From NCBI GenBank assembly GCA_947034885.2, contig OX344753.2, forward strand, positions 29,404,347 through 29,468,346: DNA of 64,000 nt. The letters are read 5' to 3'. The notes beneath the pieces were generated by a model. The model was not told the origin of the DNA. It searched no databases and worked only from the letters and a program-made list of their open reading frames with translations. Made by a program: the position numbers and the translations under genes. Each line of letters starts with the position of its first letter. Position 1 is the first letter of the stretch. The DNA comes from Thuidium tamariscinum. Taxonomy: Eukaryota > Streptophyta > Bryopsida > Hypnales > Thuidiaceae. This document shows positions 1 through 64,000 of this stretch, piece after piece.

Positions 1-1236
1 TGCACCCTACCTTTCCAACCTCCATGCTGATTCAAAGAGGATCCCAATAATAAAAGAAGGGCCTCTAGTTCAGATGAAGGGCAAATGAGGAAAGAGAGAG
101 TAGAGGAAGAGGGAGCAGAGAAAAGAGTTGGGGTTCAAAAGGGAGCGGTTCGAGAGGAAGGGAAAGAGTCAAGAGTGGGAAAGAGTCAAGAGAGGGACAG
201 AAAAGTGTACCAAGGACAAGCCACAACAAAAAAGGGCTGTGCCTCGTTGGCTTCACAAAGAATTTGTAGGAGGAAAGAGAATGAACGTGTCAAGGATCCG
301 GAAGCTACAGAGGCCAAGGAACCCTAGAAAAACACTGGGCTAAACAGATCTACAGAGAGATGCTAGAAAAGCCATCTACGTCATCCACATAACGGAAAAT
401 TAATAGCCTAAGTTCGATTTCTAGTGTTAAGCGATCTGACACGCAAATTTAGAGCTGAGGAAGACCAAAAAACCCCGCATATGGCACAGTATGGGACATT
501 TCCCTTTCAAGTAGCAATTTACCAGAGTCCAAAAAGGATTTAGATGTTTACTGGCCACAGCTAGGCTATGTCATCGCTTCAGTTCAGATCACTACCGAAG
601 GTGTTTTTCTCTAACTGAGAGAAGGTGAGAGATAGTGACTACGGCATTAAAATGCCAGACAGAAATGGGCAAAACAAGGAAGCCGGATTTAACCGTCGCT
701 TCCGATCTACCCAATTTCCCTCGACTTTCTGAAATCCAGATGCACGTGCCAAGGAGCACTATATACAGGTATGAAAACCCTAGCACCACGTAAAAGGCTG
801 TTCCCTAAGGTCAGAGACATTGCGGGCTTGAATCTTTACAGCAGCTATGAAAGGTACACTCCAGACCAAATGAGTTGAAGTGATGTGAATCCTTTGAATC
901 TATCATGGAAGGCAGCCAATTCAAGAGCGAGAGCTCCTCTATGAAAAAGGGAACTCTACTCTCTTGGTCCAGTCACTACTAACGCTAGGCATGAGATACG
1001 TACAGAGGGATAGCGACACGTAGGCGAATAGAAAACCTGCGGAGACATCGGTTTCTGAAAAGGAGACCTGACCCCAGGAGACACGGTAACTAAAATACAG
1101 ATGCGGGATTAGAAGTACTGCTTGAGAAGATTGGACCAAGAAAATTAAGAACGGAGCTTCTATAAGGCATGATGATGTCATGCTCTCTAAACTCTCCTGG
1201 TAAACAAAGACAGAAGGAGAAATCCCACCCTGATTT
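1..1236. other. 3' flank of the DIS3L2-like gene, no gene seen
   Basis: No convincing coding region. Short open frames on both strands lack recognisable motifs and low-complexity Arg/Glu/Lys-rich frames at 85-343 follow from a purine-rich stretch. The part next to 1236 is expected to hold the 3' untranslated region of the minus-strand exoribonuclease gene, but no polyadenylation signal could be singled out. Confidence 0.5.
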
Positions 1237-4200
1237 TCAGGTGGCATAAGAGCTCACATAAACCTTCACTGCAACATCCAGGGGGCGATGATCGGCTCCA
1301 CCTCCGACTGAGTGCAAGGAGACGGGAACTGCCGAAAATAACTGTAGAGTCAGGGGCAAGACTGTGGGTTCAACCTCAGCATCACTTGCAAGTCCCTCTA
1401 CATCAAAAGCTGGAGGACTCTCATACGGAAAATCTTTTCCAGCTAATCTTTGTTCCACTTCTCGGATGATGTCTTCATAAGATTCTTTTTCAGGGCTACT
1501 ACCAAGACCATCAGCAGGGTTGACAACCATCGCTATGTCAGCAACTGTCCTTTGCCTTCCAGACCTGCCCTGTGAACGTTTCTGCGGCGTAGATTTCTTC
1601 GTTGGAGAGAAGTCAAGGACTAGTGTCCCAGTTGCTTCAAACCATTCCGCATTGACACCCTCAATCTCATCATAGTATATGCGACGTTCCATCTGGGTAA
1701 TCCAAAGAAAAATGAGCGTCAGAAATGTGGATTTCTTGCACCGACATTTGCTTAAGGCCTAAAAACGATAGAACACATGACCAATGTAACTTCAAATCAT
1801 CAAAAGAAAATTCTCAAAATCAGGAAAACTTGCCTCTACTGCTTCAATAATTTACTGAACACAAAATCCTCTCACGGGAAGCTAAAAGATTTACACGAAA
1901 TGGAGGAAATAAAAGTTGAAGACGTCTAATAATTGAGGATGAAACAAGTCACATACCGCTATCTTACAGATATATAATGTCATAAACTTTGGCCCCAAGG
2001 CAAGAACTCTTGAATCTGACAATAAGCCCTGCCAGACACATCCAACATATCGGTCAGCGCTAAATTAAGTTCAAACAAAGGTGCGTTCTTTCTTGAATAA
2101 ACAAGATTGAACATTGATGGGATACTAAAATTTACAGACTAAATTTACAGACTAAACGCACACACGACATCCACAATTACGAAGACAGCTCTAGGAGCTT
2201 ACCCCTTTTTTATTCAGCATAGCCCACAGATAGAGCTTATCACTCGCCTCCTTCACATTTCGGCTGGCCATCTTCCTTTCATTACAGTGAGCAGCGATAC
2301 CCATGAGTTCAGAACTGGCTGGCAGTTTATGCTTGTCAGCCGCTATTGCCAGCGCATTCTGGGCAATGGGAGAATCCGACGCACCTCTCTGTGATTTTGC
2401 ACTAGAGAAGCACTGCTTCAATCGCAAATTCTTACCTGTAAGAGGAACCACGCTATTCTTGTTTCCCTTACGAGATAAGGAGCTATCAGATGCAATGAGA
2501 ATTTCTTCAGCCTCAAGAGCCGCAGCTAACATGCGATGAACTAAAACATCAGGGTACCTTCGGATAGGAGAAGTGAAATGAGTATAAAGAGGACACGCAA
2601 GTGCATAGTGCCCCCAGTCTTCTTCCTTGTCTTTCAACTCTCCGGTGCAAAAGTACTTTGCCAGCTGCATCGGCTTCGTCGCGAACACCATCAGAATATT
2701 GTATAGGACTGGGTCATGACTAACACGGTCTTGCATCTTCTCTAGCGAGAGGCGCAAGGCACCAGAAGAGGATGTATCCAAGTCGAACTTGTTCTTTTCA
2801 CAAAATTCTTCGAACTCCTTCAACTTCCGCATATTCGGTTCGGGGTGACGTCTTAGCAGGGCACTATCTGGGAAGGCATTTGAAATAACTTTGGCAACTG
2901 TCATGTTGGCCAAAAGCATAAACTCCTCGACAACGAAATTAGAGTCTTTGGTCTTATACATTGAAGATTCATACGGTGTACCGTCTTCGTCCAATGAGAA
3001 CACAATCTTTGAATTGTTCAGTTTCAGAGCACCTCCCTCAACTCGACTGTCCCTCCGTTTCTTGGCTATTTCATAAAGTCCCATCACATCGGTCGTTATT
3101 TCTGGCCAGGAATGGTTGCCATGAATCTGGGGTAATGGCCTGTCCGATTTCGAAAGGCCCTCCCTAGCTTCAACACCTTCCATATCCATGAAGACACCCT
3201 CGATCATATCTTGAGCATGCTCATAGGTGAGTTTGGCACATGAGTTTATGACAGTTCGCCCTATCCACTGGCCAAGAATCTCGCCTGATGCACTTATGTC
3301 CCAAACAACAGAGAATGCAAGACGATCAACCCCAGGATTGAGAGAGCAAAGCTCTTCACACAAAAGCCGCGGAAGCATGGGCAAGACTCGCTGCTCAAGA
3401 TAGATGCTGGTGGACCTATGAGCAGCCTCCTTGTCCAATTCCGAGCCAGGGGAAATGAAGTAAGACACATCTGCGATATGTACACCAACCCTCACAATCC
3501 CATTCCGAAGTTTCTCGACAGAAAGTGCATCGTCCAGATCCCGTGCAGTTGGTGGGTCGATTGAGAAAACTCGACACCGCCGTAGGTCGACCCTCTTCTT
3601 CATCTCTGAGACGGGTATCTTCCATGGAGTTCTAGGAAGACAATCCAGTGATGCTTGGGGGAAGTCTGGAGGGTGGGCATTGTTTTCGAATAGTATTGCC
3701 TTCAATTGAGGTTCAATTTCTCCTCCCTGACCTAAGCTCTTAATCACTGTGGCCGAGGGAAGGTAGCTGTCCACCCGCCATGTATCAACCCTTGCGGCGA
3801 CGAGTTCCGTAGAAAGAGTTGAATCCCCTTCCTTTAGACGCTGATACAAGTCGGCCGGAAGACAATTCGGAGGGACCAGCATTTTCGGACAACGACTATC
3901 CACGGGCATCAGCAGCAACGTCACCACATTCTTACGCTTCTGAGGAGAGTCATCTCGGAACCCTCTACCCGCTGCTCTACCGCCACCCCGCTGATGCTGA
4001 GGCACCTCGAGAAACCCTACTACAGACTCCCGTCGTGTAGAGTTTCTAACAATTGCCACAACTTTTGCAGTCGGCCTCTTCCCTGGGCACGATGATATTT
4101 GTGATGTGAGATTGGCTACGGCTGCCGCAATTTTCCCGCTAGAAACTCCGCTTATTGGCTTACCACATACATCTTCCACTCTCTCCACCAACGTGTCCCG

Positions 4201-7200
4201 CACAGTCACTGTTGATACTTTACTTGTCGCACTTGCTCGTTTCTCCATTGAACTTAACAGCGCAACAGAACCTGTAGCATTATCGCTAGTAGGTCTCTTC
4301 AAAATTTGATATACTGTATTCCCGGACACAGTAGTCTTCTGGTCAACCAGGCGACCATTGTTGCATAATCCGCTTTTTGATTTGCGGGTATCTTCCTGAA
4401 TAGACGAGACTTTCCTATTACAGTCCTTCGAAATGAAGTTGCGATGGCGAGTTTCTGAAGATTCATCATCCAGGCGCAAAAGATCTTTTACGTCCTCCGC
4501 CAAGTTCTCCGGGCGCTCAGTTTCAACCCTCGACACAGAAGCCTCCAAAATATTTATATCTCTCTCTGTTGCAGCAAAAACTCCGTCACAAACTGTCGCA
4601 GGCTCAGGACTCGCTTGCCTTACAAAACAGCCCTTCAATCTTGACCACGCGGAAGTTGGTTCTATCATCACTGCTACGATATCCCCTTCCATCTGGAAAA
4701 ATAACATGTGAGAACGACCAAAAAAAAAATGGCGGACTGTAATATTTACAGCTGAACGCATTAACAGAGTACTATTCCAAAGTATTCATCACACCAAAAT
4801 TAGTTTCAAAAAATTGGTTGTTTTGTAAGGCAATGTTGAGTACATTGAGCATCAGTTACATACCGCCCGATTTTGCGCCGGTAAGCCATCAATTAGTAGA
4901 TCCAAGGGTAAACCGTCTACTGTCACATAAGCCTGCATTAAGAGTTAGTACAAGCAATAGTCATGCATGACAAGGAGTACAGACCAACGAATTCGTCCTG
5001 TATAGGCAGCAAACTTAGTTCAAGAATATGTCCCCAACAAGCTTAGGTTTCACTGCAAAAACGTGTATAAAGCTCGAAGTTCAAAAGAAAAATTACGTGA
5101 ATTACCTCATGACGGTTGTGAGAATTAACTCGAAAGATAGCTTTAAAAATCTGGCCATCCTGTAAAAGAAGACAGCACGTCATTACAACAGCAATGCACA
5201 ATCCAGGACTACCCCGAAGCGTTCTCAGGTTTCAGCAAAAGAAATATATAATAATAATCTCAGCCAAAATTACAGCGGTTGCGTCCACCACAGTGACTCA
5301 TACAAAAGCTAATTCAAACACACAGATAACACACCTCTATCGCCTGGTTGACTGCTTCAGAAGACCAATGATCTGAGAACAATTTCGACTGGACAGAATT
5401 TCGGCCAGCTCCCACAACTGGCTGCGCTGCAGAGAGAAGCTCCATTACTGGTCCACCAGAAGATCCATATGGCGAGCCAAGCAAGCTCGAGCCTGGCCCA
5501 GGCCATGAGTGAGAGGACTCCGAAAGCCCATCCCCCGTCGAGCCAATTGAGGGCAGATTACACGCTGCCTCCTCATCTACTCCGGAGGATAGAGCCTTCC
5601 ACTGTGATTGCGAGTCCTGAAACTGTGTCTTCAGAGGAGGCGATCTGGAAGATGATACGGGCGAAGACCTCCTAATCCGTTTCTCTGTAGCAGGTTGTTT
5701 TGTACCCATGCCATGCACACCACCCTTTTTCGAATCCGAATAGTCATTTTGACCTCTCGATGACTTCGCGAGTGACAGCTTTGTCTTCCGGATCGCTGAA
5801 GGACTCCCGGTTCTGTTTCTGGATTCAGCACTAGATACCAGAACCTCCTGCACAATTCCGTTACTGTATCTACTTACAGTCTCTGGAGAACCACTTAAAA
5901 TCACTGACTTGGGGTTTGCAAATCTACTTCCATCTTGCCATGTACTGGTGCTACTTGCGTCGCTTTTTTCTTCCTGCCGCTCTGCTATATGGAGGTTACA
6001 ATTCTCCGCATATGTTTCCTCAAATCTTGTCATCAAGCCTGACGAGCTGGTCGCAGGCGGAGTCGAAACCTCACCCTCTGAACTGTCATTCCCAGTAGAG
6101 TCCTCCTTAGGATTCGCTTCAGAGGCGCTCGAGCTTTCTAAGCTAACTACGTCAAGCGCGGGACTGGAAGCTGACGTCGGCGACGCCACAAGAGGAGAAA
6201 ATTTCTCTACATATCTCACATCAGATCTATGGGGAAACTCACTTCGTCCGGAAGGAGAGGAAGAAACATGCTGTATAACATTCCCCTCAGGTCTCGTAAA
6301 AGGCTCACCAGATGAAGCAGCTGGTTTAACGCTAAAAAAAGAAAGCTTGGTCTTAAAGGAAGGATTAGGGATAGAACTAGGACTGGGGCTTGACAACAAG
6401 GATGCATAATTGTTCGTGCCACGCAGAGGAGCTTCCTTACATATCTGCTCCGCTTGTATTTTACAGCCTCCCTCCTTCAAATCTCCTACAGAAGCACATC
6501 CACTACGACGAAATTCAGAATAAATTCAACCAATACGAGAATCTCATAACTTCTAATGACTTTTAATTGCAGACTGAAAAAGGGAACGACGGAACCCAAA
6601 CACACACGCTAGCATCGACTTTGCTCTCAAGAATTCACAATATGAGACATGACCTCTCATAATCAGGCTAGCAGCACCTTGGAACTGACTGAGGAAAAGG
6701 AAACCCTAGAAGTGCACGGCCATCGTCGGACCAGTCTCTATGGAAAAGCTACACACGTAGACAAATTTATCACTAAAAATTCAGGAGCATGAGAGGAGGA
6801 TCAAGCGACCCGAAAGGTGTGTGCAAGGTAACCTACCGATTTGAAAGGAAGAGGAGAAGCCATTCTCAGGCGAAAGTCCGGCATAACCATCCGGTCGTCT
6901 TGTTTTCCTACCCGGTCTTTTGCGGCCGCTTCCAGTCACGTCTCGCCCAGGCTCTAAAACGCCAGCGATGGGCATGACGGGTGACGTAGAGTGTGCAGGC
7001 AACAATCCCAGGGTTTGCGGCGACGGCGGCGCGACGTTGCCATAAGCCTTAACGACAACTCGCTCCTCACGATGGCGCTCAGTCTCCAGCATGTGAGAAC
7101 CAGGCTCCGACATGGAGCGGTGCACAGAAGTGGCTACGGACGATGACGCCGATGAAGAGCATCGCACCTTATCCTTGGTATGCGAAGAGTTGGGGTTGTG

Positions 7201-7260
7201 GTGGGAGGAGTAGCGAGGCTTGTCACCTCCACCTCCACCACTGGATGCCTCCGGTTTCAT
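1237..7260 (-). CDS. DIS3L2/SOV-like 3'-5' exoribonuclease (RNase II family), seven coding exons
   Basis: The gene reads on the minus strand as seven coding exons with GT-AG borders that all keep frame: 7260-6837, 6485-5335, 5159-5106, 4932-4864, 4692-2203, 2028-1957 and 1692-1237, giving 1571 codons. Residues 1-525 are Ser/Pro-rich and look disordered. Exons 3-5 encode the cold-shock/OB part (RVNSHNRHEAYV then the GLPAQNRAMEGDIVAV stretch). The RNB catalytic domain starts near residue 900; IDPPTARDLDDAL near residue 944 keeps the four acidic metal-binding positions of the family, so the enzyme looks active. The last two exons carry the LALGPKFM and ERRIYYDE segments typical of the DIS3L2 C-terminus. 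Known members degrade cytoplasmic RNA 3'-5' independently of the exosome. It is longer than Arabidopsis SOV (about 1055 aa), mostly through the N-terminal extension. The start at 7260 is the first ATG of a frame that splices cleanly. It is the only intact host-type gene in the window. Confidence 0.88.
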
Positions 7261-7800
7261 ATCTCGCTCGACGACTATCTATCGGTGGCGGCGAACACTC
7301 CGTGTCGCTGTAAGCGCCAAGCAGTCTCCAGCGTGCGAGCGTACCTGTCGCAGCACGAGAGGGGTGGGGTGGGGTAGGGTGGGAGGGTGATGAGAGCAAA
7401 CTCCAAACTGAGTGCGGCCGCGCGGGCGAGCGGCCGATGAGATGGCCGATCCGGTCTGATCGTCGGGGGCGAAGGGTGTCGGGAGCCTGCAGGCTGTCCT
7501 GAAGAAGATTTGAGAGCGTTGCCCTGGTGCGAAGGCGGCCTGTTCGCTGTGCTCGGACGGTGCGAAGTGGAACTTCAACGAAAGAGAAGAATGCGAGTAA
7601 GGGGCGAGGAGGCTCTCAAGAGGAAGGGCGGGAGCCAGCCTGATGTTGCCTTGCCTGGTGGGGATGAGGGATGGCCTACTGCCGTGGCCGAAGCCAGGGT
7701 CTGCCCGGCGCAGCTTCCCAAGCCAAAGTCCTGCCAACCGGCAGCTGTCCTAATAAGGTAACTACCAGCCTTTTTTTTTTTTTTAGTTTTTGAGAAAGTG
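7261..7800 (-). promoter_or_regulatory. Probable 5' UTR/promoter region of the DIS3L2-like gene
   Basis: A comparatively GC-rich stretch lies directly upstream of the minus-strand start codon at 7260 and ends at a poly-T run near 7771-7784, where the AT-rich desert starts. Open frames here (7279-7737 minus, 7510-7761 plus) are low-complexity products of the GC content. No TATA box was recognised. The promoter role is inferred from position only. Confidence 0.4.
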
Positions 7801-10785
7801 CCAAGATGGCGACCACTTAAAATTTGGTCAAGCATTGTATATCTCCATCCATCCATCTTTTTGACCAAAAAACACTATAGTCATATCCATGCACTTTTTC
7901 ATTCAAATTTGGTGATTTCATCTATATTTTGAATACAAATGAAGAAATTCTAGTGAAAAAAGATTACTTTTATCTGGCAAAAAGTAGACATTTATTTTGG
8001 AATGGTGCAATCTGGCACCAAATCGCCCCCCCCCCCCCCAAAAAAAAGGGCTAGTAACTACACCCCAATACATTTGAATAAGCAATTGAGCATTATTCCC
8101 TTGCTCAACTCTCACACGCCCCCCCCCCCCAAATAGCCCCATACCTCAACCAAAGTAGTCACCAAAATATTCTAACTATATTGGACTAATAGGTGCATTT
8201 TATTATTATTATTATTAGAATGAATAGTGAAGTCATCCATTAGATCATTTTGATTTGAAGTATCCCTTTAATTTAAATTTAGAATGACAAGTGAAAATCA
8301 TCATTTTTGGTACCTTTTGAATCATTTATTTTACGAAAAAATAAAATCACTCATTAGAGGTCAAACTACTATGAAAGGTCTCCCCTTTCTACATAATATT
8401 CTAGTGGATGAACATTTGCTTTCTATTCTAGATAGAAGAGTATTCTATCCCTTCCATAAGACATTTAGTAATTGCAACATCTTCCTAGGGTTAACCACTA
8501 TAATGCTACTTTAGAATAATAAGTGTCCATTTGGGTGACTTCACCAAAGACTATAGGATAGAAAAAAATATTTTTTTATTCAATATTTTTCTTGAAAATT
8601 GCTTGGGTAAATTTTCATAAAATAGTATAGTAAATTTTCTAATTATTAAAATTATTGATTTTTCTAAAGAAAAGATGAAAAGTTCATAAATCGCCTTTGC
8701 AATATATTTTGACCATTTTTTGCTATAAACTCTTGATGTGAGTTTTGGCCATCCTCCTATGAAGATAAAAATGATATGTTTTGAATTTGAGTCCAACTAA
8801 TGAGATAAAGTTTATCTAGTGCAGTGTGCACTTCAATTGGAAATTTTTTATAATTCAAAATATTCAACATTTTAAAAGCAATATGAACTTTGGATGGATA
8901 ACCATGATTTGTTGATTTTCTAATTTAAAAACAACACAATAATTTTGGTTTATACCAAGATATTAAATGCTATAGTATAAATCTATGGTGAAAATTTTAG
9001 ATTTTTTGAGCATATTTTGTATTTGCTAAGAATTCAATTCATTTTTTTCTTGAAAAATTCACAATGATGTCAAATTTTTCCTAAGAATTTTTAAAATATT
9101 ATGACTTGTAGCAATCATCTTTAAAAACTAATTATACAATTTTTATTAATATATATTTACCAAATGGCAACAAATAGAATAATGGACAATCCAAAAAATA
9201 GGTTGTTTGTTTGTTTTGTTTGTTGTGTTGAGATCTCGTGGATTATATGTCCTTTAGTTGCATTCATCATATCATTACAAAGCCCTTGACAAGGAGGAGG
9301 GCACAGGCTTTGTTTCATGACATATGGACCTATAGTGTCAAAGTTATAGATTTTTGAGTTATTTTTGGATTGAAAAAATTTGAAAATTACTTCTATTTTT
9401 ATTTTGTTTGTAATTATTTTGTTTGTGACAACAACACATATGGCAACAATATAAAGCATACTAGTGAGCTTGGAATTAGTGGTTATGAACTTGTCATCTC
9501 AAAGTTGAATTGCATAATTTTTGGTTGTGTCTCACACAATGTCAAAAAACTATTTTAGATTCTTATCTTATGTATTAAACTATGAATTTTGAAAGTGCTA
9601 TTTAAAATAGGAGTTTTCAAATTCACCCTAGACTTTTGTAAATAGTATACATTTTAGGCATAAATTTGTAGGAGTTGGTTTGAAGAAAAGAGTCAAGTTT
9701 TGGTATTGACACTTTAACCAAATCCAAGTGTGTTGCATCAATAAATATCAAATGAATACTATAAGCTCTTTACCTTTAGTTTATATTGCATCTAAAAAGG
9801 TTGTATTCCAAAATAGATGCTGACACACAATAAGAACATTTTAGATTGTATATCCATTTTTTGAGGAAGAAAACATGACATGCCATATTGTACAAACATG
9901 TTTAAAGATTTCCTTTATGGATCATCATTTTATCATATAATTGCATTTTAAAAACCCCTTTGTGGAAGAAATTATTGCAAGTCACAAAGGTTATCACTTA
10001 GGATTTCTAATTCAACTTTTGGAATTCTTGGAAATTCATAAAAATCAAGTTAGATAGAAGTGAGTAGGACTAACTAACTCTAGATTGTATTTGTCAAAAA
10101 ATTTGAAGGTCATAATTAGCAAAATTGGACAATTTGAATTAGATTATATAGTCTAAATGTAATGCATATAAAATTTGATATAATGAGTCAAACTAAATTT
10201 GAACTATATTCTAGAACATGTTGAATTTGTAAAAGTAGGAATGTAAAGGAACAAATTAAAAGCATTTACCTTTGTAATACCTAGTGTAATACTTGCAAAA
10301 TTACAATATTAACCCTTTAATCCTTTACTTCCTAAGAATTCATGATTTTAAGTTGTAGACTTTGATTGATCATATTGTAGAAAGAATAATTTAAATGGAG
10401 AATTTTAATATATCATTAGCTTGAGTGAGTAACATTGCATGCAATAGTTTAAATAAATAATAATTAAAATAAATAAGCCATCTCCAAATAAATTCTTCAA
10501 AATTGCATTAAAAACATGAGGCCCAATTTGGGCTTCTTAGGAAGTAGAGGGTTAGGGACCACAATTGATTTAGATGATGGGCAGTGCATTTTGTGGGCCT
10601 AAATGTAATATGGGAAAAATTGAAAAACAGTGATGTTGAATTTTAGATCTGACCATATAGATTGAATTTGGATGACTGTTTGAGGTACTTGAAATACAAC
10701 CACATACATACGAAAGACTAAGGCATTTGCCACTTGCATACTTAAGACTAAAGTACTTGCAAGCTAAAAATGGAGGCACCTCTAG
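7801..10785. other. AT-rich intergenic tract, no gene seen
   Basis: Low-GC sequence with frequent stops in all frames and no recognisable protein motif. It contains two poly-C runs (8026-8039 and 8119-8130), a TTA microsatellite near 8200-8216 and a TTTG-rich run near 9197-9222. Probably old, decayed repetitive DNA. Confidence 0.5.
8026..8130. repeat. Paired poly-C tracts
   Basis: A run of 14 C followed by 8 A starts at 8026, and a second run of 12 C lies at 8119-8130, in an otherwise AT-rich region. Both are simple homopolymers; their exact lengths may carry sequencing error. Confidence 0.7.
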
Positions 10786-11600
10786 AAAACGAAGGGAAGA
10801 AGAAGAAACTAAGATTAAACATCCCTATAATAAGGCTTCAACTTTGTCAAACCTAACTTTGTGGCCAAAACTTAATCTAGGCAAAATCCTCAAGTAGATA
10901 GAATAAAATATCACAATCCAAGTAGGCTCTAAAAAGTGCCAAGATAAGACATCATGATGTAGGTATAATAATCTTTGAGCCAAAGAATCTAAGTGTAATC
11001 CAAAAAATATCCATATAAGAAAGTACAAAGAGATGATAGAATATCTTGGTGCTAAACAAATTTTTTTTTCTAAATTCTCCAAAATTGAGAGTTTTGAATT
11101 TGAAGGCCGAACCTGACCTATGCCTGTCCCAATCACAAAAACAAACCAATGTAATGTTAGTAAGGATGCACGAGGTGTATTCAACTAAAGCCAATTGCTA
11201 TCTATATTACAGATTTGTAAAATTGAAAAAAAGGAGAGAGCCAACTAATACCATAAGTTAGTGAACAAAAATGAGTGAGTGAGACAAGATTCAAAGTACA
11301 AATCTCAAAAACTGTCACAAGTTAGTAAGCAAAAAATTAGTGAGTGAGATAAGATCCAAAGTACAAAACTCAAAAAACTCCAATGACCTTTGCCATTCTT
11401 GTAAAGTGTAAATACTTGAAGTTATAGAATTGTCCACAAAAAACCAAGAACAAAGCCTCCAAAGCAATCATCACAATGAGAGAGGGAGAAATTGAGACAA
11501 AGAAGCCACTATGTGGTCATTAATTTGAATTTGGGAGGGAGAGTGCAACAAAATGGCTATAGAGTGGTGGAGCCACTTAATTAAGAGACCACATGTAATA
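10786..11600. repeat. Diverged repeat, copy 1
   Basis: This segment aligns by eye, with many substitutions and small indels, to 12200-12950 in the same orientation. Shared landmarks include a start with AAACTAAGATTAAACAT or a close variant, a middle with AGCCAATTGCTATCTAT or a close variant, and CAATGACCTTTGCCATTC versus CAATGACCTTGGCCATTC near the end. No coding potential was recognised. The two copies are about 1.4 kb apart, so they could be an old LTR pair, a tandem duplication, or two copies of a dispersed element. Confidence 0.7.
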
Positions 11601-12199
11601 TTAATTAAGCCTTATAAGTAGACATTCTAAGTGGGAGGGTGGTACATGCTACTAAAAGAGGCAAAATATAAAATAATAAAAACAATAAAAAAACCAAGTA
11701 CCATTAGGTATATTACATCAAGTATTTGATGTGTTGGATTTTATAAACTCGTAGCATATTTAGACATAGATAATCCATGTGGGTTAAAATATCTCTAGAA
11801 TGTTTTACAATTTAAGAAAATAAGATTAAGATTAATGCATTTTTAGTAGACATAGAGAACCCACGTCGGTTAAAATAATATCTTTAGAATGCTTTAATTT
11901 CAAATAATAATAATAATAATAATAAATGATGCTCCTTTGTGAAATAGAGTAGATTATGTAGGATTCACAACTGAGATCCATTACAATAAAATGGGAAAAA
12001 TGGGAGGCCGTAGAAAATATAAGTGGTTCAAAGAAAAATAATCAATGAGTTGAATTAAATAAGAATTTAATTCCTTATCTTTCAGTTTAATGGGCATGTG
12101 AATTTTTTCACAATAAGGGTAAAAAAAACTAGTCAAAGGGACTACTTTTGCAAATATAAGCCAGTAGGATAAAAATTATTTAGAGCTTGTGAAATAGTT
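11601..12199. other. AT-rich spacer between the two repeat copies
   Basis: No gene seen. It holds a partial local duplication (segments near 11755-11815 and 11848-11905 sharing GACATAGA and GGTTAAAATA around TAGAATG) and an AAT/ATA microsatellite near 11907-11933. Confidence 0.5.
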
Positions 12200-12950
12200 C
12201 AATGGCTAAAGAAGAGACTAAGACTAAACATTTTTAACTAGGGCTTCAACTTTCCAAAACCTAACTTGTAGCCATATGTGAATCTAAGCAAAATCTTTTT
12301 TTGGAATGGAATAAAATATTTGAATCCAAAAAGAAGTAATAAAGTTGTGAAGATTTGACAACATAGTGTATGTACAATGCTTTCTAAGCCCATGAAAACA
12401 AGTGTAATTCAATGAAAATATCCATATGTGTGAGCACAAAGATATGACAAGATGTCCAAATGTAAGAAAAATCTTGCTTCTAAATGTAACTCCAAAATAG
12501 TAAGATTTGAATCTAAAGGCCATGCCTTACCTGTCTCCATTTCAAACACAAAACAAATTAATGTAATGTCAATGAAGATGCATGAGGTGTTTTTAGCAAA
12601 GGCTAATTGCTATCTATGTCACAAATTCACAACTCCAAAAAGAAAGCACTATAGAGCATAAGTTAGTGAGTATTCCAAATAAATTCAAAGAACCTAAGGA
12701 AAGTGCAACAAATCCCAATGACCTTGGCCATTCCCATGGAATGCAAACACTTGAAGCTCAAGAATCTTGTAAGAAATTAAGTAGACACCACATTTCCTAA
12801 GTTCAATTATCACAATGAAAGATGAAAGTAAGTGAGGTAGAGAGGCCACTAATAGCTAACTAATTTGAAAATGAGAGGGAACACATAGAGCAAACCATAA
12901 TGGGGTAGTTACACCCAATAGATAGTGGTCTATGGCTAATAAAACCATTA
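12200..12950. repeat. Diverged repeat, copy 2
   Basis: Same-orientation homologue of 10786-11600 (landmarks described there). The level of divergence visible by eye suggests an old duplication. No protein motif or terminal structure was found in it. Confidence 0.7.
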
Positions 12951-14129
12951 CCCTTAGTGGATGGGTCGGTGGTACAACTCACCTAGCGGTTATTGTAGAA
13001 TAGAGAGCTTATGTACTATAGAATAAGCCACATAATATAGTGGATAAACATGGATTAAAAAACCCATAAAGCAATTAGAAGTCTAAAGATTTGGGAATTG
13101 ATTCTTATGTATGGTAACAAACCAGATATTAAATAATATCCTAGTGGCATAAAGAAATTTAAAAAGCCATAATGGACTCTAAAATAGTTGGGTGTATAAA
13201 AACTAAAAATAATAATGCAAAATATAGAAAACAAATCAAAGGCAAATTAAATTACTCAAAACCTTTTTTTTAAATCTAGTAAATCCACATTCAAGGCTTA
13301 TTGGGATTAAAGTGCCTATTTTACATAAAATAACTCAATATTTCATAGTATAAACATAAAAAGAATGTCCAAAGGCTTATAAAAGAAGTAGAAGAAGAAG
13401 TCATGCATAGGTTGTTTAGAGGTGGAAGAATTCTAGCACTTTGCTATACATAGTCGCACATCCTCACACTATAGACAAATCCAATGTGTTTGTCACTTGC
13501 ATATCTTGCACACTCTATGCAAGTTCGTCTATTGTGGGACATGGCAAGAAAATGGAGTTTTGTCACATGGTCTAAGCGGAGCTCTTTGAACTAGTCGAAT
13601 TGTCCACTTAGGGTCTCAATAATGATGTTCCATACAAGAATAAGCCACTTGAAATTGGAATACTTTGTGTGTCATCAGTTTCACCCCTAATGTTCTTAAA
13701 ACCTCTTTATGAATAATAAAAGCATTAGCAATGGCTATGTCTTGGTAGAAGAAATATACTCAATGCCACCATTTTTTCGTAGCAATTTGAGTGTTGTATT
13801 AAGACTAATTCTAGTTTGCAACATTGACTCCACCCATCTTTTGCAAGTACAAAATTTGGATAAGTAATGTGGGCACTTCTACAACCCTTTGCCTTGACAC
13901 TCAATTCACTGGAACTCCACGAGGTTGCATGACATCTACTATAGTTGATACAAAAAGTACACCCTTTTTATATCCTACTAATAGATTGCAGCCATGTCAT
14001 GGTCCTTGTGCACTCGCATGTGAAGTGTACCTTGTAAGCCCTCGAGATGGCACTCAGGACTCTAGGTCCATTTTTCGCGATTAAATGGCGAAAATTAGTC
14101 AAAATATTCAAGAAAAAGACATAAAAGAG
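12951..14129. other. AT-rich tract, no gene seen
   Basis: No convincing coding region. A short open frame at 13824-14084 (plus) lacks recognisable motifs. Confidence 0.4.
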
Positions 14130-16122
14130 TGTTGAGGGAGTTTTGGTGTCAGTCTATGCCAAAATGGTGGAAAACCAACTTAGATGGTGGAAAATTCCTA
14201 ATGCTAGAAGTTTGAATCATTCTAAGTCTCCAAAGCAAGTATATGTGAAGAATTAGCAATTCCGAGAGAAATAAGGAATAGAGAGTTAGTCAGTCCTAGC
14301 GAATGTCTGTACAAAGTCAACCTTTTAAGGATGCATAAGACATACTGACTAAGCTAAAAGAGTCTACTACAAGCATGGGAGAGTTACCAGGGCTTAAGTT
14401 CAATTTTGGAATAAATTGGATTTAAAGGAAAACCACTACAATGGATTTGGAGAATTCGAATTTCACGAGACAAAAGATGGAGGATTGGAGATTGAAGACT
14501 ACAGAGAGGTGTTCCAAGGGTAGGAGCATGCCAGGAGCGAACGAGAATCAAACAATTGTCCAAGATTCCCGGGCATCGGGAATTAAATTGTCCAATTGGG
14601 CAAAGTAATTCCAAATTACTAAAATTAGAAAGGTGCAAGGTTGCGTGGGACTTACACCAAGAATCTAGGAGTGCCCTAGATGTTACCCAATTTATTTCGG
14701 ATTTTTCCGAAATCCCACATTGACTCCATGGGAAGTCAACCGCACATAGAAATGTTCGTAAAATCATAGAAATTACATATGATGCGGTAAAATCTCACTA
14801 AAAATTAGGATAGGTTTTTGTGTGCTTAATAAGCGCCCGGTCAAGTTTGAAGACATTCCGACATTCCCAACTACCAAAACCGGCATCGACATCGAAATTC
14901 ACTAGAAGTTACAAGTTGGCGGCGGGTTGACCAGCGTATCAGGAGCGAATGATGTCTGATTGTCGCAAATAAGGAGTCATTCCTTACTCTCACGGACATT
15001 CCTAACAACCCTAGCCTGACAGATTCATCAAAATGCGCAAATCCTAAAAGTTAGATTTTTGACTTTTAATTGGAGTTATCGTAATTCCAATTTGGGTGCG
15101 CAAATGGCCTAGGAGTGAGGGGTAAGGGGTCCCTTAGGCTAATTGGGGTCTTCTGAAGACAATGGCGCAGACGGTTTTCCGTTTCGAGTTGTTCCCTAAA
15201 AGATAGAGAGGGTCAGCTCTTAGTTTGACTTTTTAATCGTTAATTGCGGTTAATTAGAAGTGATTTTGGAAATATCTCTTGGAAAATCAAAGATTGGATT
15301 TGGTCAAGATCTCTTTCTTGCGTAAAAAGCCATCTTTGGGTTAAAGAAAGACAATTTTCGAAATGACTTTGGATTAATTTGTAAAATATCTACGTAAATT
15401 AGGGTTAATTCCAAAATATTTTGGGTTAAGATCTTGGATTTGATTTGGCCAAGATTTCTTTGACAAAATGGGGATGTTTTTAGAAATTTCCACCATTAAA
15501 CAACTAATATTTTGGAATTACATTAGGATAGTTTAGGATAGAAAGTAACAAAGTGTTTTCACCGGCAATTACCGAGAGGGGCCCGGCCACGGGTATATAA
15601 GGGCCCCCCTCGAGGTTGCCAGTATCCTTATTTCTCGCACCGACACTTTGTTCTGCTTCAGTGCTACCAACGTGGTTGGAGCACCACTTGGACCAAAATT
15701 TCTTGGCCAAGTTTTTGTTTAATTTCTGTTGTTACAACCTTGAAGGTTAAGGCCCTTCAATTGATTCCTGTGTTCTCTATTGTGAAAGGCTAAGCCTTAA
15801 TCTTTGTTACATCCATTCCGTGGAAATTTCAAGTATTAAGTACCAAAGTTCGGTTTAAACACTGTCATGTGTACCTCCTTTGGTGGCGAAATCTTGAAAT
15901 ACTAAGACATTTTGAGCATTTAAAGTGAAAGTTAGGTTCAAACACTGTCATGTGTACCTCCTTTTGCGAATAAAATCCTTAAAATACTATTGACAAAACT
16001 CAAGACGGCGAATCTTTGAACTTCCTTCAAACAAGTTTATCAAAGGCAAAAGCCAAGGCCACCTAATTCTTTAGCATCGTGTTAAAATACAAGAGTACGT
16101 TGAAATTAAACCCTCTCACATT
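14130..16122 (+). repeat. Possible LTR or retroelement promoter segment
   Basis: The segment starts with TGTTGAGGGAG and a candidate end at about 16122 reads CCCTCTCACA, an imperfect inverted match to the start. It holds a well-formed TATA box (GGTATATAAGGG near 15592-15603) without an open reading frame downstream. Within it, 15848-15903 and 15930-15990 are imperfect direct repeats sharing AAACACTGTCATGTGTACCT. These are features of a plant LTR, but no target-site duplication, second LTR, or convincing primer-binding site was found, so it may be a solo LTR or only a decayed promoter-like region. Confidence 0.35.
15592..15603 (+). promoter_or_regulatory. TATA box in LTR-like segment
   Basis: GGTATATAAGGG within a locally GC-rich stretch, a near-ideal plant TATA element. 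Transcription would start about 30 bases downstream and run to the right, but no gene follows within 1 kb. Confidence 0.5.
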
Positions 16123-16239
16123 GGTTGAGATAACCAAATTCAACGAATCCTTCCATTAGCACTACACCAATATTGGGACATGACCAATGTGTGGTAGAAT
16201 TCGTGGTACCAAGTGCTAAAAATTGTTCTGTTTAATCCA

Positions 16240-16530
16240 AAAACCAAGGCCAGAAGGACTAGCTCAAGGCGGACCAGCCCAAGGCCGAAGGAACAGTCGG
16301 AGGCCAGTAAGGAGCATTCGGAGCCCCCCCGCCCATCCAATCGCGCCCCGCCACGTGGCGGGCGCTGACGGGGCCCGGCCGGGGGTCTCACCACCCCAGG
16401 ACTGCCACGTGGCACCGGGGGCGGGGTACTGGCTGACCAGAGCGGTTCCGAGGCGGGGTACTAGTTGAACCAGAGCGGCACTGAGGCAGGGAGACAGAAC
16501 GGGGGGAGTCCAGGGGCTGGGAGCTCTCAT
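16240..16530. promoter_or_regulatory. GC-rich island with two palindromic G-boxes
   Basis: A strongly GC-rich block in AT-rich surroundings. It contains a perfect 16-bp palindrome, CCCGCCACGTGGCGGG (16347-16362), and a perfect 12-bp palindrome, TGCCACGTGGCA (16403-16414); both centre on the G-box core CACGTG bound by plant bZIP/bHLH factors. Short imperfect repeats (ACCAGAGCGG followed by GAGGC) lie at 16436-16490. Open frames on both strands here are compositional. Confidence 0.55.
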
Positions 16531-16540
16531 GAACTAAACA

Positions 16541-18164
16541 CACATACAAACGACACCCACAAACCACCTAATCAACTTTTTTCAAGTAAGTGTATCCTCA
16601 CAAAAATTTGCCATTGCAATCATTTAGTTTTGGGTTAAAATAAATAAGAGTTGCTAAAGAAACTTACAACTCCCAAATTTAAATCTTCACCAAAAACTTA
16701 ACAATTGCAACAACAAGGAATATTGCTTCGGTTCCTATCATCTCAAAACTCCATAGCCATCATCTTCTTCACTAAAATTGCAAAACATCTTGAAACTAAA
16801 TGAAGAAGGAAGGAAGGAATTAGGAGAGTTAATACCACGGAATATACACACGTGAAGGAATTTAGATTAAAAAACCAATATTCAAAGAATCTCACTATTG
16901 AATAAGGTTCTTTATTCTCTAAGCTGTGACCTTTGGCAATTAAAAACTATTTTCTATAGAATCTTACTATTGAATTGGTTCTTGGTCTTTAGAATCTTCT
17001 ACATTCTTTGGTCGTTAGTCATTAATTAGATTCTTAGAAGGTTTGGATTTTGTTGGGTTTTGTTTTATTAGGCCTAATAAGCCAAAACAAAACAAACAAA
17101 TTGACAACTAATTTCTTTTCAAATTAACGCAAATTTAAAATCAATTAGATTTGAAAAGATTTGATGATAGTTTCTTGATTAAAATATTCTAATAAGCCAA
17201 AACAAAACAAACAAATTGACAACCAATTTCGTTGGAATTGAAGCAATTTCAAAATTAATTGGATTTGAAAAGATTTGGAAGGAAATTTCCCATCCAAATT
17301 AATTTAATTCAATTAGAATTCGTTGGAATATTATAATATCAATTTAGGATTAAATTCAAAATTAAAACCAACAAACTTTGAACCATTAGATTTTCGTTAA
17401 GAACCTTATCAACTAGGTAGACTAATTTAATTGTAGTAGTTCCTAATTACCGGGAATGTAGGAATTAAAAGGATTACGCAATTAAATTAACCCTACATAA
17501 CATTTAGTTTCTCTTAAAACAGGATAGAATTAATTAACCAACAACGTGAGAATTATTAATGGATTAGATGGAGAGTCGGGGTGATTTCAATGGCGAGGCT
17601 ACGGGGGAATATTTACACATGATGATGTTTGACGACGGGACCATGGAGATTTACGCAGAGGAGGTAAACCGCTCACATTTGATTTTCATTCTCATTGTTT
17701 TATTGCTAAGTTTTTTTTTACCAAATGCCTGGAATTAGGTTTAGGTAACATCATTTGATAGAATAGAATAGAATAGGGCCTCATTGGGGTGAATTTTAGA
17801 ATAGAATAGAAAGAATTACAACCACGAAATTAGATTAGAAATACTCAAAAGACGTGACTAAAAGAGTTCATTGCTTGGAAGGCTTTCTTTTTCACCCAAT
17901 TAGAAAGAAAACTCAATTAGACACAAGACTCGTGTGAAAAAACTCTTAGCTCGAGGGTGGAGTTAGGGGCACTCACATACCTCGTGGTTGGTCATGGGTG
18001 ATGTCGAAGCTCATTGAAAATCCCTTTTGCTGCTTGTGTGCGATTCCAACTGCATAGAAACCACAAGCCAACAAATCGTCAAAGAGATAAGGTGAGGCCA
18101 AGTAGTTGTGATAGGTCACACTATACCACTATCCCTCTAATCCCATTGTCAACCAACTGGCCCC
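16541..18164. other. AT-rich spacer with a small tandem duplication
   Basis: No gene seen. 17078-17190 and 17190-17300 are an imperfect tandem duplication of about 112 bp sharing GCCAAAACAAAACAAACAAA and GATTTGAAAAGATTTG. A GAATA microsatellite lies at 17757-17776. Confidence 0.5.
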
Positions 18165-18537
18165 TATTGAAGATCATGTACATATTAGTGTAGACCATGT
18201 ACATACAGCCCTAGGTGTAGCATTAGACACTAGGTTAGTCTTAGAGTCCATTGGGTATTGCTCGTAGTGAAAGGTAGCCCATGAAAGGTAGTTATCCCAC
18301 ATGGTTTGTGGATAACTAGGGAAAGGCTTCTAGCATAAGATCAGCCCACTCATGGGTCTTTGTATCTTCCTACCATCTAAGTAAAGCCTTTCATCCATCA
18401 ATACCTTTGTAATCTCAATAGGTTATGGGCCCATGCACTTGGAATTGCGCTTGAGGGTGAAATTCAAATCATTTGGAGGAGATCTTGGAGCTTGGAGGAG
18501 CAATCAGCCTTTTGTGACTTTCACCTACAAACCATAT
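18165..18537 (+). mobile_element. Copia copy H: 5' LTR, primer site and start of leader
   Basis: A 256-bp LTR of the same family as the other copia copies (18165-18420, first bases TATTG instead of TGTTG), followed by the primer-binding sequence (18421-18434, GGTTATGGGCCCAT) and about 100 bp of leader. The leader stops abruptly at ACCATAT, where a CACTA-type terminus begins. The rest of the element is not found in the window, so H is a truncated remnant or was split by the CACTA insertion. Confidence 0.85.
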
Positions 18538-19669
18538 CACTACAAGGAATTGAGGTCCGAAATGACTGTCCTAAATGACTGTCCTAAATGACTGCAAAAC
18601 AGTCATTTCGGACCGATATGACAGGAAAATGACTCGAGGCCGCTGCAGTCATTCCGGACAAGTCATTTATTAAATGACTCCAGTTTTATTATCACCATCC
18701 AGTTAGGGGAAGGATGAAGACATCGATGATAGTATCTACGTGGCATGGGAGGGTCAGGGAAAATTTCCGGGTTAGGGCGGGCAGGTGACCATTTTGTCCT
18801 AAAATTTTGGAGGCTGAAACAAAAAACTCAGTCATTTATGCTGTCATTTTCTAGTCACAACTCACCCAATATTGAAGTCATTTTCCAGTCAACTTCGAGT
18901 CAAAAATGTGGTGACGTGGACGTTGTCATGAGATAATTATGGAGTCATTCTTCAGTCGTCCTCCTGTCTATGAAGTGCTGACGTGGACATTGAAGGCCGT
19001 CTTCAATCCCAGTCATTTTCAAGACATTTTCTAGTAGCGGAAAGGGGCTCATACTAAGTCATTTTCTAGTCATTTTGGAGTGAGAGATTGTGAGTAATGA
19101 CATTGTTGGCAGTGATGCATGTAGTCACTTCTGAGTGACTTCTCAGTCATAATTTTTACTACTGCTGTCATTTTTTAGTCATATGTACTGCTTGTCCAAT
19201 GGATGGGGGGGTTTTGCACAATGCATGAGGGTGTCCATAGAGTTATATGCCTTAACTTCTAAATGACTCCCTGGTGACTAGTGCAACGACTACATTGACT
19301 GTACAACGACAGGACTCCAAGGTGACTCGCATAGACAACAACACTCAAGCATTCAATAGCAGTATTTGCTAGTCAATGGATGCACTACTCTGCTATATCA
19401 CTGTAATAGGATTCAATGGCATAATCATGCATGTTATGCACACTACAAAAAACGGGAGGCATAGAAAACATGTATTCGGAAGTATTGAAGTACCCTGTGG
19501 TACTCATAGAATTCCAAAAATGCAAGGCCGCAGCACATGCATGCTTGCAGCCAATATTGCTACTCCAAAATACCATCTACAGTATTCTCAGTTTGTCACA
19601 GTCGTCAAGGCCTCTGAAGATCCAGAAATGTACTCCCCCTTATACAAATGCTTCGCCAAGAATGTGAAC

Positions 19670-22600
19670 TCAAGTACTTGCCTTCAGGTATTTCTGGTCC
19701 CACACTATACATGTCCCCTTTACATGTTCTACATGAGTCTGGCCGTCTGTGTCATCGGGGTACATAAGTGCCACATTTTCGTGCATAACATCCCGAATGT
19801 CCACTTTCAACCAAGTCTCTGGAATCTCTTTGAAGTGGAATTTGTGTTGGCCGGGAAATCCACTAATGGTTCCCACCGCCACTTTCTGCTTGATCGCACG
19901 CGGGTTCATGACAAACACTTCGTCGCCGAGCTTGAACTGCACAGAAGCCAAGAATTACAGAACCGATCATTAACATTTCAGGGTAATGGAGGCATTCAGC
20001 ACAAAGACTGAGCCAGCATTGGTTGACTGTGTGGCTCTCCTGTAACTTCTACATGACTTAATCTTGACTTACATGTGACTTCTACGTCACTAGGCAGTAA
20101 ATTGCGATTGTCATATGACAGCATGTGACTTCTACGCAACTTCGCTTAATGCTACCACAGAACCACTGCAGTACTTTCACTTGCATTCAATTCGCAGTAG
20201 AGTCAATGCACAGATGGAACCAAATTCATCCGCATAAGCTCAAGTAGTACCAAAGTCTACCTATAGAGCACATAGTTCTCTTCATTGAACGTCACCACAA
20301 CACGGCATACATATACTCATGCACAATGGACGTCTGGGAGGGCCTTCATGTTCAGAAAAAAAATTTACTATACCATGAGCTTGTAAGGCTTGCGCTTTAC
20401 ATGCTTGGCTGAAAGGACGCTTGGAGAAGAGTTAGGATCTCTGGATGTGAGTTCATAACTTACCTTCCCTGGCAACTTGAAGACTTGTCGTATTTTATAT
20501 ATACACATTTCTCCTAATACGTTTCATTTACAGAAGGCAGGGCTATACCCAAATCTTCTTCAAAACTCTCACTTAGGTTTTCTGGAGACTGCTATGACGC
20601 TAAGACAAAAACAGAAAATGTGGTTAGTTCGTATATGGATTCACCAAACACGTTGACAACTACAAATGTCTACATGTGTTGATGACAACCATTACTTAGA
20701 AGAGGGCTTCAGTCAATAGGACTTGTTTTTTAAACGGGAAGTTGCCTTCCTCTGAAGGCTGCCTATATTCTGCTCGACTACCTTACAATGCACATGTCAC
20801 TCATGCGTGACTTGTACAGTTGCGGACTTCCTATTTCTGACTTCACATAATCTACAAAATGACTTCAAGAACATTGGAAAATGACTACACAATAACCGAA
20901 GCATTACTTCTCACAATACAAAACCCACAAGCTGTTTTGGAGTTGAATTGAACACACCTTCTTCGTGGATGGACCGGAACCCTTTTTGTCCGCTGCCAAA
21001 GTTGCCTTGGTCTTTGGATCTCGCTTCTGCGCCTTCACCTACGTGCACAATTGCAAACGGTCAGATAGAAGTGAAAAAGGAAGGTGAGGGGACGCCATGA
21101 CATCTGCAATCCACTACTTGGACAGTCCCCTCACCTTCCACAATGTCGTAGAACTCATATGGTTTTCCAGTTCGTCGTCTCTATAGCATGTCTGCCATGG
21201 ATTCGTTGACAATTTTTGGATATTTGGATCGAAAGGCTGCCACATTTGGGCATTCATCCCAAGCCTCCAATACCGGCCACAAGTACCGTTTCAAGTACTC
21301 CTTGTCATCTGCCAATGCGCAAATCCACTTGACGTAGAAAGGAGGACTAATGATCACATTAGCATCTGGATTGGTGGCCACCTTGTTGTGCCCACTATCT
21401 ACTATTAAAGTGTTCTCTGCACTAAACGAGGGCCAGGCTGTATAGACGGCCGACAAATTCTTGGCAAGCTCACTACTTGACCCATCTTGCATTTCTTGCC
21501 ACTCACAATGTTTACCGGACCAAGTGAAGAGTGGGGTTGGATCGAAACCGTTCAAGCCACCAAGCATTGCTGGAACAACATCTTCCATATATGGCTTACT
21601 CTTGCTACCCCAAAAAGCAACATAAAATCTTTGGAAGCATTTGAATAGAAACGGTTTCAACCAAGGCCTCAGAACTACTCTCCTTAGCTCAGTTTTCATG
21701 CTCATTCTGATTTTTCTATTTGGATTTCCCTCTGCCAACATACTACAATCTAGAAGTGTACCATGGACATTAAAGATTACTAATTTTGAAGGTTTAGGTT
21801 TCTGAAATGGGGTCATGACCCGTGCTGCACCTGAAGGACTTACCTCCTTCGACGTATACTTAGGAACGCCGAATGGTGAATTTACCTTCATTGGTGACTT
21901 TGCTGCTTTCTTGAATTTCTTCTGTGGGACCTCTGCCGCGGCTTCTTCTTCGGCATTTAGTTTAGACCCTTCAAGGTTGACCTCCACTTTCTCCACGGCC
22001 TCATCTTCAGCGACTACTTCTTCTTCCTCTGCTGGGCTACCCGAGGTCAAGTCGTTCGTGGACGGTTTAGGGGTTGTGCCGTCTACAGGCTTCGCCAGGT
22101 CCTGTTTGCCGACATCCTCCGTTGCTTTTTTCTCCTTGGCAGCGTCATCCTCTGTTTTCTTCTCTGCTCGAGCAGTAGGACTGACTTCAACTGTCGTGTC
22201 CTCTTCATCGAGGTCCACAGTCACAGTAGATTTGACTTGTGGTGTTGGCGCAGAATTCTTAGCGCCGGATGGGGGAGGAGCAACCTCAAGCACTGACGAC
22301 TTCTCCACTTCAGTGATGGGCTTTGCGCTCACAACCTTCCATTGTTGCTTGACCAACTTCTTGTCCAATGTTGTCTTCTTTGTTAGCTCTAAATCGGAGG
22401 AATCCAAGTCAAGAGTTGCAGCTTTAGCGACGGTGTCGTCATCTGCCTTCTTCACGGGTGGCTTCGGGCTTTTACGCTTCTCTTTCGGGGCCCCACCGTC
22501 TTTCACCATGACGGCATCCATGCCTACTACTTTTTTTTTGGAATGAGGCAGTAACCCTACTGCGGGTCGCTCTTGAAGTCCGCGTATCTCCTCAATTTCT

Positions 22601-24876
22601 AGGGCCGACTGTGTCCTGGATGGGCTTGCAATCCTGACATCCTCCTCCTGTTGTTTCTTGCCTATGAACTCCTTGAACATGAATCGCAGTTCCTCTAATG
22701 CTGCGCCTTGGCTTGTACTGGTGGAGACCAATTTGTCAAACTTCACATCCACATCTCTCTTCCAAGCCTCCATCACTTGCCACCGGCTCGAATCCTCTCC
22801 CCCCACCATCTTTGAACCCGCAATCACAAGTGAACATATTATCAGTCATTTCTACGTTAGCTACAAGTCACCCCAACAACTTCACGACTAAAGTGTGACT
22901 TCTGTGTAACAGAGATGCGACTCTCTTGAACTAGAAGTCATACATCACAACTTAGGCCGACGCACATATGACTTGGCAGAACATGCAATGCGGTTTTAGG
23001 GTTCAATGTGACTTCAATAACCCTATAACTCAGTGCAACTTCAAATACTTGGGGTTGAAAAAAGAGACCTTCTCTTCCCTATGACCTTGGCTTCACTTAG
23101 TCCTGCATTATTTGAAGTTTCCAAAACCGTGAACTTCTAGCACCACAAAAGTCATTGAACTTAGAAGACTGAAATGAACTAAGGTGATACTGAAGACATT
23201 TGATTTCAAGGAAGGGTCTTACCGTGGTTGCAGATCCGATCCCATCTCTTGATCGCCTCCCCTTAGCAAAATCTGTGATGCCTGGGCTACTGTCCCGTCC
23301 TGCCTTCTATCAAGTACACAGAAGATAAACATTAATCACAAATGAATCCCTCATGACTACAATCTAGTGAATCTACCAATACCATGCTCCAATGAGGCAT
23401 AAACTGTAAACCATTACAAAACTGAATTCATTTGCATGAAACACTTACTACGAGTGCATCCTTCCCTGCCTTGCCTTTCCTCCCCACGAGGTCGTAATTC
23501 TTCACGCTCCGACGTGCTGCGGCCATCTTCTGTGCCTTCTCCATTTGGGCTGGAGTATTCCAATACTCTATGAGTTGGTTCCATTGCTTCGGATCCACGC
23601 GGAGAGGAGCCTTCACTGTCCCCTTCTCAACCATCTTCAAGTATCGCGTTTTTAGCTGAGATCGCTTGGACTTCATATACCTGGTCACTATCACTCGAAA
23701 TGCAGTCATGCTCAACGGGGTGCCCACATACTCGAACTCTGCATCAAGGGCATCTCGCAGTTTCTTCACTCTCTAAGGCGACTGCTCCTTCCAGTCCACG
23801 ATGCTCATGTCTAGAGTCTTTGGGACTAAGTCCCTCAGGGCTTCGTCCCATGCATTCTTTCCCTCACAGTTGCCGTCCACTTCCCCGCTAGCCGACACTA
23901 TCACTCGGTTAGGCTTCATGCCAGAATAAGTCTGCTCTTGACTGCCCTGATCATATGCAGCTTTCCTCTTCCGCCGTGACAAACGCTCTTCAGTATCATG
24001 GGACATGTCTGGTGGAAAGCCCTCCTGCATCGCTGATGTGTGCCCCGGCCATGTCCCTGGCAATGCGGGTGGGGGACCGCCGCACCAAGGAGCACTTGGT
24101 GGTGGTGCCTGGCTTGGCATGTAGTGCCCAGGGACCCAATTCCAAGGCGGGTGACCATAAGAATTGCTCTCCACGAGCGCTTTCGTTGGCTGAAGAAAAG
24201 GGTCGTCCACTTTACGAGTCCTCAATGGTGACGGAGGTACCTGCCTTATCTGCTTCGCCCTGGGATCGAGTAGTCGTTCCTCCTCTACTTCATTGAACTC
24301 ATCATCGGATGAATCCACCAGTGGGCACTCAACATCTACAAAAAAAATAAACAACAAGCGATGAGGTCTAGGCAAGCCAATTGCAGTGCTGCAGTGTGCC
24401 CACTCCCCATCTGTGAAACTGTGATGTGTGAGTCCCCTACATTGTTGACAACTGAATGCATAAGTTGGTACTCACAGACGCTGAGCACAACACCGCTAAG
24501 TCATGACTAACCTCAATTGTAGAATTCAGTCGATGTTCTACCCTGGACAACCTATCGAACCCTAAAACGAACCAGACTACAAGGAGCGTAATGCCAATGT
24601 ACCTGCAGCAGCTGCCTCCGAGTTGGATTCCCGCTCAACAAGTTTACAAGCAATTGCGAGATTCATCATACCTTTCGCGATTTCTTCCTCATTGGACTCC
24701 GTCGCCTCCGACGACGAACCATGCTCGCTACTCATGGCGGGATTTGTTGTAGCTCCTCGCCGGCGCTGCCTCGCACGCTTCTTCCATGCCTCGGGTCGTG
24801 GATCTCCGCTTCGCCTCAAACTCCGGCGCAAGGGACCCGATTCATGCGTCTTCTTCACTAACAGCTTCTACTTCCG
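19670..24876 (-). pseudogene. TNPA-like CACTA gene containing an FCP1/NIF-like HAD domain
   Basis: Minus-strand exons inferred from GT-AG borders: 24876-24603, 24335-about 23450, 23306-23223, 22809-21135, 21038-20958, small exons near 20570-20340, and about 19937-19670. The second exon carries the plant En/Spm transposase (PF03004-like) signature: KMVEKGTVKAPLRVDPKQWN, then LIEYWN and a Lys/Arg-rich tail near 23470-23640. The 22809-21135 exon has a coiled start, a Lys/Glu/Pro-rich linker, and from about 21790 an FCP1/NIF-like HAD domain (LVIFNVHGTLLDC, later TLIVDSGHNKVATNP). The nucleophile motif DxDxT reads N-V-H-G-T, so phosphatase activity is unlikely. The last exon (KLGDEVFVMNPRAIK to GTCIVWDQKYL) resembles the C-terminal domain of CACTA TNPA proteins. 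In-frame stops at 24868-24870, 23773-23775 and 21181-21183 suggest a pseudogene. Copia A lies upstream, in the 5' part of the gene. Confidence 0.65.
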
Positions 24877-25006
24877 CTTGAGTTTGTCCTTGTCCCTACA
24901 GCGCAACAAGCAGAAGGCTCAGTTTACAGAAAAGGATTCTAAATTGCTTGGGGGACTACACGCGTTGAGAAAGGAGTACTGCCTGTGACAGCGTTTTGGC
25001 GCATTG

Positions 25007-25011
25007 GTGAG
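25007..25011. repeat. Target-site duplication of copia A (left)
   Basis: GTGAG directly before the 5' LTR, matching GTGAG at 30572-30576 directly after the 3' LTR. Confidence 0.92.
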
Positions 25012-25267
25012 TGTTGAAGATCATGTACATATTAGTGTAGACTATGTACATTCAGCCCTAGGAGTAGCATTAGACTCTTAGTTAGCCTTAGAGTCCCTTG
25101 GGTATTGCTTGTAGTCAAAGGCAGCCCATGGTGTTTGGTTATCCCACATGGTTTGTGGATAACTAGGGAAAGGCTTCTCCCTTATGTTCAGCCCACTCAT
25201 GGGCCATGGTATCTTCCTACCATCTAAGTAAAGCCTTTCATCCATTCATAACATTGGAATCTCAATA
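25012..25267 (+). repeat. 5' LTR of copia A
   Basis: 256 bp, TGTTG...CAATA. Contains two ATGTACAT palindromes exactly 21 bp apart (25023-25030 and 25044-25051) and a potential hairpin with arms GTTATCC (25138-25144) and GGATAAC (25157-25163). Confidence 0.95.
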
Positions 25268-25281
25268 GGTTATGGGCCCAC
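25268..25281 (+). promoter_or_regulatory. Primer-binding site: half-tRNA initiator Met
   Basis: GGTTATGGGCCCAC directly after the LTR is the reverse complement of the anticodon arm of plant initiator tRNA-Met (GTGGGCCCATAACC), 14 of 14 bases, rather than of a tRNA 3' end. Priming by a 5' half of this tRNA is established for Drosophila copia. The same site follows the LTR in copies B (33637-33650), E (49363-49376) and G (58229-58242, minus); C has one substitution (42838-42851) and H has one at the end. Confidence 0.8.
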
Positions 25282-26233
25282 GCACTTGGAGTTGCGTTTG
25301 AGGGAGGAATTCAAAGCATTTGGAGGAGATCTTGGAGCTTGGAGGAGTTATCAGCCCTTTGTCACTTTTCACCTACAAACCATATGGTGTGAGTCATTTT
25401 TCAAATATCAAAAACTTTGGAGTGCATTTTAAAAAAAAAGGAATTTTTTTAGGAGCTATTGTTGGCTGGTTTGTGAGGTTTTGAGTCCATTTTGGGTGAG
25501 AGTTTGCTTATGGTAGTAATCAGACCTAGTTAGGGCTGGTTGGAAGCTCCTAGTTTGAGTTTGTGCTTAGAAGTGTACATTGGGAGCCCATTGAGGCTGA
25601 TTGTGCATTTGAGTGCATTGTGGATTGTGATGGTGCCAATTGCAATCTAGTGAGAGTCCTTTGGAGGCCTTGGAAGCATATTTGAGTTGCTTGAGGTGTT
25701 TGCCATGCAAAGAGGGCTGATTAGAGCCCTTGTGAGTGAGTGAGGCAATTCATGGATTTCTTGATCCTTAGAGGACTGATTTCTGCCCCTTGTGAGCCAT
25801 TGAGGGCCAATTAGGGTGCTTTGGTGGATTGGTGATCCAATTAGGGCTATTGGAGGCCATTGTTGTCCTTGAGGTGCTTATTGTGAGTAGTAGCATCCAT
25901 TTAGGGCTGATTGGAAGGCTTGAGCGCCTTGTTGTGTGGAGTACCCTATTTGTGAGGAGCATTGTGAGATTGCTTGCTGAATTGAAGGAGCACTAGCCCA
26001 TGACATTCATGTGGTGAATTTGAGCTTGATTAGGGTCTGATTTGGTGTGGAGTAGAGGTGAGGCACTTATGTGGAGTGTTTTGGTTGTTTCCTTGGATTG
26101 GGAGGAGCTTGGAAGGTCCTTGGAAGGGCTGATTGTTGCCATTTCAGCCCAATTGGCTTCCAAGTGAGTGTTTGGAGGCTGAATTCAGTTGGAGACACTT
26201 GGGGTGCTGCCAACAAGTGGGAGGTGCTTCACC
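25282..26233 (+). other. Leader of copia A
   Basis: Untranslated leader of about 950 bp between primer site and start codon. It is rich in GGCTGATT-like motifs and holds about one and a half units of the 60-bp repeat that is expanded in other copies (near 25697-25800). Open frames in it are not conserved. Confidence 0.7.
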
Positions 26234-29200
26234 ATGGCAACAAGTGGAGGAGAGGGCGTGCGCATCATTGACAAGTTCAATGGGGAGAACTTTGGCATGT
26301 GGAAGTTCAAGATGGAGATGATTCTTGCGGAGAAGGACTTGTGGGATGTGGTGGATGGGAGTGAAGAGCCTCCAAGTGAGGATGCTGATCCAAAGACCAA
26401 GAAGGCATTTGAGAGGAAGGAGAAGAAGGCCTTTGCCCTCATTGCCATCAACCTTGCGGACCGGCAGATTGCACACATCCGCCATTGCAAGGGACCAGCC
26501 CATGCGTGGACCACGCTTTGCAACATCCATGAGACCAAGAGCCTCTCCAACATCCTCTTCCTTCGGCGCAAGTTCTTCACTAGCAAGATGCAAGAGGAGG
26601 ACGACATGTTGGACCATGTCAACAAGATCAAGGCTCTTGCTGATGAGTTGGCTTGTTTGGAGGCGCCCGTGACGGAGGGAGATGTGGTGATGACATTGTT
26701 GGAGAGCTTGCCACCATCCTATGAGTTCCTCATCACCGCCTTGGAGACAAGGGCCACCAAGGATCTGACCTTGGAGTTTGTGACAGCCCGCTTGATGCAT
26801 GAGGTGACAAAGCGCAAGGAGAATGAGCCCCAAGGGGAGGGATCAGCCCTTGTGTCAAGGCATGGCAAGGGAGGCACCACCAAGGCGTTCAAGGAGACAA
26901 GGACATGCTTCAAGTGTGGCAAATCAGGCCACATTGCCAAGCATTGCAAGACCTGCCAAGCCAAAGACAAGGAGAGTGCACACCAAGCTTCCAAAGAGGA
27001 GGAGGAGGAGGATTTCGCCTTTGCCACTCATGGAGGAGGGGAGAAGGCCAACATGTTCACTTGGATTGTGGATTCAGGTGCTACCCAACACATGACCAGC
27101 CATCGAGATGCCTTCCACACCTATCAGCCCATTTCGGGGAAGAAGATTTACTTGGGAGACAATGGCATGGTGGAGGCTCTTGGAAAGGGGGAGATCCATG
27201 TGGAGGTGCAAGTGAAGGGGCTGACCAAGAGGATCCAGATCCAAGAAGTGCTCCATGTACCCAAGTTGCATACCAACTTGCTTTCGGTGAGCAAGTTGTC
27301 TTTGGGAGGTTTGAAAGTGCAATTCAACATGGTGGGATGTGTTGTGAGGTCCCCAAGTGGAGTCTTGATTGCATCAGCCCCTCGTGAGGGCAACTTGTAC
27401 ATCTTCCATTTCACCAAGGTGAATAGCACTTCCTTGGCTTGTGTGGCCCAAGGATCAGCTCATGAGGACCTTGTGGAGCTTTGGCATAGGAGGCTTGGGC
27501 ACTTGAATGTGAAGAGCATGAAGAGCCTCCAACACATTGTGAAGGGGCTGAATCTCTCTTCTTGCAAGCATGATTGGAGTTCTATGGTGTGCAAGGGGTG
27601 CATTGAGGGCAAGCAAGCAAGGCAGCCCTTCCCCAAGGATGGGGCAACAAGGGCCAGCAAGCCATTGGAGCTTGTGCATTCGGATGTGTGCGGGCCAATG
27701 AAGACCTCAACCATAGGAGGAGCAAGGTATTTTGTGACCTTCATTGATGATTTCTCTCGCAAGGTGTGGGTGTATATGCTGAAGTGCAAGAGTGAGGTGT
27801 TTGGGCGCTTTGAGACTTGGAAGGCCCTTGTGGAGGCCCAATCTGATTGCAAGGTGAAGGTGCTGCGGTCGGATAATGGAGGGGAGTATGTGTCCAAGGC
27901 CTTTGAGGAGTACTTGAAGGCCCATGGCATTGAGCACCACACATCAGCACCTTACACTCCTCAACAAAACGGTGTAGCGGAGCGTGCCAATCGGACCATT
28001 GTGGAGATGGCAAGGGCCATGATTCATGGCCAAGGGCTGAAGTATGAGCTTTGGGGGGAGGCGGTGTCTACAACGGTTTATACAAGGAACCGGTGCCCCA
28101 CACAAGCCTTGATTGGGAAGACACCCCAAGAAGCTTGGAGTGGGATCAAACCTCATGTGTCTCACATGCGCACCTTTGGGTGCATTGCTTATTATGCCTT
28201 GGTGCCTAGTGCCAAGAGGACCAAGTTGGATGTCAAGGGCATCAAGTGTCTTTTCCTTGGTTATTGTGAGGGAACCAAGGCTTATAGGCTAATGTGTGTG
28301 GAGACCAAGAAGATCATCAAGAGTAGAGATGTGACCTTCTTGGAGGATGGAGGTGCTGATCCAAAGCTCTTGGAGATGAGCCCAAGTGGGAGTAATGGAG
28401 GACCAGCCCAAAAGGTGGGCACAACTCCAAGAGTGCACCTAGAAGATGAAGGAGATGAAGATGAAGAAGATGAGGACTTGGTGGAGCCCAAGAAGAAGGT
28501 GGCCACACCTCAAGGGAAGAGGCCATCAGCCCCTTCTCCAAGATCTTCACCAAGGGAGAAGGAGCATGATCAGCCCTTGGAAGAGCAAGATCAGCCATTG
28601 GAGGAGCAAGAGGAGCCCTTGGAGGAGCAAGAGGAGCCACGTTATCCAACAAGGACCCGGAGGCCACTTCGAGATTGGTGGCTGAATCACATTCTTCCCC
28701 CACAACATGAAGAACAAGCCAATGTGGCTTTCCTTGGAGATCCATCCACACTTGGAGAGGTGTTGTGTTGTGAGGATGCAAGCAAGTGGGAGTTGGCAAT
28801 GCAAGAGGAGTACAAGGCCCTCATTACCAAAGGGACATGGGAGCTTGCTGCCCTTCCTTCCAAGAGATCAAGTGTGGGCTGTAAGTGGGTTTTCTCCACC
28901 AAAAGGGATGCTTTGGGTCATGTTGTGAGGTACAAGGCAAGGCTGGTTGCTAGGGGGTTTTCCCAAGTGGAGGGGGTGGATTTTAATGAGACTTTTGTTC
29001 CCGTTGCCAAGTTTAGCACCATCCGGTGTGTTGTGATTCTTGGGGCAGCCATGGACTTGGAGATGCACCAAATGGATGTGAAGACGGCTTTTCTCAACCC
29101 CAAGCTCAAGGAGGTCATCTACATGGATCAGCCCCAAGGCTTTGTGCAAGAAGGCCAAGAGCATCTCAAGTGCAAGTTGAAGAAGGCCCTTCCCGGGTTG

Positions 29201-30358
29201 AAGCAATCGGGGAGAGCATGGTATCAAGATATTGATGCCATGTTTGTGAGGAAGGGCTTCCTAAGAAGCCATGCTGATCACTCATTGTACACCATGCAAA
29301 GTTGTGAGTTTTTGGTGATTGTGATCTTATATGTGGATGATCTGATCCTTCTTGCAAGTAGCATGACCAAGATGCTTGAAGTGAAGGCCATGCTCAAGGA
29401 GGAGTATGAGATGACTGATCTTGGAGAGCTGAAGTATTGCCTTGGAGTGGAGTTCAAGAGGGATAGGGCTGCCCGCACCATCACCATGAGCCAACGCAAG
29501 TACCTTGAAGAAATTCTCAAGCGCTTCAAGATGGAGGAGTGCAAAGCCATAGGTACACCACTTGAGACTCGTGTGAAGTTGCCCAAGCTCACGGATGCTG
29601 AATTTGGAGAGGTGAGGGCTGAAATGCAAGGTGTGCCTTACAAGGCAGCGGTGGGTTGCTTGATGTATGCCATGGTAGCCACAAGGCCTGATTTGGCCTT
29701 TCCGGTGAGTGTTGTGAGTCAACACATGTCCAAGTATGGCCCAAAGCATTGGGCTGCGGTGAAGAGGGTGATGAGGTACCTTCAAGGCACACTTGGGCTG
29801 GAGTTGCAACTTGGAGGTGCCCATGTGACTTTGCATGGCTATTGTGATGCGGATTGGGCGGGTGATGAGGCGGATAGGAGATCCACCACCGGCTACGTGT
29901 TTAAGCTTGGATTGGGTGCCATTACTTGGAATTCCAAGAGGCAGCCCACCATAGCTCTTTCTACAACGGAGGCTGAATACATGGCCATGAGCCAATGCAC
30001 CAAGGAGGCCATTTGGTTGCGGCAACTCTTGGCTGATGTTGGCCTTGTCCAAGAGGGGAGCACACCCATCTGGTGTGACAACCAAGGGGCCATTGCTTTG
30101 GCCAAAAATCCCACCCACCACTCTCGGACGAAGCACATTGATGTGCAACACCATTTCATTCGTGAACGAGTGGAGGTTGAGGTGATTGAGCTCAAGTATG
30201 TGCCTACCCAAGCTATGGTTGCTGATGTGCTGACCAAGGCTCTTGGGAAGCCACAACACCACAACTTGATTGAGAAGATGGGCCTTCGAGCCTTTGACCA
30301 CTCTCAAAGTGGGAGTGTTGAAGATCATGTACATATTTGTGTAGACTATGTACATTGA
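26234..30358 (+). CDS. Copia A gag-pol polyprotein
   Basis: A single frame of 1374 residues. The ATG at 26234 has a good context (CACCATGGC) and is preferred over the in-frame ATG at 26189. Domain order is that of Ty1/copia. Gag (UBN2 type) covers about residues 10-200, then a CCHC knuckle (CFKCGKSGHIAKHC, near 225), protease (VDSGAT, near 279), and the pre-integrase zinc domain (LWHRRLGH to CKGC, near 415-455). The integrase core keeps its acidic triad in SDVCG (near 483), RSDNGGEY (near 546) and NGVAERANR (near 579). Reverse transcriptase has YVDD (near 1033), and RNase H has GYCDADWAGD (near 1202) and a HHSRTKHIDVQHHF end motif. The stop codon lies 40 bp inside the 3' LTR. No frameshift or premature stop is present, so the element could be functional. 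Confidence 0.95.
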   Translation: MATSGGEGVRIIDKFNGENFGMWKFKMEMILAEKDLWDVVDGSEEPPSEDADPKTKKAFERKEKKAFALIAINLADRQIAHIRHCKGPAHAWTTLCNIHETKSLSNILFLRRKFFTSKMQEEDDMLDHVNKIKALADELACLEAPVTEGDVVMTLLESLPPSYEFLITALETRATKDLTLEFVTARLMHEVTKRKENEPQGEGSALVSRHGKGGTTKAFKETRTCFKCGKSGHIAKHCKTCQAKDKESAHQASKEEEEEDFAFATHGGGEKANMFTWIVDSGATQHMTSHRDAFHTYQPISGKKIYLGDNGMVEALGKGEIHVEVQVKGLTKRIQIQEVLHVPKLHTNLLSVSKLSLGGLKVQFNMVGCVVRSPSGVLIASAPREGNLYIFHFTKVNSTSLACVAQGSAHEDLVELWHRRLGHLNVKSMKSLQHIVKGLNLSSCKHDWSSMVCKGCIEGKQARQPFPKDGATRASKPLELVHSDVCGPMKTSTIGGARYFVTFIDDFSRKVWVYMLKCKSEVFGRFETWKALVEAQSDCKVKVLRSDNGGEYVSKAFEEYLKAHGIEHHTSAPYTPQQNGVAERANRTIVEMARAMIHGQGLKYELWGEAVSTTVYTRNRCPTQALIGKTPQEAWSGIKPHVSHMRTFGCIAYYALVPSAKRTKLDVKGIKCLFLGYCEGTKAYRLMCVETKKIIKSRDVTFLEDGGADPKLLEMSPSGSNGGPAQKVGTTPRVHLEDEGDEDEEDEDLVEPKKKVATPQGKRPSAPSPRSSPREKEHDQPLEEQDQPLEEQEEPLEEQEEPRYPTRTRRPLRDWWLNHILPPQHEEQANVAFLGDPSTLGEVLCCEDASKWELAMQEEYKALITKGTWELAALPSKRSSVGCKWVFSTKRDALGHVVRYKARLVARGFSQVEGVDFNETFVPVAKFSTIRCVVILGAAMDLEMHQMDVKTAFLNPKLKEVIYMDQPQGFVQEGQEHLKCKLKKALPGLKQSGRAWYQDIDAMFVRKGFLRSHADHSLYTMQSCEFLVIVILYVDDLILLASSMTKMLEVKAMLKEEYEMTDLGELKYCLGVEFKRDRAARTITMSQRKYLEEILKRFKMEECKAIGTPLETRVKLPKLTDAEFGEVRAEMQGVPYKAAVGCLMYAMVATRPDLAFPVSVVSQHMSKYGPKHWAAVKRVMRYLQGTLGLELQLGGAHVTLHGYCDADWAGDEADRRSTTGYVFKLGLGAITWNSKRQPTIALSTTEAEYMAMSQCTKEAIWLRQLLADVGLVQEGSTPIWCDNQGAIALAKNPTHHSRTKHIDVQHHFIRERVEVEVIELKYVPTQAMVADVLTKALGKPQHHNLIEKMGLRAFDHSQSGSVEDHVHICVDYVH
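30305..30315 (+). promoter_or_regulatory. Polypurine tract of copia A
   Basis: CAAAGTGGGAG ends directly at the 3' LTR, the standard position for plus-strand priming. The same sequence precedes the 3' LTR in copies B, D (minus) and F. Confidence 0.85.
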
Positions 30359-30571
30359 GCCCTAGGAGTAGCATTAGACTCTTAGTTAGCCTTAGAGTCC
30401 CTTGGGTATTGCTTGTAGTCAAAGGCAGCCCATGGTGTTTGGTTATCCCACATGGTTTGTGGGTAACTAGGGAAAGGCTTCTCCCTTATGTTCAGCCCAT
30501 TCTTGGGCCATGGTATCTTCCTACCATCTAAGTAAAGCCTTTCATCCATTCATAACATTGTAATCTCAATA
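30316..30571 (+). repeat. 3' LTR of copia A
   Basis: 256 bp, same ends as the 5' LTR with six substitutions. The first 43 bp also encode the C-terminus and stop of the polyprotein. Confidence 0.95.
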
Positions 30572-30576
30572 GTGAG

Positions 30577-32481
30577 CTCCTAGGCAAAAATGAGACAATG
30601 TCTAGGGTTTCGTGAAAAAACAAGGGGTACACTGCTTGTACAGGCAAGGCGCAAAAGGCTTCCACATGGACAATGCAATAATTACAGTCGCCTTTTGGAG
30701 TTTTCGTCATGCGCAACTGCGACTCTACTGGTATACAACTAAAAAATGACTAGACAACAGTTGCATACTAGTAGGAAGACATTTAACGTGACTCAAAGGT
30801 CACTGGAGGTCAACTACAAAATACCTTTCCAATGGTATATTACACGACCCAAAATTCCAAAAATTGAAGTGGGAAATTGCAAAAAACCGTGACTGTCTAC
30901 TACGCGCGCCTGCACAAAAACGTGGAAAAAAGACCCACAGTCACATTGCGACTACTGGTCTTTTTTACCAGATTTTGTTATAGTGTTTACTTGTACATGT
31001 TTTCCATGAGTCTCATACTGTCCACAGAACTTGATTTTTCAAATTGGGGCTTACAATGCATGCTTGAAGTCTGTCCCTACGTTAATTACTTCCAGAAGTC
31101 ATTTTTCAGTCATAGTGTAGTAAGAAAATCAGCATGACTAAGATGACACTTCTAGCAGTCACTCTGAAGTTGAATTATGTAGAAAATCAGGCCGAGGACA
31201 GAAAACCACGTCAAACAGAAGTCGCGACGGGTTAGTGGTCACGCGAACTTCGATTCGTTTCAGCACGCAATAGGGAGAGAGATCAATGACCGACAAAATA
31301 CAGTTCATGACTAACGCTATGTACAGCTATGCATACATTAATCGCACTCCTATTACCCTCGCTAATAGTCTCATTTGATTGATTGCAGATATTGTAAGTT
31401 GAGTTCACAGGAAGCACTTCTGCAAAGTCACGTTACGGGCCTTTCTCCCATGCAACGAAATAGTACGTACAGAGGTATGCTCATTATGTTTACTTCTACC
31501 ATTCTATACATGGTGATGAAAAGGACATTGTATGCCTAATTCCTAAATGTATGAGCCACTTCCATGGTACACATTTACTTAAAGAGAATGATCCATTTCC
31601 GTTACTTGTTGTACATGTGGATGTCTAAGAGTTTCGTTTTTTGCTTCTCTATGAGTACGAACTACTGATTTCATAGTGAGTTTTCTAAGTATCCACTTCT
31701 ATTCCCCATTTTTTTGGGCCTCCTCTTAGAATATTAGCACTTTCTACCAGAGGCGGTGTCATTTTGTTCTAAAACACAGGACAGGCTTTTGGTGATTGAT
31801 GTGCAGACCTAATTCAGAAACAAGAGTGCAGAATACGTTTCTCCCAAGGGTGAAATCGTTGCATGTTGCAAGGTACCCAGTCCAGTTCATAGCCTACACC
31901 ATCTATACACTTGAATGAGTAGATATTACTTGCATATGACAGGCTTCCAGTCATTACGAAGTCACTAATGACTTCATAATGACTTGAAGCGTGTCATATG
32001 CAAGTCATGATAGTCTTAACAGGGAAACTGCAATTCTATTCCCCATTTTTTTTGGCCTCTTCTTAGAATATTAGCATTTTGTATTACAAAAATTGTAAGG
32101 AAAAAATTCGATTCAATAACACAAGACATGTTGCCAGGTATATAGTCCGTTTAATTGCCTACACCATCTGTACTGGTGGAATGAGTAGATATTACTTACA
32201 CATGACAGGCTTCCAGTCATTACAAAGTCACTAATGACTTCGTAATGACTTGAAGCCTGTCATATGCAAGTCATGATAGTCTTAACAGGGAAATTGCAAT
32301 TCTATTCCCCATTTTTTTGGCCTCGTCTTACAGTATTAGCACTAAGAAATTTGGTTCATTAACACAAGACATGTTGCCAGGTATATATTACGTTTAATTG
32401 CTTACACAGAATCTACACGCTTAGGTGTGCCATCTACAGCCAAGTGCCCCACCCAGAACGTCTTTTCTATACTAGTTTGCA
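30577..32481. other. CACTA terminal and subterminal sequence
   Basis: No gene seen. 30577-30985 is the 5' end of the TNPA-like gene region (homologous on the opposite strand to 60740-61020) and ends in TTGTTATAGTG, a candidate CACTA terminus. 30986-32481 is rich in AGTCATT/AATGACT motifs and holds the palindromic tandem units described separately. Confidence 0.55.
31690..32345. repeat. Tandem units with long near-perfect palindromes
   Basis: A block starting at TATTCCCCATTTTTTTGG recurs three times (near 31699, 32037 and 32303). Between the recurrences lie two long palindromes: arms 31928-31964 and 31969-32005, and arms 32194-32230 and 32235-32271. Each has 37-bp arms around the loop CTAA, with few mismatches. 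The arms contain AGTCATTAC/GTAATGACT, the CACTA subterminal motif of this region. Confidence 0.8.
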
Positions 32482-32907
32482 ATGCCAAAGCGGAGAATTG
32501 TAAAAGCTGCCCCACTGTTCCGTCGTCAGAGACGTAGATTGCCTAGCCCAGATGAGGATGTGGACATCACAGAGCGCAAGTTTTCCTCACGTGTGTCCAT
32601 TTCAAAGGCTACACTTCCACATGTGGTCTTCAATAGAACTGTAGCATCAGACTCCAAAGATAGTCATACAAGCCCAATGGTCACATGTTCCTTTGAACAA
32701 GGCCTAATAGAAGACAGTACATCTCAGACAAAGAGAGAGTTAGACCGTCGCTTCCATTTTTGGTTAGGGCTGGCACTAGGTCATACCGTGGAGGTAGAAG
32801 GAGAAAATGTAGACATTAGTCCGCAGGCCTTCATTGAAAGAGCTATTGTACTCCTGTCTACTTCTATTGGGAGTGTGTCTTCTTCTAAAAGCAAGGAAGA
32901 ACAGTAG
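32482..32907 (+). CDS. Small unknown protein within CACTA sequence
   Basis: A 141-residue open frame with a basic N-terminus (MPKRRIVKAAPLFRRQRRR), which could be a nuclear localisation signal, an acidic-polar middle, and a more hydrophobic C-terminal third (FHFWLGLALGHTVEV, then FIERAIVLLSTSIG). No family was recognised. It lies between CACTA subterminal repeats and upstream of the tnp2 pseudogene on the same strand, so it may be an accessory gene or a single exon of a longer CACTA gene. Open length alone is modest evidence. Confidence 0.4.
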   Translation: MPKRRIVKAAPLFRRQRRRLPSPDEDVDITERKFSSRVSISKATLPHVVFNRTVASDSKDSHTSPMVTCSFEQGLIEDSTSQTKRELDRRFHFWLGLALGHTVEVEGENVDISPQAFIERAIVLLSTSIGSVSSSKSKEEQ

Positions 32908-33375
32908 CCACTTGCAAATGAGTCCACAGTAATGGAAGTTAGAGATGAATATTGGCTTTGCCTAGTTCTCTCTTTCATGAATATTTCTTTATTGAATACC
33001 TTGTACATTGGAAGTTCCTATATGTGTTGGTTACTTGCATTGCTTGTATTGACAGCTTCGATTGAGTATGAGTAATCATTTGAGAAGCTTGCATTTCATG
33101 GTTTTCACTCACGTAAGAACATGTAGGATCAAAATTTTTTCCCATCAATTCTTTTCCATAAAGGTGTGTAGAGTTCCAAAGAATGTTGTGCTTATAACTT
33201 AGTGCAACTTTGTTGCAGTGACTACGCAGTCGCAGAAGACATGTGGAAGTCATGGAAGAGTGACCGGAGACATGTGGAAGTCATTTAGGAGTGCACGAAG
33301 ACATGCGCAAGTCATTGAGGAGTGACCAAAGACATGTATGAGTTATTTAACAATGACTTCAGCCTTATAGCAGTG
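32908..33375. other. Spacer with repeated GACATG/AGTCAT motifs
   Basis: No gene seen. 33220-33375 has about four repeats of a unit near 35 bp containing GACATG(T/C), AAGTCATT and GAGTGACC, ending at the copia B insertion site. It resembles CACTA subterminal repeats. Confidence 0.5.
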
Positions 33376-34034
33376 GAAGTTGTTGAAGATCATGTACATA
33401 TTAGTGTAGACCATGTACAAACAGCCCTAGGTGTAGCATTAGACACTAGGTTAGTCTTAGAGTCCATTGGGTATTGCTCGTAGTCAAAGGCAGCCCATGA
33501 AAGGTAGTTATCCCACATGGTTTGTGGATAACTAGGGAAAGGCTTCTAGCATAAGATCAGCCCACTCATGGGTCTTTGTATCTTCCTACCATCTAAGTAA
33601 AGCCTTTCATCCATCAATACCTTTGTAATCTCAATAGGTTATGGGCCCACGCACTTGGAGTTGCGCTTGAGGGTGAAATTCAAATCATTTGGAGGAGATC
33701 TTGGAGCTTGGAGGAGCAATCAGCCTTTTGTGTCTTTTTCACCTACAAACAATATGGTGTGAGTATTCTTTGGAAAAACACACTTTGAGTGCATTTTTTT
33801 AAAAAGGAAGAGGAAAGTTTTGTTGCTTTCTCATTGGCTGGTTTGTGACGTTTTGAGTACATTTTGGTGGAGTGGTTGCTAATGGTAGTAATCAGACCTA
33901 GTTAGGGCTGGTTGCATGCTCCTAGTTTGAGTTTGCTTTTAGAAGTGTGCATTGAGAGTGCTTTGAGGCTGATTGTGCACTTGGGTGCATTGTTGAGTAA
34001 GATTGTGAGCCTTGGAAGCATGTTTGGGATGCTT

Positions 34035-34455
34035 GAGGCGAATTTGTGGACTTGGTCAATTTAAGAGGGCTGATTAGTGCCCTTGTGAGTGAGTGAGGCG
34101 AATTAGTGGATTTTTGTGAACCCTAGAGGGCTGACTTGTGCCCTTGTGTGTGAGAGAGGAGAATTAGTGGATTTTGCAAATCCTAGAGGGCTGATTTGAG
34201 CCCTTGTGTGTGAGAGAGGCGAATTAGTGGAATTTGTGAACCCAAGAGGGCTGAATTGTGCCCTTGTGAGTGAGAGAGGTGAATTAGTGGGTTTTGTGAA
34301 CCCAAGAGGGCTGAATTGTGTCCTTGTGAGTGAGAGAGGTGAATTAGTGGGTTTTGTGAACCCAAGAGGGCTGAATTGTGCCCTTGTGAGTGAGAGAGGT
34401 GAATTAGTGAGTTTTGTGAACCCAAGAGGGCTGAATTGTGCCCTTGTGAGCCTTG
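34035..34455 (+). repeat. 60-bp tandem repeat in leader of copia B
   Basis: About seven units of 60 bp, the last four nearly identical. A unit core is GAATTAGTGGGTTTTGTGAA followed by CCCAAGAGGGCTGAATTGTG. The array lies between the primer site and the first gag codon. Because 60 is a multiple of 3, several frames stay open without being genes. Confidence 0.92.
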
Positions 34456-34987
34456 TGGAGCCATTGAGAGCAAAGTAGGATTCTTTGGTGGCTTGGTGAT
34501 CCAACTAGGGTTGTTGGAGACCATTGTTGTCCTTGAGGTGCTGATTGTGAGTAGGAGCTTCCATCTAGGGCTAATTCGAAGCCTAGAGCTCCTTGGAGTG
34601 TGGAGTAACCTCTTTGGGAGGAGGACTTGCTGAATTGAAGTAGCACTAGCTTATGATGACCATGTGTTGGACTTGAGCTTGATTAGGGTCTGAATTGGTG
34701 ATTGAGAGGAGGTGATGCACATGTGAGGAGTGTTTGGCCGTCCTTGGTGTTCAAAAGATCTTTGGAGGTCCTTGTGAGGGCTGATTGGTGCCATTTCAGC
34801 CCTATTGGCTGCCAAGGGAATGTTTGGTCGTTCTTGGAGCTTGGAGGATCTTGGGAGGTCCTTGTGAGGGCTGAATTGTGCCATTTCAGCCCCATTGGTT
34901 GCCAAGGGAGTGTTTGGAGGCTGAATTGAGTTTGTGAACTCTTGAAGACACATTGGGTGCTGCCAACAAGTGGGAGGTGCTTCACCA

Positions 34988-37190
34988 ATGAAGGAGCTGA
35001 CCATGGAGTTTGTGACGGCCCAATTGATGCAAGAGGTGACCAAGCACAAGGAGAATGAGTCCCAAGGGGAGGGATCAGCCCTATTCTCAAGACATGGGAG
35101 AGGAGGCAACACCAAGGCGTTCAAGGAGACAAGGACGTGCTTCAAGTGTGGCAAACCAAGCCTCCAAAGAGGAGGAGGAGATTGCCTTTGCCACCCATGG
35201 AGGAGGGGAGAAGGCCAACATGTTTACTTGGATTGTGGACTCGGGAGCCACCCAACATATGACCAGCCATCGGGATGCCTTCCACACCTATCAGCCCATT
35301 TCGGGGAAGAAGATTTATTTGGGAGACAATGGCATGGTGGAGGTCCTTGGCAAGGGGGAGATCCTTGTGGAGGTGCAAGTGAAGGGGCTGACCAAGAGGA
35401 TCCAGATCCAAGAGGCCCTCCATGTCCCCAAGTTGCATGCCAACTTTCTTTCCGTGAGTAGATTGTCTTTGGGAGGTTTGAAGGTACATTTCAACATGGT
35501 GGGGTGTGTTGTGAGGGCACCAAGTGGAGTTTTGATTGCATCAGCCCCTCGTGAAGGCCACTTGTACCGCCTCCACTTCACCAAGGTGAATGGTACTTCT
35601 TCGGCTTGTGTTGGCCAAGAATCAGCCCAAGGATCAGCTCATGGAGACCTTGTGGAGCTTTGGCATAGGAGGCTTGGGCACTTGAATGTGAAGAGCATGA
35701 GGAGCCTCCAACACATTGTGAAGGGGCTGAACCTCTCTTCTTGCAAGCATGATTGGAGTTCTATGGTGTGCAAGGGGTGCATTGAGGACAAGCAAGCAAG
35801 GCAGCCCTTCCCCAGGGATGGGCCATCCCGAGCCACCAAGCCATTGGAGCTTGTACATTCAGATGTGTGCGGGCCAATGAAGACCACATCCATTGGAGGA
35901 GCAAGGTATTTTGTGACCTTCATTGATGATTTCTCTCGCAAGGTGTGGGTGTATATGCTGAAGTGCAAGAGTGAGGTGTTTGGGCGTTTTGAGACTTGGA
36001 AGGCCCTTGTGGAGGCCCAATCTAATTGCAAGGTGAAGGTGCTGCGGTCGGATAATGGAGGGGAGTATGTGTCCAAGGCCTTTGAGGAGTACTTGAAGGC
36101 CCATGGCATTGAGCACCACACATCAGCACCTTACACTCCTCAACAAAACGGTGTAGCGGAGCGTGCGAATCGCACCATTGTGGAGATGGCAAGGTCTATG
36201 ATTCATGGCCAAGGGCTGAAGTATGAGCTTTGGGGGGAGGCGGTGTCTACAGCGGTTTATACAAGGAACCGGTGCCCCACCCAAGCCTTGACAAGCATGA
36301 CACCCCAAGAAGCTTGGAGTGGGATTAGGCCCCATGTGTCTCACATGCGGATTTTTGGGTGCATGGCCTATGCCTTGGTCCCAAGTGCCAAGAGGACCAA
36401 GTTGGATGCCAAGGGCATCAAGTGCCTTTTCCTTGGTTATTGTGAGGGAACCAAGGCTTATAGGCTGATGTGTGTGGAGAGCAAGGCCATCATCAAGAGT
36501 AGAGATGTGACCTTCTTGGAGGATGGAGGTGCTGATCCCAAGCTCTTGGAGATGAGCCCAAGTGGGAGTAATGGAGGACCAGCCCATGTGGTGGGCACAA
36601 CTCCAAGAGTGCACATGGAAGATGATGAAGATGAAGAGCAAGGAGGGGAAGATGAGGACTTGGTGGAGCCCAAGAAGAAGGTGACTACTCCCCAAGTGAA
36701 GAGATCAGCTGCTCCTTCTCCAAGCACTTCACCAAGGGAGCAAGAGCATGATCAGCCCTTGGAGGAGCAAGAGGAGCCACGTTATCCAACAAGGACTCGT
36801 AGGCCTCTAGGAGATTGGTGGCTAAATCACATTCTTCCCCCACAACGTGAAGAAGAAGCCAACCTAGCTTGCTTTGAAGATGCAACCACACTTGGAGAAG
36901 TGTTGGGTTGTGAAGATGCAAGCAAGTGGGAGTTGGCTATGCAAACGGAGTGCAAAGCCCAAGGTACACCACTTAACACTCATGAGGAGTTGTCCAAGCT
37001 CATAGATGACGAATTGGAGGAGGCAAGGGCTGAAATGCAAGGTGTGCCTTATAAGGCAGCGGTGAGTTCTTTGAAGCATGTCATGGAAGCCACAAGGGCT
37101 GATTTGGCATTCTCGGTGAGTGTTGTATGTGAATCCATGTCTAAGTATGGCCCAAAGTGTTGGGCAGCGGTCAAGAGAGTGTTGAGATAG
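34988..37190 (+). pseudogene. Copia B gag remnant and protease-integrase frame
   Basis: A gag remnant starts at MKELTMEFVTAQL (34988) and shifts out of frame where the zinc knuckle is cut (CFKCGKP is followed by sequence from 19 or so codons downstream). The protease-integrase part is open in another frame from 35055 to 37190: VDSGAT, the LWHRRLGH zinc domain, SDVCG, RSDNGGEY and NGVAERANR are all intact. After DASKWELAMQ the frame jumps to TECKAQGTPL, missing the RT region with YVDD, and stops at KRVLR just before RNase H. A protease plus integrase product could be made only if translation starts inside or shifts frame. Confidence 0.85.
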
Positions 37191-37652
37191 TTTTATGGCG
37201 TACTTGGTATGCCACCAACCCAAACTTGATTGCAATGATAATTCATTGCACCTTTGACCACTCTCAAAGTGGGAGTGTTGAAGATCTTGTACATATTAGT
37301 ATAGACCATGTACATACAGCCCTAGGTGTAGCATTAGACACTAGGTTAGTCTTAGAGTCCATTGGGTATTGCTCGTAGTCAAAGGCAGCCCATGAAAGGT
37401 AGTTATCCCACATGGTTTGTGGATAACTAGGGAAAGGCTTCTAGCATAAGATCAGCCCACTCATGGGTCTTTGTATCTTCCTACCATCTAAGTAAAGCCT
37501 TTCATCCATCAATACCTTTGTAATCTCAATAGAAGTCAAATTCTTCTCGTAGCATGCTAATTTCCTGCTTTGCGTATTGTCCCTTGCGCAAGTGGTTTGT
37601 GTTAAGTACTTCTGGCTCTAAAGCCCTCTGATTTTTTCAATTCTGCAAAGAC

Positions 37653-40600
37653 ATGATACCTACACGGCTTCCATTAAGTGATAGTAGGAGACAAAGATTA
37701 CGAGACGGCCGTTTATGGATTCGTGAGTTGCAGAGGGCAATTGAATACAATGTCAAGCAATTGCATTGCCCATGCACAAAATGTCGAGGCCGGAAGGTCC
37801 TATTTCTTCGCAATGTACGAGAGCACCTCATTCGTTATGGCAGAGATTCAACTTGTCGGACATGGAGAGGTCCAGGCATCTGAGACTCCTTAGATGAAGA
37901 ATGGGAACAACAATTTTGGGAACCTTCGACAGAGGAACCTCAGAATTTAGATGCTAGAGTCGACACTCGCGGGATGGTCGACCAAGCTACCCTTAACCCG
38001 CACGATGGGACTTTTCCAAGAGATGATCGACAAGAGGAAGCGAGAGAACCACAGGATTCAGAAAGTCGTTCAGCGGAGAGATTGGCTGAGGAAGTGAGGG
38101 ATGCTTTCGCCACTGCAGACTCCATCCATGAAGACTACATGGAAGGCTTACGAGGGGACGTAGCAAATAGCCAGGAATGTCGTGATGAAGACCAGGTTGG
38201 ACAACAGCCCACGGATGGAGTCCACGAGAATTCAAACTTTGACGGCAGAGTACTTGAAGAGTCCCTGGAGCAGTTGTATGATGGGGAAAAGTCGAGCAAG
38301 CTTGCAGCCACTATACTCCTAATGAACCTATGCACCGTACATGGCGTGAGCAACCACTGCGCCAACGAAATCTTTAGCATTTTGCATGCCCATCTATTGC
38401 CAGAGAACAACACTCTACCGAAGACCTATCATGCAGCAAGTACGTTGACAAAGAAATTGGGGTTGACGTATAACACGATCCATGCATGCAAGCGTGGGTG
38501 TGTGCTATTCCGTGGCCCTCATGAGAATGCCATCCGTTGTCCTAAGTGCGGCGGACGCAGGTACAGAGACGAGGAGAAGCGCGCCTTCCCAGTGAAAGTG
38601 CTCCGGCACTTCCCTATCATTCCCCACCTACAAAGAATGTTCATGAGCCCCAAGATATCGCAACTCATGGTCTGGCATGCAGAGAACCGGAGTGACCAAG
38701 AAAGAGGTGATGGCCTTGTGAGGCATCCGTGTGACTCAAAAGCTTCGAAGCACTTTGAAGAGAATGTGGATCCATCGTTTGGAAATGATCCACGAAATGT
38801 TCATTTCGCGTTGGCAGCTGATGGAGTGAACCCTTTCAAGCAAAACCGCTCTTCATGGTCCACATGGCCGGTCTTGTTATTGAATTACAACCTGCCGCCG
38901 TGGTTGACAACAAAAAAGTTTTTCTTGTTATTGGCCTGTTATTTGGGAGAGAATCCGTCACATCTAAAGTATTTGATGTATACTTAGAGCCACTTGTATA
39001 TGAATTGCTCGAGTTATGGTCTAGGGTTCCGGCATATGACGTATCCAAAGATGCAGGTAGAAGGGCTTTCTAATTACGTGCGATGTTATTGTGGACTATC
39101 CATGACTTTCCGGGTTATGGCACTGTTGGCGGATTTTTCCATCAGGGGTACGCAGCATGCCCATGGTGTGGCAAAAATCTTGGCGCTGAACATTCTACTA
39201 AGCTTGGTAAGCAGACTTATGGTGGAACACGTCGTTGGCTCCCCGAAGATCATCCGTACCGATCAGAAGAAATGAAGGACCATTTTGATGGACGTATGGA
39301 AGACCGCCCCAAACCACATGCAGTGACAGTGGAGGAACAGATCCAGCACGCATTGGAGTGTGAAGCTTGGAGAGCTACTGGAAACAGAGATGGTGCTGCT
39401 GGAGACCCATCCAAATTATATGGTTTGAAGCGGCTGAGCATTCTTTTCAGATTACCATATTCGAAGGTGAGTTTTAGAAGTCATAGTTTTGGTGGAAATG
39501 ACTGGAAGGGAACTTGCATGCAACTACTACAGTATGTAGAAGTCGCGAATGAGTCATTCATCAGTATCAAAATATAGGTACTTCTGTTTTATGACTTGAT
39601 TACGACTAGTTTATGACCTTCTCACAAGTGGAAACTAATACCGCATGTCCTATCTGTATTGTTAGTATCTCCTGGTTCGGTACACGCTTGATGTTATGCA
39701 CTGCGAACTGAACTTGGCGAAGAACTTCTTGAAAACAATTACTGGGAAGAAAGACACCGTGAAGGTCCGCAGAGACTTGTAAAGGAGAAATATCAGGAAG
39801 CACTTGTGGCTAACTCCGCACCCACGCAAGGCAGGGAAGATGGTGAAGCCCACGGCATCATATGTTATGACGGACTTGGAGTTTGAGAAGTTTGCAAAGT
39901 GCATAGAGTCATTGAAGACACCCAGCGGGTATTCATCTGACCTTGGGAAGTGTATTCGCAAGAAAAACTTTGGGGGATTGAAGTCTCACGATTACCATGT
40001 TCTAATGCAACAAGTGTTGCCTCTAGCTCTCCGTGGACTCCTACCACCTGGTCCTCGCATGGCCGTCATGAGGATGTGCAAAATATTTAGGCGTCTTTGC
40101 ACAAGGGTCTACAACCTTGTAGACTTCCCTTCACTAGAAGATGACGTGGCAGAGAGTATGGCATTGTTGGAAATCGAATTTCCACCATCGTTTTTTGACA
40201 TCATGACGCATCTCCCCTACCATCTTGTGAAGGAGTTGGACCTGTGTGGACCGGTTAGTGCACGGTGGATGTACCCGGTGGAACGTTACATGAAGGTTTT
40301 GAAGAACCATGTCCGTAATCTAGCACGACCAGAGGCTTGCATGGCAGAGGGTTATTTGAAGGACGAGTGCATCGGATTCATCACGGAGTACCTCCAGAAA
40401 TTTGAGCCCACCCAGAGATGTGTTTGGGACGAAGATGAAGAGTACGGAGACGCCGAAGAGGTTCTACAAGGAGCTGGAAAGGCATATGTCATGAGCACGG
40501 AGATGAGAGACATGGCCCACTAGTATGTGTTGGAAAACGTCTTAATTTTGCAGGATTTTGTTGCGTAAGTTGAACCTGTAACCCTTCTCTATGAAAGTAT

Positions 40601-41622
40601 CATAGAGTATTATGCAGAGCCTCATGAATTGGTGCTGTTCATGCATCCATAAGTGAATCTGGCCTTGTAGTAGTCCAGTGGACGTTAGCATGTCATTCAT
40701 GAGTCGTATCGGTCGTGAATGTCATTTCAGTGACTGAGTTGTGACTTGCAGAAGTCACGTTGAAGTCAGAAAATGAAGCGGAAGTCATATTTTAATGTGG
40801 ACGGTCCAAACTACTCTACTGAGGTTGTAATCATTTAGTGTCCTTCTCCCATCTTGTGCTCATTATAGAACTTGGTTATGAGTGCAGGCGGTGGAAAACT
40901 GAATCTGAAGAAAACACTAGTACTCCACCATTGGCAGAATGGATGCAAACCACTATGCAAGATTTGGACTGCAATTTGGAAAACGAAGAGGACATGGACC
41001 GCTTTCTACTTAGTATAAAACCAGCACAAAGAGCCACCCGGTATGCAAGGGTCATTGCATTCAGAAACCACTTTCGCGTGGAAGATTCGAGCACCGTGCA
41101 TATGGTCAGCTACAATAGCGGAGTAGCTTCGGTTTTTCAGCATTCAACTCAGAATTCCGAAGAAGCTGCAGTGAATTATGTGGGAGTATTGAAGGATGTT
41201 TTCGAGTTGGACTATGGATTGGGGCTTTGAGCACACCCATCATTTTATTGCGTTGTGAGTGGCTTAAGACCCATGAAATTCGAGGTAACTCGACATATGT
41301 CAGGGACGATTCCGGATTCCTTACAGTGAACTTCCGCGACAAACTACCTCGCTTAGCAGATCCCTTTATATTTCCAAGGCAGGCCACCCAAGTCTTCTTC
41401 TCTGACATTGTGGAAAGACCTGGCTGGAAAGTTGTCTTACGCAAAGAAGCAAGAGCGAGACGGGAAGTCCTGGATACTACGGATGCATTCATTTCCACTA
41501 CGATGGAGAGCATAGGTCTCAGAGCTCCCCAGCAATTGCCAAATCCACCGCAGACAGTGAATCTAGTGGGGGCTATAGAATTATCAGAGGAGGACAACCT
41601 ACTAGCTCAAGGAGGTTACTAG
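37653..41622 (+). pseudogene. CACTA transposase gene (tnp2, DUF4218, DUF4216), broken
   Basis: The domains follow the order of plant En/Spm TNPD proteins. A transposase-associated N-terminal domain (CPCTKCRGRKV) starts at 37653. The tnp2 domain covers about 38290-39730 (GVSNHCANEIFSILHAHLLP, LPPWL, DVYLEPLVYELLELW, LLWTIHDFPGYG, YTLDVMHCELN). DUF4218 follows at about 39804-40400 (KSHDYHVLMQQVLPLALRGL, RWMYPVERYMKVLKNHVRN), then DUF4216 at about 41000-41500 (YVGVLKDVFELDYG, LRCEWLK). An intron probably lies at 39469-39671 (GTGAGT after LFRLPYSK). Disabling changes are an in-frame TGA at 37881, a frameshift near 38910-38925 at an A6/T5 run, TAA at 39071, TAA at 39780 and a one-base frameshift at 41226. 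It would have cut the CACTA ends when intact. Confidence 0.88.
40524..40837. other. Spacer or intron in the tnp2 region
   Basis: No coding potential between the DUF4218 and DUF4216 parts. It holds several TGACTT/AAGTCA motifs (40730-40790) and is probably a large intron or intergenic DNA of the CACTA element. Confidence 0.45.
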
Positions 41623-42575
41623 GTTGTGATTGGCATAGGTAACCCGCATGAGTGCCCATGTAAACACCCACTGTGCTTAGTTCTGTTGTACCCTTGCTTG
41701 GAAGTTATAGAGAAGTTGAGAACTAGTTCTGCTTCCAGTCGCAGACAAGTGCCGTATCAGTTGTGCATAAGTTGCATAGAAGTGCCGCATCAGATTTGCA
41801 CAAGTTGCACAAAAGTGCTGTCTGAGCTTAGCAGAAGTTGCCATTGGAAGTGAAATACCACTTCTCCTTTTGTTGCACATTGTGGATGTGAGGTCGCTTT
41901 GAACCTGAAATGCAGAAGCGTGAAAATAAAAAAGATTTACACTTATGCACAGCAGAGTTGATTTAGAATTGCATGGGGCTGGTCAATGATATGTGAAAGG
42001 AATTCTGTGAACCTCTGGAAGAAGTCCAAAGCAAGTTGCACAAGAATTTCAGGAGATTGAATAGTGATAACTCTAGTACTCTCTTTGTACCTGAAATGGT
42101 ATCCATGTTCACTCCAATCACCCCTAATGACGGAAGTAGCAGCACCTTGAACTTCTTAAATTGCAAATACAATGAGAACATCATGCATGGATATTGGGTG
42201 CCCTGAACAAATGTCTTTAGCTCCAAATTTTGAAGACATTTGAATGAAGGGTTCATGGTTCCTACATGGCTATCGTAAATAACCTAAATACAATTTGTAT
42301 TGCGTCGCTTGTAAATTCAAGGTCTTCAAAGGAAAGCCGTGGAGAATGTGCAAGTGCTATTGGAATTGTCTTTTGAGACACCTTGAACCTTGCAGCAACC
42401 AATGTATCACTAAAACGCAAGCCAGAAACAACCCTGCAGAAGGCGCAGTCACAGTTGAGTTACTAAAAAAGTGACTGCCGCAGTCGTTGAAAAAAAGGGC
42501 CCTGCTCGTAGTTTCCCTAGAAAATTTGAGCCTGCCCGATCCAAGACCCTTAAGTCATTTAGTAGTAATTAAGGA
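41623..42575. other. 3' part of CACTA element, no gene seen
   Basis: A degenerate tandem array of about 32-36 bp units (AAGTGCCG(C/T)ATCAG, then TTGCA(C/T)AAGTTGCA) lies at 41729-41845. 42440-42575 holds AGTGACTGC/GCAGTC and TAAGTCATTTAGTAG motifs typical of the subterminal region, up to the insertion point of copia C. No clear CACTA terminus follows in the window. Confidence 0.5.
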
Positions 42576-42580
42576 GTTGA

Positions 42581-45500
42581 TGTTGAAGATCATGTACATA
42601 TTAGTGTAGACCATGTACATACAGCCCTAGGAGTAGCATTAGACACTAGGTTAGTCTTAGAGTTCATTGGGTATTGCTCGTAGTCAAAGGCAGCCCATGA
42701 AAGGTAGTTATCCCATATGGTTTGTGGATAACTAGGGAAAGGCTTTTAGTATAAGATCAGCCCACTCATGGGTCTTTGTATCTTCCTACCATCCTAAGTA
42801 AAGCCTTTCATCCATTCATAACTTTGTTTTCTCAATAGGTTATAGGCCCACGCACTTGGAGTTGCGCTTGAGGGTGAAATTCAAATCATTTGGAGGAGAT
42901 CTTGGAGCTTAGAGGAGCAATCAGCCTTTTGTGTCTTTTCAACTACAAACCATATGGTGTGAGTATTCTTTGGAAAAACACACTTTGAGTGCATTTTTTT
43001 CAAAAAATGAAGAGGAAAGTTTTGTTACTTTCTCATTGGCTGGTTTGTGAGGTTTTGAGTACATTTTGGAAGAGAGGTTGCTTATGGTAGTAATCAGACC
43101 TAGTTAGGGTTGGTTGCATGCTCCTAATTTGAGTTTGCTTTTAGAAGTGTGCATTGAGAGCCATTTGAGGCTGAATTGTGCACTTGGGTGCATTGATGAG
43201 TGAGATTGTGCCAATTGCACTAGAGTGAGAGTTCTTTGAGGCTGATTGTGCACTTGGGTGCATTGTTGAGAGTGATTGTGAGCCTTGGAAGCATGTTTGA
43301 GATGCTTGAGGCATTTGCCATCCATTGAGGGCTGATTAGTGCCCTTGTGAGTGAGTGAGGCGAATTTGTGGACTTGGTGAAACTTAAGAGGGCTGATTAG
43401 TGCCCTTGTGAGTGAGTGAGGCGAATTAGTGGATTTTGCAAATCCTAGAGGGCTGATTTGAGCCCTTGTGTGTGAGAGAGGTGAATTAGTGGGTTTTGTG
43501 TACCCAAGAAGGCTGAATTGTGCCCTTGTGAGCCTTGTGGAGCCATTGAGAGCAAAGTAGGATTCTTTGGTGGCTTGGTGATCCAACTAGGGTTATTGGA
43601 GACCATTGTTGTCCTTGAGGTGCTGATTGTGAGTAGGAGCTTCCATCTAGAGCTAATTCGAAGCCTAGAGCTCCTTGGAGTGTGGAGTACCCTCTTTGTT
43701 AGGGGGGCTTGCTGAATTGAAGTAGCACTAGCTCATGACGTCCATGTGTTGGACTTGAGCTTGATTAGGGTCTGAATTGGTGTTGAGAGGAGGTGATGCA
43801 CATGTGAAGAGTGTTTGGCTGTCCTTGGTGTTCAAAGGATCTTGGGAGGTCCTTGTGAGGGCTGATTGGTGCCATTTCAGCCCTATTGGCTGCCAAGGGA
43901 ATGTTTGGTCATTCTTGGAGCTTGGAGGATCTTGGGAGGTCCTTGTGAGGCCTGAATTGTGCCATTTCAGCCCCATTGGCTGCCAAGGGAGTGTTTGGAG
44001 GCTGAATTGAGTTTGTGAACTCTTGGAGACACATTGGGTGCTGCCAACAAGTGGGAGGTGCTTCACCATGGCATCAAGTGGAGGAGAAGGCGTGCGCATC
44101 ATTGACAAGTTTGATGAGGAGAATGAGTCCCAAGGGGAGGGATCAGCCCTTGTCTCAAGACATGGGAGTGGAGGCAACACGAAGGCGTTCAAGGAGACAA
44201 GGACGTGCTTCAAGTGTGGCAAACCAGGCCACATTGCTAGGGATTGCAAGGTCAGCCAAGCCAAAGACAAGGAGAGTGCACACCAAGCCTCCAAAGAGGA
44301 GGAGGAAGAGATCGCCTTTGCCACCCATGGAGGAGGGGAGAAGGCCAACATGTTTACTTGGCTTGTGGACTCGGGGGCCACCCAACATATGACCAGCCAT
44401 CGAGATGCCTTCCACACCTATCAGCCCATTTGGGGGAAGAAGATTTATTTGGGAGACAATGGCATGGTGGAGGCCCTTGGCAAGGGGGAGATCCTTGTGG
44501 AGGTGCAAGTGAAGGGGCTGACCAAGAGGATCCAGATCCAAGAAGTGCTCCATGTACCCAAGTTGCATACCAACTTGCTTTCGGTGAGTAGATTGTCTTT
44601 GGGAGGTTTGAAGGTTCATTTCAACAAGGTGGGGTGTGTTGTGAGGGCACCCAATGGAGTTTTGATAGCATCAGCCCCTCGTGAGGGCCACTTGTACCTC
44701 CTCCACTTCACCAAGGTGAATGGTACTTCCTTGGCTTGTGTTGCCCAAGGATCAGCCCAAGGATCAGCTCATGGAGACCTTGTGGAGCTTTGGCATAGGA
44801 GGCTTCGGCACTTGAATGTGAAGAGCATGAAGAGTCTCCAACACATTGTGAAGGGGCTGAATCTCTCTTCTTGCAAGCATGATTGGAGTTCTATGGTGTG
44901 CAAGGGGTGCATTGAGGGCAAGCAAGCAAGGCAGCCCTTCCCCAAGGATGGGGCAACCCGAGCCACCAAGCCATTGGAGCTTGTGCATTCAGATGTGTGT
45001 GGGCCAATGAAGACCACAACCATAGGAGAAGCAAGGTATTTTGTGACCTTCATTGATGATTTCTCTCGCAAGGTGTGGGTGTATATGCTGAAGTGCAAGA
45101 GTGAGGTGTTTGGGCGTTTTGAGACTTGGAAGGCCCTTGTGGAGGCCCAATCTGATTGCAAGGTGAAGGTGCTGCGGTCGGATAATGGAGGGGAGTATAT
45201 GTCCAAGGTCTTTGAGGAGTACTTGAAGGCCCATGGCATTGAGCACCACACATCAGCACCTTATACTCCTCAACAAAACGGTGTAGCGGAGCGTGCAAAT
45301 CGCACCATTGTGGAGATGGCAAGGTCTATGATTCATGGCCAACGGCTGAAGTATGAGCTTTGGGGGGAGGCGGTGTCTACAGCGGTTTATACAAGGAACC
45401 GGTGCCCCACCCAAGCCTTGACAAGCATGACACCTCAAGAAGCTTGGAGTGGAATTAGGCCTCATGTGTCTCACATGCGGATTTTAAGGTGCAAGGCCTA

Positions 45501-45660
45501 CGCATTGGTGCCAAGTGCCAAGAGGACCAAGTTGGATGCCAAGGGCATCAAGTGCCTTTTCCTTGGTTATTGTGAGGGAACCAAGGCTTATAGGCTGATG
45601 TGTGTGGAGAGCAATAAAATCATCAAGAGTAGAGATGTGACCTTCTTGGAAGATGGAGGT
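42581..45660 (+). mobile_element. Copia C, 5' portion, interrupted by copia D
   Basis: 5' LTR 42581-42837 (257 bp, one extra base), primer site with one substitution, leader with about three 60-bp repeat units (43327-43540), then gag-pol up to the codon run LEDGG, where the antisense LTR of copia D starts. The base pairs before the LTR are GTTGA (42576-42580). The remainder of C is not found to the right in the expected form. Confidence 0.9.
44068..45660 (+). pseudogene. Copia C polyprotein with in-frame gag deletion, truncated
   Basis: Start ATG at 44068 (CACCATGGC). After IIDKFD the frame passes straight to EENESQGEG: 178 codons of the gag capsid domain, present in copia A, are absent without loss of frame, and the junction lies at a GGAGAA direct repeat. 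The zinc knuckle (CFKCGKPGHIARDC), protease (VDSGAT) and integrase motifs follow intact. One zinc-domain residue differs from other copies (RRLRHLN for RRLGHLN), and the usual FGC after RI reads LRC. The frame is cut after LEDGG by copia D. Confidence 0.85.
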
Positions 45661-46001
45661 TATTGAGATTACAAAGGTATTGATGGATGAAAGGCTTTAC
45701 TTAGATGGTAGGAAGATACAAAGACCCATGAGTGGGCTGATCTTATGCTAGAAGCCTTTCCCTAGTTATCCACAAACCATGTGGGATAACTACCTTTCAT
45801 GGGCTGCCTTTGACTACGAGCAATACCCAATGGACTCTAAGACTAACCTAGTGTCTAATGCTACACCTAGGGCTGTATGTACATGGTCTATACTAATATG
45901 TACAAGATCTTCAACACTCCCACTTTGAGAGTGGTCAAAGGTGCAATGAATTATCATTGCAATCAAGTTTGGGTTGGTGGCATACCAAGTACGCCATAAA
46001 A

Positions 46002-48204
46002 CTATCTCAACACTCTCTTGACCGCTGCCCAACACTTTGGGCCATACTTAGACATGGATTCACATACAACACTCACCGATAATGCCAAATCAGCCCTTAT
46101 GGCTTCCATGGCATGCTTCAAAGAACTCACCGCTGCCTTATAAGGCACACCTTGCATTTCAGCCCTTGCCTCCTCCAATTCGTCATCTATGAGCTTGGAC
46201 AACTCCTCATGAGTGTTAAGTGGTGTACCTTGGGCTTTGCACTCCGTTTGCATAGCCAACTCCCACTTGCTTGCATCTTCACAACCCAACACTTCTCCAA
46301 GTGTGGTTGCATCTTCAAAGCAAGCTAGGTTGGCTTCTTCTTCACGTTGTGGGGGAAGAATGTGATTTAGCCACCAATCTCCTAGAGGCCTACGAGTCCT
46401 TGTTGGATAACGTGGCTCCTCTTGCTCCTCCAAGGGCTGATCATGCTCTTGCTCCCTTGGTGAAGTGCTTGGAGAAGGAGCAGCTGATCTCTTCACTTGG
46501 GGAGTAGTCACCTTCTTCTTGGGCTCCACCAAGTCCTCATCTTCCCCTCCTTGCTCTTCATCTTCATCATCTTCCATGTGCACTCTTGGAGTTGTGCCCA
46601 CCACATGGGCTGGTCCTCCATTACTCCCACTTGGGCTCATCTCCAAGAGCTTGGGATCAGCACCTCCATCCTCCAAGAAGGTCACATCTCTACTCTTGAT
46701 GATGGCCTTGCTCTCCACACACATCAGCCTATAAGCCTTGGTTCCCTCACAATAACCAAGGAAAAGGCACTTGATGCCCTTGGCATCCAACTTGGTCCTC
46801 TTGGCACTTGGGACCAAGGCATAGGCCATGCACCCAAAAATCCGCATGTGAGACACATGGGGCCTAATCCCACTCCAAGCTTCTTGGGGTGTCATGCTTG
46901 TCAAGGCTTGGGTGGGGCACCGGTTCCTTGTATAAACCGCTGTAGACACCGCCTCCCCCCAAAGCTCATACTTCAGCCCTTGGCCATGAATCATAGACCT
47001 TGCCATCTCCACAATGGTGCGATTCGCACGCTCCGCTACACCGTTTTGTTGAGGAGTGTAAGGTGCTGATGTGTGGTGCTCAATGCCATGGGCCTTCAAG
47101 TACTCCTCAAAGGCCTTGGACACATACTCCCCTCCATTATCCGACCGCAGCACCTTCACCTTGCAATTAGATTGGGCCTCCACAAGGGCCTTCCAAGTCT
47201 CAAAACGCCCAAACACCTCACTCTTGCACTTCAGCATATACACCCACACCTTGCGAGAGAAATCATCAATGAAGGTCACAAAATACCTTGCTCCTCCAAT
47301 GGATGTGGTCTTCATTGGCCCGCACACATCTGAATGTACAAGCTCCAATGGCTTGGTGGCTCGGGATGGCCCATCCCTGGGGAAGGGCTGCCTTGCTTGC
47401 TTGTCCTCAATGCACCCCTTGCACACCATAGAACTCCAATCATGCTTGCAAGAAGAGAGGTTCAGCCCCTTCACAATGTGTTGGAGGCTCCTCATGCTCT
47501 TCACATTCAAGTGCCCAAGCCTCCTATGCCAAAGCTCCACAAGGTCTCCATGAGCTGATCCTTGGGCTGATTCTTGGCCAACACAAGCCGAAGAAGTACC
47601 ATTCACCTTGGTGAAGTGGAGGCGGTACAAGTGGCCTTCACGAGGGGCTGATGCAATCAAAACTCCACTTGGTGCCCTCACAACACACCCCACCATGTTG
47701 AAATGTACCTTCAAACCTCCCAAAGACAATCTACTCACGGAAAGAAAGTTGGCATGCAACTTGGGGACATGGAGGGCCTCTTGGATCTGGATCCTCTTGG
47801 TCAGCCCCTTCACTTGCACCTCCACAAGGATCTCCCCCTTGCCAAGGACCTCCACCATGCCATTGTCTCCCAAATAAATCTTCTTCCCCGAAATGGGCTG
47901 ATAGGTGTGGAAGGCATCCCGATGGCTGGTCATATGTTGGGTGGCTCCCGAGTCCACAATCCAAGTAAACATGTTGGCCTTCTCCCCTCCTCCATGGGTG
48001 GCAAAGGCAATCTCCTCCTCCTCTTTGGAGGCTTGGTTTGCCACACTTGAAGCACGTCCTTGTCTCCTTGAACGCCTTGGTGTTGCCTCCTCTCCCATGT
48101 CTTGAGAATAGGGCTGATCCCTCCCCTTGGGACTCATTCTCCTTGTGCTTGGTCACCTCTTGCATCAATTGGGCCGTCACAAACTCCATGGTCAGCTCCT
48201 TCAT
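46002..48204 (-). pseudogene. Copia D gag remnant and protease-integrase frame
   Basis: The protease-integrase frame (46002-48137) has 711 codons and differs from the copia B frame at only four residues, all near the C-terminus (HAMEAIRADLALSV versus HVMEATRADLAFSV). Protease VDSGAT, the zinc domain and all three integrase motifs are present; RT is absent through the same junction (AMQTECKAQGT). The gag remnant starts with MKELTMEF near 48204 in another frame. Confidence 0.85.
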
Positions 48205-48737
48205 TGGTGAAGCACCTCCCACTTGTTGGCAGCACCCAATGTGTCTTCAAGAGTTCACAAACTCAATTCAGCCTCCAAACACTCCCTTGGCAACCAATGG
48301 GGCTGAAATGGCACAATTCAGCCCTCACAAGGACCTCCCAAGATCCTCCAAGCTCCAAGAACGACCAAACATTCCCTTGGCAGCCAATAGGGCTGAAATG
48401 GCACCAATCAGCCCTCACAAGGACCTCCAAAGATCTTTTGAACACCAAGGACGGCCAAACACTCCTCACATGTGCATCACCTCCTCTCAATCACCAATTC
48501 AGACCCTAATCAAGCTCAAGTCCAACACATGGTCATCATAAGCTAGTGCTACTTCAATTCAGCAAGTCCTCCTCCCAAAGAGGTTACTCCACACTCCAAG
48601 GAGCTCTAGGCTTCGAATTAGCCCTAGATGGAAGCTCCTACTCACAATCAGCACCTCAAGGACAACAATGGTCTATAACACCCCTAGTTGGATCACCAAG
48701 CCACCAAAGAATCCCACTTTGCTCTCAATGGCTCCAC

Positions 48738-49106
48738 AAGGCTCACAAGGGCACAATTCAGCCCTCTCGGGTTCACAAAACCCACTAATTCACCTCTCTC
48801 ACTCACAAGGGCACAATTCAGCCCTCTTGGGTTCACAAAACCCACTAATTCACCTCTCTCACTCACAAGGACACAATTCAGCCCTCTTGGGTTCACAAAA
48901 CCCACTAATTCACCACTCTCACTCACAAGGGCACAATTCAGCCCTCTTGGGTTCACAAAACCCACTAATTCACCTCTCTCACTCACAAGGACACAATTCA
49001 GCCCTCTTGGGTTCACAAAACCCACTAATTCACCTCTCTCACTCACAAGGGCACAATTCAGCCCTCTTGGGTTCACAAATTCCATTAATTCGCCTCTCTC
49101 ACACAC
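48738..49106 (-). repeat. 60-bp tandem repeat in leader of copia D
   Basis: Six nearly identical 60-bp units on the minus strand, same unit as in copia B. The array ends at the copia E insertion. Confidence 0.92.
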
Positions 49107-52100
49107 TGTTGAAGATCATGTACATATTAGTGTAGACTATGTACATTCAGCCCTAGGAGTAGCATTAGACTCTTAGTTAGACTTAGAGTCCCTTGGGTAT
49201 TGCTTGTAGTCAAAGGCAGCCCATGGTGTTTAGTTATCCCACATGGTTTGTGGATAACTAGGGAAAGGCTTCTCCCTTATGTTCAGCCCACTCATGGGCC
49301 ATGGTATCTTCCTACCATCTAAGTAAAGCCTTTCATCCATTCATAACATTGGAATCTCAATAGGTTATGGGCCCACGCACTTGGAGTTGCGTTTGAGGGA
49401 GGAATTCAAAGCATTTGGAGGAGATCTTGGAGCTTGGAGGAGTAATCAGCCCTTTGTCACTTTTCACCTACAAACCATATGGTGTGAGTCATTTTGCAAA
49501 TATCAACAACTTTGGAGTGCATTTTTTTTAAAAAAAGGAATTTTTTTTAGGAGCTATTGTTGGCTGGTTTGTGAGGTTTTGAGTACATTTTGGGTGAGAG
49601 TTTGCTTATGGTAGTAATCAGACCTAGTTAGGGCTGGTTGGAAGCTCCTAGTTTGAGTTTGTGCTTAGAAGTGTACATTGGGAGCCCATTGAGGCTGATT
49701 GTGCATTTGAGTGCATTGTGGATTGTGATGGTGCCAATTGCAATCTAGTGAGAGTCCTTTGGAGGCCTTGGAAGCATATTTGAGTTGCTTGAGGAGTTTG
49801 CCATGCATAGAGGGCTGATTAGAGCCCTTTTGAGTGAGTGAGTGAGCCATTGAGGGCCAATTAGGGTGCTTTGGTGGATTGGTGATCCAATTAGGGCTAT
49901 TGGAGGCCATTGTTGTCCTTGAGGTGCTTATTGTGAGTAGTAGCATCCATTTAGGGCTGATTGGAAGGCTTGAGCGCCTTGTTGTGTGGAGTACCCTATT
50001 TGTGAAGAGCATTGTGAGATTGCTTGCTGAATTGAAGGAGCACTAGCCCATGACATTCATGTGGTGAATTTGAGCTTGATTAGGGTCTGATTTGGTGTGG
50101 AGTAGAGGTGAGGCACTTGTGTGGAGTGTTTTGGTTGTTTCCTTGGATTGGGAGGAGCTTGGAAGGTCCTTGGAAGGGCTGATTGTTGCCATTTCAGCCC
50201 AATTGGCTTCCAAGTGAGTGTTTGGAGGCTGAATTCAGTTGGAGACACTTGGGGTGCTGCCAACAAGTGGGAGGTGCTTCACCATGGCAACAAGTGGAGG
50301 AGAGGGCGTGCGCATCATTGACAAGTTCAATGGGGAGAACTTTGGCATGTGGAAGTTCAAGATGGAGATGATTCTTGCGGAGAAGGACTTGTGGGATGTG
50401 GTGGATGGGAGTGAAGAGCCTCCAAGTGAGGATGCTGATCCAAAGACCAAGAAGGCATTTGAGAGGAAGGAGAAGAAGGCCTTTGCCCTCATTGCCATCA
50501 ACCTTGCGGACCGGCAGATTGCACACATCCGCCATTGCAAGGGACCAGCCCATGCGTGGACCACGCTTTGCAACATCCATGAGACCAAGAGCCTCTCCAA
50601 CATCCTCTTCCTTCGGCGCAAGTTCTTCACTAGCAAGATGCAAGAGGAGGACGACATGTTGGACCATGTCAACAAGATCAAGGCTCTTGCTGATGAGTTG
50701 GCTTGTTTGGAGGCGCCCGTGACGGAGGGAGATGTGGTGATGACATTGTTGGAGAGCTTGCCACCATCCTATGAGTTCCTCATCACCGCCTTGGAGACAA
50801 GGGCCACCAAGGATCTGACCTTGGAGTTTGTGACAGCCCGCTTGATGCATGAGGTGACAAAGCGCAAGGAGAATGAGCCCCAAGGGGAGGGATCAGCCCT
50901 TGTGTCAAGGCATGGCAAGGGAGGCACCACCAAGGCGTTCAAGGAGACAAGGACATGCTTCAAGTGTGGCAAATCAGGCCACATTGCCAAGCATTGCAAG
51001 ACCTGCCAAGCCAAAGACAAGGAGAGTGCACACCAAGCTTCCAAAGAGGAGGAGGAGGAGGATTTCGCCTTTGCCACCCATGGAGGAGGGGAGAAGGCCA
51101 ACATGTTCACTTGGATTGTGGATTCAGGTGCTACCCAACACATGACCAGCCATCGAGATGCCTTCCACACCTATCAGCCCATTTCGGGGAAGAAGATTTA
51201 CTTGGGAGACAATGGCATGGTGGAGGCTCTTGGAAAGGGGGAGATCCATGTGGAGGTGCAAGTGAAGGGGCTGACCAAGAGGATCCAGATCCAAGAAGTG
51301 CTCCATGTACCCAAGTTGCATACCAACTTGCTTTCGGTGAGCAAGTTGTCTTTGGGAGGTTTGAAAGTGCAATTCAACATGGTGGGATGTGTTGTGAGGT
51401 CCCCAAGTGGAGTCTTGATTGCATCAGCCCCTCGTGAGGGCAACTTGTACATCTTCCATTTCACCAAGGTGAATAGCACTTCCTTGGCTTGTGTGGCCCA
51501 AGGATCAGCTCATGAGGACCTTGTGGAGCTTTGGCATAGGAGGCTTGGGCACTTGAATGTGAAGAGCATGAAGAGTCTCCAACACATTGTGAAGGGGCTG
51601 AATCTCTCTTCTTGCAAGCATGATTGGAGTTCTATGGTGTGCAAGGGGTGCATTGAGGGCAAGCAAGCAAGGCAGCCCTTCCCCAAGGATGGGGCAACAA
51701 GGGCCAGCAAGCCATTGGAGCTTGTGCATTCGGATGTGTGCGGGCCAATGAAGACCTCAACCATAGGAGGAGCAAGGTATTTTGTGACCTTCATTGATGA
51801 TTTCTCTCGCAAGGTGTGGGTGTATATGCTGAAGTGCAAGAGTGAGGTGTTTGGGCGCTTTGAGACTTGGAAGGCCCTTGTGGAGGCCCAATCTGATTGC
51901 AAGGTGAAGGTGCTGCGGTCGGATAATGGAGGGGAGTATGTGTCCAAGGCCTTTGAGGAGTACTTGAAGGCCCATGGCATTGAGCACCACACATCAGCAC
52001 CTTACACTCCTCAACAAAACGGTGTAGCGGAGCGTGCAAATCGCACCATTGTGGAGATGGCAAGGTCTATGATTCATAGCCAAGGGCTGAAGTATGAGCT

Positions 52101-53011
52101 TTGGGGGGAGGCGGTGTCTACAGCGGTTTATACAAGGAACCGTTGCGCCACCCAAGCCTTGACAAGCATGACACCCCAAGAAGCTTGGAGTGGGATTAGG
52201 CCCCATGTGTCTCACATGCGTATTTTTGGGTGCATTGCTTATGCCTTGGTGCCTAGTGCCAAGACGACCAAGTTGGATGCCAAGGGCATCAAGTGCCTTT
52301 TCCTTGGTTATTGTGAGGGAACCAAGGCTTATAGGCTGATGTGTGTGGAGAGCAAGGCCATCATCAAGAGTAGAGATGTGACCTTCTTGGAGGATGGAGG
52401 TGCTGATCCCAAGCTCTTGGAGATGAGCCCAAGTGGGAGTAATGGAGGACCAACCCATGTGGTGGGTACAACTCCAAGAGTGCACATGGAAGATGATGGA
52501 GATGAAGATGAAGAAGATGAAGAACGGGTTGAGCCCAAAAAGAAGGTGGCCACACCCCAAGGGATGAGACCATCAGCCCCTTCTCCTAGATCTTCACCAA
52601 GGGAGAAGGAGCATGATCAACCCTTGGAAGAGCAAGATCGGCCATTGGAGGAGCAAGAGGAGCCCTTGGAAGAGCAAGAGGAGCCACGTTATCCAACAAG
52701 GACTCGTAAGCCTCTAGGAGATTGGTGGCTGAATCACATTCTTCCCCCACAACGTGAAGAAGAAGCCAACCTAGCTTGCTTTGGAGATGCAACCACACTT
52801 GAAGAAGTGTTGGATTGTGAAGATGCAACCACACTTAGAGAAGTGTTGGGTTGTGAAGATGCAAGCAAGTGGGAGTTGGCTATGCAAACGGAGTGCAAAG
52901 CCCTAGGTACACCACTTAACACTCATGAGGAGTTGCCCAAGCTCATAGATGACGAGTTGGAGGAGGCAAGGGCTGAAATGGAAGGTGTGCCTTATAAGGC
53001 AGCGGTGAGTT
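49107..53011 (+). mobile_element. Copia E, chimera of A-type and B-type sequence, 3' end lost
   Basis: 5' LTR 49107-49362 inserted in the leader repeats of copia D, preceded by CACAC (49102-49106). LTR, primer site, leader, gag and the integrase up to about 52035 are almost identical to copia A. From about 52036 (AAATCGCACC, SMIH and later) it follows the B/C type and has the RT deletion (AMQTECKALGT). The sequence breaks off at GTGAGTT (53011), where fragment K begins; no 3' LTR in proper continuation was found. A leader deletion removes part of the 60-bp repeat seen in A. Confidence 0.9.
50284..53011 (+). pseudogene. Copia E gag-protease-integrase frame, truncated
   Basis: Start ATG at 50284 in the CACCATGGC context. 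A complete gag (as in A), CCHC knuckle CFKCGKSGHIAKHC, protease VDSGAT, zinc domain and integrase motifs are open in one frame. After ASKWELAMQ the frame goes directly to TECKALGTPL, missing RT. A 42-bp in-frame duplication (DATTL-EEVL-CE repeated) lies near 52785-52860. The frame runs into the foreign fragment K at 53012, so RNase H and the 3' LTR are missing. Confidence 0.85.
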
Positions 53012-54278
53012 TCGCTCTGATCACCGTATCCGCCGGCTGGGCCACCAACTCTTGCAGGTTCCGGACCAAGGAGGTGGCCTCCACGGTCTTCCCGTTGGCG
53101 ACACTGAGATCACTCTCCAGGTACGTCACCGTGCTCTGGAGTCCATTCCGCTCCTCTTCCGCCTTCCGTCGTCCCTCTTCAGCTATCCGGGCCAGATCTT
53201 CCGCCTGTCGGATTTTATCCGTCTGATTCCGGGCCACGTCCTCCCACTTCTGGATCTCTTCGTCTTTCTTCCGCAACACCTCTTGAGTCGGAAGACGGTC
53301 GAGGATTTCCGGAATGTCTTCGATCTTCACCGCGCCCAGCTTCGTGACAATCTGCTCGAGTATCGCCTCATATTGGTTGTTGTCTGCGTGCGCCATCATG
53401 GCGTGACGGATGATGGTGTCGAAGTGGTTCCGCTTCTTCTTCCCCAGGGTTGATCCGGGTGGATCCGGGTCTGGGTGTCCTCTCTTATCCGGCGTTGTAG
53501 ACTTCTTCCGTTCCAGCTTTCGTTCCGGCTGGCTGACCAGCTTCTGCTCTTCCGGGTCCTCGTCCATCGGCTCGTCTTCCGGGTCCTCCGGCTCCTTCTC
53601 CAACTCATCCGTCAAGCCATTCTTGAGGATCTGAACTCCCATCTCATAGCGGAGGAGTTCCGGGCCACTCAGTACATCATGGTGGTGGTACAGGTGGAAG
53701 AGATAGCCGCTGATAGTGCTGGTCTTCTCCCGTCCCACATGCTCGGCTAGCCGGTTAACTACCCACTGGAGGACTATACCCCAGTTGACTATCCGCTTCT
53801 CAAAACACCCGAAGATGGTGTTCGCTACCGTTATGGTGACACGGGTAGGCTTTTCCGGATAGAGGATGGGAATCAAGAATTCCAACATCCGTCTATGCCG
53901 GTCGTTGGTGCAATCCGGAACTGAGTATCCATCCTTAGGGTGGGGCGGATTCCGGAACTTATTAACACCGAACTTGTCCGTCCGGGGAGCTAGACCTAAT
54001 CCGGTTTTATCAAAACCGTATACATTCGCCCAGATATCCGGCGTCCAGGCACTCGGTCTACCCCTCACTGTGAGTTCGTACTGATTCGGAACTCCCGAGA
54101 GGATTTCCTGTACTATCTCGTCACTCTTCACACTCCAAGGGCGCCGGATCAACCCATGACACCCTAGGAAGACTAGATCGTCTTCTAACTCCTTCCGATG
54201 CTGCGGATCGGAAGGGATGACTGGCGAAATTGCCTTGGCCGTCACTACCGCTCGCTTCGGATTGGAGGAACTCGTCAT
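53012..54278 (-). CDS. K protein, 5'-complete, C-terminus cut; transposon-associated family
   Basis: The start is taken at 54278 (GAGAGATGACG; the same GAGAGATG precedes the related L frame); an upstream GTG at 54317 is less likely. About 422 codons remain. Residues 1-230 form a globular domain with DYS/DGYS-like stretches, RRPWSVKSDEIVQEIL, RVTITVANTIFG, VNWGIVLQWVVNRLAEH and GYLFHLYHHHDVL. It is followed by an acidic, low-complexity region (EKEPEDPEDEPMDEDPEEQK), a basic segment, and a coiled coil (residues about 330-415). The pattern resembles the plant transposon-associated N-terminal domains (PF20167 or plant-mobile-domain type), but I could not confirm the family. The gene is truncated by the junction to copia E. 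Confidence 0.55.
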
Positions 54279-54579
54279 CTCTCCGCCCGAGTCGGAACTT
54301 GTCGGTGCGGTCGGCACCGACCCTGAACTGAACCCTGAACCGATCTCTACTGCTCACCACTCTTTCTCTCTCTATACGCGCTCAAAAACCTGCACACAAG
54401 CCGTACCTCGATTTGCCAAATCGGAAAGGAAAAATGAAGTGGAGAGGAAGGGTTTATATACCAGTCGGTACCCTGCGTTCTTAGTTCCCCTCGGAACGGC
54501 GCGACGTTCCCCGACCGTTACGCTAGTTTCCGTAGGTCGGCGGCATAGACCCGTAGGTGCCGACCATCCGGAACTACCT

Positions 54580-54688
54580 CGGATCCGTCTTTAGGTATAC
54601 CGGATCCGTTCTTGACAACATCGGATCCGTCTCTCCAAGTTCCGTCTTCCGGGAAGTTCCGTTCCGGATATTGAGGAATCCGGATCCG
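54580..54688. promoter_or_regulatory. Phased CGGATCCG palindromes upstream of K
   Basis: CGGATCCG occurs at 54580-54587, 54601-54608 and 54622-54629, exactly 21 bp apart, and again at 54681-54688. The array is upstream of the minus-strand TATA motif and start codon of K, in the position of a U3 enhancer. Confidence 0.7.
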
Positions 54689-54869
54689 GAAACTTATGCC
54701 CATAGACCGGAAATTCACCTTGGTCAATCCGGTTCAAACGGACCCCAAGGGAAGAAGACACTAATTATCTTCTTTTCGCCATATCTAACCCTAAAATTTT
54801 GAAAAATTGAGCTTACTCTATATACTATCTTCCTTTTTTTTACTTACCTGATATTTCCGGACTGCGACA

Positions 54870-55002
54870 GTAGTTATCCCACATGGTTTGTGGATAACTA
54901 GGGAAAGGCTTGTAGCATAAGATCAGCCCACTCATGGGTCTTTGTATCTTCCTACCATCTAAGTAAAGCCTTTCATCCATCAATACCTTTGTAATCTCAA
55001 TA
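54870..55002 (+). repeat. Copia LTR fragment J
   Basis: The last 133 bp of a B-type LTR (GTAGTTATCCC to CAATA), without the first half and without a following primer site. It is followed by about 250 bp of unique sequence. Confidence 0.88.
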
Positions 55003-55253
55003 ACTTCAAGGCAGGCTAAGCCTACTGGAAGTTGCTTATTTAGACTAGCATGCAATCACACACTTGCAGGATGTCAGATGTGAGCGGATGAAGTGTCTCA
55101 GACATTTCTGAAATCGGTGTGCAATGCATTTTGCATCATAATGAACTGGCTTTAGAGGAAGTAAGCATGATGACCATACCTGTGGGTGCTATTTCATTGT
55201 ATGTGGGAAAAGCCCTTGATGTAACTGTGCAGGAGCGTTTCCTCTAATTTGAA
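55003..55253. other. Unassigned spacer
   Basis: About 250 bp without similarity to other parts of the window and without a coding signal, between LTR fragment J and copia G. Confidence 0.4.
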
Positions 55254-56861
55254 CACCTCCATCCTCCAAGAAGGTCACATCTCTACTCTTGATGATTTTA
55301 TTGCTCTCCACACACATCAGCCTATAAGCCTTGGTTCCCTCACAATAACCAAGGAAAAGGCACTTGATGCCCTTGGCATGCAATTTGGTCCTCTTGGCAC
55401 TTGGGACCAATGCATAGGCCATGCACCCAAAAATCCGCATGTGAGACACATGAGGCCTAATTCCACTCCAAGCTTCTTGGGGTGTCATACTTGTCAAGGC
55501 TTGGGTGGGGCACCGGTTCCTTGTATAAACCGCTGTAGACACCGCCTCCTTCCAAAGCTCATACTTCAGCCCTTGGCCATGAATCATAGACCTTGCCATC
55601 TCCACAATGGTGCGATTCGCACGCTCCGCTACACCGTTTTGTTGAGGAGTGTAAGGTGCTGATGTGTGGTGCTCATGCCATGGGCCTTCAAGTACTCCTC
55701 AAAGGCCTTGGACACATACTCCCCTCCATTATCCGACCGCAGCACCTTCACCTTGCAATCAGATTGGGCTTCCACAAGGGTCTTCCAAGTCTCAAAACGC
55801 CCAAACACCTCACTCTTGCACTTCAGCATATACACCCACACCTTGCGAGAGAAATCATCAATGAAGGTCACAAAATACTTTGCTCCTCCAATGGATGTGG
55901 TCTTCATTGGCCCGCACACATCTGAATGTACAAGCTCCAATGGCTTGGTGGCCCTTGTTGGCCCATCCTTGGGGAAGGGCTGCCTTGCTTGCTTGCCCTC
56001 AATGCACCCCTTGCACACCATAGAACTCCAATCATGCTTGCAAGAAGAGAGGTTCAGCCCCTTCACAATGTGTTGGAGGCTCCTCATGCTCTTCACATTC
56101 AAGTGTCCAAGCCTCCTATGCCAAAGCTCCACAAGGTCTCCATGAGCTGATCCTTGGGCTGATCCTTGGCCAACACAAGCCGAAGAAGTACCATTCACCT
56201 TGGTGAAGTGGAGGCGGTACAAGTTGCCCTCACGAGGGGCTGATGCAATTAAGACTCCACTTGGTGACCTCACAACATATCCCACCTTATTGAAATGAAC
56301 TTTCAAACCTCCCAAAGACAATTGGCTCACCGAAAGCAAGTTCGCATGCAACTTGGGGACATGGAGGGCCTCTTGGATCTGGATCCTCTTGGTCAGCCCC
56401 TTCACTTGCACCTCCACAAGGATCTCCCCCTTGCCAAGGGCCTCCACCATGCCATTGTCTCCCAAATAAATCTTCTTCCCCGAAATGGGCTGATAGGTGT
56501 GGAAGGCATCTCGATGGCTGGTCATATGTTGGGTGGCCCCCGAGTCCACAATCCAAGTAAACATGTTGGCCTTCTCCCCTCCTCCATGGGTGGCAAAGGC
56601 AATTTCTTCCTCCTCCTCCTCTTTGGAGGCTTGGTGTGCACTCTCCTTGTCTTTGGCTTGGCTGCCCTTGCAATCCCTAGCAATGTGGCCTGATTTGCCA
56701 CACTTGAAGCACGTCCTTGTCTCCTTGAACGCCTTGGTGTTGCCTCCTCTCCCATGTCTTGAGACAAGGGCTGATCCCTCCCCTTGGGACTCATTCTCCT
56801 TGTGCTTGGTCACCTCTTGCATCAATTGGGCCGTCACAAACTCCATGGTCAGCTCCTTCAT
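55254..56861 (-). pseudogene. Copia G gag-protease-integrase frame, frameshifted and truncated
   Basis: Starts at MKELTMEF (56861). It has a complete CCHC knuckle (CFKCGKSGHIARDC), protease VDSGAT and the integrase SDVCG and RSDNGGEY motifs. One base is missing near 55675 (GCTCATGCC where other copies have GCTCAATGCC), so the frame is lost just before the HTSAPYTPQQNGV segment; the rest (NRCPTQAL, SNKIIKSRDVTFLEDGG) continues in another frame to the break at 55254. Confidence 0.85.
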
Positions 56862-57403
56862 TGGTGAAGTACCTCCCACTTGTTGGCAACACCCAATGTG
56901 TCTCCAAGAGTTGAAAAACTCAATTCAGCCTCCAAACACTCCCTTGGTTGCCAGTGGGGCTGAAATGGTACAATTCAGCCCTCGCAAGGACCTCCCAAGA
57001 TCCTCCAAGCTCCAAGAACGACCAAACATTCCCTAGGCAGCCAATAGGGCTCAAATGGCACCAATCAGCCCTTACAAGGACCTCCAAAGATCCTTTGAAC
57101 ACCAAGGACGGCCAAACACTCCTCACATGTGCATCACCTCCTCTCAACACCAATTCAGACCCTAATCAAGCTCAAGTCCAACATATGGACATCATGAGCT
57201 AGTGCTACTTCAATTCAGCAAGCTCTCCTCACAAAGAGGTTACTCCACACTCCAAGGAGCTCTAGGCTTTCAATCAACCCTAGATGGAAGCTCCTACTCA
57301 CAATCAGCACCTTGAGGACAACAATGGTCTTCAACAACACTAGTTGGATCACCAAGCCACCAAGGAATCTTACTTTGCTCTCAATGGCTCCACAAGGCTC
57401 ACA

Positions 57404-57800
57404 AGGGCACAACTCAGCCCTCTTGGGTTCACAAAACCCACTAATTCGCCTCTCTCACACATAAGGGCTCAAATCAGCCCTCTAGGGTTTGCTAAATCCA
57501 CTAATTCGCCTCTCTCACACGCAAGGGCTCAAAGCAGCCCTCTAGGGTTCAAAGAATCCACTAATTCGCCTCTCTCAAAACATAAAGGCTCAAATCAGCC
57601 CCCTCTAGTGTTTGCAAAATCCACTAATTCGCCTCTCCCACACACAAGGGCACAAATCAGCCCTCTAGGGTTCACAATAATCCACTAATTTGCCTCACTC
57701 ACTCACAAGGGCACTAATCAGCCCTCTTAAGATCACCAAGTCCCCAAATTCGCCTCACTCACTCACAAGGGCACTAATCAGCCCTCAATGGATGGCAAAC
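57404..57800 (-). repeat. 60-bp tandem repeat in leader of copia G
   Basis: Six to seven units of about 60 bp on the minus strand, more diverged from each other than those in B and D. Confidence 0.88.
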
Positions 57801-58498
57801 GCCTCAAGCATCCCAAACATGCTTCCAAGGCTCACAATGGATTCTCACTAGATTGATTCCAAGGCTCACAATCACTCTCAACAATGCACCCAAGTGCACA
57901 ATTCAGCCTCAAATGGCTCTCTATGCACACTTCTAAAAGCAAACTCAAACTAGGAGCATCCAACCAGCCCTAACTAGGTCTGATTACTACCACAAGCAAC
58001 CTCTCCTCCAAAATGTACTCAAAACCTCACAAACCAGCCAATGAGAAAGCAACAAAACTTTCCTCTTCCCTTTTTTTTCTTAAAAATGCACTCAAAGTGT
58101 GTTTTTCCAAAGAATATTCACACCATATGGTTTGTAGATGAAAAGACACAAAAGGCTGATTGCTCCTCCAAGCTCCAAGATCTCCTCCAAATGATTTGAA
58201 TTTCACCCTCAAGCGCAACTCCAAGTGCGTGGGCCCATAACCTATTGAGATTACAAAGGTAATGATGGATGAAAGGCTTTACTTAGATGGTAGGAAGATA
58301 CAAAGACCCATGAGTGGGCTGATCTTATGCTAGAAGCCTTTCCCTAGTTATCCACAAACCATGTGGGATAACTACCTTTCATGGGCTGCCTTTGACTACG
58401 AGCAATACCCAATGGACTCTAACACTATCCTAGTGTCTAATGCTACTCCTAGGGTTGTATGTACATGGTCTACACGAATATGTACATGATCTTCAACA

Positions 58499-58679
58499 AC
58501 AACCAGCCCTAACTAGGTCTGATTACTACCATAAGCAACCTCTCCACCAAAATGTACTCAAAACCTCACAAACCAGCCAATGAGGAAGCCACAAAACTTT
58601 CTTCTTGCCCTTTTTTTTTCTTAAAAAATGCACTCAAAGTGTGTTTTTCCAAAGAATACTCACACCATATGGTTTGTAG
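58499..58679 (-). mobile_element. Copia leader stub I
   Basis: About 180 bp of minus-strand copia leader (CAGCCCTAACTAGGTCTGAT to CACCATATGGTTTGTAGG), directly next to the 5' LTR of G, which was inserted into it. It ends at a head-to-head junction with copia F at 58679/58680. Confidence 0.8.
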
Positions 58680-59904
58680 GTGAAGTGCAAGAGTGAGGTG
58701 TTTGGGCGTTTTGAGACTTGGAAGGCCCTTGTGGAGGCCCAATCTGATTGCAAGGTGAAGGTGCTGCGGTCGGATAATGGAGGGGAGTATGTGTCCAAGG
58801 CCTTTGAGGAGTACTTGAAGGCCCATGGCATTGAGCACCACACATCAGCACCTTACACTCCTCAACAAAACGGTGTAGCGGAGCGTGCGAATCGCACCAT
58901 TGTGGAGATGGCAAGGTCTATGATTCATGGCCAAGGGCTGAAGTATGAGCTTTGGGGGGAGGCGGTGTCTACAGCGGTTTATACAAGGAACCGGTGCCCC
59001 ACCCAAGCCTTGACAAGCATGACACCCCAAGAAGCTTGGAGTGGGATTAGGCCCCATGTGTCTCACATGCGGATTTTTGGGTGCATGGCCTATGCCTTGG
59101 TCCCAAGTGCCAAGAGGACCAAGTTGGATGCCAAGGGCATCAAGTGCCTTTTCCTTGGTTATTGTGAGGGAACCAAGGCTGATGTGTGTGGAGAGCAAGG
59201 CCATCATCAAGAGTAGAGATGTGACCTTCTTGGAGGATGGAGGTGCTGATCCCAAGCTCTTGGAGATGAGCCCAAGTGGGAGTAATGGAGGACCAGCCCA
59301 TGTGGTGGGCACAACTCCAAGAGTGCACATGGAAGATGATGAAGATGAAGAGCAAGGAGGGGAAGATGAGGACTTGGTGGAGCCCAAGAAGAAGGTGACT
59401 ACTCCCCAAGTGAAGAGATCAGCTGCTCCTTCTCCAAGCACTTCACCAAGGGAGCAAGAGCATGATCAGCCCTTGGAGGAGCAAGAGGAGCCACGTTATC
59501 CAACAAGGACTCGTAGGCCTCTAGGAGATTGGTGGCTAAATCACATTCTTCCCCCACAACGTGAAGAAGAAGCCAACCTAGCTTGCTTTGAAGATGCAAC
59601 CACACTTGGAGAAGTGTTGGGTTGTGAAGATGCAAGCAAGTGGGAGTTGGCTATGCAAACGGAGTGCAAAGCCCAAGGTACACCACTTAACACTCATGAG
59701 GAGTTGTCCAAGCTCATAGATGACGAATTGGAGGAGGCAAGGGCTGAAATGCAAGGTGTGCCTTATAAGGCAGCGGTGAGTTCTTTGAAGCATGCCATGG
59801 AAGCCATAAGGGCTGATTTGGCATTATCGGTGAGTGTTGTATGTGAATCCATGTCTAAGTATGGCCCAAAGTGTTGGGCAGCGGTCAAGAGAGTGTTGAG
59901 ATAG
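58680..59904 (+). pseudogene. Copia F partial integrase frame with an 8-bp deletion
   Basis: The integrase motifs RSDNGGEY and NGVAERANR are present. Near 59179 the sequence AAGGCTGATG replaces the AAGGCTTATAGGCTGATG of other copies: 8 bp are missing between two GGCT repeats, which shifts the frame. The remainder, up to KRVLR at 59904, is open in the second frame. Confidence 0.85.
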
Positions 59905-60245
59905 TTTTATGGCGTACTTGGTATGCCACCAACCCAAACTTGATTGCAATGATAATTCATTGCACCTTTGACCACTCTCAAAGTGGGAGTGTTGAAGATC
60001 TTGTACATATTAGTATAGACCATGTACATACAGCCCTAGGTGTAGCATTAGACACTAGGTTAGTCTTAGAGTCCATTGGGTATTGCTCGTAGTCAAAGGC
60101 AGCCCATGAAAGGTAGTTATCCCACATGGTTTGTGGATAACTAGGGAAAGGCTTCTAGCATAAGATCAGCCCACTCATGGGTCTTTGTATCTTCCTACCA
60201 TCTAAGTAAAGCCTTTCATCCATCATTACCTTTGTAATCTCAATA
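58680..60245 (+). mobile_element. Copia F, 3' half of a B-type element
   Basis: Begins inside the integrase domain (at KCKSEVFGRF) and continues to a complete 3' LTR (59990-60245), followed by GTGAG. It has the RT/RNase H deletion and shares with copia D the substitutions that separate D from B. The 5' half is missing; the left border is an inversion junction to leader stub I. Confidence 0.92.
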
Positions 60246-60540
60246 GTGAGGACGTAGATTGAGGACAAAGTACGTCGATCTAGAGAATCGTGAGCGTTGA
60301 AACTGTAGAGTAGCGAAACACAAAAGAGGTGTTGGATTGGTGGCAACTTACCGATGACAACCGATTCGGTGATGGATAGTCCGCCACCCGAGAAGAGCGA
60401 ATACGAGCTCGCACGAGATCGAAATGTCACTGAGAATCTGAAGAGGCTCGTGCCCGCTCTAGCGATGAGGCAAGAGATGTAACATTCCTTGCCTTCTATA
60501 CATTCAATTCAAGTAGTTCTCATCAGACGAACTTGTAGTC
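60246..60540. other. Unassigned segment
   Basis: No recognised gene. On the minus strand 60430-60349 could be a short exon ending in a GTAAGT donor (MTFRSRASSYSLFSGGGLSI...), but no partner exon was found. Confidence 0.3.
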
Positions 60541-61570
60541 CAAGAAGAGTACCAAAAATCAGTAGAGTATCGAGAGTACTGGAAGTCGTCGGTCCTTCAT
60601 GCGTGACTGGTCCAAGGCCCTGGACATAGAAAAGTAGTAGTTTGGGACGCGCCTCTGTTGACCGTTTTCTTTGGAATTAATTGTTGCACGCATTCCAATG
60701 TAGGATAACGGCGTTCTCCTAGGGTTTCTGTGCTGCCATGTAATGGCCACTTCGTTACAGGGGACCACAGTTGTTCTATAGTTGATGTCTAGTGACATAT
60801 AAGTCACATTAAATGTCTTCAAAAGGGGTTGCAACTGCCTTCCAGTCATTTTTTAGTCGCATACTAGTGCATTTGCAGTCACAGTTGACAAAAACTTTGG
60901 AAGGCAGCTATAATTATTGCTTTCGCCACGTGGAAGGCTTCTCTGTCTTCCTTGTGGAGGTAGAGTACTTCTTGCTTGAGCCTGAAACCCTAACCATTGT
61001 TACTTTACGTTTAGGAGCTCAGCATCGCGTGTTTTCCATATCATAGCGAGTGCTTTTCATTTAAGTGTAGTCATATGTGCCACACACATGTGTTCATGTA
61101 AACTGAGCTTCCCAATTTGTGCACCATAGGGACAAAGAGAAAGTGAAGCGCAAGGCGCAGAAGTCACTTCTCACGAAGAAGCCGGAATCGGGTCCCTTGC
61201 GCCGAAGCTTGAGGCAAAAGGGAGATCCAAGACGTCAGTCGAAGAAAAAGCGAGCAAGGGAGCGCTGTCGGGGAGCTTCTACGAATCTAGAGATGAGCAG
61301 CGAGCGTGGTTCATCGTCGGAGGCGACGGAGTCCAACGAGGAAGAAATCGCGAAAGGTATGATGAATCTCGCAATTGCTTGTAAACTAGTTGAGCGGGAA
61401 TTCAGCTCGGAGGCAGCTGCTGCAGGTACATTAGCATCACGCTCCTTCTAGTGTGGTTCGTGTTAGGGTTCGCTAGATTGTCAAGGTAGTGCATTTGGTT
61501 TCTTGAGACTTAGCCGTGCTGTACTTAGCGTCCATGAGTACCGTCATTACAAATTCACTTTTCGAGAAGT
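60541..61570 (+). pseudogene. Second copy of the 5' part of the TNPA-like CACTA gene
   Basis: Plus-strand homologue of the E1 region 30800-30577 plus 24910-24440. Matching landmarks include CAGTCATTTTTTAGT, TAATTATTGC, GGAAGGCTT, TTAGGAGCTCA and the exon at about 61129-61425. That exon encodes ESGPLRRSLRQKGDP, then SSERGSSSEATESNEEEIAK and GMMNLAIACKLVERE, the same as in E1 with few changes, and ends at a GTACATTAG donor. Unlike E1 it has no stop in the first Lys-rich segment (KVKRKAQKSLL). The copy is cut off near 61570, where retroelement L begins, so no later exon is present. Confidence 0.7.
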
Positions 61571-62159
61571 TTAGGGTGGTTAGATGTTGCAGGTGGGGAT
61601 TGTCCACGGTGAACCTGTGGCAACCTAGAATTCACCTAAGTAGGTTCTTAAGCAAAATACGGGAAGAGGGATCTATTCAATCCCCATTTTTTTTTCTTAG
61701 TTGTTACGCACAATTAGGACCAAGACCGGAAACCGGAAAACCCCAGACCGTAAACCAGAAACTACGCTAAGGGACAGCGTAAGAAATCCCGGATTCAGAC
61801 CACCTAGTGACCGAGACCGAATAGGCAATGAGTGGCTACCGAGTCTAGAGATCGTCGGGATCTCTCCCACGTGACCAGACTAGTTTAAACCTAACGGTCA
61901 GTAATTAATGCCGGGGGAAAAAGTATAAGACCAGGGAAGCAGGGCCAGTTCCTGCCACTTTCTTGTACGCAGTTTGAGAAAGGGTTTCCGGCCAGAGATA
62001 GAGTATTCGGTCTACAGACAGAGAGAAGGGATAGATAATCTGTCAATCCGGTCTGGTAAATAGTTGAGCGATTAGCACTACGCTAGCTGACAGGTTCTTG
62101 AGCGCGAGAGGTTCAGTCAAGTTGGACCGCGCCTAGATCGTTTAGGCGTCAAGTGAGAG
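61571..62159 (+). promoter_or_regulatory. LTR or leader-like region of retroelement L
   Basis: No gene. It has a TATA-like motif (AAGTATAAGACC near 61920), a following purine-rich stretch and a leader ending in GAGAGATG, as in fragment K. No second copy of the segment lies in the window, so LTR borders cannot be set. Confidence 0.4.
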
Positions 62160-63353
62160 ATGGCAGAAGAGGTGCAGGAAGGAAGGATTCTAGCCTTCCG
62201 GAATGTGAATCCGGTCGTGCCAACTGACGCACAAGACAAGCGGGAGCTGGAGGAAGACCTCAGGCAGATGGGCTGCGAGGGGTTCATGGCTCATCCCTGG
62301 AACCTGAAAGATGAGGTGATGGTGGAGGAGCTGCTGGCCGGCTAGACCAACGAGTGGAAGGGGAAGGTCCGGGCGCTGCCAAAGGAGTGGAGTGCAGCGA
62401 TATGGCGCAAGGTGTACACCTTCGAGCAAGGCGGAGACGCAACAGGAACCCGGACGGATAAGTTCCATCAGGGTAAGTTTCGCAGACCCACCAACCCGAA
62501 GGATGGCTTCACGGTGGCTGAGTGTGTGTCTGCTAGACACAAGAGGCTACTGCGATTCATGATGGCGATCTTGAACCCGGATAGACCTAATAGGATTACG
62601 GTCACCGTAGCCAACAACGTCTTTGGTGCGCTCTCGGGAGACAGGAAGATAGATTGGGGGTTAGTTATGAGGGACCGGATGGACCGGATGGTGAAAGGAA
62701 TTGGGAAATCTAAACCCTCTCCTATTTCACCATTCCTGTTTCATCTGTATCATTCGTTAGACCTCTTGAGAGAGAAGGAGATGGAAGCTTACGAGGTAGG
62801 GGCTGCATTGATAGAGTATGAGATTGTAGACCCGAAAGCTGAAAATGACCAAGATGAGGAGGACTCCGAGGATGAGAGTCAAGAGGGGCATCAAGGAGGC
62901 ACACAAGAGGTAGACGAGGTTCCAGAGGTAGGAAGAGAGGATCCACCTCTAGAAACCCCTGTAGTAGCCGGGGAAGCCCAGAGGTTAGATCCGGTCTGGG
63001 AACAGGATCCTTTGCTAAGGATCCTGCGAGACCTGGAGGATTTCAGAACGCACCACCTGGAGGAGAGAGGGTTGTTGCGGGGCATAAGCCAAGCCCTAGG
63101 CTCTCTCCCTCCCTCCAAGATCATGGAGGTGCTGGGAGAATTGATTCTGGAGGCACATGATAGTCGGGACAGAGAGGAGGTACTCCGGCTGACGAATCAG
63201 GTCTCAGCCCTGAAGAGGGAGCTCCATCACACTCAGGAGGAGTTGGATGAAGAGAGACGCCTCACCACGCAGGCCCGGAACACACTCGGAGAAATCCGAG
63301 AGTTCATCACGCATCCGGGCGAGGTCGTTAGTAGTCACGGAGGTCCAAGCTAG
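62160..63353 (+). pseudogene. L protein, relative of K, with an in-frame stop
   Basis: Starts at MAEEVQEG (62160) and has an in-frame TAG at 62343-62345 after EELLAG; the frame continues as TNEWKGKVRALPKEWSAAIW and onward to 63353. The first 230 residues align with K: RELEEDL with RKELEDDL, PKDGFTVAECVSARHKRLL with PKDGYSVPDCTNDRHRRML, RITVTVANNVFG with RVTITVANTIFG, and PFLFHLYHSLDLL with GYLFHLYHHHDVL. An acidic linker and a coiled coil (LTNQVSALKRELHHTQEELD) follow. The frame ends at 63353, but a +1 frame continues without stop to the window end. Confidence 0.6.
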
Positions 63354-64000
63354 TTCTGCTCCGGTCTCAGGACCGGAAGAGCCAAAGATGGAGGAGGAAC
63401 AGCCGAAGGATCAGCCACCACCAGCAGTTGTCGAGGTAGAAGCCGGCACATCCGAACCAACGAAGGAAGAGGAGACCAGGACCGAAGTAGTGGCGGAGGA
63501 ACCTATCCCACCGACCCGAATTGAAGAACCCAGGGTTTCTCAACCCGAGAAGACCAAGGAGCCGGAATCCGAGCCGATTGTGTTGAAGGAGATAATCCGG
63601 GGAACGACACCACCAAGGGAGAAGACCAAGTTCATCACCTTGCTGGACGATTCTCCAAGCAAGTCGTCACCCACGGTCGTCACACAACCGAAGACCGGAG
63701 GGGAAGCAAAGGCAACAGTGCAGGTTCGCTCTATACTGAAGACCGGATCTGGATCCGGGTCACCAAGCAAGGGACCAGCCCGGACTGCCGAGAAAGTGGG
63801 AGAGCAGACCCCACAAAGCAAGATAGTGCACCACCCGCCCATCATCGGATTCAAGAAGAGGACCGCGGAGACATCCAAGGTGAAGCGGAAGGCCCGGGAT
63901 GAAGAGGAAGAGGAGTCAGATGCGGACCAGGCATTGGCGGAGACCACGAAGACCAGGGCCAAGGCCCGGGGTAAGACCAAGCCAAAGCCGCGACCCGTCA
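63343..64000 (+). CDS. Downstream frame of L, Glu/Lys/Pro-rich, open to window end
   Basis: From about 63343 the frame shifted by one base relative to the L protein is open to the end of the window: VQASSAPVSGPEEPKMEEEQ, then long Glu/Pro/Lys-rich stretches, KTKFITLLDDSPSKSS, and KSKIVHHPPIIGFKKRTAET. Low-complexity, charged; no domain recognised. It is either the C-terminal part of the L protein separated by a frameshift mutation or a second frame reached by ribosomal frameshifting. The end is outside the window. Confidence 0.45.

Follow-up and report, generated by a model that had tools for sequence, protein, structure and literature searches.

A NIF/FCP1-type HAD domain with a replaced active site in the accessory gene of a moss CACTA element

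We analysed a window of 64,000 nucleotides from Thuidium tamariscinum and found a HAD domain in the TNPA-side gene of a CACTA element, as the original prediction had held. On balance we favour the reading that this accessory (TNPA/ORF2-type) gene carries a NIF/FCP1-type domain that was captured long ago, is catalytically dead and has been kept, most likely as a binding module. The exon concerned is laid out as follows.

21135..22809, minus strand: HAD exon with coiled leader, charged linker and HAD domain (open reading frame, Pfam, splice sites, layout of relatives)
21244..21786, minus strand: NIF/FCP1-type HAD domain (PF03031; E 4.1e-11 and fold)
21757..21771, minus strand: NVHGT, replacing the catalytic DxDxT (sequence and family tally)

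The HAD domain and its relatives

The Pfam search of the HAD-exon ORF (window:21181-22845:-, 554 residues) matched PF03031 (NIF, NLI interacting factor-like phosphatase) at residues 354-534 with 43.2 bits against a cut-off of 21.8, which bears out the predicted HAD domain, and the profile score and the fold both place it in the NIF/FCP1 HAD family. The DxDxT of the FCP1/SCP enzymes is lost: the active-site motif reads LVIFNVHGTLLDC, with N and H in place of both catalytic Asp as had been predicted, and TLIVDSGHNKVATNP is also present. The NCBIfam model HAD_IIID1 matched 14 of 15 alignment rows, and the window domain scored 21.5 with it, far short of the cut-off of 192.

A search with the HAD part returned 20 proteins and a search with the 15-row alignment 87, of which 80 were new, giving 100 in total; the domain as an oddity of the window alone is ruled out by these relatives. 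Active-site residues were tallied on a profile of the 15 rows, where 90 rows cover the site (the window and 89 of the 100 matches), and the 11 matches outside the tally, P0100 among them, do not cover it. The nucleophile position is N in 88 of the 90 rows (T and Y once each) and the acid/base position is H in 87 (Q twice, Y once), and D occurs at neither. Motif II has G at the Ser/Thr position in 79/88 rows, motif III has K in 69/73 and motif IV has D in 66/69. The 57 rows with 150 residues or more have a median pairwise identity of 48%; in conservation N359 and H361 come 12th and 18th of 198 columns (column mean 61%), and 35 of 54 inner branches of the tree of these rows are well supported. 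With N and H conserved throughout a diverse family, the replacement of the active site is ancient and has been maintained, and it does not reflect decay of the window copy; chance or decay as the source of the two residues was rejected on the tally and the conservation ranks. Thus the original alternative of 'a binding rather than catalytic role, or decay' retains its first half, a binding role being likely, and loses its second. In viral_contigs and genome_contigs no family member was found; 95 and 100 stretches matched a pattern, and none was confirmed.

P0003 has the highest identity to the window domain (65%), and a weak match at the other end, P0100 (E 6.6e-4, 23% identity), is host-like and by eye keeps an Asp (KLLIFDLNKVL). 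Judged from such sequence comparison, capture of the HAD domain from a host gene is plausible, as had been proposed, but the proposed fusion does not appear as a single event, the family being old and diversified.

The element and the other exons of the accessory gene

The remaining parts of the element and of its accessory gene are these.

18538..18551, plus strand: left end of the CACTA element (CACTACAAGGAATT), inside a Copia leader (sequence; uninterrupted leader copies)
18554..18660, no strand: subterminal direct and inverted repeats of the AATGACTGTCC type (repeat search)
19670..19936, minus strand: putative C-terminal exon of the accessory (TNPA/ORF2-type) gene (ORF, acceptor AG)
20958..21038, minus strand: predicted small exon 3' of the HAD exon (splice sites)
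21181..21183, minus strand: in-frame stop TAG just past the HAD domain (sequence; relatives read through here)
23223..23306, minus strand: predicted small exon between the Transposase_24-type and HAD exons (splice sites)
23449..24335, minus strand: Transposase_24-type exon, broken by TAG at 23773-23775 (sub-threshold PF03004; 33 homologous proteins)
24603..24735, minus strand: predicted first coding exon (ATG and GT donor; second copy at 61097-61486, 81% identical)
25012..30571, plus strand: nested Copia element 1, target duplication GTGAG on both sides (sequence)
33381..37531, plus strand: nested Copia element 2, target duplication GAAGT on both sides (sequence)
37653..41622, plus strand: TNPD-type transposase gene with Transpos_assoc, Transposase_21, DUF4218 and DUF4216 (Pfam)

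The Copia leader that is broken by the left end at 18538 is uninterrupted at three other sites in the window. Marks of the CACTA superfamily found here are the CACTA terminus (18538), a tnp2-type transposase (PF02992, E 9e-25 and 3e-19 on two ORFs) and subterminal repeats, the last at the left end only; the right end (TAGTG with a 3-bp target duplication) was not found in the window, and beyond 42.6 kb the right side is rearranged Copia sequence. The TNPD-type gene is divergent from the HAD gene and has stops and a frame change: one stop precedes 37884, and the Transposase_21 match is divided between two frames. In a second partial copy, 60779-61021 matches 30816-30573 (71%) and 61097-61486 matches 24928-24542 (82%), and the counterparts of both flanks of Copia element 1 lie 76 bases apart, which shows that both sides of Copia element 1 belong to one element. 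Once its Copias are left out, the element with its two divergent genes takes up about 14 kb before Copia sequence resumes near 42.6 kb.

Several other features were recorded in the window. Between the two divergent genes lies an ORF of 143 residues (32476-32907, plus strand) without a Pfam match. Two long hairpins (31925-32008 and 32191-32274), with 40-nt arms that are 88-90% complementary and 4-nt loops, lie in a direct repeat of about 300 nt, also within the CACTA element. Copia-related sequence holds 60-bp minisatellites (34035-34450, 48742-49106 and 57400-57786) and a pair of 3.4-kb inverted copies (34113-37531 and 45661-49079, 99% complementary), which are either recent insertions or an assembly effect. 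Two ORFs, 52992-54353 (minus) and 62346-63353 (plus), are 41% identical over 161 residues and have no Pfam match above cut-off; they are an undescribed repeat-type protein family. A host gene at 2191-4785 (minus) encodes a DIS3-like exonuclease with RNB (E 9e-104) and OB_Dis3.

The splice sites predicted at 23223, 22809, 21135 and 21038 have the GT/AG ends expected of them. The PF03004-like transposase domain predicted upstream of the HAD exon was recovered as a weak match (E 2.3e-4) with 21.8 bits, under the cut-off of 28.7, covering 41 of 138 profile positions, and joining the predicted exons leaves the match no longer than before. A protein search found 33 homologues of this exon, 9 of which match PF03004 at E up to 0.05 (best 3e-4); P0101, the best match to the exon, does not match it. 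The structural model of the exon (mean pLDDT 71) had no PDB match at E up to 0.001. The putative C-terminal piece at 19670-19936 is an ORF with an acceptor AG; it has no Pfam match, alone or in the joined exons, and its TNPA-type label is one of general resemblance. Because PF03004 stays below its cut-off in the window exon, the gene is called TNPA-type by position and weak resemblance only. The window copy of the gene is broken: a TAG (21181-21183) closes the HAD exon before its donor and another (23773-23775) interrupts the Transposase_24-type exon, and so this copy is a pseudogene.

We infer that the HAD and Transposase_24-type exons form one spliced protein. A leader like that of the window, then linker, then HAD stand in a single frame in 9 of the first 20 relatives (the HAD is shortened in P0019 and P0020), and hence these three parts belong together. 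Moreover, when the longest-contig sizes of the HAD relatives and of the relatives of the Transposase_24-type exon were compared (100 x 33 comparisons), two pairs were equal, P0003/P0101 at 45926 and P0020/P0129 at 2276, against rough density-based expectations of 0.003 coincidences at 10 kb or more and 0.24 below, so that the 2276 pair is weak on its own. P0003, the closest HAD to that of the window, and P0101, the top exon match, thus share the 45926 size, which supports both exons lying on one contig in another genome; this comparison of contig sizes speaks for co-location only, and neither for splicing nor for exon order. That the HAD exon is instead a separate gene of the element, unspliced to the Transposase_24-type exons, we regard as unlikely: the relatives do appear as single-exon ORFs and joining the exons does not extend the PF03004 match, but the exons share strand and order and have GT/AG sites, the leader begins directly at the acceptor AG, and the 45926 pair also speaks against it.

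A palindrome over the splice donor

21079..21139, minus strand: perfect palindrome with 15-bp arms (21125-21139 and 21079-21093) 31 nt apart, covering the splice donor at 21134-21133

The arms read GGAAGGTGAGGGGAC and GTCCCCTCACCTTCC. A perfect 15-bp inverted repeat of similar spacing occurred in none of 300 simulated sequences (first-order Markov), and the real stretch has two, this one and one at the CACTA end. RNA folding of the region gave a z of -2.24, with 4 of 200 shuffles as good, and Rfam gave no match at gathering scores. The sequences of the relatives are proteins predicted in a single frame, and many of them extend into the palindrome region. GEG, one reading of GGTGAGGG, is found in 36 of the 60 with a recognisable HAD end. 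Of these GEG tails, 26 continue for 14 residues or more, and 17 of the 26 have PSP, PLT or [ASPT]PH, the three readings of CCCCTCACC, 11-12 residues past GEG (shuffled tails: mean 1.6, maximum 7 in 2000 trials), a pattern that was picked after the tails had been inspected; the other 9 lack this pattern. Seven further tails of 50 or more residues are without GEG, and by eye four of them (P0010, P0035, P0036 and P0045) have the right-arm reading. Three reading frames at one spacing suggest that nucleotides rather than protein are conserved. The palindrome may act in splicing, its position on the donor suggesting regulated splicing as a built-in control; alternatively, it may be a DNA-binding site.

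Possible roles and known systems

A NIF/FCP1-type phosphatase domain would have been captured long ago into a CACTA accessory gene. The loss of its two catalytic Asp, nucleophile and acid/base, would have preceded the spread of the family, with the new N and H kept by selection ever since. We assume that transposon DNA is handled by the Transposase_24-type and C-terminal parts, as by TNPA, and the dead HAD domain would dock the protein to a nuclear protein of the host or to a phosphorylated partner; both DNA binding and partner binding are properties that we infer for the accessory protein. At the sequence level the conserved Lys and Asp favour a pocket that still binds phosphate, and the changes to His and Gly speak against one. 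An enzyme fold captured in this way, its dead active site fixed throughout a deep family, would give a testable handle on binding partners in the host nucleus.

Other explanations of the domain differ in what they make of the same residues. A natural substrate trap, in which the Asn version holds a phosphorylated host protein uncut in the old active site, would agree with the retained motif III Lys and motif IV Asp and with the Scp1 chains 2ghq and 4ygy, which likewise have Asn at the nucleophile column and which we take to be laboratory trapping mutants; but the second Asp is His and the motif II Ser/Thr mostly Gly, which may spoil the pocket, and the alignment to 2ghq is weak (E 0.022), and we consider this explanation unlikely. 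HAD phosphatases need the first Asp as nucleophile, and its near-universal replacement by Asn makes an enzyme of unusual chemistry very unlikely in spite of the strongly conserved His, Lys and motif IV Asp. The stops in the window copy would suit plain decay or a functionless passenger sequence, but the conservation ranks of N and H at a family median identity of 48% leave hardly any room for it. Beyond the docking role that we prefer, we offer as speculation, with low confidence, that in one CACTA lineage a host phosphatase became a natural substrate trap that reads a phosphorylated nuclear protein, and that a conserved RNA hairpin masking the splice donor after the HAD exon acts as its switch. 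If so, the spliced form would be HAD plus the C-terminal part and the unspliced form would stop soon after HAD, and a single gene would yield two regulators, of which one might, for instance, promote and the other restrain transposition or silencing.

Few CACTA families have a second protein of known role, and this protein is variable. In open-licence literature on CACTA with FCP1, NLI interacting factor, haloacid dehalogenase or CTD phosphatase we found no such CACTA protein; the accessible part of PMC5552171 (CACTA and haloacid dehalogenase) concerns only an insertion target gene. According to the accessible part of PMC8978399, the second CACTA reading frame is open to foreign domains such as Peptidase_C48, and the gain of a foreign domain by that frame is the likeness to our case, but HAD is not among the domains named in that part.

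The element resembles En/Spm-type CACTA elements (TNPD/ORF1 with Transposase_21, TNPA/ORF2 with Transposase_24) in its CACTA end, subterminal repeats, tnp2 transposase with DUF4218 and DUF4216, and Transposase_24-type second gene, but here the second gene has a HAD domain and diverges from the transposase gene, PF03004 is sub-threshold and the right end was not found. With the NIF/FCP1/SCP phosphatases and UBLCP1 the domain shares the fold, the overall domain, the motif III Lys and the motif IV Asp, whereas both Asp of DxDxT are replaced in the CACTA protein. Tim50 differs as a mitochondrial import receptor without transposon parts, and the Scp1 chains 2ghq and 4ygy differ in that their second Asp is intact. 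The CACTA domain would be one more case of a phosphatase fold put to use for binding, in this instance by a selfish element.
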